DNA from: a virus
DNA length: 52,337 nt
Virus record (IMG/VR): IMGVR_UViG_3300035199_000755
Span: 1-52,337 of that record
Strand: one strand, 5' to 3'
This document shows positions 1 through 52,337 of this stretch, one piece after another. Numbering within the stretch: the first letter of the stretch is position 1; the number at the start of each line of letters is the position of its first letter. The notes under the pieces are model-generated. The model made no database searches. It was not told the origin of the DNA and saw only the letters and a list, made by a program, of their open reading frames with translations. Position numbers and translations under genes: made by a program.

Positions 1-242
1 GTTACAGCGAAATCTGGAGCTTCATCTCCAACCGGAAGGCTGGCCTTTTCAAGTGCCTTTTCAATTTTTATCCACAGCCTGCTTTCACAGGTTGCCCTCC
101 CTTCTAGGTGAGACAGCACTGTGCTCAATGACTTCCCTTCACTTGGAAGCATAATACCAAATAAGTCTCTTAAGTGCACAAGCTCAGTGTTAGTAAGCTT
201 TAACACATTCAATTTCATACGTTTTGTTTTTTTCTCAGGCAT
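1..242 (-). CDS. Hypothetical phage protein, C-terminus cut by window edge
   Basis: An ATG at 240-242 opens a minus-strand frame that runs off the left edge with no stop, giving about 80 residues that begin MPEKKTKRMKLNVLKL. It is rich in Lys, Leu and Glu and looks like a small helical protein. A second ATG nine codons in (MKLNVLKL) is an alternative start. Neither has a clear ribosome binding site. I do not recognise a function. Its place at the end of a run of small proteins suggests a non-essential or virion-associated phage protein. Confidence 0.6.
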   Translation of the reverse strand, partial: MPEKKTKRMKLNVLKLTNTELVHLRDLFGIMLPSEGKSLSTVLSHLEGRATCESRLWIKIEKALEKASLPVGDEAPDFAV

Positions 243-277
243 GAATCATTGTAACGAAATATTAAAAATATGTTCAA

Positions 278-844
278 TTAAGATATCATCAATCGTTTTT
301 TTGCAGCCTCAGTTTGAGGTTCTCCAACCTTAATGGGGGGAGTTTCATCAGTTTCACTCTCGGGTGATTCTAAGGGCTCCGTAGATTTCTTGGTAGGTTC
401 CATGGTAATATCATCTGATGGGTCATCTGCAATGGCTGCAGGCTCTCCTGCAACCATAATATCTTTTAACCCCTCTAAAAATCCTATCAGCGCAGTTCTT
501 GCGGGGGGTTTTAGATTATTAAAGTAAGCAACGAACTCTTTCTTGATATTGACGTTCTTCACTGATTTTCCGCTTCTTATATCATTAAGCAGTGACATCG
601 CCATGTCAGAAGATATCTTTACAGACTTTTTAGCCTGTGGTTCTATTGGCTCTTGTTCTTTCGGTTCAGTTTGCTGGGGGGATGGCTCTTTTTTCCCTGG
701 TTGTTCTGGGTCATCTTCCTCTAAAAGCTTTTGGTTCGGATAATGATAGCCGGCAACACCGTACTCTGATAACAACTGACTTATCGAAGAATCTACTATT
801 TTTTTAAGCTCTTGTTCTTGGATCAAGTGTGTAAAATCACCCAT
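278..844 (-). CDS. Hypothetical acidic, Pro/Glu-rich protein with N-terminal tag-like helix
   Basis: 188 residues. Residues about 8-27 form an amphipathic helix ending in LLSE, a pattern shared with several other proteins in the window. Residues 40-75 are a low-complexity Pro/Glu/Gln linker. Residues 75-125 are a more ordered helical part, and the tail from 130 is acidic and Thr/Ser/Pro-rich. The start overlaps the end of the upstream gene by 8 bases, so translation is probably coupled. No enzyme motif is visible. A virion or scaffold-associated role is possible but not shown. Confidence 0.6.
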   Translation of the reverse strand: MGDFTHLIQEQELKKIVDSSISQLLSEYGVAGYHYPNQKLLEEDDPEQPGKKEPSPQQTEPKEQEPIEPQAKKSVKISSDMAMSLLNDIRSGKSVKNVNIKKEFVAYFNNLKPPARTALIGFLEGLKDIMVAGEPAAIADDPSDDITMEPTKKSTEPLESPESETDETPPIKVGEPQTEAAKKRLMIS

Positions 845-1019
845 TATACGTTACCCTGTTTCTCCAGTCTTCCCTATACTTCTTGTCTAGCTTACGTGCA
901 AAGGTTTCATCTTCATCAGGATCGTCAGAAACCTTTGGCTTCTTCTCATCCAAACCTTTTAAAAATTTATCAAAATTTAATTTATCTTCGATGTGCGTTT
1001 CTTCATTACTATGCCACAT
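837..1019 (-). CDS. Hypothetical small charged protein
   Basis: 60 residues with an ATG start that directly abuts the stop of the upstream gene, and an 8-base overlap with the next gene. It is very acidic in the middle (SDDPDEDE) and ends in a basic segment (KLDKKYREDWRNRV). There is no recognisable domain. Tight packing between two other small minus-strand genes supports it as a real gene in the same transcript. Confidence 0.55.
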   Translation of the reverse strand: MWHSNEETHIEDKLNFDKFLKGLDEKKPKVSDDPDEDETFARKLDKKYREDWRNRVTYNG

Positions 1020-1358
1020 TTATTCCTCCGTGATAAACTCAAAATCGTTTAAGCTTTTAAGCTTTTCGCCCTTTCTAATTGTGCTCCTACTATACATATG
1101 GTGTCCGGATGGAAAACCCCGTTGGCTCTTTCCTGGAGGCGATCTATAATGACGTTTTATTCTTGTTCCGGCGTAGGGTGCGGCCTCTCTGGCAATCCTC
1201 AAAGGAAAATCATTTGTTATAATGTACCTAACACCAGGCACCAATAAAACATTGTTATCGTTACCCTGTATCCATATTAATCGCTTCGGTGTAATTATTC
1301 TTCCTGCTAATCCACCGCGGCCTAATGTAGACCGTATATATTCGCGTAGTATATCCAC
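1020..1358 (-). CDS. Hypothetical protein, GTG start
   Basis: 112 residues. The frame has no ATG at its head. The likely start is GTG at 1356-1358, preceded by AGAGGT at about 8 bases, which fits a ribosome binding site. It opens with MDILREYIRSTLGRGG, a short amphipathic peptide resembling those at the ends of several other proteins here. The rest alternates beta-like and basic Gly/Arg stretches. No domain was recognised. It sits three bases below the upstream gene's stop. Confidence 0.55.
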   Translation of the reverse strand: MDILREYIRSTLGRGGLAGRIITPKRLIWIQGNDNNVLLVPGVRYIITNDFPLRIAREAAPYAGTRIKRHYRSPPGKSQRGFPSGHHMYSRSTIRKGEKLKSLNDFEFITEE

Positions 1359-1361
1359 GTA

Positions 1362-1742
1362 TTAAACCTCTAAATAGGCATGAACGACTACTCTATCATT
1401 GGTTATTTCGCCTATATCTACAACAATCGATTGCTCATTAATCGACATAATTTCGTGTATAACTTTGTTTCCACCCCGTTGCAATAACACACTAACGTTA
1501 TTATCACATTGTACTATTTCCTGAATACTGTTTATGCTGGTGCTAAACTCTATTGACCGTAGTTGTCGAACTCGGCTGCCACGGAGATTTCTGAGAATGA
1601 ACTGCATTGAAAGTAATTCGACACCAGAAATCTCGTTTCCGTCGATGCTCAACTGAAAGCCTGTTTTGGATTCGAATATGTCGCTTGATAAATCTATTCT
1701 ATCCTTCAGGGATTCGCTTAAATATACTCTATCTTCTGACAT
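1362..1742 (-). CDS. Hypothetical beta-rich protein
   Basis: Start chosen at the ATG at 1740-1742 (MSEDRVYLSESL) because it has CAGG about 7 bases upstream. A longer version would need a GTG at 1769 deeper inside the upstream gene. About 126 residues, alternating hydrophobic and polar residues typical of beta structure (SVLLQRGGNKVIHEI, IVVDIGE). The start overlaps the pterin-dehydratase-fold gene by 14 bases. I do not recognise the family; a small virion or adaptor protein would fit the company. Confidence 0.55.
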   Translation of the reverse strand: MSEDRVYLSESLKDRIDLSSDIFESKTGFQLSIDGNEISGVELLSMQFILRNLRGSRVRQLRSIEFSTSINSIQEIVQCDNNVSVLLQRGGNKVIHEIMSINEQSIVVDIGEITNDRVVVHAYLEV

Positions 1743-2136
1743 ACGAAACCTGATTATAGATTTGGTCACTCACTTTTGCATAATTTAAATCACGTTTTGT
1801 TACGTCATTAATATCATGGGTATATACCGTGATTGCAACATTCAGATCACGTATGACCTGCAATCCGTGGTGGCCAGAGGCTTGCTGATATCGTAATAAC
1901 TCGCCTAAAAATCCGACAAGGGATTCAGCGTTTTGAAACTCGTACTGTCTTTGTAGTTCGTTTCTGCCACCTATATTAACCTGCTTCCACTTAAACGATT
2001 TTACTGTTACAGGAAGATCATCATTCGATTTATTAATCGGAAGATCCATCACTTTTTCTAGCGAATTTTTATATAGCATTTGCTCACTATGAACATTTTT
2101 ATTCAGTGTAGTCATATGTTCAAGCAACGATTCCAT
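1729..2136 (-). CDS. Pterin-4a-carbinolamine dehydratase (PCD/DCoH)-fold protein
   Basis: 135 residues. Residues 47-130 align without gaps to the core of the PCD/DCoH family: the aromatic/basic strand FKWKQV, the helix around FQNAESLVGFL, the HH pair at 89-90, then VAITVYTH (His107) and TKRDLNYA (Asp116). The family dehydrates 4a-hydroxytetrahydropterin and can also act as a dimerisation partner. The usual Glu four residues before the first His is Gln85 here, and the Pro after HH is Gly, so activity is uncertain. The first 45 residues are an extra unmatched extension. It sits among small structural-looking genes, not with pterin or hydroxylase genes, so a structural or regulatory use is as likely as catalysis. 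Confidence 0.7.
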   Translation of the reverse strand: MESLLEHMTTLNKNVHSEQMLYKNSLEKVMDLPINKSNDDLPVTVKSFKWKQVNIGGRNELQRQYEFQNAESLVGFLGELLRYQQASGHHGLQVIRDLNVAITVYTHDINDVTKRDLNYAKVSDQIYNQVSYVRR

Positions 2137-2137
2137 A

Positions 2138-3547
2138 TTACGCTATCTCAATTTTTTCGCCAGTACGAATGGCGGCAACCACGTCAAGGGGAGCTTTTGC
2201 CAGCTTATCCGCCTGTTGCATAAAGGGCTCAAGCTTCTTTTGAAAAGAAGGTAATTCTGCCACCATCGATGGACTCACGTCTTCAAGTGCAGATCTCAGT
2301 TCGCTTCTTGGTAAATCCATAACGACATTTACTAACCCATTAATATAGTTCATTCCAGTTTTTTGATTATGTCTACTTTCGACGCTCTTAATGCGGCTAT
2401 GAATATCGACTATTTTATCTTGAGCAATATCTAATCTTGCCTCTGCATCGGGTACGCCTAGCGCAATCTCCTCGAAATTTGCTGCGTTGGGATCGCTGGT
2501 TTCATATTCTTTTCTCGCGCTGTCAAGACTAATTTCTGCATCAGCCTTCGCACCCTGAGCTTTCTTGAGTTCAGCTTCTAGTTTATCCAACTCAGTCTGT
2601 GTGTCCCTGCTCGCTTTATGGACGGCCACAACTTCCTTCTCGTAATCTTCAAGATCATCCGGATCAGCATGCACAAGAGACACGACTGCGCTTGATGCTA
2701 AATCTTCTGCTATATCTTCAAAAAGATCAGAGAAGGCCGTTACCATCTCCGCTGTGGCTGGTTCCATTTTATCGACCACACTACGATCAACAGCCAAACC
2801 ATACGCTAAAATGAGCGATAGGTTTTTTTCGTCTATTAAACCCTTAACAACGTCTTCATACGTAGATTGTAATAACTCATTGTATTTATCAAGAAACCCA
2901 TTCGCAGTCTCTTTATACTTTCTCAACTTTGCGAGTACTTTATCAACCTTAACCCTGGTATCAAGCGCTCTAATGTGATCCTTTGCTACGCCCAACTGTT
3001 GTGATAGCTCTTTAACATCGATACCTGGAGTTTCTTCAAGCGCATTAAGAATCTTTTCTGCTGATGCTTCGACCTCTGATACGAGCGCATCAAACTTATT
3101 ATTCTCCACAGCCCTATTTAATACCATCTTTGCCAGACCCTGAGCCTGCAATTTATGAACTCCGCCGTATGATAGCCCTAATAGCTCTCCCACATCAGCA
3201 ATCTTTTTATGACCCCTAAGGTGAGCTTTCGTTTGTTGCTCAAGTAAAATTTGATTAATTTTTTTTCTTAACGCTTCGCGTGCCATTCTGTTTGAATCTG
3301 TGGTAGACAATTTTTCCTCCTCAACCATACTTTTAAATCGTGCATAAAAATCTATGGTGTCTACATTCGGTATTTGGCCTAACAGTGTTACCATAGCATC
3401 TTTAAGCTCATCCCAGCTCGTTGGACTATAATCTTCCTGTTCGACGGGTGGGGAAGGTCGTGCAACCTGTACGTCGGTGAGCGGATCTGGATTAATGGGT
3501 TGTTGTTCAACAGGTTCGCTTACAGAGATAACTGACGATTGTGACAT
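2138..3547 (-). CDS. Large coiled-coil protein with two helix-turn-helix-like segments
   Basis: 469 residues, ATG start with GAAGGA upstream. Residues 1-45 are a Pro/Glu/Gln-rich flexible head. Residues 115-142 (KIADVGELLGLSYGGVHKLQ and following) resemble the sigma-70 region 4 type of helix-turn-helix. Residues 176-200 (IDVKELSQQLGVAKDHIRAL) resemble a second HTH. Residues about 300-400 are a long charged coiled coil. The rest is helical. It could be a transcription factor, a DNA-packaging or scaffold protein, or a virion protein with DNA contact. No confident family name can be given. Confidence 0.6.
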   Translation of the reverse strand: MSQSSVISVSEPVEQQPINPDPLTDVQVARPSPPVEQEDYSPTSWDELKDAMVTLLGQIPNVDTIDFYARFKSMVEEEKLSTTDSNRMAREALRKKINQILLEQQTKAHLRGHKKIADVGELLGLSYGGVHKLQAQGLAKMVLNRAVENNKFDALVSEVEASAEKILNALEETPGIDVKELSQQLGVAKDHIRALDTRVKVDKVLAKLRKYKETANGFLDKYNELLQSTYEDVVKGLIDEKNLSLILAYGLAVDRSVVDKMEPATAEMVTAFSDLFEDIAEDLASSAVVSLVHADPDDLEDYEKEVVAVHKASRDTQTELDKLEAELKKAQGAKADAEISLDSARKEYETSDPNAANFEEIALGVPDAEARLDIAQDKIVDIHSRIKSVESRHNQKTGMNYINGLVNVVMDLPRSELRSALEDVSPSMVAELPSFQKKLEPFMQQADKLAKAPLDVVAAIRTGEKIEIA

Positions 3548-3579
3548 ACGATTTTTTCCTTCTGTATCTATAGTATATA

Positions 3580-4068
3580 TTAATTTCTAGCGTCAACTGC
3601 ATATACTATTGCAATCGTAAGCCCTATTCCCGCTAAGATACCCCCAGCGAACCACAGCGTAGAATAATCGTTCGTACCAGAAGCAATATCGCTCAATCGC
3701 TTAATTTCATCATCTTTTATCTGGATTATCGATGTGTATTTTTGATTTAGGGACTCCATTGAAACCCTTGACGATTCTAAAAGAAGGTTCATTCTTGCAG
3801 TTTCTAGATCAACGTTGTACTTTATTCTAAGATCACATTCCTCCGTAGAAAAATTCTTATCGGTAAAAATCCTTGCGGCAGCGAGTGGATTTAATAAAAC
3901 ACCGGAGAAAGGAGCTGGTTGACCTTCTCTTATTCCCATAATTCTTGGACTTGGTGAAGATAAAGTTCCTGATGACGGTTGAGAATCATCTGGAGTTGGA
4001 GGGTCTGCATATAGACTAGCGGGAAATACTAAAGTAAAAATTAAAATATAGCTTATAAAAAACTTCAT
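3580..4068 (-). CDS. Exported membrane-anchored coiled-coil protein (lysis or envelope candidate)
   Basis: 162 residues. An N-terminal signal peptide (MKFFISYILIFTLVF, cleavage near SLYA-D) is followed by a Pro/Ser-rich segment, the stretch GQPAPFSGVLLNP at about 49-61, a coiled coil around 80-130 and one C-terminal transmembrane helix (about 138-158). The layout suggests a periplasmic coiled coil tethered to the inner membrane. Its start overlaps the stop of the upstream membrane coiled-coil gene by one base, so the two are probably co-translated. A lysis (spanin-like) or infected-cell envelope role is inferred. There is no lipobox, so it is not a classical outer-membrane spanin. Confidence 0.6.
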   Translation of the reverse strand: MKFFISYILIFTLVFPASLYADPPTPDDSQPSSGTLSSPSPRIMGIREGQPAPFSGVLLNPLAAARIFTDKNFSTEECDLRIKYNVDLETARMNLLLESSRVSMESLNQKYTSIIQIKDDEIKRLSDIASGTNDYSTLWFAGGILAGIGLTIAIVYAVDARN

Positions 4069-4475
4069 TATTCATTCACGTATTCGAATCCGTATTTCTC
4101 AGCTAGTTTCATAGCCAACCCATCTGGATCATCGCTGTATTCTTCAACGATTCGTTTGATGTCCCTCTTTTTCTTATTATCCAACTCTAGGGTATCATTT
4201 GTGTATTTTTTTTGTAACTGATCTATAACGTTCTTGTATGTCTGTAAAATTTCATCGCGCTTTTTAATTTCTTGATCGTGGGCATCATTAATTGCATCTA
4301 ACTGTTTTCTATAGCTGTCATTTTGAATTTCGAGCACCTTTGTTACAGAGTCTTTCCGTCTAAATACGACAGCAAGGACTAACGTATACAAAACCAAAAA
4401 AGGAACCTGCCAATACTTTCTTAAGAAGGTCCAAGATTTTTTAAGAAACTTTTTAATAGCCAACCATGTTAACAT
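4068..4475 (-). CDS. Inner-membrane coiled-coil protein, i-spanin-like topology
   Basis: 135 residues. A basic N-terminus (AIKKFLKKSWTFLRKYW) leads into one transmembrane helix (about 24-40, PFLVLYTLVLAVV). A long charged coiled coil (45-115) and an acidic tail follow. This is the topology of an inner-membrane spanin or of a tail-associated membrane protein. It is one of four consecutive membrane-protein genes (3580-4969), which looks like a lysis or envelope cassette. No sequence signature proves the role. Confidence 0.55.
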   Translation of the reverse strand: MLTWLAIKKFLKKSWTFLRKYWQVPFLVLYTLVLAVVFRRKDSVTKVLEIQNDSYRKQLDAINDAHDQEIKKRDEILQTYKNVIDQLQKKYTNDTLELDNKKKRDIKRIVEEYSDDPDGLAMKLAEKYGFEYVNE

Positions 4476-4494
4476 ATAATATCACTTTATACAG

Positions 4495-4692
4495 TTATTG
4501 TGTAGGACCGTGTCTCCACCGAGTAGCAATATCTGCCAGACCTTCGAGTCCTATGTACGCCAATGAAATTGCAACCCAGTCTGAGGATTCTAATGGAACG
4601 GTATCCAGTAGCATAAAACCAGTCGCGGTGATCCATACCATCAATTTTCTTGATAATATCTTGCTTAAACTTTTATCCAATAATTGTCGCAT
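4495..4692 (-). CDS. Small membrane protein, holin-like
   Basis: Start taken as the ATG at 4690-4692 (MRQLLDKSL), with AAAGGA about 9 bases upstream; the frame two codons earlier opens only with TTG. About 65 residues: a basic amphipathic N-terminus, a hydrophobic helix (VWITATGFMLLDTV) and a second, weaker hydrophobic helix (WVAISLAYIGLEGL), ending in a charged tail. The size, two hydrophobic helices and position next to a second holin-like gene suggest a holin or antiholin partner. Confidence 0.5.
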   Translation of the reverse strand: MRQLLDKSLSKILSRKLMVWITATGFMLLDTVPLESSDWVAISLAYIGLEGLADIATRWRHGPTQ

Positions 4693-4732
4693 ATACAATC
4701 CTTTGTTAAACGATGAGGAGAGTCCAGACTAC

Positions 4733-4969
4733 CTATTGGTTATTCTTGTTGCCAAGAATACTTAACAGAACCCAGGCAGCCACGAGGCCTACGAGACCTT
4801 CACTACCTAGGGATTTAGTAACACTTACAACGCTGCCGACAACATCGACAGGAAAGAAAGGTGTTGCAGGTCCAAAAAGCACCTGCAAGACTACGGCCAA
4901 CGCAAGAATTGCGACCGCCGTTTCGGTTAAACTTTTTATCCACTCAGTGGCTTGCTTAATATAGTCCAT
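4733..4969 (-). CDS. Putative holin, two transmembrane helices
   Basis: 78 residues with a strong ribosome binding site (GGAGG, 6 bases before ATG). An N-terminal amphipathic segment is followed by a transmembrane helix at about 16-35 (ETAVAILALAVVLQVLFG), a loop containing FFPVDVVGS, and a second helix at about 52-72 (LGSEGLVGLVAAWVLLSIL) with a short Lys/Asn tail. Small two-helix proteins of this kind next to membrane coiled-coil genes are typical phage holin candidates, which permeabilise the inner membrane at lysis. Function is inferred from topology and neighbours. Confidence 0.55.
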   Translation of the reverse strand: MDYIKQATEWIKSLTETAVAILALAVVLQVLFGPATPFFPVDVVGSVVSVTKSLGSEGLVGLVAAWVLLSILGNKNNQ

Positions 4970-4986
4970 AATTTTCCTCCTTATTG

Positions 4987-5250
4987 CTAAAAGGGACTCT
5001 CCTCATCGATCAAATTAAAAATAGAATCAGCGTCAGTTTTGCTGAATTTCTGTATTTCTCTGTTCCTCTTTGCCTCTACAAGGGTTCCCAACATCTTATC
5101 CAAATAGGGATCTTTCTGTATAACCCGTCTGGCAAATTCCTCTATCATCTCCGTCATAGATAGTCCATATTCAAAAGATTTAATCTTAAATCCTGCGTGA
5201 GTCTCCTTTAAAAGAGCAACATGAATACTTTTTTTCATACAATCTACCAT
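4987..5250 (-). CDS. Small ribbon-helix-helix-like protein
   Basis: 87 residues. Residues 5-45 (KKSIHVALLKETHAGFKIKS, then a turn and LSMTEMIEEFARRVI) follow the strand-helix-helix pattern of Arc/MetJ-type DNA-binding proteins, where the short strand pairs in a dimer and contacts the major groove. The C-terminal half is acidic and unmatched. An internal ATG (MKKSIHV, 5238) is an equally possible start. It may regulate neighbouring late genes, but no operator can be assigned. Confidence 0.5.
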   Translation of the reverse strand: MVDCMKKSIHVALLKETHAGFKIKSFEYGLSMTEMIEEFARRVIQKDPYLDKMLGTLVEAKRNREIQKFSKTDADSIFNLIDEESPF

Positions 5251-5255
5251 AACAT

Positions 5256-5804
5256 CTACGCTGGTAATTTACCGGCACCGACAGCTAAGGGAGATAGGGG
5301 CTCTGGAGTATAGTTGCCAGTGGGGCTAACATTATACTGGGACTCTAATAAGTCTCTTAAGCTCTCTGACGAAGATTCATCATAGTTTTCTTTTATGTAA
5401 TTTAATGCCCGTGTTATTATAACCGTTCTTACATCTAGAAGGTTCTCGTGATTGTCAACGAGACGAGCAACATTCGCAGCAAATTCATTCAAATTCAACG
5501 GAGCCTTATCGGGTTTAGTAGGTTCAGATACATCAACGTCTTCAGATCCTTCCGTGTTAGCATCTGGTTTATCTGTTTCATCGGTGGAAGCTTCTTCGGT
5601 GGAAGCTTCTTCAGCCTCTTGTTCGAATAAAAATTGTAATGATGAAATAAGCGAATATTTTTCTTGTACAACAGTAGATTCAGATTCAAAGTTAATTAAA
5701 ATAGAATCAATTTGATCGTCAACGGATACCGTTGATAGTCTTTGACTCGTTTCCGTCAATACGTTTTGTATTAATGATCTTAGGTATTGCTTTGTTAAAA
5801 TCAT
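5256..5804 (-). CDS. Hypothetical acidic protein with N-terminal tag-like helix
   Basis: 182 residues. The first 20 (MILTKQYLRSLIQNVLTETS) form a basic amphipathic helix ending LTE, close to the opening of the gene at 6417-6767. Residues 58-100 are low-complexity Glu/Ser/Thr/Asp. Residues 100-155 are helical (LNEFAANVARLVDNHENLLD). The last 25 are Pro/Gly-rich. The start overlaps the SOD-fold gene by 4 bases. No catalytic motif was found. A virion or scaffold-delivered protein is possible because of the N-terminal motif. Confidence 0.55.
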   Translation of the reverse strand: MILTKQYLRSLIQNVLTETSQRLSTVSVDDQIDSILINFESESTVVQEKYSLISSLQFLFEQEAEEASTEEASTDETDKPDANTEGSEDVDVSEPTKPDKAPLNLNEFAANVARLVDNHENLLDVRTVIITRALNYIKENYDESSSESLRDLLESQYNVSPTGNYTPEPLSPLAVGAGKLPA

Positions 5805-6439
5805 TTTAGCGCCTTTACCATATTCTCAGTTTTTACGAAACGTTTTTCTATAATACGCCAATTTAATTCCCGCATCATATTAGTAATGTACGCTTTTCTA
5901 TTATTGAGATAGTCTTTGCCGTACACTCTAGGCGATACATTTATAACGATTATAGGATGACAGCCGACGGGAACACCTTCACTATCACCATCGAGAGTTA
6001 CATTGATATAGCGTTGTAGAAAACTGCTAAAAATTGTGGCACCCCAGCCAGCGCGAGAGGCCATACAAGCAGCTATAAAATCCTTTTGCCAATCATCAAA
6101 AGTTCCGAAATCTCGAGTAAGTCTTAAATACGATAACGAATCCATGGATAGCTGAGAATTTGGGTCGGCTATATTAGAGAAATATAATTGACTAAGATAT
6201 ATTCCGTTCATGTTATTTATGAAATCTAAACTTAGGTCTCTGTACTCGCCACCCAGTGGCGTTGCGTTCATCCTATCTGCCACGTCTAGTTTGGCACTTG
6301 TCGTATTGAACATGTCTATTTGTGCCTCATAGCACTGTAACATAACTGTTTTTTGTTGAGCAGACAATAACTCTGTGGAAAGACTATACTGTTTCGGGCT
6401 TGCAACGAAGGATTCTTTAAGGTTTTTTTCTTGTGGCAT
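5801..6439 (-). CDS. Fe/Mn superoxide dismutase-fold protein lacking metal ligands
   Basis: 212 residues. The C-terminal two thirds follow the Fe/Mn-SOD pattern: FGTFDDWQKDF (111-121), SRAGWGATIF (128-137), HPIIVINVSPRVYGKDYLNN (161-180) and MMRELNWRIIEKRF (188-201). In active SODs the third block is DVWEHAYY. Here the ligand Asp is Asn167 and the ligand His is Arg171. The N-terminal ligand His region reads LQCYEAQ, and the second ligand His falls on Ser83. All four ligands appear lost, so dismutase activity is unlikely. It lies among virion-like small genes, so a structural or binding role is inferred. Confidence 0.7.
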   Translation of the reverse strand: MPQEKNLKESFVASPKQYSLSTELLSAQQKTVMLQCYEAQIDMFNTTSAKLDVADRMNATPLGGEYRDLSLDFINNMNGIYLSQLYFSNIADPNSQLSMDSLSYLRLTRDFGTFDDWQKDFIAACMASRAGWGATIFSSFLQRYINVTLDGDSEGVPVGCHPIIVINVSPRVYGKDYLNNRKAYITNMMRELNWRIIEKRFVKTENMVKALK

Positions 6440-6767
6440 GTTTTATCCGCTCCTCTCTACTACGTTTTTTTGCAGGTATTTCAAATTCAAAATCGTGTAG
6501 TAGTTGATCAAAGTCTATCTTTTCTGATCGACCTGCTGGATCAGCAAGCACAATTTCATCGCTTTCAATATCGACATCTGTCAAAACATAATCCAATTGA
6601 TCCTCGACATCGTTAGTTGCCCTAACAAGCCGGAGACCTTCGGCATCTTCGAGATATTTTTCATCAGATTTTTTTAGATGAACCTTCTTCTTCTTTGTGA
6701 CTTCACCTAACATCTTCTTATATTCACGAAGAATGATTTTTCTAAATTGTTTTTTGGTAAGAATCAT
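6417..6767 (-). CDS. Hypothetical protein with N-terminal tag-like helix
   Basis: Start placed at the ATG at 6765-6767 (MILTKKQFRKIILREYKKML), which has AGG about 8 bases upstream; longer versions would intrude into the dCMP deaminase gene. About 116 residues: a very basic amphipathic N-terminal helix, a Lys-rich linker, an acidic central part (YVLTDVDIESDEIVL) and a basic C-terminus (RSREERIKHATRKKP). It overlaps the SOD-fold gene by 23 bases. The opening closely resembles that of the protein at 5256-5804. Function unknown. Confidence 0.55.
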   Translation of the reverse strand: MILTKKQFRKIILREYKKMLGEVTKKKKVHLKKSDEKYLEDAEGLRLVRATNDVEDQLDYVLTDVDIESDEIVLADPAGRSEKIDFDQLLHDFEFEIPAKKRSREERIKHATRKKP

Positions 6768-6804
6768 AAGCATCAACCTGTTATAATTATGAACCTGATA
6801 GCGA

Positions 6805-7245
6805 TTATGACACAAGTTGACTAACATCAACCGCTGCCGTCCTTAATACATCAAGACCTGTATGGTCTCTATAATCGTCTAAATAAATAACCCTATTTAT
6901 CCCAGAGTTCACTATGCACTTTGCACAATGTTCGCATGGAAGTGTCGTAACATACATAATTTTTTCTTTCTGGATATTATAATCAAGTTTCAATAACGCA
7001 TTTATTTCAGCGTGAATAAATCCACTTTCGCCGGGTTTTATGGACTGAACCTTGTTTTTTCCCCCTTTATAGTTACCGTTATATCCTAACGCAAGTACTT
7101 GTGTATTATCAAAAGTAACAATTACTGCGCCTACCTTTCTCCTGGGGTCTACAGACCTATTGGCTATAAGAAGTGCCATTGACATCCATATATCGTCCCA
7201 CAAAGGTCTACCATTTTCATCTCTACGCAGTTGCATTTTATTCAT
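6805..7245 (-). CDS. dCMP deaminase
   Basis: 146 residues with the zinc-dependent cytidine/deoxycytidylate deaminase signature: HAE at 78-80 (His zinc ligand and catalytic Glu) and PCEHC at 103-107 (two Cys ligands). It converts dCMP to dUMP, the substrate for thymidylate synthesis. The length fits phage and bacterial dCMP deaminases. It overlaps the thymidine kinase gene by 8 bases and ends the nucleotide/sugar operon. With ThyX encoded at 37.2-37.9 kb it would complete a dCMP to dTMP route. In a hydroxymethylcytosine phage it would also compete with the dCMP-hydroxymethylase candidate for dCMP. Confidence 0.92.
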   Translation of the reverse strand: MNKMQLRRDENGRPLWDDIWMSMALLIANRSVDPRRKVGAVIVTFDNTQVLALGYNGNYKGGKNKVQSIKPGESGFIHAEINALLKLDYNIQKEKIMYVTTLPCEHCAKCIVNSGINRVIYLDDYRDHTGLDVLRTAAVDVSQLVS

Positions 7246-7798
7246 AATCTACTTTATTCATCAACGGATGGTGTTTCCAGCACCTTGGTTCGTATTTATC
7301 AGAGCCACCTATAGATATAATATTTCCATCTTCAACTTTTTTATACGTATACTGAGCATCTGATCCGCAGACTGTACAGACGGCATTACATTTTTTAACA
7401 ATGGTAGCGTATGGTAACATCGATGATATCTCTTCAAACGGCTCGCATCCGGAAGATAAATCTAGTGTACTAACGACAATATCTTTACCGTGTTTATACA
7501 AGAAAATTAATGATTCGGCTATTCCATCGACCATAAACGCTTCGTCAACAGCAACAACGTCTATACTGGATTTAGCGTCTATCAAATGTTCTATAATATC
7601 ATTCCCATTAACAATTGTCTTACACGGAACTGCTGTTCCCGAATGCGTTACAATTTCTTTATGGGCATATCGTGCATCAATTTCTGGTTTAAATACCGCG
7701 GTGGTTTTTCCCTGGTAATGACATCTATCAAGATAATTTAAAAATCGTGTGGTTTTTCCGCTAAACATTGGACCACAATATACAATAAATCCAGCCAT
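7238..7798 (-). CDS. tdk: Thymidine kinase (type II)
   Basis: 186 residues. The P-loop GPMFSGKT (9-16) is diagnostic for type II thymidine kinase. VAVDEAFM carries the Walker B Asp and the catalytic Glu. A zinc-binding lasso is present with CTVCG and a later RCWKHH. The length matches bacterial and phage enzymes. It phosphorylates thymidine, and usually deoxyuridine, to salvage dTMP. The start overlaps the upstream IMPDH/GMPR-family stop by one base. Together with the neighbouring dCMP deaminase it supplies pyrimidine deoxynucleotides in the infected cell. Confidence 0.92.
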   Translation of the reverse strand: MAGFIVYCGPMFSGKTTRFLNYLDRCHYQGKTTAVFKPEIDARYAHKEIVTHSGTAVPCKTIVNGNDIIEHLIDAKSSIDVVAVDEAFMVDGIAESLIFLYKHGKDIVVSTLDLSSGCEPFEEISSMLPYATIVKKCNAVCTVCGSDAQYTYKKVEDGNIISIGGSDKYEPRCWKHHPLMNKVDYE

Positions 7799-8832
7799 TA
7801 TGCTCCCAATAAAATGTGGGTGGAACTCTCTGTTTGTCCAGCCGTTGTTTGTCTAATAAACTTTGCGCGAGTTTGGAGCTCTGTGATATTTCGAGTACCC
7901 GAATATGATAAACCAGATACTAAACCATTGCGTAAATCCCTTAAAATATTTTCTACTGGCCCTTTATAGTTTATAAACGTCGAAATTCCTTCATTCGATG
8001 AGTATTTTCCCCGCCATTCCACTTGAGCTTTTTTACTCGCCATTCCACGATATTCTTTTTTAACGCCGTGTTTTGTAGTTACTTTTTCACCGGGAGACTC
8101 GTCTGTTCCCGCAAGTAAAGATCCTAACATAACAAAATCTGCTCCGGCTGCGAGGGCTTTTACGATATCGCCGCTTGTACGGATTCCTCCATCGGCGATG
8201 ACCCTTGCATCGCGATCTGATTTAGCACAGTCAAATATTGTCTGTAGGCCTGGTACACCATGACCCGTCTGAACCCTCGTAGAACATATCGATCCCCCTC
8301 CTATATTACATCGAACGCTATCGGCACCCCAATCAGATAATTCATTAAATCCTGTGAGCGTCGCAACGTTTCCTGCCATAATATGCACATCGAAACCTAA
8401 CTCTCGTCTAATGGCAGAGATGGCATCTTTAACCAGCGCATGATGGCCATGGGCAACATCAACGCAGATAACCCTCGCGCCTGCTTTAAACACACTTACT
8501 GCACGCTCTAAATAATTGGTAGTTACTCCTATCGCAGCCCCTATAAGACCATTTCCAGACGCCCGGACGGCATCAGATACAAGAGTTACCTGTTGTTCGA
8601 TGGTGTTATACCTATGAATAATTCCTAACCCACCCATTTTAGACATTTCCACAGCCATTGAAGTACCGGTAACAGTATCCATAGGGGCTGACACAATAGG
8701 TAAGCTTAATTCGTGATTATTATCCAACGCATTACCAACGTAAACCTCGTTTCGACTTTTTATGTCTGAATACTGGGGTACTAGTAATACATCACTATAC
8801 GTTAACGCAATTTCGATATTTTTATATTCCAT
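7798..8832 (-). CDS. IMP dehydrogenase / GMP reductase family enzyme
   Basis: 344 residues forming one TIM barrel. The catalytic-cysteine loop is GGGSICSTR (Cys183), the phosphate-binding parts are [11 protein letters not shown] and [10 protein letters not shown], and the flap region is around EYRGMAS. The CBS pair of typical IMPDH is absent, giving GMP-reductase length, and the [12 protein letters not shown] stretch suits either enzyme. The tail [11 protein letters not shown] resembles the IMPDH C-terminus. I therefore cannot decide between IMP to XMP oxidation and GMP to IMP reduction. Either would adjust the guanine/adenine pool during replication. It sits mid-operon, 6 bases after the GIY-YIG gene. 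Confidence 0.88.
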
Positions 8833-8838
8833 AATATC

Positions 8839-9117
8839 TCATTTATCTTCCAAAAATATTTTTGAGCGGTTGCTTATTTTAATTGTATCCAGTTTTTGTG
8901 ACCTTGTCATTTTTTTAAACGATATTTCAGCAATCTGTGCGGCTGATCTATCAGTAAATTTGACAGTGTATATAACCTTTACTGGCCTACGAGATCTAGT
9001 ATACTTAGCGCCTTTCGAAGATGTATTGTGTTCATTTATCCTTCTATTTATATCCGTTGTTATTCCCGTATATAAAGTATCATCACTGCACTGCAACACA
9101 TAAAGACACCAGGACAT
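8839..9117 (-). CDS. Stand-alone GIY-YIG nuclease-domain protein
   Basis: 92 residues, essentially one GIY-YIG domain. LYVLQCS and LYTGITTDINRRINEH carry the two strand motifs and the catalytic Arg. AKYTRSRRPVKVIY is the usual following strand. The Glu in AAQIAEISFKK is the expected metal ligand. The size matches the UPF0213/YhbQ type. GIY-YIG domains cut DNA in homing, repair and host-DNA degradation; the T4 host-degrading endonuclease II belongs to this superfamily. Lying directly after the dCMP-hydroxymethylase candidate, it could act on unmodified host DNA. A homing-type insertion is the alternative, but no target-recognition domain is present. Confidence 0.8.
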   Translation of the reverse strand: MSWCLYVLQCSDDTLYTGITTDINRRINEHNTSSKGAKYTRSRRPVKVIYTVKFTDRSAAQIAEISFKKMTRSQKLDTIKISNRSKIFLEDK

Positions 9118-9122
9118 ATTAA

Positions 9123-10109
9123 TTACCTCTTAAAAACATGGTATCCGTTAAATGACGTGGATCGTACCAGCGATTTACATAAATCCTTATATCCCAGCTT
9201 CGCAGCTCTGTGGGATGCAAGAATTAATGCCCAGTCTTTCCAGTACCCATCCGGAGAATAGGTGGTCACCAAAGCTTTTATTTTATTCACATCAGATGTG
9301 TTTCTTAAAGCCTCCTGAAATACATCTAAATGCTCGAACCTGGAAAACACGCACTTGGGCATTTTCGGCATTGGATCCCATACGCTCTTATTGTTCGATT
9401 TACCATTTAAAATTTTATTGCACATACTAAAATGTCTCTTATATACGTGCAAACTATTACTCATGTGTGTATATGAACCAAGACCAACATCAAGTTCCTG
9501 CGCAAGCTTTTCCTGAAACAATGTAAATGCTGGCACGTCATACGTTAAGCCGAATATGAGATCAGATGACCTCATGTTTACGATCATATGTAACTTATTT
9601 TCTCTGATAAAAAACTGAAGTGTCAAAGTACAAGGAACGTCTTTTTTATCTAAGTTATCACGTGGCGATTTCACGTGAACCACAGCTCTCCTAGAATCTG
9701 GATCCCTAGAAAGTTCATTCAACACAAATTGCCACTGGGAATTATCGCCTACTTTTAGTGTATCGTACATTGATGTTCTTGGATGAGGCTTAAAAATTCT
9801 TGCGCCGTATGCTGAATTTGCAGTTACACCGTCATCAGAAATATCAGACCAGAATGACGAATAGTTAGAAATCCAATCAGTCTTATTATCTCCAATAAAG
9901 TACCATACAGCTTCAGCTATTGTATACCCCAGCGAAGTATTTCTTTCTGGAACATATAATAGTCTATTTCTCGGGTTCGTTATACGAAATGATACGCCAA
10001 GAGATTCTTTGACCAGCATCCCACGTGGACTTGATACATATTCCGGTGATGTATATACACGATCTATTAAGTCATAAAAGCACTCTGTAAATGATTCGTA
10101 TGTTTTCAT
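9123..10109 (-). CDS. ThyA-family enzyme, probable dCMP hydroxymethylase
   Basis: 328 residues starting MKTYESF at the ATG in a TAATG overlap with the epimerase stop. Visible thymidylate-synthase motifs: Glu66 in AEAVWYF, catalytic Cys160 in VPCTLTLQF, Arg180 in MRSSD, and His221/Tyr223 in LHVY. The residue that reads uracil O4/N3 is Asn in ThyA (PFNIA). Here it is Asp191 (TYDVPA), the substitution that marks T4 dCMP hydroxymethylase (Asp179). This suggests dCMP plus methylene-tetrahydrofolate gives hydroxymethyl-dCMP. A separate ThyX in the window can make dTMP, which supports the reassignment. dTMP synthase remains possible. Confidence 0.8.
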   Translation of the reverse strand: MKTYESFTECFYDLIDRVYTSPEYVSSPRGMLVKESLGVSFRITNPRNRLLYVPERNTSLGYTIAEAVWYFIGDNKTDWISNYSSFWSDISDDGVTANSAYGARIFKPHPRTSMYDTLKVGDNSQWQFVLNELSRDPDSRRAVVHVKSPRDNLDKKDVPCTLTLQFFIRENKLHMIVNMRSSDLIFGLTYDVPAFTLFQEKLAQELDVGLGSYTHMSNSLHVYKRHFSMCNKILNGKSNNKSVWDPMPKMPKCVFSRFEHLDVFQEALRNTSDVNKIKALVTTYSPDGYWKDWALILASHRAAKLGYKDLCKSLVRSTSFNGYHVFKR

Positions 10110-11035
10110 TAAAGTCCCCACCAATCAAACGTCATTTTTAATCCTGTTTCAAAATTTACGATCGGCTTATACCCTAGTTCATCGCTTATTTTTTTAACGT
10201 CTGCCAATGTGTGCATTACATCTCCTTCTCGCGCTGGAGCACTACGAACATCAATATCGTTAAATCTTTGTTCAAAATACGATAAAATTTCATTGTTTGA
10301 TACGCTGGTACCCGTTCCGACGTTATAACACGCACCTTCGAATGTTTTCTTATGGTTTGCAGCTAAAATATTTGCGTAAACTACGTTATCAACATGGACC
10401 ATATCCCTTGTCTGTTCACCGGTGCCATCAGACCTCAAATATCGACCATCGGCAATGGCATTACACCAAGCAGAAATCGCTGTACTGTATGGTGAATTTC
10501 CGTATTGATTACCACCAAAAACGTTAAAATATCGTAAACAAACCGCATCGAAATCATAAAGCTTACAAAATAACTGTATAAATTGTTCACAACATGACTT
10601 TTGTAACGCGTATGGAGATTCTGGACTATGAATATTGAGTTCTGGTGTTGGTAAATTACTGGCATCACCGTAAACAGAGCTGCTAGAAGCAAAAATAAGC
10701 CTATCGATATTCCCTCTACAGGCTTCCAGTAACTTAACGGTCTTCATAACATTATCGTCAGTCGTTTGGGCAGGATTTTTAACTGAATATGCTACACGTG
10801 GATTCGCGGCATGATGAAACACGATATCGAATTTTCCCTGCCTAACAAGACTGAGGACACGTTCTGACGCAAAACAAACCCAGATCTTCTTTATATCACA
10901 ATTTTCAACAAAACTTTTATGACCGTTTGATAAATCATCGACACACGTAACGTCCCATCCATCTTTTACAAGCTGTAACACCAAGTTCGATCCTATGAAT
11001 CCAGCACCACCTGTAACAAGAGCCCTTCTTTTCAT
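10109..11035 (-). CDS. NAD-dependent UDP-sugar 4-epimerase
   Basis: 308 residues, extended short-chain dehydrogenase/reductase. The NAD-binding GGAGFIGS is at 9-16, the catalytic Ser region is ASSSSVYG and the catalytic pair is YALQK. RYFNVFG and TRDMVHVDNV are typical of GalE/WbpP-like epimerases. Reactions known for relatives include UDP-Glc/Gal, UDP-GlcNAc/GalNAc and UDP-Xyl/Ara 4-epimerisation. Two operon neighbours upstream are a UDP-glucuronate decarboxylase, which makes UDP-xylose, and a Glf-like mutase. UDP-xylose to UDP-arabinopyranose is therefore an attractive assignment, but specificity cannot be read by eye. Confidence 0.85.
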   Translation of the reverse strand: MKRRALVTGGAGFIGSNLVLQLVKDGWDVTCVDDLSNGHKSFVENCDIKKIWVCFASERVLSLVRQGKFDIVFHHAANPRVAYSVKNPAQTTDDNVMKTVKLLEACRGNIDRLIFASSSSVYGDASNLPTPELNIHSPESPYALQKSCCEQFIQLFCKLYDFDAVCLRYFNVFGGNQYGNSPYSTAISAWCNAIADGRYLRSDGTGEQTRDMVHVDNVVYANILAANHKKTFEGACYNVGTGTSVSNNEILSYFEQRFNDIDVRSAPAREGDVMHTLADVKKISDELGYKPIVNFETGLKMTFDWWGL

Positions 11036-11044
11036 TATATACTC

Positions 11045-12106
11045 CTATAAATTTAAAAATGCTTCTCGACCTGTTTTAGCAACATCTTCCAAAAAACTAG
11101 CTGCAAATTCAACACTAAAATCGTATTTTGACATGAGCGCCATCTTTTGTTCCTGAATTATTTCACTACGTTGCTCAAACGTAAGTTTCGATAACTTAAC
11201 GACGTTAGAAATAACGTCAACTTCTGAGGATACACACCACTTTTTTCCAAGAATGTCGTTCACCAAAAACTCTTCAGGAACCATACCGGGTGTGCCTACA
11301 ACAATGTTTTCAAAATATCTCGCAGTTACAAACCCCTGGTGCGAGTATCTATCTTTTGTAATATGCGTTGTGCAAATAAATTTGCTTAACTTTACCATAG
11401 ATTCATAGAAAGATACCCTGTCACAGAATGATACAAACTTGCTGTTTTTTATTAATTCCTCTGGAGGTGGCCGCTCTGGGGAACGTTGTAGCCAGTTTCC
11501 CCATACTTTCGATTGTATTCCACGATGACGTAATCCCTTTGCAACGTTGGAATAATACTTCGAAAACTGATATTCTCTCTCATAATTGTTTCCAACGTAA
11601 CCATATTCTGGTAGAACATAATCTGGTTTTATAAGTTGTTTAAAGTCGGTCCAGAACATGAACGAACGACGGGGTAACGTAAATTCGCAAGGCTTAAATG
11701 TCGGTTCTACGATAAGCATTTCTGGCCACTGCTTTTCATCATTAGATGTAATTTTTAAATCGGCATCCCAAACAATAACCGGTATTTTACCGTGATAATA
11801 ATTTAGTAACTCAAGCTGTCTATCATAATCTGGTTCAAATTTCGCTGGACCATAATTTTTATAAGTTGGCCAACGCCATTCAATAAACAACAAATCTAAA
11901 TCTGGGAAACGACTATCCGCGTATATCAATCCTGGGTATGCAATTTGCTCCCTCTTTTTTTGCATAGAGTATACAACGTGATTTCTATCTAAAAGTTCCT
12001 GCACCAATAGGGGCCTACCGTACCTATGACCGTCAGGTGTATTGGCAGTTTTACATTGATCGAACGATTCACAAAATCCCCAATAACTGATACCGATATT
12101 AGACAT
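11045..12106 (-). CDS. Putative GT-B glycosyltransferase
   Basis: 353 residues. The N-terminal half has Rossmann-like strands (IGISYWGF, VIVWDADL). The linker carries YGYVGNNYEREYQF. The C-terminal half has GFVTARYFENIVVGTPGMVP, the kind of Glu-containing loop that binds the sugar nucleotide in GT-B enzymes. There is no signal peptide or transmembrane helix, so it acts in the cytoplasm. It is flanked by the kinase and the epimerase in an operon of UDP-sugar enzymes. Candidate acceptors are hydroxymethylcytosine in phage DNA, a virion protein, or a host glycan. DNA is favoured because of the adjacent hydroxymethylase-type gene. Confidence 0.7.
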   Translation of the reverse strand: MSNIGISYWGFCESFDQCKTANTPDGHRYGRPLLVQELLDRNHVVYSMQKKREQIAYPGLIYADSRFPDLDLLFIEWRWPTYKNYGPAKFEPDYDRQLELLNYYHGKIPVIVWDADLKITSNDEKQWPEMLIVEPTFKPCEFTLPRRSFMFWTDFKQLIKPDYVLPEYGYVGNNYEREYQFSKYYSNVAKGLRHRGIQSKVWGNWLQRSPERPPPEELIKNSKFVSFCDRVSFYESMVKLSKFICTTHITKDRYSHQGFVTARYFENIVVGTPGMVPEEFLVNDILGKKWCVSSEVDVISNVVKLSKLTFEQRSEIIQEQKMALMSKYDFSVEFAASFLEDVAKTGREAFLNL

Positions 12107-12634
12107 TTATTTTTCCTCCACAAAATCTAAAATTTCAGTTAATTCTCTATCTAAATTTTCATCATCGACATTTAACGATAAAACGTCGCACGAAGTCCAA
12201 CTTTTAAAATTTTCATAACCGTTATGAACGCTATTTAAAAATGACTCATCAATAATATCAAATTGGTCAATAACGTTATTATAAAAACTCCTGTGTAAAA
12301 GTACTATCTTTACAGACATTTGCTTACACATCGTATCAATAGATTTTAATACATTAAAATCTGTTTCTCGACCGCACATGGGGCCGTACACATACTCTGA
12401 CGGATATGCCCTGTCGAGTATAACGGACGTATTAGTTTGTTGAATAAACTCAAGTAGATAGGGTAACGAGTATTTTGTGGTATTTAAAAACCATGTACCT
12501 TCATCAAGTTCTTCAAAATGTTTCCATTCACCAGCGCTTTTAAACACCGGTATCGATAATTTTTTACTCAGGGCATTTGCGATATTCGTTTTACCACACC
12601 CATCTGGTCCTTCAAGTATTATAACTGTCGTCAT
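12107..12634 (-). CDS. Thymidylate kinase-like deoxynucleotide kinase
   Basis: 175 residues. The P-loop is GPDGCGKT (9-16). ILDRAYPSEYVYG is the DRx(Y/F)PSE-type motif of phage thymidylate-kinase-like proteins and contributes to base and phosphate binding. IVLLHRS precedes the lid. It is shorter than bacterial Tmk (about 205-210). It should phosphorylate a deoxynucleoside monophosphate; in this operon dTMP or hydroxymethyl-dCMP are the plausible substrates. The start shares one base with the mutase stop, and its stop directly abuts the glycosyltransferase start. Confidence 0.75.
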   Translation of the reverse strand: MTTVIILEGPDGCGKTNIANALSKKLSIPVFKSAGEWKHFEELDEGTWFLNTTKYSLPYLLEFIQQTNTSVILDRAYPSEYVYGPMCGRETDFNVLKSIDTMCKQMSVKIVLLHRSFYNNVIDQFDIIDESFLNSVHNGYENFKSWTSCDVLSLNVDDENLDRELTEILDFVEEK

Positions 12635-13728
12635 TATTCTAACTCCGTAGATACTCTTTTTAAGGATGAAGCAATTACTTGATCCATGTCATAATACTTG
12701 TAATCAGCTAGTCGACCACCAAAGACATAGTTTGAAAGTTTATCCGCTTCATTTTTGTATAGCTTAAACAACTCATTGTTTCGTTTATCGTTTATGGGAT
12801 AATACGGCGTTTTACTTCGTGTATATTCGACCGGTGTCTCAGTTGTTACGACCGTCTTCTTTGACTTTACCCCGTCAAAAAACTTATGTTCGATTGTTCT
12901 TGTGTGGGGTACATCAATAGAAGTATGATTGATTGTTACGACGCCTTGAAAATTCTCGGTGTCGTGGATCTTATGATCGAACCTCAATGCTCTATACTCT
13001 AAATCGCCATATTCATAACCAAAAAATTCATCCAATTTACCCGTATAGACAACCTTGGTAGCAATACTCTCGAAATACTTACGATCAGAAAAAAAATCCA
13101 CATCGAACTCAATCGGAATACCATCAAGCAGCTTATCAAATATTTTTGTATAGCCCCCAATTGGAATACCACAAAATTTATCGTTATAATAATTTGCGTC
13201 GAATGTTAACCTAAATGGTAGGCGCTTAATAATAAAACTAGGTAGCTCACTTGGATGTTTCATCCAGTGTTTTTCTGTATATCCACAAATTAACTTTTCA
13301 TAGACGTCCTTTCCTAACGCCGACAAAGCAAATTCTTCGAGGTTTTTTGGATTATCAAAATGAACCCTCGTTTCTTCTATTTTTTGAAGAGCCTCCGCTG
13401 GAGTTTTTACACCCCACAACTGATGAAACGTCCACATATTAAATGGTAAAGAATAAAATTCATCGTGATATTTCGCAATCGGAGAATAAATAAATTGCTT
13501 AAATTCTACTAGGTTATTTACATATTTCCATATTTTATCGCTGCTGGTGTGAAATATATGGGGACCATATACATGAACGTTTACCCCTTCAACGTTTTTT
13601 GTGTATGCATTCCCACCAATGTGAGGACGTTTTTCTAATACTAAACATTTTTTTCCATTTTTACTTGCCTCGTGAGCAAAAACTGACCCAAAAAATCCTG
13701 CGCCAACGATTACGTAATCATACATCAT
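12634..13728 (-). CDS. glf: UDP-galactopyranose mutase family protein (possible UDP-arabinopyranose mutase)
   Basis: 364 residues. The FAD-binding start is YVIVGAGFFGSVFAHE (5-20) and EKRPHIGGNAYT follows. The Glf signature GPHIFHTSSDKIWKYVN is at about 55-71, and the C-terminus has YYPINDKRN and VFGGRLADYKYYDMDQV. Length and motifs match bacterial Glf, which interconverts the pyranose and furanose forms of UDP-galactose. Related enzymes also use UDP-arabinose. Lying between a UDP-xylose-forming decarboxylase and a 4-epimerase plus glycosyltransferase, it could supply UDP-arabinofuranose or UDP-galactofuranose. It overlaps the decarboxylase gene by 11 bases. Confidence 0.88.
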   Translation of the reverse strand: MMYDYVIVGAGFFGSVFAHEASKNGKKCLVLEKRPHIGGNAYTKNVEGVNVHVYGPHIFHTSSDKIWKYVNNLVEFKQFIYSPIAKYHDEFYSLPFNMWTFHQLWGVKTPAEALQKIEETRVHFDNPKNLEEFALSALGKDVYEKLICGYTEKHWMKHPSELPSFIIKRLPFRLTFDANYYNDKFCGIPIGGYTKIFDKLLDGIPIEFDVDFFSDRKYFESIATKVVYTGKLDEFFGYEYGDLEYRALRFDHKIHDTENFQGVVTINHTSIDVPHTRTIEHKFFDGVKSKKTVVTTETPVEYTRSKTPYYPINDKRNNELFKLYKNEADKLSNYVFGGRLADYKYYDMDQVIASSLKRVSTELE

Positions 13729-14710
13729 TACCTAATATACCCTTAAAATATTTTATTGTTTTAACTAATCCCGCCTCTAAGTCTATTTTAGGATACCACT
13801 CAAGATATTTCACAGCTTTATCTATATTCGGCCTTCTTTGTGTTGGATCATCAACGGGTAAGGGTTTGTAGGTTATCTCTGACGTCGATCCCATCAATTT
13901 CTTTATCATCGCTGCAAGCTCGATCATCGTATGCTCAGTCGGATTGCCGATATTAATAGGGGTTGAGCAAGAAACATTCGTTAAGTTCATTAATGAAATA
14001 AGGCCGCGGATTTGATCATCTACATAGCAAAAACTACGTGTTTGTTTTCCGTCGCCGAACATCGTTATATTTTTATTGCGAAAACATTGATATATTAAAT
14101 TACTAACGACTCTGCCATCATCTGGATCCATATAAGGACCGTATGTGTTAAAGATTCTTGCGACTCGAATATCCAACCCTTCTGTCCTAGCATAATCATA
14201 GCATAACGATTCAGCCGCCCTCTTTCCCTCATCATAACATGCTCGAGGACCTATGGAATTCACATTCCCACGATATTCTTCTCTTTGTGGATGCAATAAT
14301 GGATCACCGTATATTTCCGACGTAGAAGTAAAAAGCAATCGAGCGTTATACCTCAAAGCAAGTTTACATACGTTATTTGTTCCAACAACCGATGTTAACA
14401 TTGTCTTTATTGGATCCTGCTGATACTTTGGGGGAGATGCAGGACAGGCAAGGTGATATATCTGGTCAACTCCGTCAGGAAAGTGGCGTTTAACAAGTAT
14501 ACTATTAGAAATCTGAGGTGATGTTACATCATCGCTAAAGTACCTAAAGCGATGATCCGTAAGGGCCAATTGTTTAACTTCATTATATCGATTATTGGTT
14601 GAAAAATTATCTATGCAGACGACCTTATTAACTGGTCCCTCTAATAATTTTTTACATAAATTCCACCCTAAAAAACCTGCTCCACCTGTTACAATAACAT
14701 TAATTCCCAT
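13718..14710 (-). CDS. UDP-glucuronate decarboxylase (UDP-xylose synthase) family
   Basis: 330 residues, extended SDR fold. NAD-binding GGAGFLGWN is at 8-16. HLACPASPPKYQQDPIKTM is characteristic of UDP-xylose synthases and dTDP-glucose-dehydratase relatives. TSTSEIYGDP and YDEGKRAAE hold the catalytic Ser/Thr, Tyr and Lys. RIFNTYGPYMDPDDGRVV closes the site. It would turn host UDP-glucuronate into UDP-xylose with NAD recycling. It is the first gene of the sugar/nucleotide run and overlaps the mutase by 11 bases. No ribosome binding site is visible before its ATG. Confidence 0.88.
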   Translation of the reverse strand: MGINVIVTGGAGFLGWNLCKKLLEGPVNKVVCIDNFSTNNRYNEVKQLALTDHRFRYFSDDVTSPQISNSILVKRHFPDGVDQIYHLACPASPPKYQQDPIKTMLTSVVGTNNVCKLALRYNARLLFTSTSEIYGDPLLHPQREEYRGNVNSIGPRACYDEGKRAAESLCYDYARTEGLDIRVARIFNTYGPYMDPDDGRVVSNLIYQCFRNKNITMFGDGKQTRSFCYVDDQIRGLISLMNLTNVSCSTPINIGNPTEHTMIELAAMIKKLMGSTSEITYKPLPVDDPTQRRPNIDKAVKYLEWYPKIDLEAGLVKTIKYFKGILGNDV

Positions 14711-14759
14711 AACATTATTATAATTCAGGAGGCCGCTTTAGTACAACCGAATCTCTATG

Positions 14760-15833
14760 TTAATTCATTCCACCGAACAACGTAAGCGCTATAAGGCCCG
14801 GTGCTTTATCATTGATATAGATTCCAGAAAACAGCGTCTGAGTTCTACCACCTACATAAGACATAGCAGATTCTAATCGCTTACTAACGTCTGGATTTGA
14901 TGCCATATCAGATGTAACAAGCAATAACAACACACCCGTCTCAGGATTGTTTGTGGGTGCAAGACACGGAGATCCTCTTAAACACCCCTGGAATACAATC
15001 GAGCCTAAGTCTAATGATGATGGATCCTTTACTACGGTGCTACCCAGGAACATACGTCCGTTGGTGCTTAAGCACCTTTCAAGATCCTTTGAATCAAATG
15101 TTTGAATTTCTGAGCTCTGAGCTGCGAATTTTAGCACCTGCCAGAATAGCTTCGCAAATGTCATGTTTGCGGCAGGATACATGTTTAACATTCCGACTTT
15201 ACCCCTAAGCAACTGTAACTGCTTCTCGTTATCAACAATGATGTGGGGATGGTTTCTAACATCGTTTAACACATTAGCGTAATTATTTCCGATAGTCGGA
15301 TTTAACAGTTCCTGCGCTGATGGTTTACTGACGATATACACAACTTTACCTGCGGCTCCAGACGATTCCATAAACCGCGACATACAACCATGAAGTGCAT
15401 GGGATGCGCTTCCTGTACCGCCGCCACCGCCGGCGAGGACGAATAACCAATCGACTTTTCCAAACCTCGCCCTTAAAGCGTCCTCAACCATAGCGCTATT
15501 TTCGCTTAAAATCTTCTTTCCCAGCTGAACATCTTTACCAACACCATCGGCGCCTGGTAACAGTAAGAAGTGCGCAGGATCCAAGCCACCTGGTTGATCC
15601 TTGGTTGTTGTATTTACCAAAAAAGTTTTTGTAAAACCTAAATCAAGAAATGCTTTGGCGAGCTTTCCGCCGCCTCCTCCGACGCCTAGAAAACCGCAAT
15701 TAATTGCTGATTGAGCTGAATTTTCCGGTAACATGCGTTCATCTTGGGCTGTCGGTTCATCATCATAATTTCCTAAGAAATCAAAATCATCATCGACTGG
15801 ATTAATATACGCATCATCATTGCCTGTACTCAT
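14760..15833 (-). CDS. Tubulin/FtsZ-superfamily GTPase
   Basis: 357 residues, good ribosome binding site (AGGAG). After an acidic 40-residue head, GFLGVGGGGGKLAKAF (47-62) matches the FtsZ T1 loop. AGGGGGTGSASH (134-145) is the tubulin signature loop T4. IIVDNEKQLQLL (198-209) matches the FtsZ region around IPNDKLL. FDSKDLERC (246-254) carries Asp247 and Asp250 where FtsZ has the two T7 catalytic acids. GTP binding and filament formation are therefore likely. There is no obvious FtsA/ZipA tail peptide, and it does not read as PhuZ or TubZ. It sits between the fibre genes and the sugar operon. Confidence 0.82.
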   Translation of the reverse strand: MSTGNDDAYINPVDDDFDFLGNYDDEPTAQDERMLPENSAQSAINCGFLGVGGGGGKLAKAFLDLGFTKTFLVNTTTKDQPGGLDPAHFLLLPGADGVGKDVQLGKKILSENSAMVEDALRARFGKVDWLFVLAGGGGGTGSASHALHGCMSRFMESSGAAGKVVYIVSKPSAQELLNPTIGNNYANVLNDVRNHPHIIVDNEKQLQLLRGKVGMLNMYPAANMTFAKLFWQVLKFAAQSSEIQTFDSKDLERCLSTNGRMFLGSTVVKDPSSLDLGSIVFQGCLRGSPCLAPTNNPETGVLLLLVTSDMASNPDVSKRLESAMSYVGGRTQTLFSGIYINDKAPGLIALTLFGGMN

Positions 15834-15910
15834 TATAAACTCTCCTATAAACCACGATTATATTATTAGTCATTCATAAATATACGTAAAACAAACTAAC
15901 GTATCTATTA

Positions 15911-16978
15911 CTAATAGGTTTCAAATTCCCAGACCGACACTAGATCAACATCGTTTGGGTTGTTAGTTGGATTAAGACTTAAGCCCACGATATTACCCTC
16001 AGAAAAAGACGCGTCGTGATCAAATTCAAATTCGTATGATGTATTCGCAGACGCCATATCCACGGTCACTGTTGCGGTTGCGCTCGTATCAAGGTTTGCA
16101 TTTCCATCCGTGTTTTTATGTAGGGCAATTGCAGTAGAGCCGGCTGCGTTGGTTGATCTAGCAATGACTTTAATTAGCACTCCGTCATACGGCACAACAA
16201 ATTTATTGTTTACGCCGGGCGATGCATTTTGTCCGGTCTGATTAAACCTTATATACGCTTGGCCTGTACCTGCAGAATCATATTTGTGGGTATGGATGTG
16301 TTTTTGTTTTGCCCAAAGACTACCAGATATAACAACGTCGCCGCCGAATACCGAGGTTCCCCTTGTAACACTGTTCCTTGAGTCTATTGTTCCTGAAACG
16401 AAGAATGCGGTGTCACCTCCCGGCTCAACATTTTCCGTACCTGCTTTACTGCTGAGGATTATTAAATCGGCATTCGCTTCTAGTAGAGTGGTTTCAGCTT
16501 CAGAATCATACCCACCATATAACACACCAGACACGACCAAGTCTCCACCAAAAACAGAGGTGCCTTTTGTTCCCGAGTCCTTTGATTCTATTGCTCCTGA
16601 AACGAAGAATAGGGTGTCACTTGCCGGTTCAGCATTATGGGAACCTTCCTGACTACTGACAACAATCTGGTCGGCATTAAACTCTAGAAATGTTCCGTTG
16701 GCTTCATTGTCAAATCCACCATATAATACGCCAGATATGACTAAATCACCACCAAAGACGGAAGTACCTGTATAATCCTTACCCTCGTCTTGGCCTTCGC
16801 CCGTGGTGCTGCCTGATACGTAGAATACACTGTCGATACCAACATCGGTGGGAATTCTAGGAAAATCCCCTGAGTCTGATACGTTCGCAATAATTATGCT
16901 TCCAGTAAGACCTATTTCAGAACCGTGTTCACCGTCCTGATCTATTGATCCTGATATTTGACTTGAAACTAAACCCAA
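15911..16978 (-). CDS. Tail-fibre-like repeat protein, TTG start
   Basis: 355 residues. An in-frame TGA lies two codons before TTG at 16976-16978, and AGGGGA precedes it, so TTG is the start. The paralogue at 17037-18710 has ATG-Ala-Gly-Leu-Val at the same place, which supports this. The N-terminus (GLVSSQISGS, IGLTGSIII) is shared with that paralogue. Three copies of the fibre module occur at residues 51-86, 123-154 and 191-222. The C-terminal 130 residues are a different beta-rich domain starting near HIHTHKYDS. It is likely a virion fibre or spike subunit. Confidence 0.75.
   Translation of the reverse strand: MGLVSSQISGSIDQDGEHGSEIGLTGSIIIANVSDSGDFPRIPTDVGIDSVFYVSGSTTGEGQDEGKDYTGTSVFGGDLVISGVLYGGFDNEANGTFLEFNADQIVVSSQEGSHNAEPASDTLFFVSGAIESKDSGTKGTSVFGGDLVVSGVLYGGYDSEAETTLLEANADLIILSSKAGTENVEPGGDTAFFVSGTIDSRNSVTRGTSVFGGDVVISGSLWAKQKHIHTHKYDSAGTGQAYIRFNQTGQNASPGVNNKFVVPYDGVLIKVIARSTNAAGSTAIALHKNTDGNANLDTSATATVTVDMASANTSYEFEFDHDASFSEGNIVGLSLNPTNNPNDVDLVSVWEFETY
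16313..16828 (-). repeat. Three fibre modules in the 355-residue fibre protein
   Basis: Three copies of the module FFVSG...SVFGGDxVxSGxLY are spaced about 70 residues apart. The stretches between them are also repeated (YGG-D-E-LE-NADxI-SS). The DNA copies are similar but not identical. They belong to the same family as the 14 modules in the next two genes. Confidence 0.8.
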
Positions 16979-17002
16979 AGTTCATTTCCCCTATTAATAA
17001 GA

Positions 17003-17028
17003 TGTGGGGAGGGAGACCCCTCCCCGCA
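17003..17028 (-). terminator. GC-rich hairpin after the 557-residue fibre gene
   Basis: An 8-bp perfect stem GGGGAGGG/CCCTCCCC (17006-17013 with 17018-17025) has a 4-base loop and extends by three more pairs, one of them G-U. It starts nine bases below the stop codon of the 17037-18710 gene. On the minus strand it is followed by ATCTTATTAATA, not a pure U run, so it may be a weak terminator, a 3' mRNA stabiliser or an attenuator between fibre genes. Confidence 0.5.
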
Positions 17029-17036
17029 CCAAATAA

Positions 17037-18710
17037 TTATAGCTCTCCGTTAGCACCTGGACCGTAGGTACCACCTGGCAGCTCTTCCATGAGCAACTTA
17101 TATCGTTTACCTGTATCATTATTTCTAAGTGATAGGAAGGTTGGTTCCTCAATCATAGTCCAGTTACCTCGATCATTCTGTAAGTGAAGGTCGCCCGTAT
17201 ATACGTTTTCCCATCGCTTAGATGCAGATCCTAAATCCTGACTGTTATCTGCAGCTGGAAGTAGTCCGCCACCGGTAACTGTAACATTTTTACTGGAATT
17301 ACACTGTAATGTGATACCACCGGCATCAGATAGAAGCTTAATCGACGCGTCGCCATTTCCTTGATCTGCATGGAGAACGATTGTCTCGCTTGTACCACCG
17401 TCTGCAGTTAAAAGAATCGCATTTGCTCCATCAAGTCCTGACTTGATGTTAATACCACCATCATCAGAAAGCAGTTGAATCGATGCTGCTCCTTCCGTTG
17501 CAGCTGTACCTTGATTGGCATGGATAACGATGTTTTCGCTCGTACCACCATTCGCCTCAATGCGAATTGCATTAACTGCATCTAACTTAGACAGTAGACC
17601 AATACCACCGGCATCAGACTCCAGCTGAACTGAGGCATCGGATTCCGTTGCAGCGGAAGCACCAGTACCTTGATCGGAGTGGATGTTAATTGTCTCACTC
17701 GTCCCAGCATCTGCATGGATATAAATGCACGAATCAACATCCTCACCTGCAGTAATAATAATTGAACCGGCTGCATTTGTGATGTCAATATCTTCACCAG
17801 CAGCACCAGCTGCCTTGAACTCCATACCACCTGCCGAAGCCAATAACTGTACCGCATGCTTGTGATTCAACGATGAAGTTAAAGCTAGATGACCAGTTGT
17901 CGTCGTGTTATATCCGGTCGTACCGCAATCAATGTCTATACCACCAGCAGAATTGGCACATACTAGTTTAATTGCATCTTCTGCAGTACCGTCTGAAGAT
18001 ATTTGAAGATCACCATCGGACGGAGAGTTAATGAATATTCCTGAATCTCTGATCTGCAACTTTGTTGTTGCTGATGCACCGAGCAAGAAGTTTGTATCAT
18101 CCCAGGTGAGCTTTGCCAGTCCACCCATCGATCCTCCGTTGTTGTACTGCAACTGCGTATCACTTCCAGCCGGTCCGCCGCCAGCGATGGAATCACCATC
18201 ACCATCGTACAGTGTACCAGAAATAACAACATTACCGCCAAAGACTGCTACTGCACCGTTTTCATTGTTTTTATTCGACGCAGAACCAGAGACGTACCAG
18301 TGAATATCCTCACCAGTAATTGCATGGTTTTGCTCATCACCGTCAAAGAAACCCACGGTGTCCTCTGAGGCATCTATTTTGAGTATACCGCCCTTGTTAA
18401 CTGAGTTAACAATAACGCTCTTATTATCCTGTGAGTCTGCTTCCTGTGCAGTAACTTGATCACCGATGCGTAGAGCACCTGAAATCATTACATCACCGCC
18501 AAAAACGGCTGAGCCCCATCCATCATCTTCATTTAGTGTGCCCTGTGTACCTGAGACATAGAACACTGTATCAGTACCCACGACTGACGTAAAGTCAATG
18601 TCCTGAGTACTATTCTTTATTATTAAACTTCCGGTTAAACCTATCGTTGAGTGACCATCGCCTATCACGTCAGTCGATCCCGATATGTTACCGACAACTA
18701 AACCTGCCAT
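17037..18710 (-). CDS. Tail-fibre-like repeat protein
   Basis: 557 residues, strong ribosome binding site (AGGAGG). The N-terminus resembles the 355-residue neighbour (GLVVGNISGS, IGLTGSLII). Fibre modules occur at 48-80 and 137-168. Residues 325-468 hold three tandem copies of a different repeat containing GTSExIxIHxDQG. Residues 482-540 form a C-terminal module (LGSASKRWENVYTGDLHL, then NDRGNWTMIEE) shared with the 1840-residue protein. The sequence is Gly/Ser/Thr/Asp-rich with regular short strands, which suggests a trimeric beta-helical fibre. Receptor binding is inferred. Confidence 0.78.
   Translation of the reverse strand: MAGLVVGNISGSTDVIGDGHSTIGLTGSLIIKNSTQDIDFTSVVGTDTVFYVSGTQGTLNEDDGWGSAVFGGDVMISGALRIGDQVTAQEADSQDNKSVIVNSVNKGGILKIDASEDTVGFFDGDEQNHAITGEDIHWYVSGSASNKNNENGAVAVFGGNVVISGTLYDGDGDSIAGGGPAGSDTQLQYNNGGSMGGLAKLTWDDTNFLLGASATTKLQIRDSGIFINSPSDGDLQISSDGTAEDAIKLVCANSAGGIDIDCGTTGYNTTTTGHLALTSSLNHKHAVQLLASAGGMEFKAAGAAGEDIDITNAAGSIIITAGEDVDSCIYIHADAGTSETINIHSDQGTGASAATESDASVQLESDAGGIGLLSKLDAVNAIRIEANGGTSENIVIHANQGTAATEGAASIQLLSDDGGINIKSGLDGANAILLTADGGTSETIVLHADQGNGDASIKLLSDAGGITLQCNSSKNVTVTGGGLLPAADNSQDLGSASKRWENVYTGDLHLQNDRGNWTMIEEPTFLSLRNNDTGKRYKLLMEELPGGTYGPGANGEL
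17307..17738 (-). repeat. Tandem GTSExIxIHxDQG repeats in the 557-residue fibre
   Basis: Three consecutive repeats of about 45-53 residues (325-374, 378-424, 428-468). Each contains GTSE, IHxDQG and LxSDxGGI. A single related element (IELQSDDGGITIEADG) occurs in the 1840-residue fibre near residue 795, so the element is also used outside the tandem array. Confidence 0.75.
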
Positions 18711-18746
18711 TTTAAAATCCTCCTATTATAAACGAGAATACGATGA

Positions 18747-21700
18747 TCACTCGTCAATGGGACGAAGCAGCATCTCGTATTTTCTCCCTGTGATATTATT
18801 TATCACGCACAGGTAATCTCTTTCCTCAACAATTGTCCAATTTCCTCGTTCATTTCGAAGATGTAGGTCTCCTGTGTATATATTGGCAAATCTTTTATCA
18901 ATAGATCCTAAATTATATGTTACGTCTGCGGCCGGTAGGATATGATTTTCTACGTAGGTCGAGCCGCTAATAAATAAATCACCACCAAAAACAGCAGTTC
19001 CGCGTGTGGATGTATCTTTAGATCCGATAGTACCCGAAACGTAAAAGTTTACATCAGATTTACTAGCTTCATCCGCTGATGCTGCGGCACCACCCGAAAG
19101 AATTAGAACCTGGTCTGTACCACCGTTAGCAAAGATGGCGTGGGTTTTCCCGTTGGTCTCGACCCTAAAGTCTACATCGGCACTGGCCTCGTTAAAGACA
19201 ACTTCATCTCCGGCTTCGGCCTCAATAGTAATTTTACCGGCTGCGTCCAGATTGATGTCACCGTCTGCGGTCACCGTGAAATTCGCCGCGCTAGCGCCCT
19301 GGTCGCTGGTGGTCAGGGTGGTCGTACCGGACTCTCCAACTGAGATCTTGAAATGATCGAGTAGATTATCGGGCGAGCGAGCTATAAAATGAGTCGAGTC
19401 GTTGGGTGATGTAACATCAATCCCGATGTTGGTGTCCGCACCGGTCAGGTTGATGGCTAACCCCTTCAACGCTTGAACACCCGATGTCCCACCGGTCATT
19501 CGAATATCAGCACCGGTAGCATTGACTGTACCTACATGGGTAGGAGCATCTTGGTTGTAATGGACAGCGATCGCATCATGATAGGCTGTCTGACCGGATG
19601 CAACTATGCCAGTCACATCGTAATCAACCGTCAATCCGGTCGCGTCGGTACCACCTGAGGCCAAGCTGCCCACGTCTGTGGTTCCTGTGTAATTCTTATC
19701 TATCTTTATGGCCGGGTGAGCGCCATCGTCGCTCCGATCTGCAGTGAGTGTTCCTGATACGACTGTGTCACCACCGAAAACAGTTGTTCCTTTCACTGCA
19801 GAATCTTTAGATCCAACAGTACCTGATACAAAGAAGTTAATATCTGTTGATTGTTTGGGTTGCATTGAACTAGCAGCAACGGCTGAACCAGATAGTAATA
19901 TTACTTGTCTATTACTAGATCCCCAATAAGAACCCAGTCTTAGAATTTCCTCTGTTGATGATCCGTTGTGCGTCTTAAACACTAGGTCATTTGAAGAGCT
20001 TAAGTGCATCATCGCTCCGATTGCACCTGCAGACCCTGCAAACTCTATCGATGAATTATTTGCGTTGTTACTTCTCTGTATTCTTACTGTTGGAGAAGAA
20101 TCTTTAACGTGAACTGTCGTGGCAGGGGAAGCACCGGTCGAGCCTATTCCAAGCCGATCATTTCCGGCATCGACAAAAAGCATATGTGTGTTATTGACTG
20201 ATTCAACTCTGAAATCTACATCTGCGGCTTGTTCATTGAACGTTGCGGCACCATCAGAGCCCAGAACTATATCAGCATTTGCAACTGCTGTGGCACCTAT
20301 GATTACTGTTTCAACGCCAGAACTATCAGACGGATACAAGAACGAGCCGCCGTCAGTCCACTCGCTAGATCCACCGCCACCAGAGGATGTAATAGTAACC
20401 TGACCGTTTGAAGCAGATGTGATTGTAACGTTAGAACCCGCGACAAGATACGGGAGACCACCCGATGTATGATGAATCGATCCCGAAATTGTTCCGCCCT
20501 GCTCGTAAAGCCCCTCGCCGACGATAAGAGAGCCACTAACAACCACATCGCCCATAAACACGGACGACGCTTCACCTTGTCCGTCAGACTCTCCAGTACC
20601 CTGGTGTCCTATCGCACCACTAACAACAAATTTGATTCCGCTGGCAACGTTTTCTGGAGATCCAAAATCGACCTGCCAGTGACTGCTTCCATCATCCTCT
20701 GATGGACCCACAACCAAGGCTCCTGACACGACGGTATCTCCACCTAAGAGAATGGCTCCGTTACCGCCAAGGCCTACGCCGTCGCCTTGGAGACCCACAC
20801 CATTAACACCTGATATGAACGTATGTACGTTCGTTCCTACTTTGTCTCCCAACGGTGAACCAAGATAAACAGTTCCGCTAACCACTACGTCTCCACCAAA
20901 AAGCGCTGCTCCCCGAGTGCCTTGGCCTTGGCCGCCAATCGTACCGGAAACGTAGAGCGCAATATCAGCCCCTGTTGCTTCATTCGTTGATGACGCAGCA
21001 CCGCCTGAGAGTATCAAGACTTGATCTTGGTCACCATCGACAAAGATGGCAGCCTTATTATTAGAATTAACAGTAAAGTCCCAACCTTGACTGGAGTAGT
21101 CGAATATTACGTTACCCTTAGTCCTAATTTCTCCCTGGGGTGTGTATAGAGAGAGAGCATTGGCACTTTGGTCCCATAAGACATAATTGTTCGTCGTTTC
21201 TCCGTAGACCTGGAAATCTACACCGGCTTTGTCCTCGCCTAATGTTAACTTGCCTCGTTCATTGGCATCAGCGTCCCAATGAAAAACAGCTCCTTCACCA
21301 CCGGCGTCAGTTTGCGTGTTGTAAAGTTTAACATCCTGCCCGGAGCCTGAAACCCCTACTTCAAGACCACCGCTAAGAACCAAATCACCGCCGAAAACAG
21401 CTGTTCCTCTTGTACTTGAATCTTTAGAACCTATAGTTCCTGACACGTACAGGTTTACATCAGAGCCGTTGTAATCAGATACCCTCTCGGTACCGATCAT
21501 CGATAGGTAAGTTGTTCCAGTAACGACTAGGTCACCCTCAATTACCGCTGTGTTCTTACTCGAACCCGCAAGCTTCGATCCCGCGGTTCCCGATACGTGA
21601 AAGAAAACATCATTCGATGCAATACCCACGTTTGGGCCTGCGTTCGAAGAACTTTTGCCTACCCTGTCACCAAGATAAACAAACGATGCGGTAACTATTG

Positions 21701-24269
21701 TTCCCATATTCTGGTCAGCTTCGATGGTTATACCACCGCCGAGTTCCCCTGCCTTAACGGCTTCAAGGTAGATCGACTTCGGATTTCCACCAGAACCACC
21801 ACCGGTGGTGCTATATCCGTCTGATGATATTGTTACCTGACCATCAGCCTCAATCGTTATACCACCGTCATCAGACTGGAGCTCTATTGAATTACTGACC
21901 TCTGAGTCCTGAACACGGACAAAGAACGTTGGGTTCGTCGAAACAGTGCCCTGAATATCGTAATCCACACCTCGGACACCTACATTGAAATCAACACCTT
22001 CAGCATTCTGCGTTAGCATACCATTTGGGGTGTGGAGCTGAATTCCCGTGTCTGCTGCGGAACCTGCTACCTTATCGGCCTGAATTAAGACCATTGGATT
22101 ATTGGTACCATCGTCGCCGGCCGACACTATCTTTATTCTTCCGACGCTGTCTGCTGAAATTGTGCCGACGCTACTTGAAGCATAAAAAGCGCCGCTGGTA
22201 ACCATGTCACCACCGAAAACAGCCACACCTTTGGTGCTGGTGTCTTTTGACCCTATCGTTCCTGAAACGAAGAAAGCTAGATCAGAATAATTACCTTCTG
22301 TGGGGGAGCCTGGATTACCGCCTGACATGATCAAAACTTGATCATACTTGTGGGCGGCGGTGCCGCTACCTCCTAAAAGAATAACATCTGTACTGCTTTC
22401 CTGAATTGTTAAGCCGCTTTTACCACCGGCTTGTAGTTGAATTTTATCGTCTTCGAAATAAAGAAATGTGTCACCATCGCCTAGGTGAGCTAACCATCTT
22501 TCTGTTTCCAAGCCATCAGATTCGCTAATATTGACTAATTCGTTATTATTGGAGAAAAACTGAAAATGGCCGTTGGCAGCATCGTCGCCAATTTTCACGT
22601 AGGTATCTGAATCTCCGTCCTTGTTGCTTCTTATTTCGTTGGTATAAAGTGTTCCTGATACGACTGTGTCGCCACCGAAAACAGACACACCTTTGGTGCT
22701 GGAGTCTTTTGAACCAATTGTTCCTGAAACAAAGAAAGCCAGGTCAGGATAATCTGATTCATCGATGGAAGAGGCTGCACCACCGGAAAGAACAAGAACC
22801 TGATCTGTACCTGCATTGACAAATATCGCATGGGACCTGTTATCTGTCTCTACCCTAAAGTCGACGTTGGCGTGGCCAGGATCATTAAAAACAGCACCAG
22901 TACCATCTATTCTTAATATTTCACCCCAACCCTGGTTGACAATAAAATCTACGTCTGCGTCTCCAGCGTTAAACTCTATAAGGTCCTGAGAACCGTCTTC
23001 TGTTATTTTTATAAAGTCAACGCCGCCGGCTTGAATATTAATATCGTCATCTTGAAAACGAATGTATGTGTCTGTATCACCGATGTGCTTGATATATTCT
23101 GCGGTAAGAAGGTCACCTGAAACCGTTAGATCATCAGTAACCGCTATATCTTCTGGGTATAACGTACCGGAAACTACAACATCACCACCGAATAGCGCAA
23201 CACCCTTGGTACTGGAATCCTTTGATCCTATTGTTCCTGAAACGAAGAATGCTAGGTCTGAAAATCCACTTTCTTTAGGGGATGCTGCGGCACCACCAGA
23301 CAGGATCAGGACTTGATCATACTTGTGGGCTGCGGCAGTCCAGCCGCCCAGGTGGACTATGCTATTTGCACCTTCATTAAGTGATAAGCCCATTTGGCCG
23401 CCTGCGAGAATACCGACATTATCATCCCCAAAAGTTATATACGTGTCACCGTCACCTAAGTGAGCCACAAAGTCAGCGACCTCAAGACCGTCGGTCGAGC
23501 TAATATTAACTTTCTCTGAACCGCCAGCGTAAAATTTGATATGGTTCGCAGAAGAACCGATATCAATATAGTTGTCTGAATCTGATATGCTCTTTACAGT
23601 GTCGGTATAAAGTGTTCCCGATACAACAGTGTCACCACCAAAGACGGATACACCTTTGGTGCTGGAGTCTTTTGAACCTATTGTTCCTGAAACAAAGAAT
23701 GCCAGGTCAGGATAATCTGATTCATCGATCGATGTACCGCTGCCGCCTGAAAGGATAAAGATCTGATCATTTGTGCTGTTGGCGAATAATGCATGATCTC
23801 TATTTGCCGTCTTTACCTGGAAATCATCTTCTGTCGAACCAGCGCCTAGTGAATTTACAGTAAGACCTTGTCGAATCTCTGCGCTTTGGGATACGAAGAA
23901 GGTACCAGAAACAGATAACGAGCCAGTGGTCGTTGTATTTACTTCGATTACTTGGCTTTCAGCGTATAGAGTACCACTAACAACGACATCGCCATCGAAT
24001 AAAGACACGCCACGCCTTGACGATTGGCGATCATTAACGCTACCAGATACATAGAAAAACACATCTGAGCCTGCAAGTGCTGGCATTTCATCAGAAAATT
24101 CAGCGCTGGCAGAGCCCATTTTAACATAGCTCGCTGATATTACGAGGTAATCAGTTCCACCCGTACTCGAGCCACTAACTTTACCGACGGCAAGGCGTTC
24201 GGCAGCCAGCCTGGCGTCATCAGTTATTTTTGGATTAAATCCACCGCCGATAACCTTAGTATTACTCAC
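18747..24269 (-). CDS. Giant modular tail-fibre protein
   Basis: 1840 residues, the largest gene in the window. The start is GTG at 24267-24269 with GGGGGAG upstream. It contains 12 copies of the module xFFVSGTIGSKDSSTKGxxxFGGDxVVSGTLY, starting near residues 70, 190, 340, 511, 665, 888, 938, 1103, 1149, 1213, 1478 and 1740. Between them lie varied spacers such as DTYIRFQDDDINIQAGG and VDFRVET. Residues about 1530-1690 form a distinct Gly/Thr/Asp-rich insert. Residues 1777-1836 are the same C-terminal module as in the 557-residue fibre. It is likely a long virion fibre or adhesin. Head-proximal and tip ends cannot be assigned by eye. Confidence 0.78.
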   Translation of the reverse strand: MSNTKVIGGGFNPKITDDARLAAERLAVGKVSGSSTGGTDYLVISASYVKMGSASAEFSDEMPALAGSDVFFYVSGSVNDRQSSRRGVSLFDGDVVVSGTLYAESQVIEVNTTTTGSLSVSGTFFVSQSAEIRQGLTVNSLGAGSTEDDFQVKTANRDHALFANSTNDQIFILSGGSGTSIDESDYPDLAFFVSGTIGSKDSSTKGVSVFGGDTVVSGTLYTDTVKSISDSDNYIDIGSSANHIKFYAGGSEKVNISSTDGLEVADFVAHLGDGDTYITFGDDNVGILAGGQMGLSLNEGANSIVHLGGWTAAAHKYDQVLILSGGAAASPKESGFSDLAFFVSGTIGSKDSSTKGVALFGGDVVVSGTLYPEDIAVTDDLTVSGDLLTAEYIKHIGDTDTYIRFQDDDINIQAGGVDFIKITEDGSQDLIEFNAGDADVDFIVNQGWGEILRIDGTGAVFNDPGHANVDFRVETDNRSHAIFVNAGTDQVLVLSGGAASSIDESDYPDLAFFVSGTIGSKDSSTKGVSVFGGDTVVSGTLYTNEIRSNKDGDSDTYVKIGDDAANGHFQFFSNNNELVNISESDGLETERWLAHLGDGDTFLYFEDDKIQLQAGGKSGLTIQESSTDVILLGGSGTAAHKYDQVLIMSGGNPGSPTEGNYSDLAFFVSGTIGSKDTSTKGVAVFGGDMVTSGAFYASSSVGTISADSVGRIKIVSAGDDGTNNPMVLIQADKVAGSAADTGIQLHTPNGMLTQNAEGVDFNVGVRGVDYDIQGTVSTNPTFFVRVQDSEVSNSIELQSDDGGITIEADGQVTISSDGYSTTGGGSGGNPKSIYLEAVKAGELGGGITIEADQNMGTIVTASFVYLGDRVGKSSSNAGPNVGIASNDVFFHVSGTAGSKLAGSSKNTAVIEGDLVVTGTTYLSMIGTERVSDYNGSDVNLYVSGTIGSKDSSTRGTAVFGGDLVLSGGLEVGVSGSGQDVKLYNTQTDAGGEGAVFHWDADANERGKLTLGEDKAGVDFQVYGETTNNYVLWDQSANALSLYTPQGEIRTKGNVIFDYSSQGWDFTVNSNNKAAIFVDGDQDQVLILSGGAASSTNEATGADIALYVSGTIGGQGQGTRGAALFGGDVVVSGTVYLGSPLGDKVGTNVHTFISGVNGVGLQGDGVGLGGNGAILLGGDTVVSGALVVGPSEDDGSSHWQVDFGSPENVASGIKFVVSGAIGHQGTGESDGQGEASSVFMGDVVVSGSLIVGEGLYEQGGTISGSIHHTSGGLPYLVAGSNVTITSASNGQVTITSSGGGGSSEWTDGGSFLYPSDSSGVETVIIGATAVANADIVLGSDGAATFNEQAADVDFRVESVNNTHMLFVDAGNDRLGIGSTGASPATTVHVKDSSPTVRIQRSNNANNSSIEFAGSAGAIGAMMHLSSSNDLVFKTHNGSSTEEILRLGSYWGSSNRQVILLSGSAVAASSMQPKQSTDINFFVSGTVGSKDSAVKGTTVFGGDTVVSGTLTADRSDDGAHPAIKIDKNYTGTTDVGSLASGGTDATGLTVDYDVTGIVASGQTAYHDAIAVHYNQDAPTHVGTVNATGADIRMTGGTSGVQALKGLAINLTGADTNIGIDVTSPNDSTHFIARSPDNLLDHFKISVGESGTTTLTTSDQGASAANFTVTADGDINLDAAGKITIEAEAGDEVVFNEASADVDFRVETNGKTHAIFANGGTDQVLILSGGAAASADEASKSDVNFYVSGTIGSKDTSTRGTAVFGGDLFISGSTYVENHILPAADVTYNLGSIDKRFANIYTGDLHLRNERGNWTIVEERDYLCVINNITGRKYEMLLRPIDE
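18954..24062 (-). repeat. Twelve degenerate fibre modules within the 1840-residue gene
   Basis: Blocks of about 95-100 bases recur with high DNA identity. Examples are around 22650-22745, 23610-23705 and 23165-23250, where a run encoding SGTIGSKDSSTKG changes by only a few bases. The copies are in frame, one gene long, and spaced by 35-265 residues. Such repeats allow recombination to add or drop modules. Confidence 0.8.
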
Positions 24270-24285
24270 TCGCAGCTCCCCCTAG

Positions 24286-24591
24286 TTATGATACTGTCCA
24301 CTGATACACATCAACTGATAGATCGCCGTTATTACCTTCATAGCTAACTCTCAAATATGGAAATAACCCCTCAAGAAATATAGAACTCTCAGTTGTATCA
24401 ATCACCGTTGAGCAATCAGCCCAATTACTATTATCAATCGACCATTGCATCTTAACTTCTGCCTGAGCAGACATTGTTATCAGCACTTGGTGATGCTCGT
24501 AATCAGTCGATGTCGCGATTGTCGCGTTTCCGCTAGCCGTTGAACTTGAAACATCTACAACGTTATTTTGCGTGTTCGTACTAAATGCCAT
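24286..24591 (-). CDS. Small beta-rich virion-like protein
   Basis: 101 residues, ribosome binding site GGAG before ATG. Ser/Thr/Asn-rich with alternating strands (VLITMSAQAEVKMQWSIDNS, LRVSYEGNNGDLSVDVYQW). A similar plan (MAF start, EANVYLRWG, a strand ending in NGNTG, then VSYIAL) appears in the next gene upstream, so the two look like distant paralogues. Sitting directly between that gene and the giant fibre, it may be a fibre adaptor, tip or decoration protein. No catalytic motif. Confidence 0.6.
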   Translation of the reverse strand: MAFSTNTQNNVVDVSSSTASGNATIATSTDYEHHQVLITMSAQAEVKMQWSIDNSNWADCSTVIDTTESSIFLEGLFPYLRVSYEGNNGDLSVDVYQWTVS

Positions 24592-24617
24592 ATGCGATCT
24601 CCACTTTACATAAATAT

Positions 24618-25028
24618 TTATTTATTAGGGAACCTACGAGACCTATAAACTCGTACATACCTTCCACTATTCTTACCTAGTTCCAAATCAGACTCGTAAA
24701 CTTTTCTAAATTTAGGACCGCCGATACGATCTTCCTCAAAATCAAGTGCAATATAACTAACCCCGACAATTCCAGTATTGCCATTCCACTCAACATTTAA
24801 TATAGGACTTACACCGGTATAATAAATCGTTCCCGTATTAGTTAAAACATCAGATGCTATACCCATTCTCGTAACGAAATCAGTAACGAGACCCCACCTG
24901 AGATACACGTTTGCTTCTTCGCTAATGGTAACATGAAAAATCCACGAGCTTGCACTTAAAGAGCCGGGAACTGTAAGTTGGCCGCTGGATTCTTGCGATG
25001 ATATGAAATCTGTATTGGTAAATGCCAT
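24618..25028 (-). CDS. Small beta-rich virion-like protein with basic tail
   Basis: 136 residues. The first 95 residues are Ser/Thr/Gly-rich beta structure similar in plan to the 101-residue neighbour. The C-terminal 40 residues are charged (FEEDRIGGPKFRKVYESDLE) and end in a basic stretch (VYRSRRFPNK). It probably belongs to the fibre or baseplate set. Function not recognised. A 78-base gap upstream separates it from the DNA polymerase gene. Confidence 0.58.
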   Translation of the reverse strand: MAFTNTDFISSQESSGQLTVPGSLSASSWIFHVTISEEANVYLRWGLVTDFVTRMGIASDVLTNTGTIYYTGVSPILNVEWNGNTGIVGVSYIALDFEEDRIGGPKFRKVYESDLELGKNSGRYVRVYRSRRFPNK

Positions 25029-25106
25029 GTGATACTCTTCTATTAAATATTACGCATGTATTCCAGCTTAATTAGGAAAGTAAAAGAGTATTGAATTACA
25101 TGGGAA

Positions 25107-28100
25107 TCAGTCTATCATACGAATGTCCCATGTTCTTGTACTAAATCCGAAGTCTCCATTATCGACTTTGGCAATACATACCCTATTTGCACGTAGGTTT
25201 ATTTGGTGGGTATCTTTTAGACCCCAGCAAAACATACGCTTCTTTTCCCCATTCTCTCCAAGAATGCTTAATAATAAATACGGTTTATTTTTTCTTGTTC
25301 GTTTGACATGTATATCATCTATAATAAACCAATGTATGGGTAACTCTGGATTATATTTGTTAATCGGTGGTACTTCACGTTTATCTAGCTCCTGACGTAA
25401 TTTGGAAGACACTATCAGCGAAATATCTACATGCCCAACGAGCGTTTTAAGCATTTCAATTTTTTCTGACCTAGTCCAATCTTCTATTTCCCGCGTATCA
25501 GAAATTAAACAATGAAAATCATCAATCGTAAATTTCTTCTTTTTAAGAAGTAAGTTGTTTTCAACAACGATATGGTGCATATGCCTATACGATGAAAATA
25601 ATTTATCTTCGCCAACGACATCAAGCGAATTAAATGCTCCCACCTTGATAAGGTTCTCTAACGAGCGCTTATTGAACTTGCCATGTTTCCACGCCCCATC
25701 ATCGTTCCATAATAAATCGTGTATATTATTATAAGGTCTATTGTTCGTAATTTCTTCCACCGCGGATAATCCCACACCCTTGACCGTTAAAAAGGACGGC
25801 ATGAATTTTTTATCAGGCATAATTGTCCACTTGTCAGATGCATAATTTATATCGATATTTACTATGTCATACCCACGTGACTTAATTTCAGAAAGAGCTC
25901 TAGAACGCTTGCGAGGATCTTCAGCCTGGGTCTCCATGTAAGCACACAGCCATTCTGCCTCGTAATATGTCATTAACCATGCACAGTAGTATGAATCAAT
26001 TGCATATGATACAGCGTGGCTTTTATTAAATCCGTACCCACTAAAAAAGAGTATTTTTTCGTACAGGTCATCAGCCACCGCTGGATCGATACCATTTTTC
26101 TTAGCACCACTGACGAATTGTTGCTTAAGTTCACGAACCTGTTTTGCTTGAGCGTCTTTTTTACTTGCTGATCGCTTCATAATCAATCTACGAATCATAT
26201 CACAATCTTCCTGGGGAAAGCCTGCGACAACATTGCATAGCTCCATAACTTGCTCCTGAAAAATAATTGCGCCGAATGTAGGTTCAAGAACTTGCTTGAT
26301 TAGCGGGTGTTTATAGTCTATACTTTCAGGATTAGATTTTGATTTCATGTATATCTTATGAACATTTGCCGATAGTGGCCCTGGACGATAAATAGACGTT
26401 AGCGTTGCTATATCTATAATACTTCTCGGCTCAGATTGCATAAACAATTTTTGTGCTCCACGTTGGGTTGCCTGGAAAATGCCGCCCCATTTTCCCGAAT
26501 GGTAAATATTCTCATACACATTCTGATCGTTCATATCCATTACCTTTGGATCCATATGCTCATTGAACCAATTCTTAACATTATCAAAACTGGGATTTGG
26601 TGTACCTTCATGACGTTTAAGTATTAATTCGATGCAACGTTGAATTATTCGTAACGTTTCAAGACCGAGGAGGTCGAACTTGATCCAGCCAAATTCCTCG
26701 AGGTGCTTATAGTGTATTCCTTCTACCCAGGGGGTTTGTGCTTCACCTCTGGCAGTAATGACAGGCATTCGTTCTAAAACATTTTCGCTAATAATAACAC
26801 CACCAGCGTGGCGACCTAGTGCCTTATTCTGCTTGAAAAGTACGCTAATGGGTTCTGCTATATGGGGATATTTTTCAATAAAATCCTTAAACGACTTGCT
26901 ATATTTTATAGCATCATCATACAGAAGCGTAAATAGGTTTTTATCCATTCCCTTTTTAAAAGTTGCCGCCTTTACGTCATTTTCAACAGGCGACATGGCT
27001 GCATTCACTTCTTCGAACGGAATTCCGTAAAATCTAGCGATATCTTTTACAAGCGATTTTAATTTAAACGTATTATAGTTAGAGATTGGTAAAATATTTT
27101 GAGCTCCGAACTGTTCCCTAAGTAACTCTAACAATAAATCGCGGTCTGCAACATCAGTATCAATGTCGGGGGCACCCTGACGATGGGTGCTAAGAAACCG
27201 CTCGAACAACAACCCATATTCTATGGGATCAACGTTTGTTAAACCAAGAACATACGCGACCAGTGAACCAGCGGCAGAACCCCTACCAGGACCTATAAGC
27301 ATGCGTTTACGAGCAACATCAAGAATCGCTTTCATGGTAAGAAAATACTTTGAAAACTTCTTTTGCTTAATAACCTTAAGTTCGGTAATAAGTCTGTTAA
27401 CGTATTGTTTGTCAGTCAATCCGCACTTTCGTAATCCCTCTTTACACATTTGAACGAGCGCTTCATCATCTGTTTTACCCTTTGGAACAACATAACTGGG
27501 GAGCTTTACTGACTTGTCTGCAACTATGTTATCAATCTCATGATGAACAATATCGCTTGTTCTTTCTATCGCATCCAATACTATGTCGTTGTTGTAGAAA
27601 CTATATTCTTCAGTCGTTTCAAAATAAGATTCCCATGTTTGCTCAGCATTTTTTGGATACAGTTCGCATTTTAACTCGTCTCTGCTCTTGGGTAATTTAC
27701 TCGGATCAAACTCCTTATAATTTAACCAGCCTAGCTTTTTATACAACTCACGTTCTTTCCAGTGATCTGGGTGGGCATAGTGGGAATCGCATGTCACAAC
27801 AAGGTTATCATTCAAACCTTTATCATCTGCAAATTGAAGAATTGCTCTGTTTACTAGATGTTGCGCAGGTAATTTATTAAACTGCAATTCTAACTTAACA
27901 TTTTCATCACCTGCGACATCAGATAACGCATCGAACACATTACCGATACCCGTCTGAACCTTTGTCATAAGACTCGTATCGTTTAATAGGCTAGCATGAA
28001 GATTATCAAATTCTACCTGTTGTAAGTGTTTAAATACCTCGTATGCCATTGGACCACCGAGGCATGCAGTTGATATAAGAAGATGACCGCCTTTGGCGGC

Positions 28101-28706
28101 TTCCTTTAACATTTTATAATCCACCCTAGGAAATCTATAGTATCCCTCTAGATACCCACGAGAAACGAGATGAAAAAGTCTCTGTAGACCCACGGACGTC
28201 TTTGGTAAAACAACGAGGTGGTGGCGTCTTTTCACTGGATCATAAAATTTTCCGCTCTTTGTTTCTTCTTCGTTCTCAACAGTTAAAGATGATCCATCAC
28301 CGATTTCTATGTTCGTTGTTTCGTCATTGCCGTCGACTATCGCCGTCAGTGGCGTTACGATTTGCTCACGTTGATCCAACAGTGTTTTAATAGCCTCAGG
28401 GTCGCCCTTCTTTCTTGCCTTGTTCAATTCATAGTCAACACGCCACATATCCAAATCAGGATGAACGTACATTTCGCAACCCGGAACGAACTTAAACGGT
28501 ACTCCCGCTTTATTCATTTTTTCAGCGTGAAGATAGGCATGGGCAAAACTATTCATATGGCCATGGTTTGTTAGGCACCAGGCATCCATTCCGTTTTCTT
28601 TAACAAAATCAATATGTTCTTGTGGATAGCCGAGGCCATCAAATGTTGAAAATCCATCATGGCTATGGAGGGAAGTGAATCTGTTTGGTTTATTTTTATT
28701 CCGCAT
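25107..28706 (-). CDS. dnaE: Family C DNA polymerase (PolIII alpha / DnaE-like)
   Basis: 1199 residues. The N-terminal PHP domain has HSHDGFSTFDG (14-24), LTNHGHM (45-51) and CDSHYAH (306-312), with an extra insert near 100-160. The polymerase core has GPGRGSAAGSLVAY (472-485), the catalytic PDIDTD (513-518) and KFDLLGL with a third Asp at 678. GFNKSHAVSYA is the fingers/HhH region motif. After the HhH part (VKGVGLSAVEEI) an OB-like fold lies at about 1120-1180. All core residues are present, so it should be active. Family C replicases are uncommon in phages. This is a good candidate for the phage replicase. The start is ATG beside a palindromic operator-like site. Confidence 0.93.
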   Translation of the reverse strand: MRNKNKPNRFTSLHSHDGFSTFDGLGYPQEHIDFVKENGMDAWCLTNHGHMNSFAHAYLHAEKMNKAGVPFKFVPGCEMYVHPDLDMWRVDYELNKARKKGDPEAIKTLLDQREQIVTPLTAIVDGNDETTNIEIGDGSSLTVENEEETKSGKFYDPVKRRHHLVVLPKTSVGLQRLFHLVSRGYLEGYYRFPRVDYKMLKEAAKGGHLLISTACLGGPMAYEVFKHLQQVEFDNLHASLLNDTSLMTKVQTGIGNVFDALSDVAGDENVKLELQFNKLPAQHLVNRAILQFADDKGLNDNLVVTCDSHYAHPDHWKERELYKKLGWLNYKEFDPSKLPKSRDELKCELYPKNAEQTWESYFETTEEYSFYNNDIVLDAIERTSDIVHHEIDNIVADKSVKLPSYVVPKGKTDDEALVQMCKEGLRKCGLTDKQYVNRLITELKVIKQKKFSKYFLTMKAILDVARKRMLIGPGRGSAAGSLVAYVLGLTNVDPIEYGLLFERFLSTHRQGAPDIDTDVADRDLLLELLREQFGAQNILPISNYNTFKLKSLVKDIARFYGIPFEEVNAAMSPVENDVKAATFKKGMDKNLFTLLYDDAIKYSKSFKDFIEKYPHIAEPISVLFKQNKALGRHAGGVIISENVLERMPVITARGEAQTPWVEGIHYKHLEEFGWIKFDLLGLETLRIIQRCIELILKRHEGTPNPSFDNVKNWFNEHMDPKVMDMNDQNVYENIYHSGKWGGIFQATQRGAQKLFMQSEPRSIIDIATLTSIYRPGPLSANVHKIYMKSKSNPESIDYKHPLIKQVLEPTFGAIIFQEQVMELCNVVAGFPQEDCDMIRRLIMKRSASKKDAQAKQVRELKQQFVSGAKKNGIDPAVADDLYEKILFFSGYGFNKSHAVSYAIDSYYCAWLMTYYEAEWLCAYMETQAEDPRKRSRALSEIKSRGYDIVNIDINYASDKWTIMPDKKFMPSFLTVKGVGLSAVEEITNNRPYNNIHDLLWNDDGAWKHGKFNKRSLENLIKVGAFNSLDVVGEDKLFSSYRHMHHIVVENNLLLKKKKFTIDDFHCLISDTREIEDWTRSEKIEMLKTLVGHVDISLIVSSKLRQELDKREVPPINKYNPELPIHWFIIDDIHVKRTRKNKPYLLLSILGENGEKKRMFCWGLKDTHQINLRANRVCIAKVDNGDFGFSTRTWDIRMID

Positions 28707-28718
28707 AACTATATTATC

Positions 28719-28731
28719 TCACATTATGTGA
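28719..28731. promoter_or_regulatory. 13-base palindrome between divergent genes (possible operator)
   Basis: TCACATTATGTGA is a perfect inverted repeat with 6-base arms around one central base. It lies in the 82-base gap between the minus-strand polymerase gene and the only plus-strand gene. A TATAAT at 28751-28756 could serve the plus-strand gene, but no good -35 element is spaced to it. On the minus strand a GATAAT lies just below the palindrome. A dimeric regulator could control both directions; this is inference. Confidence 0.35.
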
Positions 28732-28788
28732 ATTTTTTCATAAAATAATCTATAATAGTATAGAAACCAGCGAAATACTTAATTTATA

Positions 28789-30282
28789 ATGAAACATGAA
28801 TTAATTCGAAAATTTATTAGATCACATATACACCGGATGAATGAAGGAAAAGCGGCGGCAGTGACCCTGCTTCCGCAGTTCGATGATCCAAACCTTACAT
28901 ACGCACCCTTCACCAGGGATATAATCGATAAATTTCTACCCAGAACATACGATAAATTTCCAGGTAGTGGAGACAATACGGTGGTTGGTCGCTTATTATA
29001 TTCTCTTGCAAAAGCTGGATTAGTTAACTCAGAAAGACCACCCAAATTTCAATTTGGTTCAAGTAGACTGGCAGCATATTCAAAATATGCGTCAGAAAAA
29101 CTCCTATTTCCGGGAGAAGATCCAGAAATAGCTAGCGCAGCAAAGTCCATGAAGCAAAAATTTGGAGATCTTGATATTGATGTACAGTTTGCACAAGGAA
29201 TAAAGACAAAAGATATAGCCAGCTTTATTACACAAAAATTTCCGTTTATAAAAGCATTACCGAAAGCAGAAGCGCATCTTGCCGTTCGATATGGTAACCA
29301 CGTATACCAAGTAGACCTAATAAACGTCCAAAAAGAGCATGAGTCAACGGAGCTTGTTTTTCAGTTTAGTTCGTTTAAAGACCTCGCAAGCGAAGTTAAA
29401 GGAGCGTTTCAAACGGAGCTGTTAAAAGCTGTAGCTGCTATGAGAGATTCAAACGTTGAATTACAAGAGATGGATAAATTTTCGATAGATAATCCTGCCC
29501 ATGAATTTTCAATACAATACAAGAAATTCATTGATTGTGGATATATACCCTCGAACCTAAGATATAAGGTGGCAAAGCTAGCTAAGGGAATTCAACTGGT
29601 TGTTGATTTTAAAAACCCTTCTTTCAAACGAGGGAAATCACTCGCATGTCCCCTAACAAATGTACTATCTTATGACGATCTTGATCAAATTGCAAAATTT
29701 CTGCTAGATGATGATTCTGTAACAGGCGCGATAATTTTATCAGCCGTCGATTTAGCAAAATATGTCGGTGATAACTTCTCACCGTCAAAAAAACAAATAA
29801 TTGCAACAATCATACAGGACAATAGAGCGATAAATAGACTGGACGAAGAAGATCGAAAAAAAGGACTTAACATAATTTTACAGCTTTTAAAATTAAACAG
29901 TGGTATATCTGAACAGCATTGGATGCAATTTATGTTGCCTCGTACAACTACAAGTTTCTTTAAAGATAAAAAACTTGCATATAAACAACAAAAATTAAAT
30001 GACAATAAAACGCTTACAAAGATATTACGTAAACTTCAAATAAAAGACAGTTTATCAGAAAAAGAAAAATCGATAATAAATTCGACCTTAGAAGAAGTTG
30101 GTAGTGGAGATCCCATATTTGCAATACAACAAAAAATCTTTATGAATCAGCAGGCGGCGCGAGCCATTAGAGATACGGATTTCGATTTTCTCAATAACCG
30201 TTCTTCAACCTATCTAAATTCACGCGATTTTTCTTACAGTATGCCTGGTAAAGCTCGTCGGAAGTTACCCCGCACAGAATAA
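28789..30282 (+). CDS. Nucleotidyltransferase-like protein, only plus-strand gene
   Basis: 497 residues. FGSSRL at 89-94 followed by GDLDIDVQF (126-134) and VYQVDLINV (172-180) gives the G-S, D-x-D and third Asp pattern of the DNA polymerase beta-type nucleotidyltransferase fold. The gap between GS and DxD is longer than usual. The first 20 residues (MKHELIRKFIRSHIHRMNEG) are a basic amphipathic helix similar to other protein ends in the window. The C-terminal half is helical and Lys-rich. The start has no clear ribosome binding site. The end overlaps the convergent dUTPase-family gene by 92 bases. The substrate is unknown; proteins, tRNA or small molecules are all possible. Confidence 0.6.
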   Translation: MKHELIRKFIRSHIHRMNEGKAAAVTLLPQFDDPNLTYAPFTRDIIDKFLPRTYDKFPGSGDNTVVGRLLYSLAKAGLVNSERPPKFQFGSSRLAAYSKYASEKLLFPGEDPEIASAAKSMKQKFGDLDIDVQFAQGIKTKDIASFITQKFPFIKALPKAEAHLAVRYGNHVYQVDLINVQKEHESTELVFQFSSFKDLASEVKGAFQTELLKAVAAMRDSNVELQEMDKFSIDNPAHEFSIQYKKFIDCGYIPSNLRYKVAKLAKGIQLVVDFKNPSFKRGKSLACPLTNVLSYDDLDQIAKFLLDDDSVTGAIILSAVDLAKYVGDNFSPSKKQIIATIIQDNRAINRLDEEDRKKGLNIILQLLKLNSGISEQHWMQFMLPRTTTSFFKDKKLAYKQQKLNDNKTLTKILRKLQIKDSLSEKEKSIINSTLEEVGSGDPIFAIQQKIFMNQQAARAIRDTDFDFLNNRSSTYLNSRDFSYSMPGKARRKLPRTE

Positions 30283-30589
30283 GTAACTCCAGCGTATAAT
30301 GCAGGGACTCAACAAGCTCTTCTAAAAATTCGCTTCGATCGAATTCTTTGTTTTCGGTCTTACGATGCTTTTTCCAGTTTTTCAAATGAGCAAGTGCCTC
30401 GAACATTTCTTCTACAGAACGCAAGGTAATATCACGACAAAACCTTTGATCGTATTTATCAGTTAAATCAACTGGCCAAGACGGTAGATCGTCTGATTTT
30501 GTTCTCTTATACTCTTGCATTAATTTTTCCTGAAGGTTAAACATGCTTTCAAGTCGATTAGATAACAATTTTTTCTTCTCCTCGCCCAT
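30191..30589 (-). CDS. All-alpha NTP pyrophosphatase, dimeric dUTPase/dCTPase family
   Basis: 132 residues. SVEEMFEALAHLKNWKKH (68-85) gives the ExxE helix, LEELVESLHYTLELL the second metal-binding helix, and YCKKNRVNLDRLKNGY the Lys/Asn/Arg/Tyr C-terminal motif of dimeric dUTPases. The superfamily includes the T4 gp56 dCTPase/dUTPase. The usual Asp in EELVD is Glu here. It would hydrolyse dUTP, or possibly dCTP, to the monophosphate and so feed dCMP/dUMP to the deaminase and hydroxymethylase-type enzymes. It overlaps the upstream small gene by 32 bases. An internal ATG at 30544 is an alternative start. Confidence 0.75.
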   Translation of the reverse strand: MGEEKKKLLSNRLESMFNLQEKLMQEYKRTKSDDLPSWPVDLTDKYDQRFCRDITLRSVEEMFEALAHLKNWKKHRKTENKEFDRSEFLEELVESLHYTLELLILCGVTSDELYQAYCKKNRVNLDRLKNGY

Positions 30590-30782
30590 CGCGTCTTCTA
30601 TTTACGAACTCAAGAAGCGCGTCATTTAATGCGTGACTAAATGAAACATCATCCCACTCAGACCAGCCCATCTTTTCCATATAGTATTCCTGAAACTCTG
30701 GGGGGATTTCGATGTCTGCGTCAAAAAATCCGTCTTCGGTTTCACGGACGTTGGTTATCTTTATGCCCGAACCAGGTAACAT
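30558..30782 (-). CDS. Hypothetical small acidic protein
   Basis: 74 residues, ATG start sharing one base with the stop of the upstream gene. It is Asp/Glu-rich with the segment ADIEIPPEFQEYYMEKMGW and an HALNDALLEFVNRR helix. I do not recognise it. Its overlaps on both sides place it in a translationally coupled trio with the dUTPase-family gene. A regulatory or accessory role in nucleotide metabolism is possible only by association. Confidence 0.55.
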   Translation of the reverse strand: MLPGSGIKITNVRETEDGFFDADIEIPPEFQEYYMEKMGWSEWDDVSFSHALNDALLEFVNRRRDGRGEEKIVI

Positions 30783-31018
30783 TATACCTCCGAAGATTGT
30801 TTGGGCGCAACGGTTTCAATAAAGGATTGCATCTTATCTAACCGTGAAGTGGCTGCCTCAAGATATTCGTCAGTTAAATCCAGTTGACCCGCTTCATTTA
30901 CTGTCACCTCTAACTGTCTAAGGTTATCAACAACGTCAGTGCCTGTCAACAATCCAATCTGAACAAGTTTCGCTATTTCAGATATAACATTATCGTGTAA
31001 ATTATAAGTCGTTTTCAT
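30782..31018 (-). CDS. Hypothetical small helical protein
   Basis: Start placed at the ATG at 31016-31018 (MKTTYNLHDNVIS) because of a strong AAAGGAGAAA ribosome binding site just upstream; a longer version lacks one. 78 residues, predicted helical, acidic in the second half (GQLDLTDEYLEAATSRLDKM). No domain recognised. It is the first gene downstream of a sigma-70-like promoter and leads into the dUTPase-family gene. Confidence 0.6.
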   Translation of the reverse strand: MKTTYNLHDNVISEIAKLVQIGLLTGTDVVDNLRQLEVTVNEAGQLDLTDEYLEAATSRLDKMQSFIETVAPKQSSEV

Positions 31019-31038
31019 TATTTCTCCTTTGTAATGAT

Positions 31039-31066
31039 AATATAGCGATTTTCCTAAATGTGTAAA
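31039..31066 (-). promoter_or_regulatory. Sigma-70-like promoter for the 30.2-31.0 kb genes
   Basis: On the minus strand TTTACA (31061-31066), a 16-base spacer and TATATT (31039-31044) each differ from the consensus hexamers by one base. A start about 6-7 bases beyond the -10 would give a short leader of roughly 15 bases containing the AAAGGAG site. This supports transcription of the small-gene and dUTPase-family block by host RNA polymerase. Confidence 0.4.
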
Positions 31067-31107
31067 ACTATAATAAAAATACAAACAAAACTAATAATTG
31101 TTAACGA

Positions 31108-31599
31108 TTAATGGGAACGGTTAAGCATGACGGGTTGGATAACATTTTTTGAATTATAAAACCTCTGCGACTTTAAAAAAGATAACCTTTCAAAGTCTTG
31201 GCGAATTTTATACAGGTGATTTGATTCCTCTTTTCCGAGTACATGTTCCATGCATGTCCTTGTGTCTTGTATCTCACATTGCATTTTAATAAGTGCAAGG
31301 TTATGAGAGAAGAACAAAAAATTAGAAACCTTATCCCTCTGTAGTCTATTGCAATCTTTATTAAAAAGTTGCATTGATGGTCCGGCTGGTGTAGTGCAAT
31401 CAACCATGTACAGGGCACCCGCATTATTATCTCCTAGGTTACCAAAAACATACGAAAATGCAAGCATTTCATACGGATCGGTTCCTATTGTTCGCGATAT
31501 AGATTGAATAAATTCAATATTTTCCCTCTGCACTTTTGTCAAATTAGAAGGAACTAGTACATGCATTGCGGCCATAATAAAAACTGTTTTTAGTACCAT
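31108..31599 (-). CDS. Hypothetical exported protein
   Basis: 163 residues, AAGAGG before ATG. The N-terminus (MVLKTVFIMAAMHVLV) looks like a short signal peptide, giving a periplasmic product of about 145 residues with four Cys in the middle (VDCTT, KDCNR, MQCEI, RTCMEH), suitable for disulfides. EMLAFSYVFGN and NHLYKIRQDFERL are helical. It follows DnaJ and lies near two cell-wall enzymes. It could be a lysis accessory or an anti-host envelope protein. No family recognised. Confidence 0.55.
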   Translation of the reverse strand: MVLKTVFIMAAMHVLVPSNLTKVQRENIEFIQSISRTIGTDPYEMLAFSYVFGNLGDNNAGALYMVDCTTPAGPSMQLFNKDCNRLQRDKVSNFLFFSHNLALIKMQCEIQDTRTCMEHVLGKEESNHLYKIRQDFERLSFLKSQRFYNSKNVIQPVMLNRSH

Positions 31600-31659
31600 G
31601 TATTAACCTCTTAATACCATTATAATTAAGTATTATATATAGCTTTTAAATTCTAATGA

Positions 31660-32640
31660 TTAACATTTAATTGAAGCTGTAAGTTGTTTTAGTAATGTAC
31701 GTTGCTCAGCAGTTAAGTTTTTTGGTATCGTTGGCTTAATAACAACGCAATGATTTCCTTTACGGCTATCTTGTCCAGCGTTGATTCCATGCGATTTAAT
31801 TTTAAGAATATCTTCTGGTTGGGTACCCGCAGGAACGTCAACGATAACAGCACCATGAATTGTATCAACAGATATATTTCCACCGAGTATTAGTGTAAAA
31901 ACAGAACATTCACATTGCGATACTATATCTAAACCTTCTCGTTTAAATCTCTTAGAACCAGCTACGCTCAACAATATAATCAAATCACCGAGTTCACCAT
32001 GGCTTATTTTTAATTTTGTACCATGCTCAACCCCAGGTGGTATCTTGATGCCAAAGGGAATATTGCGAGAGCTTTCACCAGAACCTCGACATAGGTCACA
32101 TCGTCTCTTAACGAATTTACCGTTACCGGAACATGTAGGACAGACTAAAGTTACGGATAAAAACCCCTGGTCGTGCTGTACTTTACCGGATCCACTACAT
32201 ACGGTACAATAATCAAATCCAGCATTGGGATCTGCACCGGTGCCAGAGCAGCCTCTACACGGATTAGACAGGCTTACAACCAGGTCCTTATCGCACCCAT
32301 GAACAGACTCTAAAAAACTTAGCTGCACCCTAAGTTGATGACCACGAGATTGACGGCGATGATTACCACCAAAAAATGTATCAAAAATAGAACCAAAATT
32401 ATCAAACACAGAATCGAAACCCATAGATGACATTGCGGGATTATCATAGTGCTTTCGCTTGTCGGCGTCACCGAGCGTTTCATATGCCTCTGATATCCGT
32501 TTAAATTTCTCCTCTGAGGTAGGATTATCTTTGTTTTTATCTGGGTGGTATTTTTTTGCTAAATTTCTGTATGCCTTCTTTATGTCTGCTTGAGAGGCGT
32601 CTTTACTAACACCAAGAACCCTGTAATAATCTATGCTCAT
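31660..32640 (-). CDS. dnaJ: DnaJ (Hsp40) co-chaperone, full type I
   Basis: Start placed at the ATG at 32638-32640 ([11 protein letters not shown]) with GGAG four bases upstream; an earlier ATG is less likely. 326 residues. The J domain has HPD at 32-34. A short Gly/Phe region ([17 protein letters not shown]) follows, then four CxxCxGxG zinc motifs (Cys128, 145, 167 and 181 onward), then the C-terminal substrate-binding domains ([29 protein letters not shown]). It stimulates DnaK ATPase and delivers clients. It is encoded two genes after DnaK. All parts are intact. Confidence 0.95.
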
Positions 32641-32699
32641 GCTGCTCCGTTGCACATTCTATAAAATAATAAAAATAAATAGATTGTGAGTAAATGTAT

Positions 32700-33284
32700 T
32701 TAACAACCACACCCCGTATGCTCAGCCATTCGTTGCCATCGCCGCAATAATCTATAGTGACGAGGAAGTTCTCTACAACGTCCACCCCTGCGAGGCGCCC
32801 TTATAGCATGTACCCAGGCAGCAACGAATTGTCTAACAGCGGTTCGGTGATGGCAGCGTTGTCGTACTCGAGGAAGTTGTTTGATAATATGCGCAAACCA
32901 GACTCGAGCAGATGCCCTGTGGTCTGTTCTTAATATACCATAACCACGTCTCGAATTTGACCACCACGGCCATAACTGTAATATCCCGATGGCTCGGGGG
33001 TAACGATGGCCGCGGACTGTTTTAAAATCACCTCGAGCCATCGGATTAAACCCACTCTCAGAACAGGCTGCGGCCAGAATCATACCTCTCAGTTTTTCTG
33101 GAATATTATATCGTGTAAAATATTCATCTTCAACTGCTATTAAATCATTCACAACCGTCATATTAATATCTTCATAGCGTTTGTTTGGGCAATTATTAAC
33201 TGCTACATTGACTATATCATCATACACGTATGACGGTGGAGATACAGATATTAACGTGGCGACCAAGGTAATGATGGCTTCCAT
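32700..33284 (-). CDS. Lytic transglycosylase (SLT-like)
   Basis: 194 residues. A hydrophobic N-terminus (MEAIITLVATLISVS) suggests export. LRGMILAAACSESGFNP places the catalytic Glu at residue 76 in the SLT motif, and RAIGILQLWPWW (97-108) is the second conserved motif. The C-terminal part is very Arg/His-rich and ends in CGC. The enzyme should cleave the MurNAc-GlcNAc bond of peptidoglycan, either at lysis or during DNA entry. It lies between DnaK and DnaJ, an odd place for a lysis gene. Together with the M15 peptidase it gives two wall-cutting activities. Confidence 0.82.
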   Translation of the reverse strand: MEAIITLVATLISVSPPSYVYDDIVNVAVNNCPNKRYEDINMTVVNDLIAVEDEYFTRYNIPEKLRGMILAAACSESGFNPMARGDFKTVRGHRYPRAIGILQLWPWWSNSRRGYGILRTDHRASARVWFAHIIKQLPRVRQRCHHRTAVRQFVAAWVHAIRAPRRGGRCRELPRHYRLLRRWQRMAEHTGCGC

Positions 33285-33329
33285 AATTCTTCCTTTCTAT
33301 ACAATGATTACAAAAATGCTACTGTGATA

Positions 33330-35198
33330 TCATGCTGCTTCTTCATCAACGATATCAACATCGACAGTACTAGTGTCAGTGGCATTAGGGTCTGGTTGTT
33401 GCGAAGCTACTTGCTCGTACATTGCCTTGGTAACATCGTGAACGACAGTTTCCAAAGACTTAAGGGCTGTATCTAATAACTGAATGTCGTCGGTTTCCAA
33501 CGCCTCTTTGGCTTCAGTTATTATAGGCATTACTTTATCGCTATCGAATGTACCAACGCCCTTTAACTGTTCCAAACTAGATTCAACTTGGTATATCATT
33601 GTGCTCAAAGAGTTCTTTGTTTCAACCATTTTTTTTGCCTGAGCATCTTCATCAGCATGTTTTTCTGCGTCCTGAATCATTTGTTGTATTTCTTCATCTG
33701 ATAAACCACCGGTATTTGTAATAGTAATTGATTGATCCTTTTCGGTGGCTTTATCTATAGCGGATACCTTTAAAATACCATTAGCATCGATATCAAATAC
33801 AACTTCCACTTGCGGAACACCACGCGGGGCGGGTGGAATACCGTCAAGGTTAAAACGACCTAGTGTCCTGTTATGAGACGCCATGTCTCGTTCACCTTGT
33901 AGGACATGTATCTCTACGCTAGGTTGGTTGTTGGCAGCGGTGGAAAAAATCTCCGTCTTTTTAGCTGGTATCGTTGTATTTTTTGTAATTAGTTTAGTAA
34001 AAACACCACCCATAGTTTCTATTCCTAAACTTAGGGGTGTTACATCAAGAAGCAACACGTCCTTTACGTCGCCTGCTAAAACGCCACCCTGGACAGCTGC
34101 ACCCATTGCAACAACTTCATCGGGGTTTACGCCACGGTGCGGGGATTGAGCGAAAAAACTTTCGACATGTTCAAGAACTAACGGAATACGTGTAGATCCT
34201 CCGACTAAAACGACTGAATTGATGTCTCCTGGCTTTTTATCTGCATCCTTCAGAGCAGTTTTACATGCATCGAATGTTTTCTTTACGATTGGTCCTATTA
34301 ATTGATTAAACTTAGACCTCGTAATTTTCATGTTAAAATGTTTTGGACCTGACGAATCTGCAGTAAGAAACGGTAAATTAATATCAGTTTCCACGGTGGA
34401 ACTTAATTCGATTTTCGATTTCTCTGCTGCTTCTCGAAGTCGTTGAACAACCATGGGATCATCGGTAACATCAATTCCACTCTCTTTTTTAAACCCTTCA
34501 ATAAAGTAATCTATAAGCTTTTCGTCGATATTATCGCCACCTAGCTGTGTATCACCAGACGTAGATAACACTTCTATAACGCCTTCACCGACCTCTAGGA
34601 TTGAAATATCAAATGTTCCACCACCAAAGTCGTATACCACTATTAGTTCTTCAGACTTTTTATCAAGCCCATAAGCTAAGGCGGCGGCGGTTGGCTCATT
34701 AATAATACGCTTTACATCAAGCCCAGCAACTTTTCCTGCGTCTTTTGTAGCTTGTCGTTGGGAATCATTAAAGTAAGCTGGAACAGTAATAACCGCTTCT
34801 GTCACATCTTCTCCCAAGTAATTTTCGGCCGACTGCTTGAGCTTCTGAAGTACCTTTGCACTAATTTCTTGGGGGGCGTATGTTTTATCATCGACAGAAA
34901 ATTCTACATATCCAGATTTTGATTTCTTAACCGTATATGGAACCTTCTTCACATTACTTTTAACTTCATTAAATCTTGATCCGATAAACCTTTTGGCTGA
35001 ATACACCGTATTTTTTGCATTTACAACCGCCTGTCTTTTTGCGGATACACCGACGAGAGTTTTATTATCGTCAAATGCGACAATTGATGGTGTGGTTCTA
35101 GCACCCTCTTCGTTAACGACAACAACTGGACTACCAGCTTCCATTACTGCAACGCATGAATTCGTTGTCCCTAAATCGATTCCTATAATTTTTGACAC
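33330..35198 (-). CDS. dnaK: DnaK (Hsp70) chaperone, full length
   Basis: 622 residues. Start is GTG at 35196-35198 with AAGGAGAA upstream. The ATPase domain has [11 protein letters not shown] (8-18), [39 protein letters not shown] and LVGGSTRIP. The linker [16 protein letters not shown] leads to the substrate-binding domain ([17 protein letters not shown]) and a helical lid. The tail ends [11 protein letters not shown], like bacterial DnaK. It refolds or holds proteins with DnaJ. No GrpE gene is seen here, so host GrpE would be needed. It is close to the bacterial consensus, which suggests recent or strongly selected acquisition. Confidence 0.96.
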
Positions 35199-35239
35199 AA
35201 TATTCTCCTTAATTTACTTTCACGTTTGTATTTTGATTG

Positions 35240-35671
35240 TTATAATATTTTAATTTCTACTGGTTGGGTTTCAGGACGTTGCGGTACTGTAATCGTCAAT
35301 AATCCATTACTAAATGATGCATTTGCGCTTGTAAGATCTAAATTATTATCGTAGTTTACAAATGTTTTCGTAAATGACCGTTTGGCGATCCTTCTATTGG
35401 ATACAGCGTCTATACCCGACGTCGAATTAGCAGCGACCGTAATACTTCTTGTGTCTGGTTTAACATCTATCGTTAGGTCATCCCTAGAAAATCCTGCCAG
35501 TGCAAATTCCATCACGGTGTTTCCATCATCGTCCCTAAAGATATCTGCAACAGGATAGCCCTGAGTTGATTGTTTTAAGTGACGTGGAAAATCAATAAAA
35601 AAATTATCAAAAACGTTATCTAGAACGTTTCGACCGACCAATCCTGGTCGATAAGTGGTAATAGTAGTCAT
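35240..35671 (-). CDS. Hsp20 small heat-shock protein
   Basis: 143 residues, strong ribosome binding site (AAAGGAGA). The alpha-crystallin domain runs from YPVADIFRDDDG to GLLTITVP (about 39-130). MEFALAGFSRDDLTIDVKP, RSITVAANS and RRIAKRSFTKTF are the usual strands. The C-terminus EIKIL gives the IxI motif needed for oligomers. Small heat-shock proteins hold unfolding clients for DnaK/DnaJ. Marine myoviruses often carry one. Here it lies just before DnaK in the same direction, downstream of a promoter-like sequence. Confidence 0.93.
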   Translation of the reverse strand: MTTITTYRPGLVGRNVLDNVFDNFFIDFPRHLKQSTQGYPVADIFRDDDGNTVMEFALAGFSRDDLTIDVKPDTRSITVAANSTSGIDAVSNRRIAKRSFTKTFVNYDNNLDLTSANASFSNGLLTITVPQRPETQPVEIKIL

Positions 35672-35707
35672 ATATTTCTCCTTTAAAAAGCAAGTTAAAT
35701 ACTGAAC

Positions 35708-35737
35708 ATTCTAAAAGCAACATTCAATATCAGTCAA
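35708..35737 (-). promoter_or_regulatory. Sigma-70-like promoter upstream of Hsp20-DnaK
   Basis: On the minus strand TTGACT (35732-35737), an 18-base spacer and TAGAAT (35708-35713) match the vegetative consensus at 5 of 6 positions each. They lie in the 119-base gap between the M15 peptidase and Hsp20. The predicted start leaves a leader of about 30 bases with the AAAGGAG site. I see no convincing heat-shock sigma (-35 CTTGAA) element, so ordinary host polymerase control is inferred. The rest of the gap is AT-rich and holds nothing else I can identify. Confidence 0.45.
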
Positions 35738-35790
35738 AATATAAGCACTTTCTTATAGATGTACACAGTAAAAATGCACTTTTTATAAAC

Positions 35791-36186
35791 TTACGGCCTA
35801 TAATCCTTCACGCCTTTACCCTTCCATCTTGCATTCCACCCCCTTGTGTCATAATGAACAAAGCTGGTATAAAGACCGACTCCGCCTGTTTTGATCTTTC
35901 CTTCTTTAATAAGATTGATAATAACTTCCCTTAATTCTTTTGGGGTCATACCTTTCACACGAAGATCGGCAGCTTTTGCTTTCATATGTTGAGATTTTTT
36001 TGCGCCGCCGATTTTTCTATTATATTTTGGTGTTCTGTAACCAGATATAACGTGTATGGGTCGATCAATATGGTCACGAATAACCTGTAAGTTCTTTACC
36101 AGCTCTCTTACGCTATCCATTAAGTCGTCAGGAACGTCTGTACCATCCCTGCATCTAAATTCGCTTAATTTAAAGTTCTTAGTCAA
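35791..36186 (-). CDS. M15-family peptidase (endolysin-type D,L-peptidase)
   Basis: 131 residues. The frame lacks an ATG; TTG at 36184-36186 is the only reasonable start before an in-frame stop. VISGYRTPKYNRKIGG is the typical lead-in, SQHMKAKAADL gives the zinc ligands His67 and Asp74, and FVHYDTRG supplies His111. This is the single-domain M15 (Peptidase_M15_3/VanY-like) form used by many phages to cut peptide cross-links in peptidoglycan. No signal peptide, so it would depend on a holin. It is the main endolysin candidate in the window. Confidence 0.85.
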   Translation of the reverse strand: MTKNFKLSEFRCRDGTDVPDDLMDSVRELVKNLQVIRDHIDRPIHVISGYRTPKYNRKIGGAKKSQHMKAKAADLRVKGMTPKELREVIINLIKEGKIKTGGVGLYTSFVHYDTRGWNARWKGKGVKDYRP

Positions 36187-36218
36187 CTGACTCGTATCTT
36201 TTTCTCACATGAAATTGC

Positions 36219-37211
36219 TCATCTTGCTTCTCCTTCGCCGCAGCCTGATTCTTCTGGGATATAAACCCATTTAAATGTTTGATCCCCGATTCCTGAATGG
36301 GATATTTTTCTGTCAATAATAACATGCATAATGTTTGTTGGTATTTTTCTAATCTTTTTTAAGAATCTTTTCGTGTGTCTATACGGTTTATCCCATTTCC
36401 TTGTTAGCAATATAAACCTTGTATAATATCGATCAGTTTTTGATTTAAAATATTTCCACGTAATATCCGTCCAGTATCCATACCCAGCATCGGAAAAAAT
36501 AACTTTTACCAAAGGTTGGGGGGATCTGTCGTAAAGCCAGTCCATACCACCAGACCTAGATATTGACATTAGTGCACTTCCGCCTGCACTGTGACCTATC
36601 AATATAAAGTCTCCGAAATTAAATTTACAATGACCATATTCAGCGCACTGATTTCTTCTTACGGGAGATGGGTCAAAAAGTGTAACTATAATTTTCACAA
36701 CTGAACTTATGAAAGTAGAAAACTGGTGCTTTCCAGTAAACACACGGCCTTGCCTAGATTTTGGAGTCGATGTATGCTTAGACCATGGCATCTCTGGAAT
36801 CACAATAATAAAATTTTTGTCCTGTTCTTTGAAACTTTTTGTGTGCCTCAAGACTCTTGTACGGAAATCCCTCTCCTTAAATCCTCCTAGACCGTGAAAA
36901 TAAAGTATCAAATCAATAGGCTTATCAAAGCTTGTATTTTCTGGAACGAAAATAATGGTATCCCTTGCTTTGTTTTTATGTTTAGGATCTTTATAACCAT
37001 TTCCCATAATTGGTGCGATAAATGTCGCACCCCTAACCGTAGTGTTGTTTTTTGTTAGTTCATAATAAACCGTTTTCCATGTTGAAACCGTTTTATGGTA
37101 TGAACCGCTCTCTGTTACGAGGATTTCTTTAACGTTTACATTATCCGCTGCGGTGGCTGGACTGTATAAAAGTAAGCATAAAACAAATATATTAACTGTT
37201 TTTTTCACCAT
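36219..37211 (-). CDS. Exported alpha/beta hydrolase (serine esterase-like)
   Basis: 330 residues. A clear signal peptide (MVKKTVNIFVLCLLLYSPAT, cleaved near ATA-A) is followed by an alpha/beta hydrolase: HGLGG (106-110) for the oxyanion hole, nucleophile Ser208 in GHSAGG, a likely acid Asp241 in FSDAG and His305 in KISHSGIG. The product would be periplasmic or secreted. Possible substrates are lipid, acetylated glycan or an outer-membrane ester. The context (M15 peptidase, transglycosylase) suggests envelope breakdown at lysis, roughly analogous to LysB esterases, but the substrate is unknown. It overlaps the ThyX gene by 20 bases. Confidence 0.75.
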   Translation of the reverse strand: MVKKTVNIFVLCLLLYSPATAADNVNVKEILVTESGSYHKTVSTWKTVYYELTKNNTTVRGATFIAPIMGNGYKDPKHKNKARDTIIFVPENTSFDKPIDLILYFHGLGGFKERDFRTRVLRHTKSFKEQDKNFIIVIPEMPWSKHTSTPKSRQGRVFTGKHQFSTFISSVVKIIVTLFDPSPVRRNQCAEYGHCKFNFGDFILIGHSAGGSALMSISRSGGMDWLYDRSPQPLVKVIFSDAGYGYWTDITWKYFKSKTDRYYTRFILLTRKWDKPYRHTKRFLKKIRKIPTNIMHVIIDRKISHSGIGDQTFKWVYIPEESGCGEGEAR

Positions 37212-37908
37212 TTTTAATTTCTATATAAGATTTAACCGTCTCTGGAAATAATTTCTGCGCAATTTCCAAACAAGCTTTTGCGACCTGCTGTATTTCCCAT
37301 TGTGCTCCTTCGTGACTACGGAGATCTATAAATTTAAGCAAGTTATTTAGATTGCATGTTCCGTAATACTCCGTATAAAGATTTTGAGGTAGCGCACCTC
37401 TTGCCTGTTCTCTACAAACACCCAGCTCCAAAAGTTTTTCATAAACGTAAAGAGAAGCGTCGTGGTGTTGCTGTAGAAATTCAGAGGCACGGATCGGAGC
37501 TTTTGCTACCTCTAGCTCAGGGTCGAACCATTCATCGATACTGGCTTGACGATTAGATTCACTTTGCTTCCTAAACTTTATGGGTTTATAAAATTCTAAA
37601 TTAAAATTTGTATAACGTCTGCTAATCTCATTGTACGACCAGGTTCTATGACGATGGTGCTGCGATCTTATGAACAACGGAACCTTAAACCTAAATGTTA
37701 CTGCACAGTGCTCTAGTGTGGATGTATGTCTATGATTTATTAAATAGCGAATAAGTCGTTTATCAGCGTCCGAGAGACTTGATACGTGCTTACCAAAACT
37801 GACACGAGCACTATTAACAACTGTAACGTCAGAACCCATATGGGAAACATACTCAACAAAACCAATGTTGTCTGAATATATGTCAATTTTTTTCTCCAGC
37901 TTTTCCAT
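37192..37908 (-). CDS. thyX: Flavin-dependent thymidylate synthase ThyX
   Basis: 238 residues with the ThyX motif RHRTWSYNEISRRY (86-99), where RHRxxSxNxxSxRY binds FAD and dUMP. EHCAVTFRFKVPLFIRSQ precedes it, and EQARGALPQNLYTEYYGTCN and LRSHEGAQWEIQQVA are the usual C-terminal motifs. It makes dTMP from dUMP with FAD and NADPH, without producing dihydrofolate. Length is typical. Coexistence with a ThyA-family gene at 9123-10109 suggests the two have different products. Confidence 0.95.
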   Translation of the reverse strand: MEKLEKKIDIYSDNIGFVEYVSHMGSDVTVVNSARVSFGKHVSSLSDADKRLIRYLINHRHTSTLEHCAVTFRFKVPLFIRSQHHRHRTWSYNEISRRYTNFNLEFYKPIKFRKQSESNRQASIDEWFDPELEVAKAPIRASEFLQQHHDASLYVYEKLLELGVCREQARGALPQNLYTEYYGTCNLNNLLKFIDLRSHEGAQWEIQQVAKACLEIAQKLFPETVKSYIEIKNGEKNS

Positions 37909-37920
37909 TTTTATTCTATT

Positions 37921-38205
37921 TTAATATACCCTACGAATCACTCTTCTCTTTAGTCTACCATTTTTGTAATGTCGGTGTACCGTTACACGACGTGGGCGGT
38001 GCTTAACACGTACAACATGCAAGCCCATACGATTACCTCGTCGATGGTTATAGACGTGATGGGAATGTGGCTGATAACAAGAAGTTGTATGGCAGTGATG
38101 CGGTCTATGAACTACCCTCTCATATCCTAGGTGGGCATGGCAGCCCGACATAAAAAATATGGAGCCACAAAATAAAATAAAAATAACGCTCTTTTTCATA
38201 ATCAT
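37921..38205 (-). CDS. His/Arg-rich lipoprotein, o-spanin candidate
   Basis: 94 residues. A signal peptide ends in the lipobox FMSGC, so the mature protein would begin with a lipidated Cys at about residue 22. The remainder has over 15 His and many Arg, arranged as HRPHHCHTT, HSHHVYNHRRG and RHYKNGRLKRRVIRRVY. The start overlaps the preceding membrane-protein gene by 4 bases (ATGA). An inner-membrane coiled-coil protein coupled to a small lipoprotein is the usual spanin pair. The His richness is unusual and could mean metal or phosphate binding. Confidence 0.6.
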   Translation of the reverse strand: MIMKKSVIFILFCGSIFFMSGCHAHLGYERVVHRPHHCHTTSCYQPHSHHVYNHRRGNRMGLHVVRVKHRPRRVTVHRHYKNGRLKRRVIRRVY

Positions 38206-38591
38206 TCGTCCTCTTCATCGGTGTCTTCCGGCTCTGGCCTTATTTGAATAGGGACACTCGGCCAATTCCTGCACCGTGCTCTGTTAGTTACAACAACGGT
38301 AAAGTCTTCCAAACACATTGTTGTACAAACGCATGTTGCCCACCTTTCTATAAAAGATTCACCACAGTCTATGTATCTTACGTCGCCTTGATAGTCAGCA
38401 CCGGCACCACAAATTGGCTCTTTACACGTTGTTTCACAAAGAGTAAGTTTTTTTTGTAATTGTTTGTTCTGTTCAACTAAAAGGTCTACACTCTCTTTTA
38501 ACTGTAAACCTTCTTTTTTATGTTGTAAATAAAGTGTGATAGTGATAGAAATGATAGCAAAAACTACAACTGCTATGACCCTATTATTCAC
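38202..38591 (-). CDS. Membrane-anchored Cys-rich protein, i-spanin candidate
   Basis: 129 residues. The GTG start at 38589-38591 overlaps the previous stop (GTGA), so it is probably coupled. An N-terminal transmembrane helix (VIAVVVFAIISITITLYL) is followed by a short coiled coil (KEGLQLKESVDLLVEQNKQL). A Cys-rich periplasmic domain with eight Cys comes next, then a Pro/Glu/Asp tail. The topology and the coupled lipoprotein downstream fit an inner-membrane spanin, but the Cys-rich domain is not typical, so another envelope function is possible. Confidence 0.58.
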   Translation of the reverse strand: MNNRVIAVVVFAIISITITLYLQHKKEGLQLKESVDLLVEQNKQLQKKLTLCETTCKEPICGAGADYQGDVRYIDCGESFIERWATCVCTTMCLEDFTVVVTNRARCRNWPSVPIQIRPEPEDTDEEDE

Positions 38592-38815
38592 GCTATATAC
38601 ATCAAATCATCCGTATGAACGATATAATCCTCAAGGCTGTTTATAAAACGAACGGTTGCTGAATTGTTCTTAAACTTTAATACGATGCCATATTGACCAA
38701 AAAGATCGTTGTCGTAAAATGGGGCGTAGTATTTTATAGACTCCCGTGAAATCTGATTAAATATTGCTTGCTCTGATAACGTTCTTACCATATCGCCGGG
38801 ATTATACTGTACCAT
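38588..38815 (-). CDS. Hypothetical small protein (KOW/SH3-like barrel possible)
   Basis: Start placed at the ATG at 38813-38815 (MVQYNPGDMVRTL); a GTG eight codons earlier lies inside the reductase gene. 75 residues. NPGDMVRTL, QYGIVLKFKNNSATVRFI and DDLMYIA follow the pattern of small beta barrels that start with a PGDxV turn and end in a pair of strands. It directly follows the ribonucleotide reductase stop and overlaps the next membrane-protein gene. No function assigned. Confidence 0.55.
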   Translation of the reverse strand: MVQYNPGDMVRTLSEQAIFNQISRESIKYYAPFYDNDLFGQYGIVLKFKNNSATVRFINSLEDYIVHTDDLMYIA

Positions 38816-38816
38816 T

Positions 38817-41255
38817 TTATGAACACTTACTCCATCCACACTTTAAACAAGAAACACAGCCGTCCATATACACAAGCTCCTCCTCACCGCAAGAAGAACA
38901 CATCTTATCAGAACACACAGCTTCTCCGTCTATAATATAACTTTTAAGTATTCTAGCGATACACTTAGCAAAACTAAACATATCACTGTCTCTATCTTTC
39001 TGTAGCTGTTCAACAAGAAAGCTGGGTTTGGCTCCGTGGCGTAACGCTAAAGAGATTAGGCGTGTAAACGCTGAATTATTGGGGTTATCAAATACTTTAA
39101 CAACGTCCTTGATTACGATTGTATCTCCGTTATATCCGAAGGATAGATCATAACGATTATTTTTGGTTTTAAACTGGTGTTTCGTTAAGCGACCCTTGAC
39201 GTATTTTTTCGGTATCTCTATCAGGTTTGCCTCGCCACCCAAGACTTCATATGGTTTTTCGCCCATCAAACCAACGAGAATGATCCATTTTTCTCCCTTT
39301 ATGGTGGTATGATGAATATCACACTTTAAATCCTGAGGGCGCGTAGGAGAAGTTGTTTGAGGAAAGCTTTCCTTTTTCCTCTCTGTTACTAGTACGCCTG
39401 TTCTTGAACCATCAACGTAGATCGTAACACCTTTTAACCCCAGCTTCCATCCCAACATATAAAGCTCTCCAACAACACTGGGTTCCGTACCGGCAGGAAG
39501 ATTAATCGTTGAACTTATGGCATGATCAATGTGCTTCTGAATCGTCGCCTGGATTTCTACTCTTCGCTTCCAGTCTATCTGATCGCTTGTAATAAAAAAA
39601 TCAGGAAGCTGAACATTACCATGGATATCAATCCAGTCTTGCACGTTGTGGTGATGAACAGTATACTCTACCCAACCGTCGCCAAGGTCATCAATAAAAT
39701 CAGGTACTACACCCGTTTCATTGTGATTTAACTTACGTCGACGAATGTAGCTGTTTCTAAATACCGGCTCAAGACCTGAGCTTGTCTGTGACATTATCGA
39801 CACAGATCCTGTTGGAGCGTTTGTCAAGATGGAGATATTTCTTCTTCCGTATACCTTCATCATATCACGTAATTTCTTGGGAAGACTATTAATAAAATTA
39901 TTGTCTTTCTCCTTGCTCCAATCAAAACACTCAAATGTCCCTCGCTCTCTGGCGAGTGCAACACTTTCTTCATACGCACTAATCTTTAGAGTCTCGTATA
40001 TCCTATCAATAACTTCCATCGCCGCATCTGAATCATATGCTAATTGCATGCACGCCAGGGTATCGGCGAGACCGTGAGTTCCCAGGCCGGTTCTGCGACC
40101 TTTTTTTGCTGCTACGAATAAATTCTTCCATAATGCTTGTTCATCTCGTGTGTCCGTTATCCTACAGATGCTTTCAAGTTTTTCAAGCTCAAGCTCAACA
40201 AGATCATCAGATAGTCTCATGGCTTTTTTAACAACGCTTTCGAACAACTGGAAATCAAAAGATGCCGTAGATTGGAAACGATCGTTAACAAAATTTTTAA
40301 GATTAATTGATATTAAACGACAACTATCATACGCTGACAACGGAATCTCGGCGCAGGGATTTGTTGAAACGGTTTTGAATCCGTCATCGATATAGCACTC
40401 AGCTGGTAAATTTTGAATTACATTATCCCACATTAAAATACCAGGTTCCGCCGTTTTTGTGGCTGAATCGACAATCAACGACCAAAGTTCATTTGCGTCG
40501 ATGACTTTTATAAACGTCGCTTCTGATTCATCAGCATCAACTGGAAACTTTAAAGTAAATGATTGCTTATTTTCAACCGCAGACATGAAACTATCATTTA
40601 TTTTTACAGATACATTTGCACCTGTGACTTTCGTTAAGTCATTCTTCATCGTAACGAATCTTTCTATGTCTGGATGACGAATATCCATCGTTATCATAAG
40701 AGCGCCTCGGCGGCCGTTTTGACCTATCATGCGACACACGTAGGAATAAAAATCTGCGAATGACCAGGCTCCTGTTGTTGTACCAGCAGAATTGCTAACA
40801 GGAGTATTGTCTGGTCGTAACGTTGAAATGTCCAGTCCGACACCACAGCGTCGTTTAAAAAGATTTGCAAGGTGTTTACCAGTATTCACAATCGAAGAAA
40901 TATTATCATCAGGAGATTCAACAACGACACAATTCGATAATGATACATTTACATAGTCATTACCTATTCCCATCATCGGAGAGCCTTGGGGAACTACATA
41001 TTTAAATTCTTTTAATAGATTAAAGATCTCTTCGTACTGTAAAGAGGAAGAACTATTGAAGTTACTGTCAAATTTTTTCTCTATTCTGGCAAACTCTTTG
41101 GCGAGTCGTTGATGCATTTCATGTGGGGTTTGCTCTACATATTCACCCGTTTTTTGTTTTAACGCATACTTGGTCACAAATACATTCGCTGCCAAGTCAT
41201 CACCATTAAAATATTTTATTGATTCATCATTAACTTGTTCCATTGTATAGACCAT
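38817..41255 (-). CDS. nrdJ: Class II (adenosylcobalamin-dependent) ribonucleotide reductase
   Basis: 812 residues, AGGAG before ATG. VSLSNCVVV carries the first redox Cys. STNPCAEIPLS holds the radical Cys with its Asn and Glu, followed by DSCRLISINL with the second redox Cys. RRGALMITMDIRHPD, GLGTHGLADTLA and TNAPTGSVS are further reductase motifs. The C-terminus is a Cys-rich tail (CSSCGEEELVYMDGC, then CLKCGWSKC) for thiol transfer and zinc. It reduces ribonucleotides with B12 and needs no oxygen and no second subunit. It supplies the bulk dNTPs and depends on host or environmental cobalamin. No cobalamin riboswitch fits in the 34-base gap upstream. Confidence 0.93.
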   Translation of the reverse strand: MVYTMEQVNDESIKYFNGDDLAANVFVTKYALKQKTGEYVEQTPHEMHQRLAKEFARIEKKFDSNFNSSSSLQYEEIFNLLKEFKYVVPQGSPMMGIGNDYVNVSLSNCVVVESPDDNISSIVNTGKHLANLFKRRCGVGLDISTLRPDNTPVSNSAGTTTGAWSFADFYSYVCRMIGQNGRRGALMITMDIRHPDIERFVTMKNDLTKVTGANVSVKINDSFMSAVENKQSFTLKFPVDADESEATFIKVIDANELWSLIVDSATKTAEPGILMWDNVIQNLPAECYIDDGFKTVSTNPCAEIPLSAYDSCRLISINLKNFVNDRFQSTASFDFQLFESVVKKAMRLSDDLVELELEKLESICRITDTRDEQALWKNLFVAAKKGRRTGLGTHGLADTLACMQLAYDSDAAMEVIDRIYETLKISAYEESVALARERGTFECFDWSKEKDNNFINSLPKKLRDMMKVYGRRNISILTNAPTGSVSIMSQTSSGLEPVFRNSYIRRRKLNHNETGVVPDFIDDLGDGWVEYTVHHHNVQDWIDIHGNVQLPDFFITSDQIDWKRRVEIQATIQKHIDHAISSTINLPAGTEPSVVGELYMLGWKLGLKGVTIYVDGSRTGVLVTERKKESFPQTTSPTRPQDLKCDIHHTTIKGEKWIILVGLMGEKPYEVLGGEANLIEIPKKYVKGRLTKHQFKTKNNRYDLSFGYNGDTIVIKDVVKVFDNPNNSAFTRLISLALRHGAKPSFLVEQLQKDRDSDMFSFAKCIARILKSYIIDGEAVCSDKMCSSCGEEELVYMDGCVSCLKCGWSKCS

Positions 41256-41289
41256 ATTAAGCTCCTAGCGTACTTAAAAATTATGTTGC

Positions 41290-42699
41290 TTATCCAGCTT
41301 TTTCCTCAACTATACGAAGCAAATTTAAGTCTTTGTCTTTTCCCACTTGTTCCCACTTCGCTTTAAGTACTTGTTTTAAATCTTCATTTTGGCGGTTGCT
41401 TGATTCCTGTAGTGTCATTTCAGTATCTGTAACAAAAAATTTTGATTTCGATGTATCAATCCGCATATTAAAAACCAGACCGTCTCTTCCCGCTCGATTT
41501 TTTGCAATAAACAGACGAGCTGTACCAGATGCCTTTTCTACTGGTTTCCTGGATAAAGATAGAACGACGTCGGCGACCATGGCTTTTGCGTAAGCTTCAC
41601 TCATATTCTCCAGACCCACAATATCAGCAGATGATGCAGTTCTATTAGCCTGGGATGCACTCCAGATGGGGACATCAAGCTCCATCGCGAGATTACGGAG
41701 CTCTTCATAAATTAACTTCAGCTCGTGACGAAGAGAATCGTATCGTCTCGTTGATCGCATAATATCTGCGTAGTCTATGATTATTACATCTGGTATAAAT
41801 CCTTTCAATAACAACTTATCTATATGACCCTTTATCGTCATAATCGTGGCAGAGTTTGTGGGATATTCCTTTATAAACAATCTACCAAGCTGCATATTCT
41901 CATATTTTGCTTTTACAATATTTTTTGAATCAACAACGTCTGTACTGGAAATATCGCACAGGTTTGAATCGTATCTAATGCCCACAGACATCTCTGATAA
42001 CTCAAAAGTATAATGCAACACATTTTTACCCATTTTTAATGCATGGGCGCCCAAAGCAACCAGGAAATGACTCTTTCCGACACCCGTCGGTGCAGTAATT
42101 ATACCAATTTCACCGCGGCCTAAGCCACCGTTCAAAATGCTTCTATCATCTAATTTTCCTATCCCCGTAGGCACGGAATTCCTATTAATCTTAAGAAATC
42201 TAGCATCTATATCTTCCATGAAATCATGGCCCACCGATGCCACAGTACCCACCGTAAGAGCTTCTTTTATAACGCCTAATACATTATCCAACTTGTCGGT
42301 TGCGATAAGCTCTACGGCATTTTCTAGGGCATCCTTCAACGCTTGCTTCCTACAAAAGTCTAGACTTTTATCCTTAACATAATCTAAATCCCCCATATCG
42401 GGGTTTGTTTTAATTCTTGTCAGGTACTCAACTATTTGATCTCTTAATATAATATCATTTCCATCTCTTAAAGAATCACGAACAATTGTAACAAGTAATT
42501 GCATAGTAGGAAATGTATGGTATTTCTGATAATAAGAAAAATATTTCTCTGCAAGAAACTGAATATATTTTAGTTCAAAGAATTCTTTCCTTGCTACTTC
42601 TTGCATCTGGGCGGCCCACTTTTTATCGCATAAAAGAGCCTGCATAATTTTTTCTTGAAATGACTTTCCATATTCGGCGAATGTTGCTAACTCACTCAT
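41290..42699 (-). CDS. DnaB-like replicative DNA helicase
   Basis: 469 residues. The N-terminal 150 residues are helical. Then VPTGIGKLDDRSILNGGLGR leads to the Walker A APTGVGKS (203-210), FELSEMSVGIRYD, Walker B VIIIDYADIM and the sensor SASQANRT. SEAYAKAMVADVVLSLSR and LFIAKNRAGRDGLVF are the C-terminal DnaB/RecA-fold motifs, with an Arg-finger region. It would unwind DNA as a hexamer at the fork. No primase domain or separate primase gene is seen in the window. Confidence 0.88.
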   Translation of the reverse strand: MSELATFAEYGKSFQEKIMQALLCDKKWAAQMQEVARKEFFELKYIQFLAEKYFSYYQKYHTFPTMQLLVTIVRDSLRDGNDIILRDQIVEYLTRIKTNPDMGDLDYVKDKSLDFCRKQALKDALENAVELIATDKLDNVLGVIKEALTVGTVASVGHDFMEDIDARFLKINRNSVPTGIGKLDDRSILNGGLGRGEIGIITAPTGVGKSHFLVALGAHALKMGKNVLHYTFELSEMSVGIRYDSNLCDISSTDVVDSKNIVKAKYENMQLGRLFIKEYPTNSATIMTIKGHIDKLLLKGFIPDVIIIDYADIMRSTRRYDSLRHELKLIYEELRNLAMELDVPIWSASQANRTASSADIVGLENMSEAYAKAMVADVVLSLSRKPVEKASGTARLFIAKNRAGRDGLVFNMRIDTSKSKFFVTDTEMTLQESSNRQNEDLKQVLKAKWEQVGKDKDLNLLRIVEEKAG

Positions 42700-42703
42700 G
42701 AAT

Positions 42704-43648
42704 CTATCTGTTCTCCATGTGTATCATACTATAGAATAAAGAATCGACATTAACGTTTTGTATACCCAAGCTTATTAATTCTCGGATTACACCTACTTTA
42801 TTTTTTACGACGCTTGATTCATCCAAAACATAATCAATCTTTTTTATTTGTTCAGCCGAAAGAGGTTCTGTGTCTAAATACATCAAGCGCCAATTTCGTT
42901 TGATGATATCAATATTATCACAAACTTTTTTGTACAGCAGAATTTTACTTTTTTGACGCATGTCGGTAGCATGCGCAACCATCTCATCAATAGTTACGTC
43001 TCTATTTTCCACCAACATTGGAAATCGTTTCACTACAGTTTTAGGACCGGCTCCCTTTATCCCCGAAATATTATCGCTTGCATCACCACAAAATGTACGC
43101 AAAAGGCATACATTTCTGGGGGGTACTCCCATTTCTTTCTCCACGGCGGATTCTCCAATGATTATTTTACGATTTGGAGAAAACATCGAAACGTTATCAC
43201 ATACCAACTGATAAAAATCCCTGTCACTGCTTGCGATTACGCATTCATCACGCTGTAATCGATACTTTGTTAAGTAGGCTATCACATCATCTGCTTCACA
43301 GTTTGTAATGTATACTTGCCTAACGGGTAAAAGTTTTAGCACGTTTATCAACGATTGGATTTGCCATGATCTGTTTTCCATTGTATCTGGGATTTCATCG
43401 TAATACCTGTTGGGCTTTGGAGGTTTTCTACCTTTTTTATAATCTGGATAAATAGACCTACGGTAATTTGACCCCTGACTTTCCCATACTACTATTATTC
43501 TGTCTGGACAAAACTTACCTACAAGTGATCTTAGTTGATTTAAAAACCCGGTTACCCCGCCACACAAATCACCGTTAGTTGTCATTGATGGATTGGCAAT
43601 ATAGTTTCTGATAAAAAGATTTAATGCATCAATAATGACATATTTCAT
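42704..43648 (-). CDS. 5'-3' exonuclease / flap endonuclease
   Basis: 314 residues. The N-terminal IIDALNLFIRNY gives the first metal Asp. Later metal-binding segments are CEADDVIAYL, ASSDRDFYQL and FCGDASDNISGIKGAGPKT, the last containing the helix-hairpin-helix DNA-binding loop. YRRSIYPDYKKGRKPP is the usual arch region. It resembles T4 RNase H and the N-terminal domain of Pol I. It should remove RNA primers and flaps. It overlaps the RecA-like gene by 4 bases. Confidence 0.9.
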   Translation of the reverse strand: MKYVIIDALNLFIRNYIANPSMTTNGDLCGGVTGFLNQLRSLVGKFCPDRIIVVWESQGSNYRRSIYPDYKKGRKPPKPNRYYDEIPDTMENRSWQIQSLINVLKLLPVRQVYITNCEADDVIAYLTKYRLQRDECVIASSDRDFYQLVCDNVSMFSPNRKIIIGESAVEKEMGVPPRNVCLLRTFCGDASDNISGIKGAGPKTVVKRFPMLVENRDVTIDEMVAHATDMRQKSKILLYKKVCDNIDIIKRNWRLMYLDTEPLSAEQIKKIDYVLDESSVVKNKVGVIRELISLGIQNVNVDSLFYSMIHMENR

Positions 43649-44832
43649 CCACCTAACTCTTGCGTAGCTTCATTAATACTGTCACTCAGCGATCTAACAT
43701 CTTCATACGATTCAGGATCTATATCTGGCTCGGAAGCAAATTTCTTGATCATCATATCATCTATCAGTAGATTAATATAATTCGCATTGTTTGCATCATC
43801 TAAAATTGTATCGAAATCTGCTTTATAAAATTTCTTTTCTATAATAAGTTCGCCGGTTGTACTATCAACTACGGTAAATTTTTTCCATGCACCAGTACCT
43901 GAAACCTCTATAAGTTTGCCTGTTTGTTCTATTTCACCATGTTTTCTAAGCATGTCGAAAAGCTGTTCGTGTTCTTTGATTCCAACACCAAAGTGAATTT
44001 CAAAATCAACCTTTCTAAATGGTGGTGCAACTTTATTTTTGATCGTCTTGGCCCACACATTAATTCCGATAACATCACCGTCTTTGTTTTTAATAGGTTG
44101 CCCGGCCCCTAGTTTTAGTCTAACTGATGAATGAAAGGGGATTGCCTTACCACCCGGAGTTGTATCTGGATCCCCAAACATCACACCAATTTTAGTACGA
44201 ACTTGATTTAATATAAGAAAAAGTGTATTGGTATCACCGATAACCTGCGTAATTTTTCTCATACCCTTTGAAATAGCTCGAGCTTGTAAGCCTATACTAT
44301 CCTTGTCATAGTCCCCTAATAATTCAGCCTTCGGAGATGACGCGGCCACGCTATCCCATATTATCGTAATAGGAACATCCTTATTTAAAGCCTTTGCTTT
44401 TAAAATTGTTGACTGGGCAAATTTAAACACGTCCTCTGTACATGACGTCTCTATAAAAACAAACCTACTGCTAATATCAATCCCTAAAGCCTCTAAGTTT
44501 TCTACGCTTGTTGCATTTTCAGTATCGATATAAACAACAATACCACCCATCAACTGGGTCGATCTTGCAACCTGAATAGCTAAATGGGACTTTCCTATGC
44601 TAGGAGGACCAAAAATTTCTACGATTCTTCCCTCTGGAAGTCCACCGTGACTTCTATTGGACACAATGTAGTCTATTAATTTAGATCCTGTCGATATCCA
44701 GCGCTTTACATGCGTTGGCGAAGTATCTGTCGCAAGATTATACGCTATACGACTTCCGTGCTCTTTATTCAGGGCTGTAATTAAGTCAGAGGCAAAACAA
44801 TCTGCTTTGACTTTACCTTCGCTATTTTTCAT
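43645..44832 (-). CDS. RecA/UvsX-like recombinase
   Basis: 395 residues. STGSKLIDYIV precedes Walker A GPPSIGKS (75-82). VVYIDTENATS contains the catalytic Glu region. ITIIWDSVAASSPKAE is Walker B and FLILNQVRTKIGVMFGDP is the L1/L2 part. GGKAIPFHSSVRLKL follows as in RecA. The C-terminus is acidic. It should form filaments on single-stranded DNA for strand exchange and repair. It precedes the exonuclease gene and follows the gp32-like SSB. Confidence 0.9.
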   Translation of the reverse strand: MKNSEGKVKADCFASDLITALNKEHGSRIAYNLATDTSPTHVKRWISTGSKLIDYIVSNRSHGGLPEGRIVEIFGPPSIGKSHLAIQVARSTQLMGGIVVYIDTENATSVENLEALGIDISSRFVFIETSCTEDVFKFAQSTILKAKALNKDVPITIIWDSVAASSPKAELLGDYDKDSIGLQARAISKGMRKITQVIGDTNTLFLILNQVRTKIGVMFGDPDTTPGGKAIPFHSSVRLKLGAGQPIKNKDGDVIGINVWAKTIKNKVAPPFRKVDFEIHFGVGIKEHEQLFDMLRKHGEIEQTGKLIEVSGTGAWKKFTVVDSTTGELIIEKKFYKADFDTILDDANNANYINLLIDDMMIKKFASEPDIDPESYEDVRSLSDSINEATQELGG

Positions 44833-44842
44833 TTGTTGTCCG

Positions 44843-45613
44843 TTAACTTAACAAATCAGAAAAAGCCGAGTCAAGATCATCGTATGTCTTACCAGAAGTA
44901 TTACCTTCTTCACTCGTGGGTTGTTTTAATGCCTGCGTGTGTTCGGTGCCGTCATTATCAGATGCACCATTCAACCAGTCGTTTACGATTTTTTCAATTT
45001 CGTCATACGACTTTAATTTATAGATGTCATTAAGGTCTGGAACACCATCTATGTATTCCTTAATGGTATCTGGAGTTGATGCCAGCTGAGTTGCCTTGGG
45101 CTTTGGCATGACTTCCGTGGTTGGAAATGATCTATTCGGTAACTTTTGCATTGTTACAGTTAAATCATGGCCTTCGAGGGGGTCTGAAATGTCACCGTAA
45201 TCTGCATCGAGCAGAATATTTAACAAGCTTTGATACACCATTTTACCAAAGCCCCACCATCGTACACCCTTATCTTCTTCTCCACGTACAATTACACCTG
45301 CGTATGCTCGCATTTTAGGGTATAGCTTCTTAGCCGTTTCACGTGCAGTTGGAGTACCTTCCTCATGCAGTTTATTAATTAATTCCTGCACGGGGTCCGG
45401 TTTTCCAAACTGGTGGGGGGCTAAAATACCTGGATTATTTCCAATATTATAATAGAAATATCGTTCCTCGAAAGGTGTTCCATTAGCCGTGTTCAGTGGT
45501 AAAAGGCGAACGACGCTCTTACCAAGTGGGGGTTTCCAAAGGGAACTCGCTGAACGAGCTTTTCCCGATAGTTGATTTAATTTATTTTTAATTGCGTTAA
45601 GATCTAGTGCCAT
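44843..45613 (-). CDS. gp32-like single-stranded DNA-binding protein
   Basis: 256 residues. The basic N-terminus LNAIKNKLNQLSGKA and SSLWKPPLGKSVVRLLPLN (24-42) resemble the start of the T4 gp32 core. VRWWGFGKMVYQSLLNIL and LEGHDLTVTMQKLP are OB-fold strands. The C-terminus is acidic with DDLDSAFSDLL, the tail type that recruits replication partners. The Zn-binding motif of T4 gp32 is not obvious. Position next to RecA and helicase fits a replication SSB. Confidence 0.82.
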   Translation of the reverse strand: MALDLNAIKNKLNQLSGKARSASSLWKPPLGKSVVRLLPLNTANGTPFEERYFYYNIGNNPGILAPHQFGKPDPVQELINKLHEEGTPTARETAKKLYPKMRAYAGVIVRGEEDKGVRWWGFGKMVYQSLLNILLDADYGDISDPLEGHDLTVTMQKLPNRSFPTTEVMPKPKATQLASTPDTIKEYIDGVPDLNDIYKLKSYDEIEKIVNDWLNGASDNDGTEHTQALKQPTSEEGNTSGKTYDDLDSAFSDLLS

Positions 45614-45674
45614 TTTTCGGTCTCCTATTTAAAAGGTCATACAAATTTAACCCCTAAAATGAAGACTGTATAAG

Positions 45675-46916
45675 CTAGATCTCATATACTGGCTTTGCGC
45701 CACCGAAAAACTTTGCCTGTGTTCTATAAAACTCTGGTGTTCTTGCTCGACCCATACCAAGGGGTAGCGAATATCCAGCGACGCTTCCCGCGACCGATTG
45801 CTCATCAACATCATCAAAGCTAGATTTTTTACTTGCTTTTTTCTTTTTCTTCTTTTTCTTTGATGATGCCTCAAGTTTAATGCTTGCCCTTACATAGTCT
45901 CGTAATGTGTGGGTATCAACACTTTCGTTTAAACCGTTTAACGACATAGCTTTATCATATGAATCTATCCTAATATTCGATAATAGTTTAAGGTAACCAT
46001 TACGACGTAAAACTTTGAATGCCAGGTTTTCCACAGAGTATTCTCCCCCTGCCTCCAAACCAGCTTTACGCATGCTACGTATACGATCTCTTAATTTCTC
46101 AGCCTGTTTATTAACATGCAGGTATCTTTTTTTATCATACGCCGACTTCAGTCTATCGATTCTTAACATAGTATCGATAGCTTTTTTCCTTATGCCCGTT
46201 TTATCGATAACAGGCTGATCACTTGACGGACTGTTTAACCACTTATCACGCTTAACGGAATACACCCCCGTACTGTGGTGGGGCTCTGACATATCTTGCA
46301 CATAGATTTCTACAGGATGATTCTTAATTAAAATACCGTGTGTCTGATTCCAATTCGAGCTTACCGCCTGAAAATAGGTTCTAAGAAGTTCTTTATCAAT
46401 ATCAATATCGTTAAAATCAATTAGAACGTGAAGATCAACATCACTATGGCTTGACCAGTTATAGTTTGCCAATGAGCCTGTTAGGGTAATATCGCGAACT
46501 TTACTTGCTGGAATTTCCAGCTTGGCTATAAAATCACCGACTATCTTCATTAGGCGTGCCCTAATAGAACTGTGCAATTCCTGCTTAGCTGTCCATATAT
46601 CGGAATGTAGTTCATCATGGAATCTCATACCGCTAATCGTTATATCGGAATCTTCCTCCGTCTCAGAAAGCTCTCCGAAAAGATCGGGGGCTAGTAAATG
46701 AGGATTTTTTAGAAAGCGGTTCGTTAACTTTTTATCCAGGACCTTCGCAGCTATTTTCATATCATCTGATACGACTTGCGACATTCGCCTAGAACCGTGG
46801 GAACCAACATTCGAAAATAAACTAGGAAACCCACCAATTCCCTGGTACTTAATCTTGTCCCCAAAGCTAACGGCTATATTTTTTGAAAACGGGGATCGGT
46901 TAGGGGCGTTATTCAT
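45675..46916 (-). CDS. Pol-beta-type nucleotidyltransferase with Lys-rich C-terminal region
   Basis: Start placed at ATG 46914-46916 (MNNAPNRSPF) instead of an upstream GTG. 413 residues. LTGSLANYNWSSHSDVDLHV gives the G-S...DxD motif, and HPVEIYV supplies the third acid. Around residue 335 THTLRDYVRASIKLEA is the tag-like helix seen elsewhere, followed by eight consecutive Lys and a C-terminal segment SVAGSVAGYSLPLGMG. It could add nucleotides to RNA or protein. It lies between the HD-domain gene and SSB. The C-terminal tail looks like an interaction or virion-targeting part. Confidence 0.75.
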   Translation of the reverse strand: MNNAPNRSPFSKNIAVSFGDKIKYQGIGGFPSLFSNVGSHGSRRMSQVVSDDMKIAAKVLDKKLTNRFLKNPHLLAPDLFGELSETEEDSDITISGMRFHDELHSDIWTAKQELHSSIRARLMKIVGDFIAKLEIPASKVRDITLTGSLANYNWSSHSDVDLHVLIDFNDIDIDKELLRTYFQAVSSNWNQTHGILIKNHPVEIYVQDMSEPHHSTGVYSVKRDKWLNSPSSDQPVIDKTGIRKKAIDTMLRIDRLKSAYDKKRYLHVNKQAEKLRDRIRSMRKAGLEAGGEYSVENLAFKVLRRNGYLKLLSNIRIDSYDKAMSLNGLNESVDTHTLRDYVRASIKLEASSKKKKKKKKASKKSSFDDVDEQSVAGSVAGYSLPLGMGRARTPEFYRTQAKFFGGAKPVYEI

Positions 46917-46952
46917 GATACTAAATATCACATAAGAAAGGTATTTACCCCG

Positions 46953-47543
46953 TCAACTACCCTTCTCCTGTTGACAAGCCATTCTATCAGCGTGATGGAC
47001 TAGGACGGCTAGCGTTGGCTCCTTCATCCTATAGGGTTTATTATCGTCGATGTACATACCGTCGTTTAAAAGAATGGACAAAAACTCATCCTCTGTTAAG
47101 TAAACACCGAAATGTTGAAAAAGAAACAATGCCCTGTGCGAAGTTGTCATATACTGCATAGACCTATTATGGGTATACATCATACCACGATCCCTATGCC
47201 AGTCACTCTGCTGATCAAGATAAAGATCCTCATCTACGGAACCAATCTTACCCCAGTCATGAAACAAGCCTGCTATTATCATAGACTCCTTAGAAATCTT
47301 ATCTTCGAAACCGTATGCTTTTACAAGTTTATTTAAGTTTGATAGAACACGAAGACTGTGGTCTATTAACCCACCTGGATGCGAGTTATGATATTCTGTA
47401 CGAGAAGAGGCGGGTGTCAATGCGGCTCTCTGCTCAAAATGGTCGAGCATTTTATTTACACCGTCCGTCCTATCTCCAAGCCTATTACAAAGTTGTCTAA
47501 ACCTATTCCAGTTTCCCTCTATTTTTTTTGCTTCATCATCCAT
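46953..47543 (-). CDS. HD-domain phosphohydrolase
   Basis: 196 residues. HNSHPGGLIDHSLRVLSNL (52-70) and IIAGLFHDWGKIGSV (89-103) give the H...HD metal motif, and VLVHHADRMA supplies the final Asp. The pattern HPGGLxDHS before HD is similar to YhaM-type 3'-5' exonucleases and other HD hydrolases. It may degrade nucleic acid ends or a nucleotide signal. It overlaps the polymerase gene by 8 bases and sits beside a nucleotidyltransferase gene, a combination seen in nucleotide-signalling and RNA-end pathways. Confidence 0.82.
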   Translation of the reverse strand: MDDEAKKIEGNWNRFRQLCNRLGDRTDGVNKMLDHFEQRAALTPASSRTEYHNSHPGGLIDHSLRVLSNLNKLVKAYGFEDKISKESMIIAGLFHDWGKIGSVDEDLYLDQQSDWHRDRGMMYTHNRSMQYMTTSHRALFLFQHFGVYLTEDEFLSILLNDGMYIDDNKPYRMKEPTLAVLVHHADRMACQQEKGS

Positions 47544-48714
47544 GTTTTATCTCCACATAAAATTCGTTCTTAAACCCTGGTATACTACACAATTCATGAC
47601 GGTACTTGCTCACATCAAAATCCGGAGCACAATCAAGAACGATACAATCATGAATCACAAATAATGGTATACACTGCTCGCTATATTGTTCAAGAGAACT
47701 AAACATTGAAGCGAACCCTAGCAGCGCTGCATCAGCAGCCGTAGATTGAACATAGTGATTGTATAAAATTGCAGGTGATTTTTTATCTGCAAAAATTGGT
47801 CGTCCAAAATAGTTTCTCATGCATCCATCTACGACGGCATCTGTAACCTTTTTTACAATTCTCTTAACACAAAAAAGTTCCTTTAAGCTAGATGATAACT
47901 TATACGCGTTTGACTTTGGTAAACCCGTTAGTTCCGACACCTTTTTTGTTCCAGCACCATACAATATGGAAAGCACAGCACGCTTAATAATATCTCGCGA
48001 TAGTCCGAGATTAAGATCTTGTTCAATTTGCGTGTATATATCACGCTCCGGAGTGCCGCCCGCTACCGCTAAAGCGATCCGCGGCTCTAATGAAACATAG
48101 TCGATAAATACAATTTTGCCGGACGGGAAGCGGCTCTTTATAATACCCCTTGCCGTTTTTGGTAGTGTCAGAATCCTTGGACCGGATGCGACAGTAAGTC
48201 GACCGGTCGCAGTCTTAAAACGATCATAGCATACTCTCTCGGCAAAACCAGAGGCATTGGCCTCAAAGGAATCTAACGTGGACGTATCGCCGTGTGTGGA
48301 ACGGCATAGTCTATTTAACTTTGGCACGTCGATTGATGCGTGTCCGAGGGAATCCAGAAGTGTCTGTTGGGCTCGAAAAGTATTTACCACATAGTTCCAT
48401 GTTTGCCCACTTAGAATGTCATCAGCAGTGGTTAGAAGAGACGATACGTATTCACGGAACCTACCCGTAGGAAGTAACTTACTCCAGCGGGGGGAATCGG
48501 GATCGATGCCGATGCAGGATACAACACTGCGGTACGCTTCTGGAACGGTCGGTCGATCCAGGCGTTGGAGTCGGAGGGCGGTATCTAGATCTCCGTTCGA
48601 GCCGTTAAAACTGGGCTGGGTCTCCACGTCTGTCCATCTAAATTCCCTTGGTTCGGTTTTTACCCGCAGGTGGGAATGGGTACCAAGTAACTCCTTTGAT
48701 AAAACAAAATCCAT
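47536..48714 (-). CDS. Family A DNA polymerase, short, Leu at the 762 position
   Basis: 392 residues, polymerase domain only; no 3'-5' exonuclease domain. Motif A is FIDYVSLEPR (Asp205, Glu210, Arg212). Motif B is SRDIIKRAVLSILYGAG (Arg240, Lys244, Tyr252-Gly253), in which Leu248 sits where E. coli Pol I has Phe762. Motif C is VIHDCIVLD (His355, Asp356), with Cys in place of the usual Glu883. GRLTVASGPRILTLPK precedes motif A as in Pol I. The catalytic Asp residues are kept. Since a full DnaE-like polymerase is also present, this may do repair, primer replacement or recombination synthesis. Confidence 0.85.
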   Translation of the reverse strand: MDFVLSKELLGTHSHLRVKTEPREFRWTDVETQPSFNGSNGDLDTALRLQRLDRPTVPEAYRSVVSCIGIDPDSPRWSKLLPTGRFREYVSSLLTTADDILSGQTWNYVVNTFRAQQTLLDSLGHASIDVPKLNRLCRSTHGDTSTLDSFEANASGFAERVCYDRFKTATGRLTVASGPRILTLPKTARGIIKSRFPSGKIVFIDYVSLEPRIALAVAGGTPERDIYTQIEQDLNLGLSRDIIKRAVLSILYGAGTKKVSELTGLPKSNAYKLSSSLKELFCVKRIVKKVTDAVVDGCMRNYFGRPIFADKKSPAILYNHYVQSTAADAALLGFASMFSSLEQYSEQCIPLFVIHDCIVLDCAPDFDVSKYRHELCSIPGFKNEFYVEIKHG

Positions 48715-48762
48715 GCATTATTATACATCACGGCAAGGTGGGTTGTACAGAGTTAAATCCAA

Positions 48763-51516
48763 CTATGATGAAGGGGATTGTTTGGCAGAAACGGCAGCGA
48801 TGCCCTGTTGGACTGTCGCCTGCATCGATGCAAACGTTCCATATGAGTAGATAGACATTGCTGTAAAGTTTGATGTAAAGCTGCCGGGGGCAAAAGTATG
48901 GCTTAGCTTTGAAATCATGTATATGTTATCTGCATTTGTTCCAGTGTCAAAATCTATATAAAGCTGTTGCCCGAAGCTTAAAAAAGGACAACCGAGTATG
49001 GAGAAACTTACCTGCGTTGGTAGTATTTCCTGCGGCATGTTTCCCGTCGTGCCGCCGGTTGGACTGCCGGCACCAGCCGGGGTGGAAGAAAGACGAGCAG
49101 AAAGCAAACCAGAGTGTGTAAGACTACTAAGACCAGCAGCCTTTATGACTGAGGCGGATGTTCCATACCTGATGGCTGGAGCCAGCTTTGGCATTACTTC
49201 CGCCACCTTGCTCGATATCGGATGGAGGGAGACTGTAGCATTTCCAGCCAGTACCGCCGCGATCTGGGCGGCGGCGTCGCCTGCGGCGGATGTCGAAATC
49301 AATCCTTTGCTTAAGAGTTGCTGCAGCTGCGCACCGAAAAGGGTGCCGTCAAATTCGCCGAAGTCAGTGCGATTGAAAGACTGTGCTGCGCCCACATCAC
49401 CAAGAAGAAGAGCCTTGGCTGCCGTGTAGGGAGTGGAATTCATATCAAAGATGTGTATTCGAACAATGTTCATATCCCCAGTCAATGATGCTGGTTCCCC
49501 ATCGTCCGCCATTGTCGATGTGGTGGACATGTATATCGTGACATGGGGTCGTTGAAATGTTCCGCCGTAGGTATTGGCGCTGCGGCCTTTTGATCGGACC
49601 TGTCGAGGACCGCTGCCGCCCTTCGCGCCGACAAGATCGACGTTGCTTAATCCGTACGCCGGTGAGTCGTCCTTCTTTACAAAATCCGACTGAATTATAT
49701 TAAACATCGCCTGTAGGGGTAGGTTTGCCCTCCGGTTATCTTGAAAATACTTTGTTAAGCGCGCATAGAGGGGAGCTTTCTTTATTGGAAACGACGCAAC
49801 AGAGCGGCTTCGCATCCTGGCGGCATTGGCGTTGAACGGATAGTATATGAACTGAAACTCTTTAATACTACCCCCACCAAAGGCCAGGATTGACTGTCCG
49901 TGGAGCGTTGCAACCAGTTTTCCAAGGGAAATCCACTGCTTCGTTGAGAAATTCCCCTCGTTCGGGAGCCATGGATCCTTTCCTGTGGCGAAGGCCTTGT
50001 CCAGCTTGGATTTTGTGGCACCAAGTCGTTGTCGGCCAGTATCATTGTTTTTGTTCGTAAGGGCCCTAGCCAGTTCTTCGAGCTTTGACTTTATGCTCGA
50101 TATACCTGCAGCTAAACATGCTTCGATTTGCGCCTTGACCTCGTTGGTATATGTTCTATCATTGAGACCCTCCATAACAAAAGCTGGAAGGACTTGTCCA
50201 CGTTGGGCGAGGGCACCGGTGGACTGGTTTTGCTGGACCAGCGTTGCAATGTGTTCCCTTAAGGCCCGGATGTTCTGTCCTTCCGAAAGGGAGCCATGGG
50301 TCGAGCCTGTATCAAGAAACTCAAAGTGTTGGGATCCCTCCGTTGCTATCGATATGTTTATGTCGAAACCACCCGTTTGGGAAAGGACATAGCTTGTATT
50401 GTATACCCTATACACCTCGGTCGTTCGCATTTGGTTTAACACCCGAGCAAAAATGTTTCCAGCTGGATTTGGAACCCGATACCCCGACGTAATTACAAGA
50501 TACGTGCTACCCATAAACCTGGGAGATACCAACTCAGACAGCTCGTCCAATCGACTACGATCATGGAGGCGGAGCTGGAGGTTACCGTTCTTGTAGTATT
50601 GAAGACCACCGGCCGAGGTGACATTAAGTGATAGCGATTTTATCGATGCCAGGGGTTGGAATGGGTCGATTATCTTTGATCGACGACCTGCGGCGACGCC
50701 AGATAACCTAGAGCGACTGTCTGTTGACACAAGCGTCTGGGGTGATAGAAATATCTCACTTCCCGCTACGCCAAAACCCTTTAGGTGGCCGGCATTGCCC
50801 TGGTTAGACTCAGTGAACCTCTTTGGTTGGGCCTTTACGATTGAGGATGTTTCGTCTACATTCTTTGCACCCTCTAGATAAAAATACAGGCTACCCTTCG
50901 GAATTGACGGTTTGACCGTCCCACCGGCTTTAGCATACAGGTCTCCGCTTCTGTCGGTAATGACATCGATCCGTAGGTAGGGAGTTGCCATGCTGAGCAC
51001 TGTCGATGGCATCGCATTAAAAAACAACTCGACAATCCTAGTGTTAAACGTCGCTGGAGAAACGACAGTAGAGTTTATACAGACATTTGTAATCTTTGCC
51101 CCGCTCGATGCTGCGTACGTGAGACCGGTTATCTGCTTAAAGCTATGAGCGGTTTTGTCCTTGACCTTAAGACCACTTGCCACGTGGCCGGGCTTATCGT
51201 GCATGTAGACTGATACCATGTTTTTTAGGGTTGCGGATGCTGGACCCTTGAGTGCTGCTAAAAGTTTTTCTCCGGATATGCCGCCAGAGGCACCCTCGAT
51301 GAGACCTGCGATGACCCTGCGATCAGCCTTATTGTTTCTAGACATTAGACCGCCGAGGCTCTGTCCGTTGCTAGCACCACTGTCACTTTTATTGGAGCCA
51401 ATGGAGAGCAGGCCCATGAACGTTGCAAGCTCCTCTATAAGTTCATGTACCTTCTCAGTGGTTGGTTGCTCGTCTTGTACAGGAGCTGACGTGGCTGATG
51501 TTGGCGGCGTTGACAC
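48763..51516 (-). CDS. Large tail/baseplate protein
   Basis: 917 residues. Start is GTG at 51514-51516 with GGGAGAA upstream. The head is Thr/Pro/Ser-rich. The middle has many beta segments (YLRIDVITDRSGDLYAKAGG, GSTYLVITSGYRVP). The last 90 residues (VSFSILGCPFLSFGQQLYID, YMISKLSHTFAPGSFTSNFT) match the pattern of tail hub proteins of the gpD/late-control type, in which LxHxFxxGxFTTxF recurs. It is followed by a gp53-like gene, which supports a baseplate hub or spike assignment. The gene looks richer in G+C than the replication genes. Confidence 0.65.
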   Translation of the reverse strand: MSTPPTSATSAPVQDEQPTTEKVHELIEELATFMGLLSIGSNKSDSGASNGQSLGGLMSRNNKADRRVIAGLIEGASGGISGEKLLAALKGPASATLKNMVSVYMHDKPGHVASGLKVKDKTAHSFKQITGLTYAASSGAKITNVCINSTVVSPATFNTRIVELFFNAMPSTVLSMATPYLRIDVITDRSGDLYAKAGGTVKPSIPKGSLYFYLEGAKNVDETSSIVKAQPKRFTESNQGNAGHLKGFGVAGSEIFLSPQTLVSTDSRSRLSGVAAGRRSKIIDPFQPLASIKSLSLNVTSAGGLQYYKNGNLQLRLHDRSRLDELSELVSPRFMGSTYLVITSGYRVPNPAGNIFARVLNQMRTTEVYRVYNTSYVLSQTGGFDINISIATEGSQHFEFLDTGSTHGSLSEGQNIRALREHIATLVQQNQSTGALAQRGQVLPAFVMEGLNDRTYTNEVKAQIEACLAAGISSIKSKLEELARALTNKNNDTGRQRLGATKSKLDKAFATGKDPWLPNEGNFSTKQWISLGKLVATLHGQSILAFGGGSIKEFQFIYYPFNANAARMRSRSVASFPIKKAPLYARLTKYFQDNRRANLPLQAMFNIIQSDFVKKDDSPAYGLSNVDLVGAKGGSGPRQVRSKGRSANTYGGTFQRPHVTIYMSTTSTMADDGEPASLTGDMNIVRIHIFDMNSTPYTAAKALLLGDVGAAQSFNRTDFGEFDGTLFGAQLQQLLSKGLISTSAAGDAAAQIAAVLAGNATVSLHPISSKVAEVMPKLAPAIRYGTSASVIKAAGLSSLTHSGLLSARLSSTPAGAGSPTGGTTGNMPQEILPTQVSFSILGCPFLSFGQQLYIDFDTGTNADNIYMISKLSHTFAPGSFTSNFTAMSIYSYGTFASMQATVQQGIAAVSAKQSPSS

Positions 51517-51526
51517 TTAATTCTCC

Positions 51527-51835
51527 CTATCCGATGATATCCGTTATGCTTGATAGGTCTGTCGGTATGAGTAGCTGTGTACCACCCTGGATCTGTAGCC
51601 CCCACCCAATATTTGATGTAGCGGCAATGATCCACCATAGTTTACTATCTCCCCAGATTCGACCTGCAACGATGTCCAATCGATCAGTCGTTACAGCCGT
51701 GTACCCATAGACAATTATCGAACCGTTTGATACACCTTCACGGATGGCGCGAACATATTCTGGCGTCGCATACAGCGCATCACCCTGCTCATTCCTTAGT
51801 ATTCCCGTCCTATCGTATCTATTGATTGTGGCCAC
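51527..51835 (-). CDS. T4 gp53-like baseplate wedge protein
   Basis: 102 residues, probable GTG start at 51833-51835 with AGGGGG upstream. The block TTDRLDIVAGRIWGDSKLWW, then IIAATSNIGWGLQIQGGTQL and LLIP, is the signature of gp53/gpX-type proteins, with a LysM-like ending. These connect baseplate wedges around the hub in contractile-tailed phages. The family points to myovirus morphology. It lies ten bases upstream of the large hub-like gene. Confidence 0.82.
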   Translation of the reverse strand: MATINRYDRTGILRNEQGDALYATPEYVRAIREGVSNGSIIVYGYTAVTTDRLDIVAGRIWGDSKLWWIIAATSNIGWGLQIQGGTQLLIPTDLSSITDIIG

Positions 51836-51852
51836 TTTTTATCGCTATCCCC

Positions 51853-52337
51853 CTAGGAAGTCGTATTGTTCTTTGTTGTGTTGGTGCTATTGACCTGATC
51901 GCCTGTCCACTTCTGTATATCCTTGACCCTGGCCTCACCGTGGTCGCCGTTATTCATGTGGGCATCGCCGCCGATAAGACCCATCGACGCCTCGCCGACA
52001 CCGTAGACCGGAGAACGATTAACGCCCATCGAATCCAGACCGGGAACGATATCGTGAACGACCTGAAAGTCCATACTGATTCGACACGCATTCGGGGCCC
52101 TACGACCGATGATACCCTTTGCATCACCGACATTCCACATAAAATTATCCATCCAGTTAAAGTTCATATTTGTACACACACCCGCGAGGCCACGGCCGGG
52201 AGAGCCCTCGGAGAAGCTTCTGATTATCGGATTCGCCGTAGAGGTGGAAGTGCCCGCTTCGGTGGTGGCGGCGAAGAGCTTCTGGGGATTATTGGATATG
52301 TCAGCCGCCGCATCAAGAGCGGCCTTTAGTGCAGCGG
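51853..52337 (-). CDS. Tail/baseplate protein, N-terminus beyond window
   Basis: The minus-strand frame is open from the right edge to TAG at 51853-51855, giving about 161 C-terminal residues. GRGLAGVCTNMNFNWMDNF and RAPNACRISMDFQVVHDIVP, then GLDSMGVNRSPVY, resemble the C-terminal end of phage tail or baseplate proteins with the pattern RAPxxxxIxxxFxxxHDIxPGLD. A GTG at 52177-52179 could start a shorter product, but the frame continues well above it, so a truncated reading is more likely. A longer plus-strand frame here is a shadow. Confidence 0.65.
   Translation of the reverse strand, partial: AALKAALDAAADISNNPQKLFAATTEAGTSTSTANPIIRSFSEGSPGRGLAGVCTNMNFNWMDNFMWNVGDAKGIIGRRAPNACRISMDFQVVHDIVPGLDSMGVNRSPVYGVGEASMGLIGGDAHMNNGDHGEARVKDIQKWTGDQVNSTNTTKNNTTS

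Follow-up and report, generated by a model that had tools for sequence, protein, structure and literature searches.

The window analysed here, a single incomplete contig of 52,337 nucleotides (IMG/VR record IMGVR_UViG_3300035199_000755), may be a fragment of a genome and probably comes from a large, uncultured phage. Its minus strand carries six contiguous open reading frames (9123–14710) in which genes for nucleotide-sugar enzymes are packed together with genes for nucleotide metabolism, and the question is what these enzymes make and to what the sugar is attached. The initial annotation proposed that the operon makes both a modified base and a sugar donor and joins the two on phage DNA. The part of this concerning hydroxymethyl-dCMP (hm-dCMP) and DNA glycosylation is upheld by the residues of the ThyA-family enzyme, by a separate ThyX, by the homology of the glycosyltransferase and by gene linkage, while the identity of the sugar is unproven. 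Glycosylation of hydroxymethylcytosine (hmC) in phage DNA is very probably the role of the operon, and on balance we favour the full proposal of L-arabinofuranosyl-hmC DNA built from a phage-made donor.

From the enzyme families, catalytic residues and linkage, which the sequence supports, we infer what each enzyme takes and makes, which sugar is used and how it is attached, that DNA is the acceptor and that the modification is protective. The ThyA-family enzyme would convert dCMP and methylene-tetrahydrofolate to hm-dCMP, which the P-loop kinase would phosphorylate, and the phage polymerase would then insert hmC instead of C. A UDP-glucuronate decarboxylase (UDP-xylose synthase; UXS) would convert UDP-glucuronate, supplied either by the host or by genes outside the sequenced part of the genome, to UDP-xylose, the 4-epimerase would take this to UDP-L-arabinopyranose and the Glf-type mutase would yield UDP-L-arabinofuranose. 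The glycosyltransferase would add the sugar to the hydroxymethyl group in DNA, and the resulting L-arabinofuranosyl-hmC may protect the DNA against restriction and CRISPR nucleases.

Organization of the operon

The coordinates of the six frames are as given in the initial annotation, as is their packing (overlapping or no more than ten bases apart); the distances along the operon are −11, −1, 0, +9 and −16 bp. The first gene (13718–14710, minus strand, as are all those below) encodes UXS, which matches human UXS1 (PDB entries 4gll and 2b69) with E ≃ 1e-95 in phmmer and has the UXS-type motifs TSTSEIYGDP and GPRACYDEGKR. It overlaps by 11 bp the gene for a Glf-type FAD pyranose/furanose mutase (12634–13728), a candidate UDP-arabinopyranose mutase with matches to the NCBIfam equivalog TIGR00031 (E = 1e-114; 383 bits against a cut-off of 303.75), PF03275 (E = 5e-67) and phrog_9677. 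Glf lies between UXS and a P-loop deoxynucleotide kinase (12107–12634), a candidate hm-dCMP kinase by its match to phrog_761 (thymidylate kinase; E = 1e-16) and its linkage to the transferase; in Pfam no family exceeded its own cut-off for the kinase save one, by a hair, and the assignment is a weaker one. There follow a GT-B glycosyltransferase (11045–12106), an extended SDR nucleotide-sugar 4-epimerase (10109–11035) and the ThyA-family enzyme, a predicted dCMP hydroxymethylase (9123–10124, with a possible start at an internal ATG at 10109). The epimerase, a candidate UDP-xylose 4-epimerase, has GalE/WbgU/WbpP-type matches, that to the NCBIfam galE model (E = 4e-53) falling under the model cut-off. 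The names previously given to the six genes hold, that of the kinase less firmly.

Elsewhere the window encodes ThyX (37192–37908; PF02511, E = 6e-49), a separate source of dTMP that is also found in 18 of 23 related records, and a candidate dUTPase/dCTPase of the dUTPase_2/nucleotide pyrophosphohydrolase type (30191–30589; PF08761, 28 bits against a cut-off of 22.9; phrog_12184, E = 1.5e-19). A dCMP deaminase (6805–7245; PF00383, E = 5e-21) and a thymidine kinase (7238–7798; PF00265, E = 7.5e-40) lie near the operon; the former is close to the cassette in relatives too and the latter in many of them. All four genes are on the minus strand.

Sugar-donor genes in the operon and its relatives

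Collecting relatives by the transferase alone gave 56 viral loci, 53 of which have enough room to show ThyA. A ThyA gene is linked to the transferase in all 53 and the kinase gene in 54 of the 56, and the three-gene linkage persists down to 22% transferase identity and across several gene orders. The grouping is not a matter of chance: more than 50 viral loci show this linkage, with the genes in rearranged order. Three distant transferase homologues (L121, L125 and L126) have no ThyA gene within ∼6 kb, ThyA being elsewhere on the same record. The sugar genes differ among the 56 loci: UXS, epimerase and Glf; Glf and epimerase; SDR2 and epimerase; and other sets. The Glf genes of Sinorhizobium and Agrobacterium phages had no obvious glycosyltransferase or hydroxymethylase alongside in the stretches read.

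The operon has the complete set of UXS, 4-epimerase and Glf-type mutase, the activities of which yield UDP-L-arabinofuranose in Campylobacter jejuni HS:15, as demonstrated in PMC10615251, and this match supports the donor route through UDP-arabinofuranose, as first proposed, as the best available. No UDP-glucose 6-dehydrogenase was found in the 52 kb record, itself perhaps a fragment, so the supply of UDP-glucuronate must depend on the host or on genes beyond the fragment; proteins of PF03721, not typed further, occur in seven of 23 related records. The sugar specificity of the transferase cannot be read from its sequence. We consider it fairly probable that the sugar made by the phage is a pentose, and put forward L-arabinofuranose as a serious but tentative assignment.

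The same hmC-DNA pathway could instead deliver galactofuranose (or galactose), the 4-epimerase acting as a GalE on host UDP-glucose, Glf producing UDP-galactofuranose and UXS serving some other use or a second sugar. Glf indeed scores as a UDP-galactopyranose mutase, and it adjoins a transferase of the T4 DNA β-glucosyltransferase (BGT) family in Lactobacillus phage ATCCB, where there is no UXS. One clade of relatives, on records of 63–281 kb, also has Glf and the epimerase and no close UXS homologue; such Glf-bearing relatives without UXS probably do attach galactofuranose. For the present operon this outcome is nevertheless unlikely: UXS leads the operon and overlaps Glf, the transferase falls outside the Glf-plus-epimerase clade, with SDR2/UXS-type loci nearest in sequence, and UXS is paired with the epimerase and transferase in the loci L020 and L094. 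These two loci have UXS, epimerase, transferase, kinase and ThyA, Glf was looked for on their records and not found, and their related transferase probably works with a pyranose. They would fit a version of the hmC-DNA pathway in which a pentopyranose (xylose or L-arabinopyranose) is transferred and Glf is a leftover or provides for a second sugar. The Glf gene here is, however, intact and located between UXS and the kinase, which makes pentopyranose transfer quite improbable for this phage. The arabinofuranose that we prefer, like any pentose, is predicted to add 132 Da in virion DNA and a hexose 162 Da.

Base synthase, transferase and acceptor

The ThyA-family enzyme matches PF00303 (E = 5e-26), has the CMP hydroxymethylase MilA as its best PDB match (E = 2e-43) and is about 28% identical to the T4 synthase. 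It has the complete set of published signature residues of T4-type dCMP hydroxymethylases: D196, D162, S104-x-Y106, S186, R145, C165 and E71. D196 occupies the position of T4 D179, the Asp that selects cytosine and not uracil and that the initial annotation had noted; it is kept in all 54 readable family members. D162 is the Asp three residues before the catalytic C165 and S104/Y106 form the Ser-x-Tyr motif (T4 D145, S94 and Y96). S186 and R145 are the Ser and Arg for deoxyribose, where MilA has Ala and Lys, and a MilA-like CMP enzyme was rejected on this ground; a role in dTMP synthesis was rejected because ThyX is encoded elsewhere in the fragment. These residues support the prediction of a T4 gp42-type dCMP hydroxymethylase making hm-dCMP.

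Single-sequence searches with the transferase gave no match in Pfam, PHROGs, NCBIfam or 50,697 phage records, and none that was meaningful in the PDB. The relationship to T4 BGT is seen only through a profile of 34 relatives, for which this enzyme is the sole PDB match (E = 7.7e-10). Profile–profile alignment with the BGT family using hhalign gave E = 1.5e-10 over the C-terminal domain, the N-terminal alignment being less certain. Asp114, Arg177, Tyr254, Arg263 and Glu266 align with T4 Asp100, Arg195, Tyr261, Arg269 and Glu272, which comprise the catalytic Asp and UDP-binding residues. The structure model (pLDDT 93) confirms the GT-B fold named earlier. The structural comparison that the initial annotation had suggested places T4 BGT among the best-matching folds but is not specific when taken alone, as several non-DNA GT4 enzymes rank with it. 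The alignments support a distant relative of T4 BGT, with hmC DNA as the predicted acceptor.

That the operon instead places its sugar on virion proteins or on the surface of the host, with the ThyA homologue an unrelated neighbour, is very improbable. Repetitive, probably structural genes do lie just upstream (15911–18710), and Glf and UXS are typical of surface-polysaccharide loci, but the linkage of transferase, ThyA and kinase is near-constant while the sugar genes vary, and the transferase is related by descent to a DNA glucosyltransferase and almost never occurs in the 84,980 genomes of bacteria and archaea searched, which also led us to reject a bacterial capsule origin for it. Chemistry as in RB69, with the ThyA homologue making 5-hydroxy-dCMP and the sugar placed directly on cytosine C5, is likewise highly unlikely even though the synthases share a superfamily and the cytosine-selecting Asp and arabinosylation is known on 5-hydroxycytosine, since in our enzyme each of the seven positions (W82, S94, D145, D171, F174, G175 and Y218 in T4 numbering) where RB69 ORF048c and its relatives share changes, including folate-contact residues, is as in T4, and aligning the transferase profile with RB69 ORF003c gave no match (hhalign probability 0.2, E = 0.26). 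On these grounds we rejected both a 5-hydroxy-dCMP synthase and an RB69-type arabinosyltransferase.

Exchange of sugar genes and known systems

The hydroxymethylase, kinase and transferase stay together in more than 50 loci from uncultured viruses, on contigs that reach 281 kb, and the sugar genes are exchanged. This pattern suggests that the sugars on DNA are diversified in much the same way as those on surfaces, probably as an escape from nucleases and glycosylases specific for a given sugar. It is possible, if somewhat doubtful, that the phage DNA carries L-arabinofuranosyl-hmC and that the transferase belongs to a large, phage-borne family in which interchangeable donor cassettes determine the sugar, one acceptor chemistry giving many DNA sugars. 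The family would be a source of transferases with predicted different specificities for hmC tagging.

RB69/Mosigvirus and Thanatos likewise encode a synthase of the thymidylate synthase superfamily, a glycosyltransferase and pentose-donor genes, but their DNA is now reported to contain arabinosyl- or pentosyl-5-hydroxycytosine and not hydroxymethylcytosine (PMC13390438, PMC12838424). The RB69 synthase is altered at the folate contacts that ours keeps, the RB69 transferase looks unrelated, and in place of UXS, epimerase and Glf RB69 has isomerases and a nucleotidyltransferase as candidates for making the donor. The precedent first cited for the operon, arabinosyl-hydroxymethylcytosine in RB69, is outdated by this reassignment (PMC13390438); the correction removed the claimed example, and the operon predicts the same nucleoside by an independent route. 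We found no confirmed report of L-arabinofuranose on hydroxymethylcytosine and no paper in which UXS or Glf is connected with hmC in the DNA of phages.

The donor pathway of C. jejuni HS:15 uses the same three enzymes, biochemically proven there, but serves the capsule and has its own UDP-glucose 6-dehydrogenase. Phage ATCCB (MK504445.1), the DNA modification of which appears to be uncharacterized to date, has a hydroxymethylase homologue, a BGT-family transferase and Glf in adjacent genes; this independent triad lends support to a DNA acceptor for the transferase, although its cassette is without UXS, 4-epimerase and kinase and its transferase is recognized directly by Pfam. T4 follows the same logic with gp42 dCMP hydroxymethylase, gp1 kinase, BGT and gp56 dCTPase: the synthase and transferase are homologous with conserved signature residues, with the transferase relationship detectable by profile only, and the candidate dUTPase/dCTPase is a putative member of the gp56 family. 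T4 draws on host UDP-glucose, whereas here the donor genes lie beside the transferase.

Operon and transferase

Six minus-strand genes on this 52,337-base virus record very probably glycosylate hydroxymethylcytosine (hmC) in DNA. They encode, in operon order, a UDP-glucuronate decarboxylase (UXS; 13718-14710), a Glf-type mutase (12634-13728), a P-loop kinase (12107-12634), a GT-B glycosyltransferase (GT; 11045-12106), a 4-epimerase-type SDR (10109-11035) and a ThyA-family enzyme (9123-10124). The family assignments of the initial annotation hold, as does its description of genes that overlap or lie at most ten bases apart (junctions of -11, -1, 0, +9 and -16 bp). Downstream are genes for thymidine kinase, dCMP deaminase, IMP dehydrogenase (7798-8832, minus strand; likewise near the cassette at several related loci, L008, L009 and L094) and a GIY-YIG protein. 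Upstream by 49 bp is an FtsZ/tubulin-like GTPase (14760-15833, minus strand; phmmer to FtsZ, E = 4e-8; GGGGGTGSA motif) that matched no Pfam or PHROG family, followed by repetitive, probably structural, genes. A gene that matches the C-terminal domain of Fe/Mn superoxide dismutases (5801-6439, minus strand; PF02777, E = 8e-12) also lies near the cassette in most relatives (L002, L008, L011 and others), and a pterin-4a-carbinolamine dehydratase-like gene (1729-2136, minus strand; PF01329, E = 2.5e-11) is possibly tied to folate/pterin supply. DNA polymerase III alpha, ribonucleotide reductase, DnaB, UvsX and a gp32-like protein are encoded elsewhere. As GT relatives occur on contigs as long as 281 kb, the window is probably a fragment of a larger phage.

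The GT as a single sequence had no named match in Pfam, PHROG, NCBIfam, the PDB or phage records. Two scans of viral contigs gave 56 loci with relatives, and a 34-sequence profile found exactly two PDB entries, both T4 DNA beta-glucosyltransferase (BGT; E = 7.7e-10). With hhalign the profile matched four BGTs (96.9%, E = 1.5e-10) and T4 BGT alone (E = 4.5e-7); RB69 ORF003c gave E = 0.26. In the structural comparison suggested initially, the AlphaFold model (pLDDT 93.4) is GT-B and Foldseek placed T4 BGT among the best folds (E = 3e-11, TM 0.62). Comparable scores went to several other GT-B enzymes, so the fold alone is no proof of BGT kinship. Asp114 is invariant in the 34 sequences and pairs with T4 Asp100 in three alignment modes; Arg177, Tyr254, Arg263 and Glu266 align with T4 Arg195, Tyr261, Arg269 and Glu272. 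In the T4 structures these residues serve as catalytic base and in UDP binding. When 84,980 bacterial and archaeal species genomes were scanned, two relatives came up, in Streptacidiphilus and on a short MAG contig. On the Streptacidiphilus contig (sp. 4-A2; L074) the GT relative shares an 8-kb stretch with SDR genes and a ThyA homologue; the reading frames are broken, which may reflect a decaying prophage or low-quality sequence.

Donor sugar

In Campylobacter jejuni HS:15, UXS, a 4-epimerase and a Glf-type mutase, first annotated as UDP-galactopyranose mutase, make UDP-beta-L-arabinofuranose in vitro together with UDP-glucose dehydrogenase (PMC10615251). The UDP-arabinofuranose route proposed for the window has the same three enzyme families; the fragment encodes no UDP-glucose dehydrogenase. 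The trio of UXS, epimerase and Glf occurred at none of the other loci examined. One well-supported GT clade carries Glf, epimerase and cupin; other sets are SDR2 with epimerase, epimerase with cupin, UXS with epimerase (L020 and L094) and a Gfo/Idh/MocA oxidoreductase with an SDR (L010), and no sugar genes were recognised at the most distant loci.

The main rival for the window sugar is galactofuranose, which Glf-clade phages more likely use, because no close UXS homologue turned up in those Glf-clade records that were searched end to end. Weighing the C. jejuni match, the window's three genes, the Glf clade without UXS and the missing dehydrogenase, we lean towards a phage-made pentose; arabinofuranose is the best single guess, albeit a tentative one. 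The cultured Lactobacillus phage ATCCB (MK504445.1, 34336-37391) has an adjacent ThyA homologue, Pfam-recognised T4-type BGT and Glf, a minimal form of the cassette that makes this phage convenient for testing whether furanosyl-hmC DNA occurs.

Constant core across viral loci

A ThyA homologue lies near the GT in 53 of the 56 loci, the other three being cut by the contig end, and the kinase is present in 54. Clustering these loci together with the window gives 34 groups at 90% GT identity and 20 at 70%; they come in several gene orders, and GT identity reaches down to 22%. In a broader scan, three distant GTs lacked a ThyA within about 6 kb, but the record of each has a ThyA-family gene elsewhere. 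Base synthase, kinase and transferase are constant and the sugar genes vary, the pattern expected if the GT acts on modified DNA and not if it serves virion or surface sugars. At L002 (2490-7460; also L004, L005 and L006), directly upstream of the kinase, the DNA polymerase III alpha gene is split by an apparent intein or intron that holds a nuclease-like ORF.

Base synthase and known systems

Among solved structures, the ThyA homologue is closest to the CMP hydroxymethylase MilA, then to thymidylate synthases and T4 gp42. In T4, Asp179 selects cytosine, Asp145 (three residues before Cys), Ser94 and Tyr96 mark hydroxymethylases, and Ser169/Arg123 versus MilA Ala176/Lys133 separate dCMP from CMP (PMC6400193, PMC5175136). 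The window enzyme has every published test residue (Asp196, Asp162, Ser104, Tyr106, Ser186, Arg145 and Cys165), including the hydroxymethylase Asp noted initially, Asp196, which is invariant in all 54 family-alignment rows that could be read. The fragment also carries a ThyX gene, as do 18 of 23 related records, so a specialised task is open to the ThyA homologue. The dUTPase_2 protein at 30191-30589, a candidate member of the T4 gp56 family, is a weak but recurrent companion.

The RB69 precedent of arabinosyl-hmC, cited initially and described earlier (PMC6024577), has been corrected: RB69/Mosigvirus DNA is now described as carrying arabinosylated 5-hydroxy-dC, via a TS-superfamily 5-hydroxy-dCMP synthase (PMC13390438). 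In Thanatos a pentose is bonded straight to cytosine (PMC12838424). In view of the correction, RB69 ORF048c, the putative synthase from annotation and position, and three homologues from phages of Klebsiella, Proteus and Acinetobacter were compared with T4 gp42, Serratia PS2 gp42 and the window family. Members of the RB69 group agree in replacing T4 Trp82 (Ala), Ser94 (Thr), Asp145 (Glu), Asp171 (Asn), Phe174 (Val/Ile), Gly175 (Val) and Tyr218 (Phe); in the T4 structure several of these residues contact folate. All seven T4 residues are retained in the window enzyme, and Asp145, Asp171, Gly175 and Tyr218 in 43/43 family sequences. An RB69-type synthase is rejected on these positions, and because they are kept the predicted product is hydroxymethyl-dCMP, not hydroxy-dCMP.

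By analogy with T4- and RB69-type phages, the modification may protect from restriction or CRISPR. Glycosyl-hmC DNA and DNA arabinosylation are already known, and the title of a 2026 reference in PMC13390438 indicates that arabinofuranosylation of hydroxylated cytosine is too. New, if true, and with no description found in the open-access papers searched, would be arabinofuranose on hmC, a phage-encoded donor route through UXS, epimerase and Glf, and a family of BGT-related transferases whose sugar cassettes can be exchanged. Among the candidate donor genes of RB69 are those for a sugar-phosphate isomerase and a nucleotidyltransferase; the window route, unlike that of RB69, would yield an L-series sugar.
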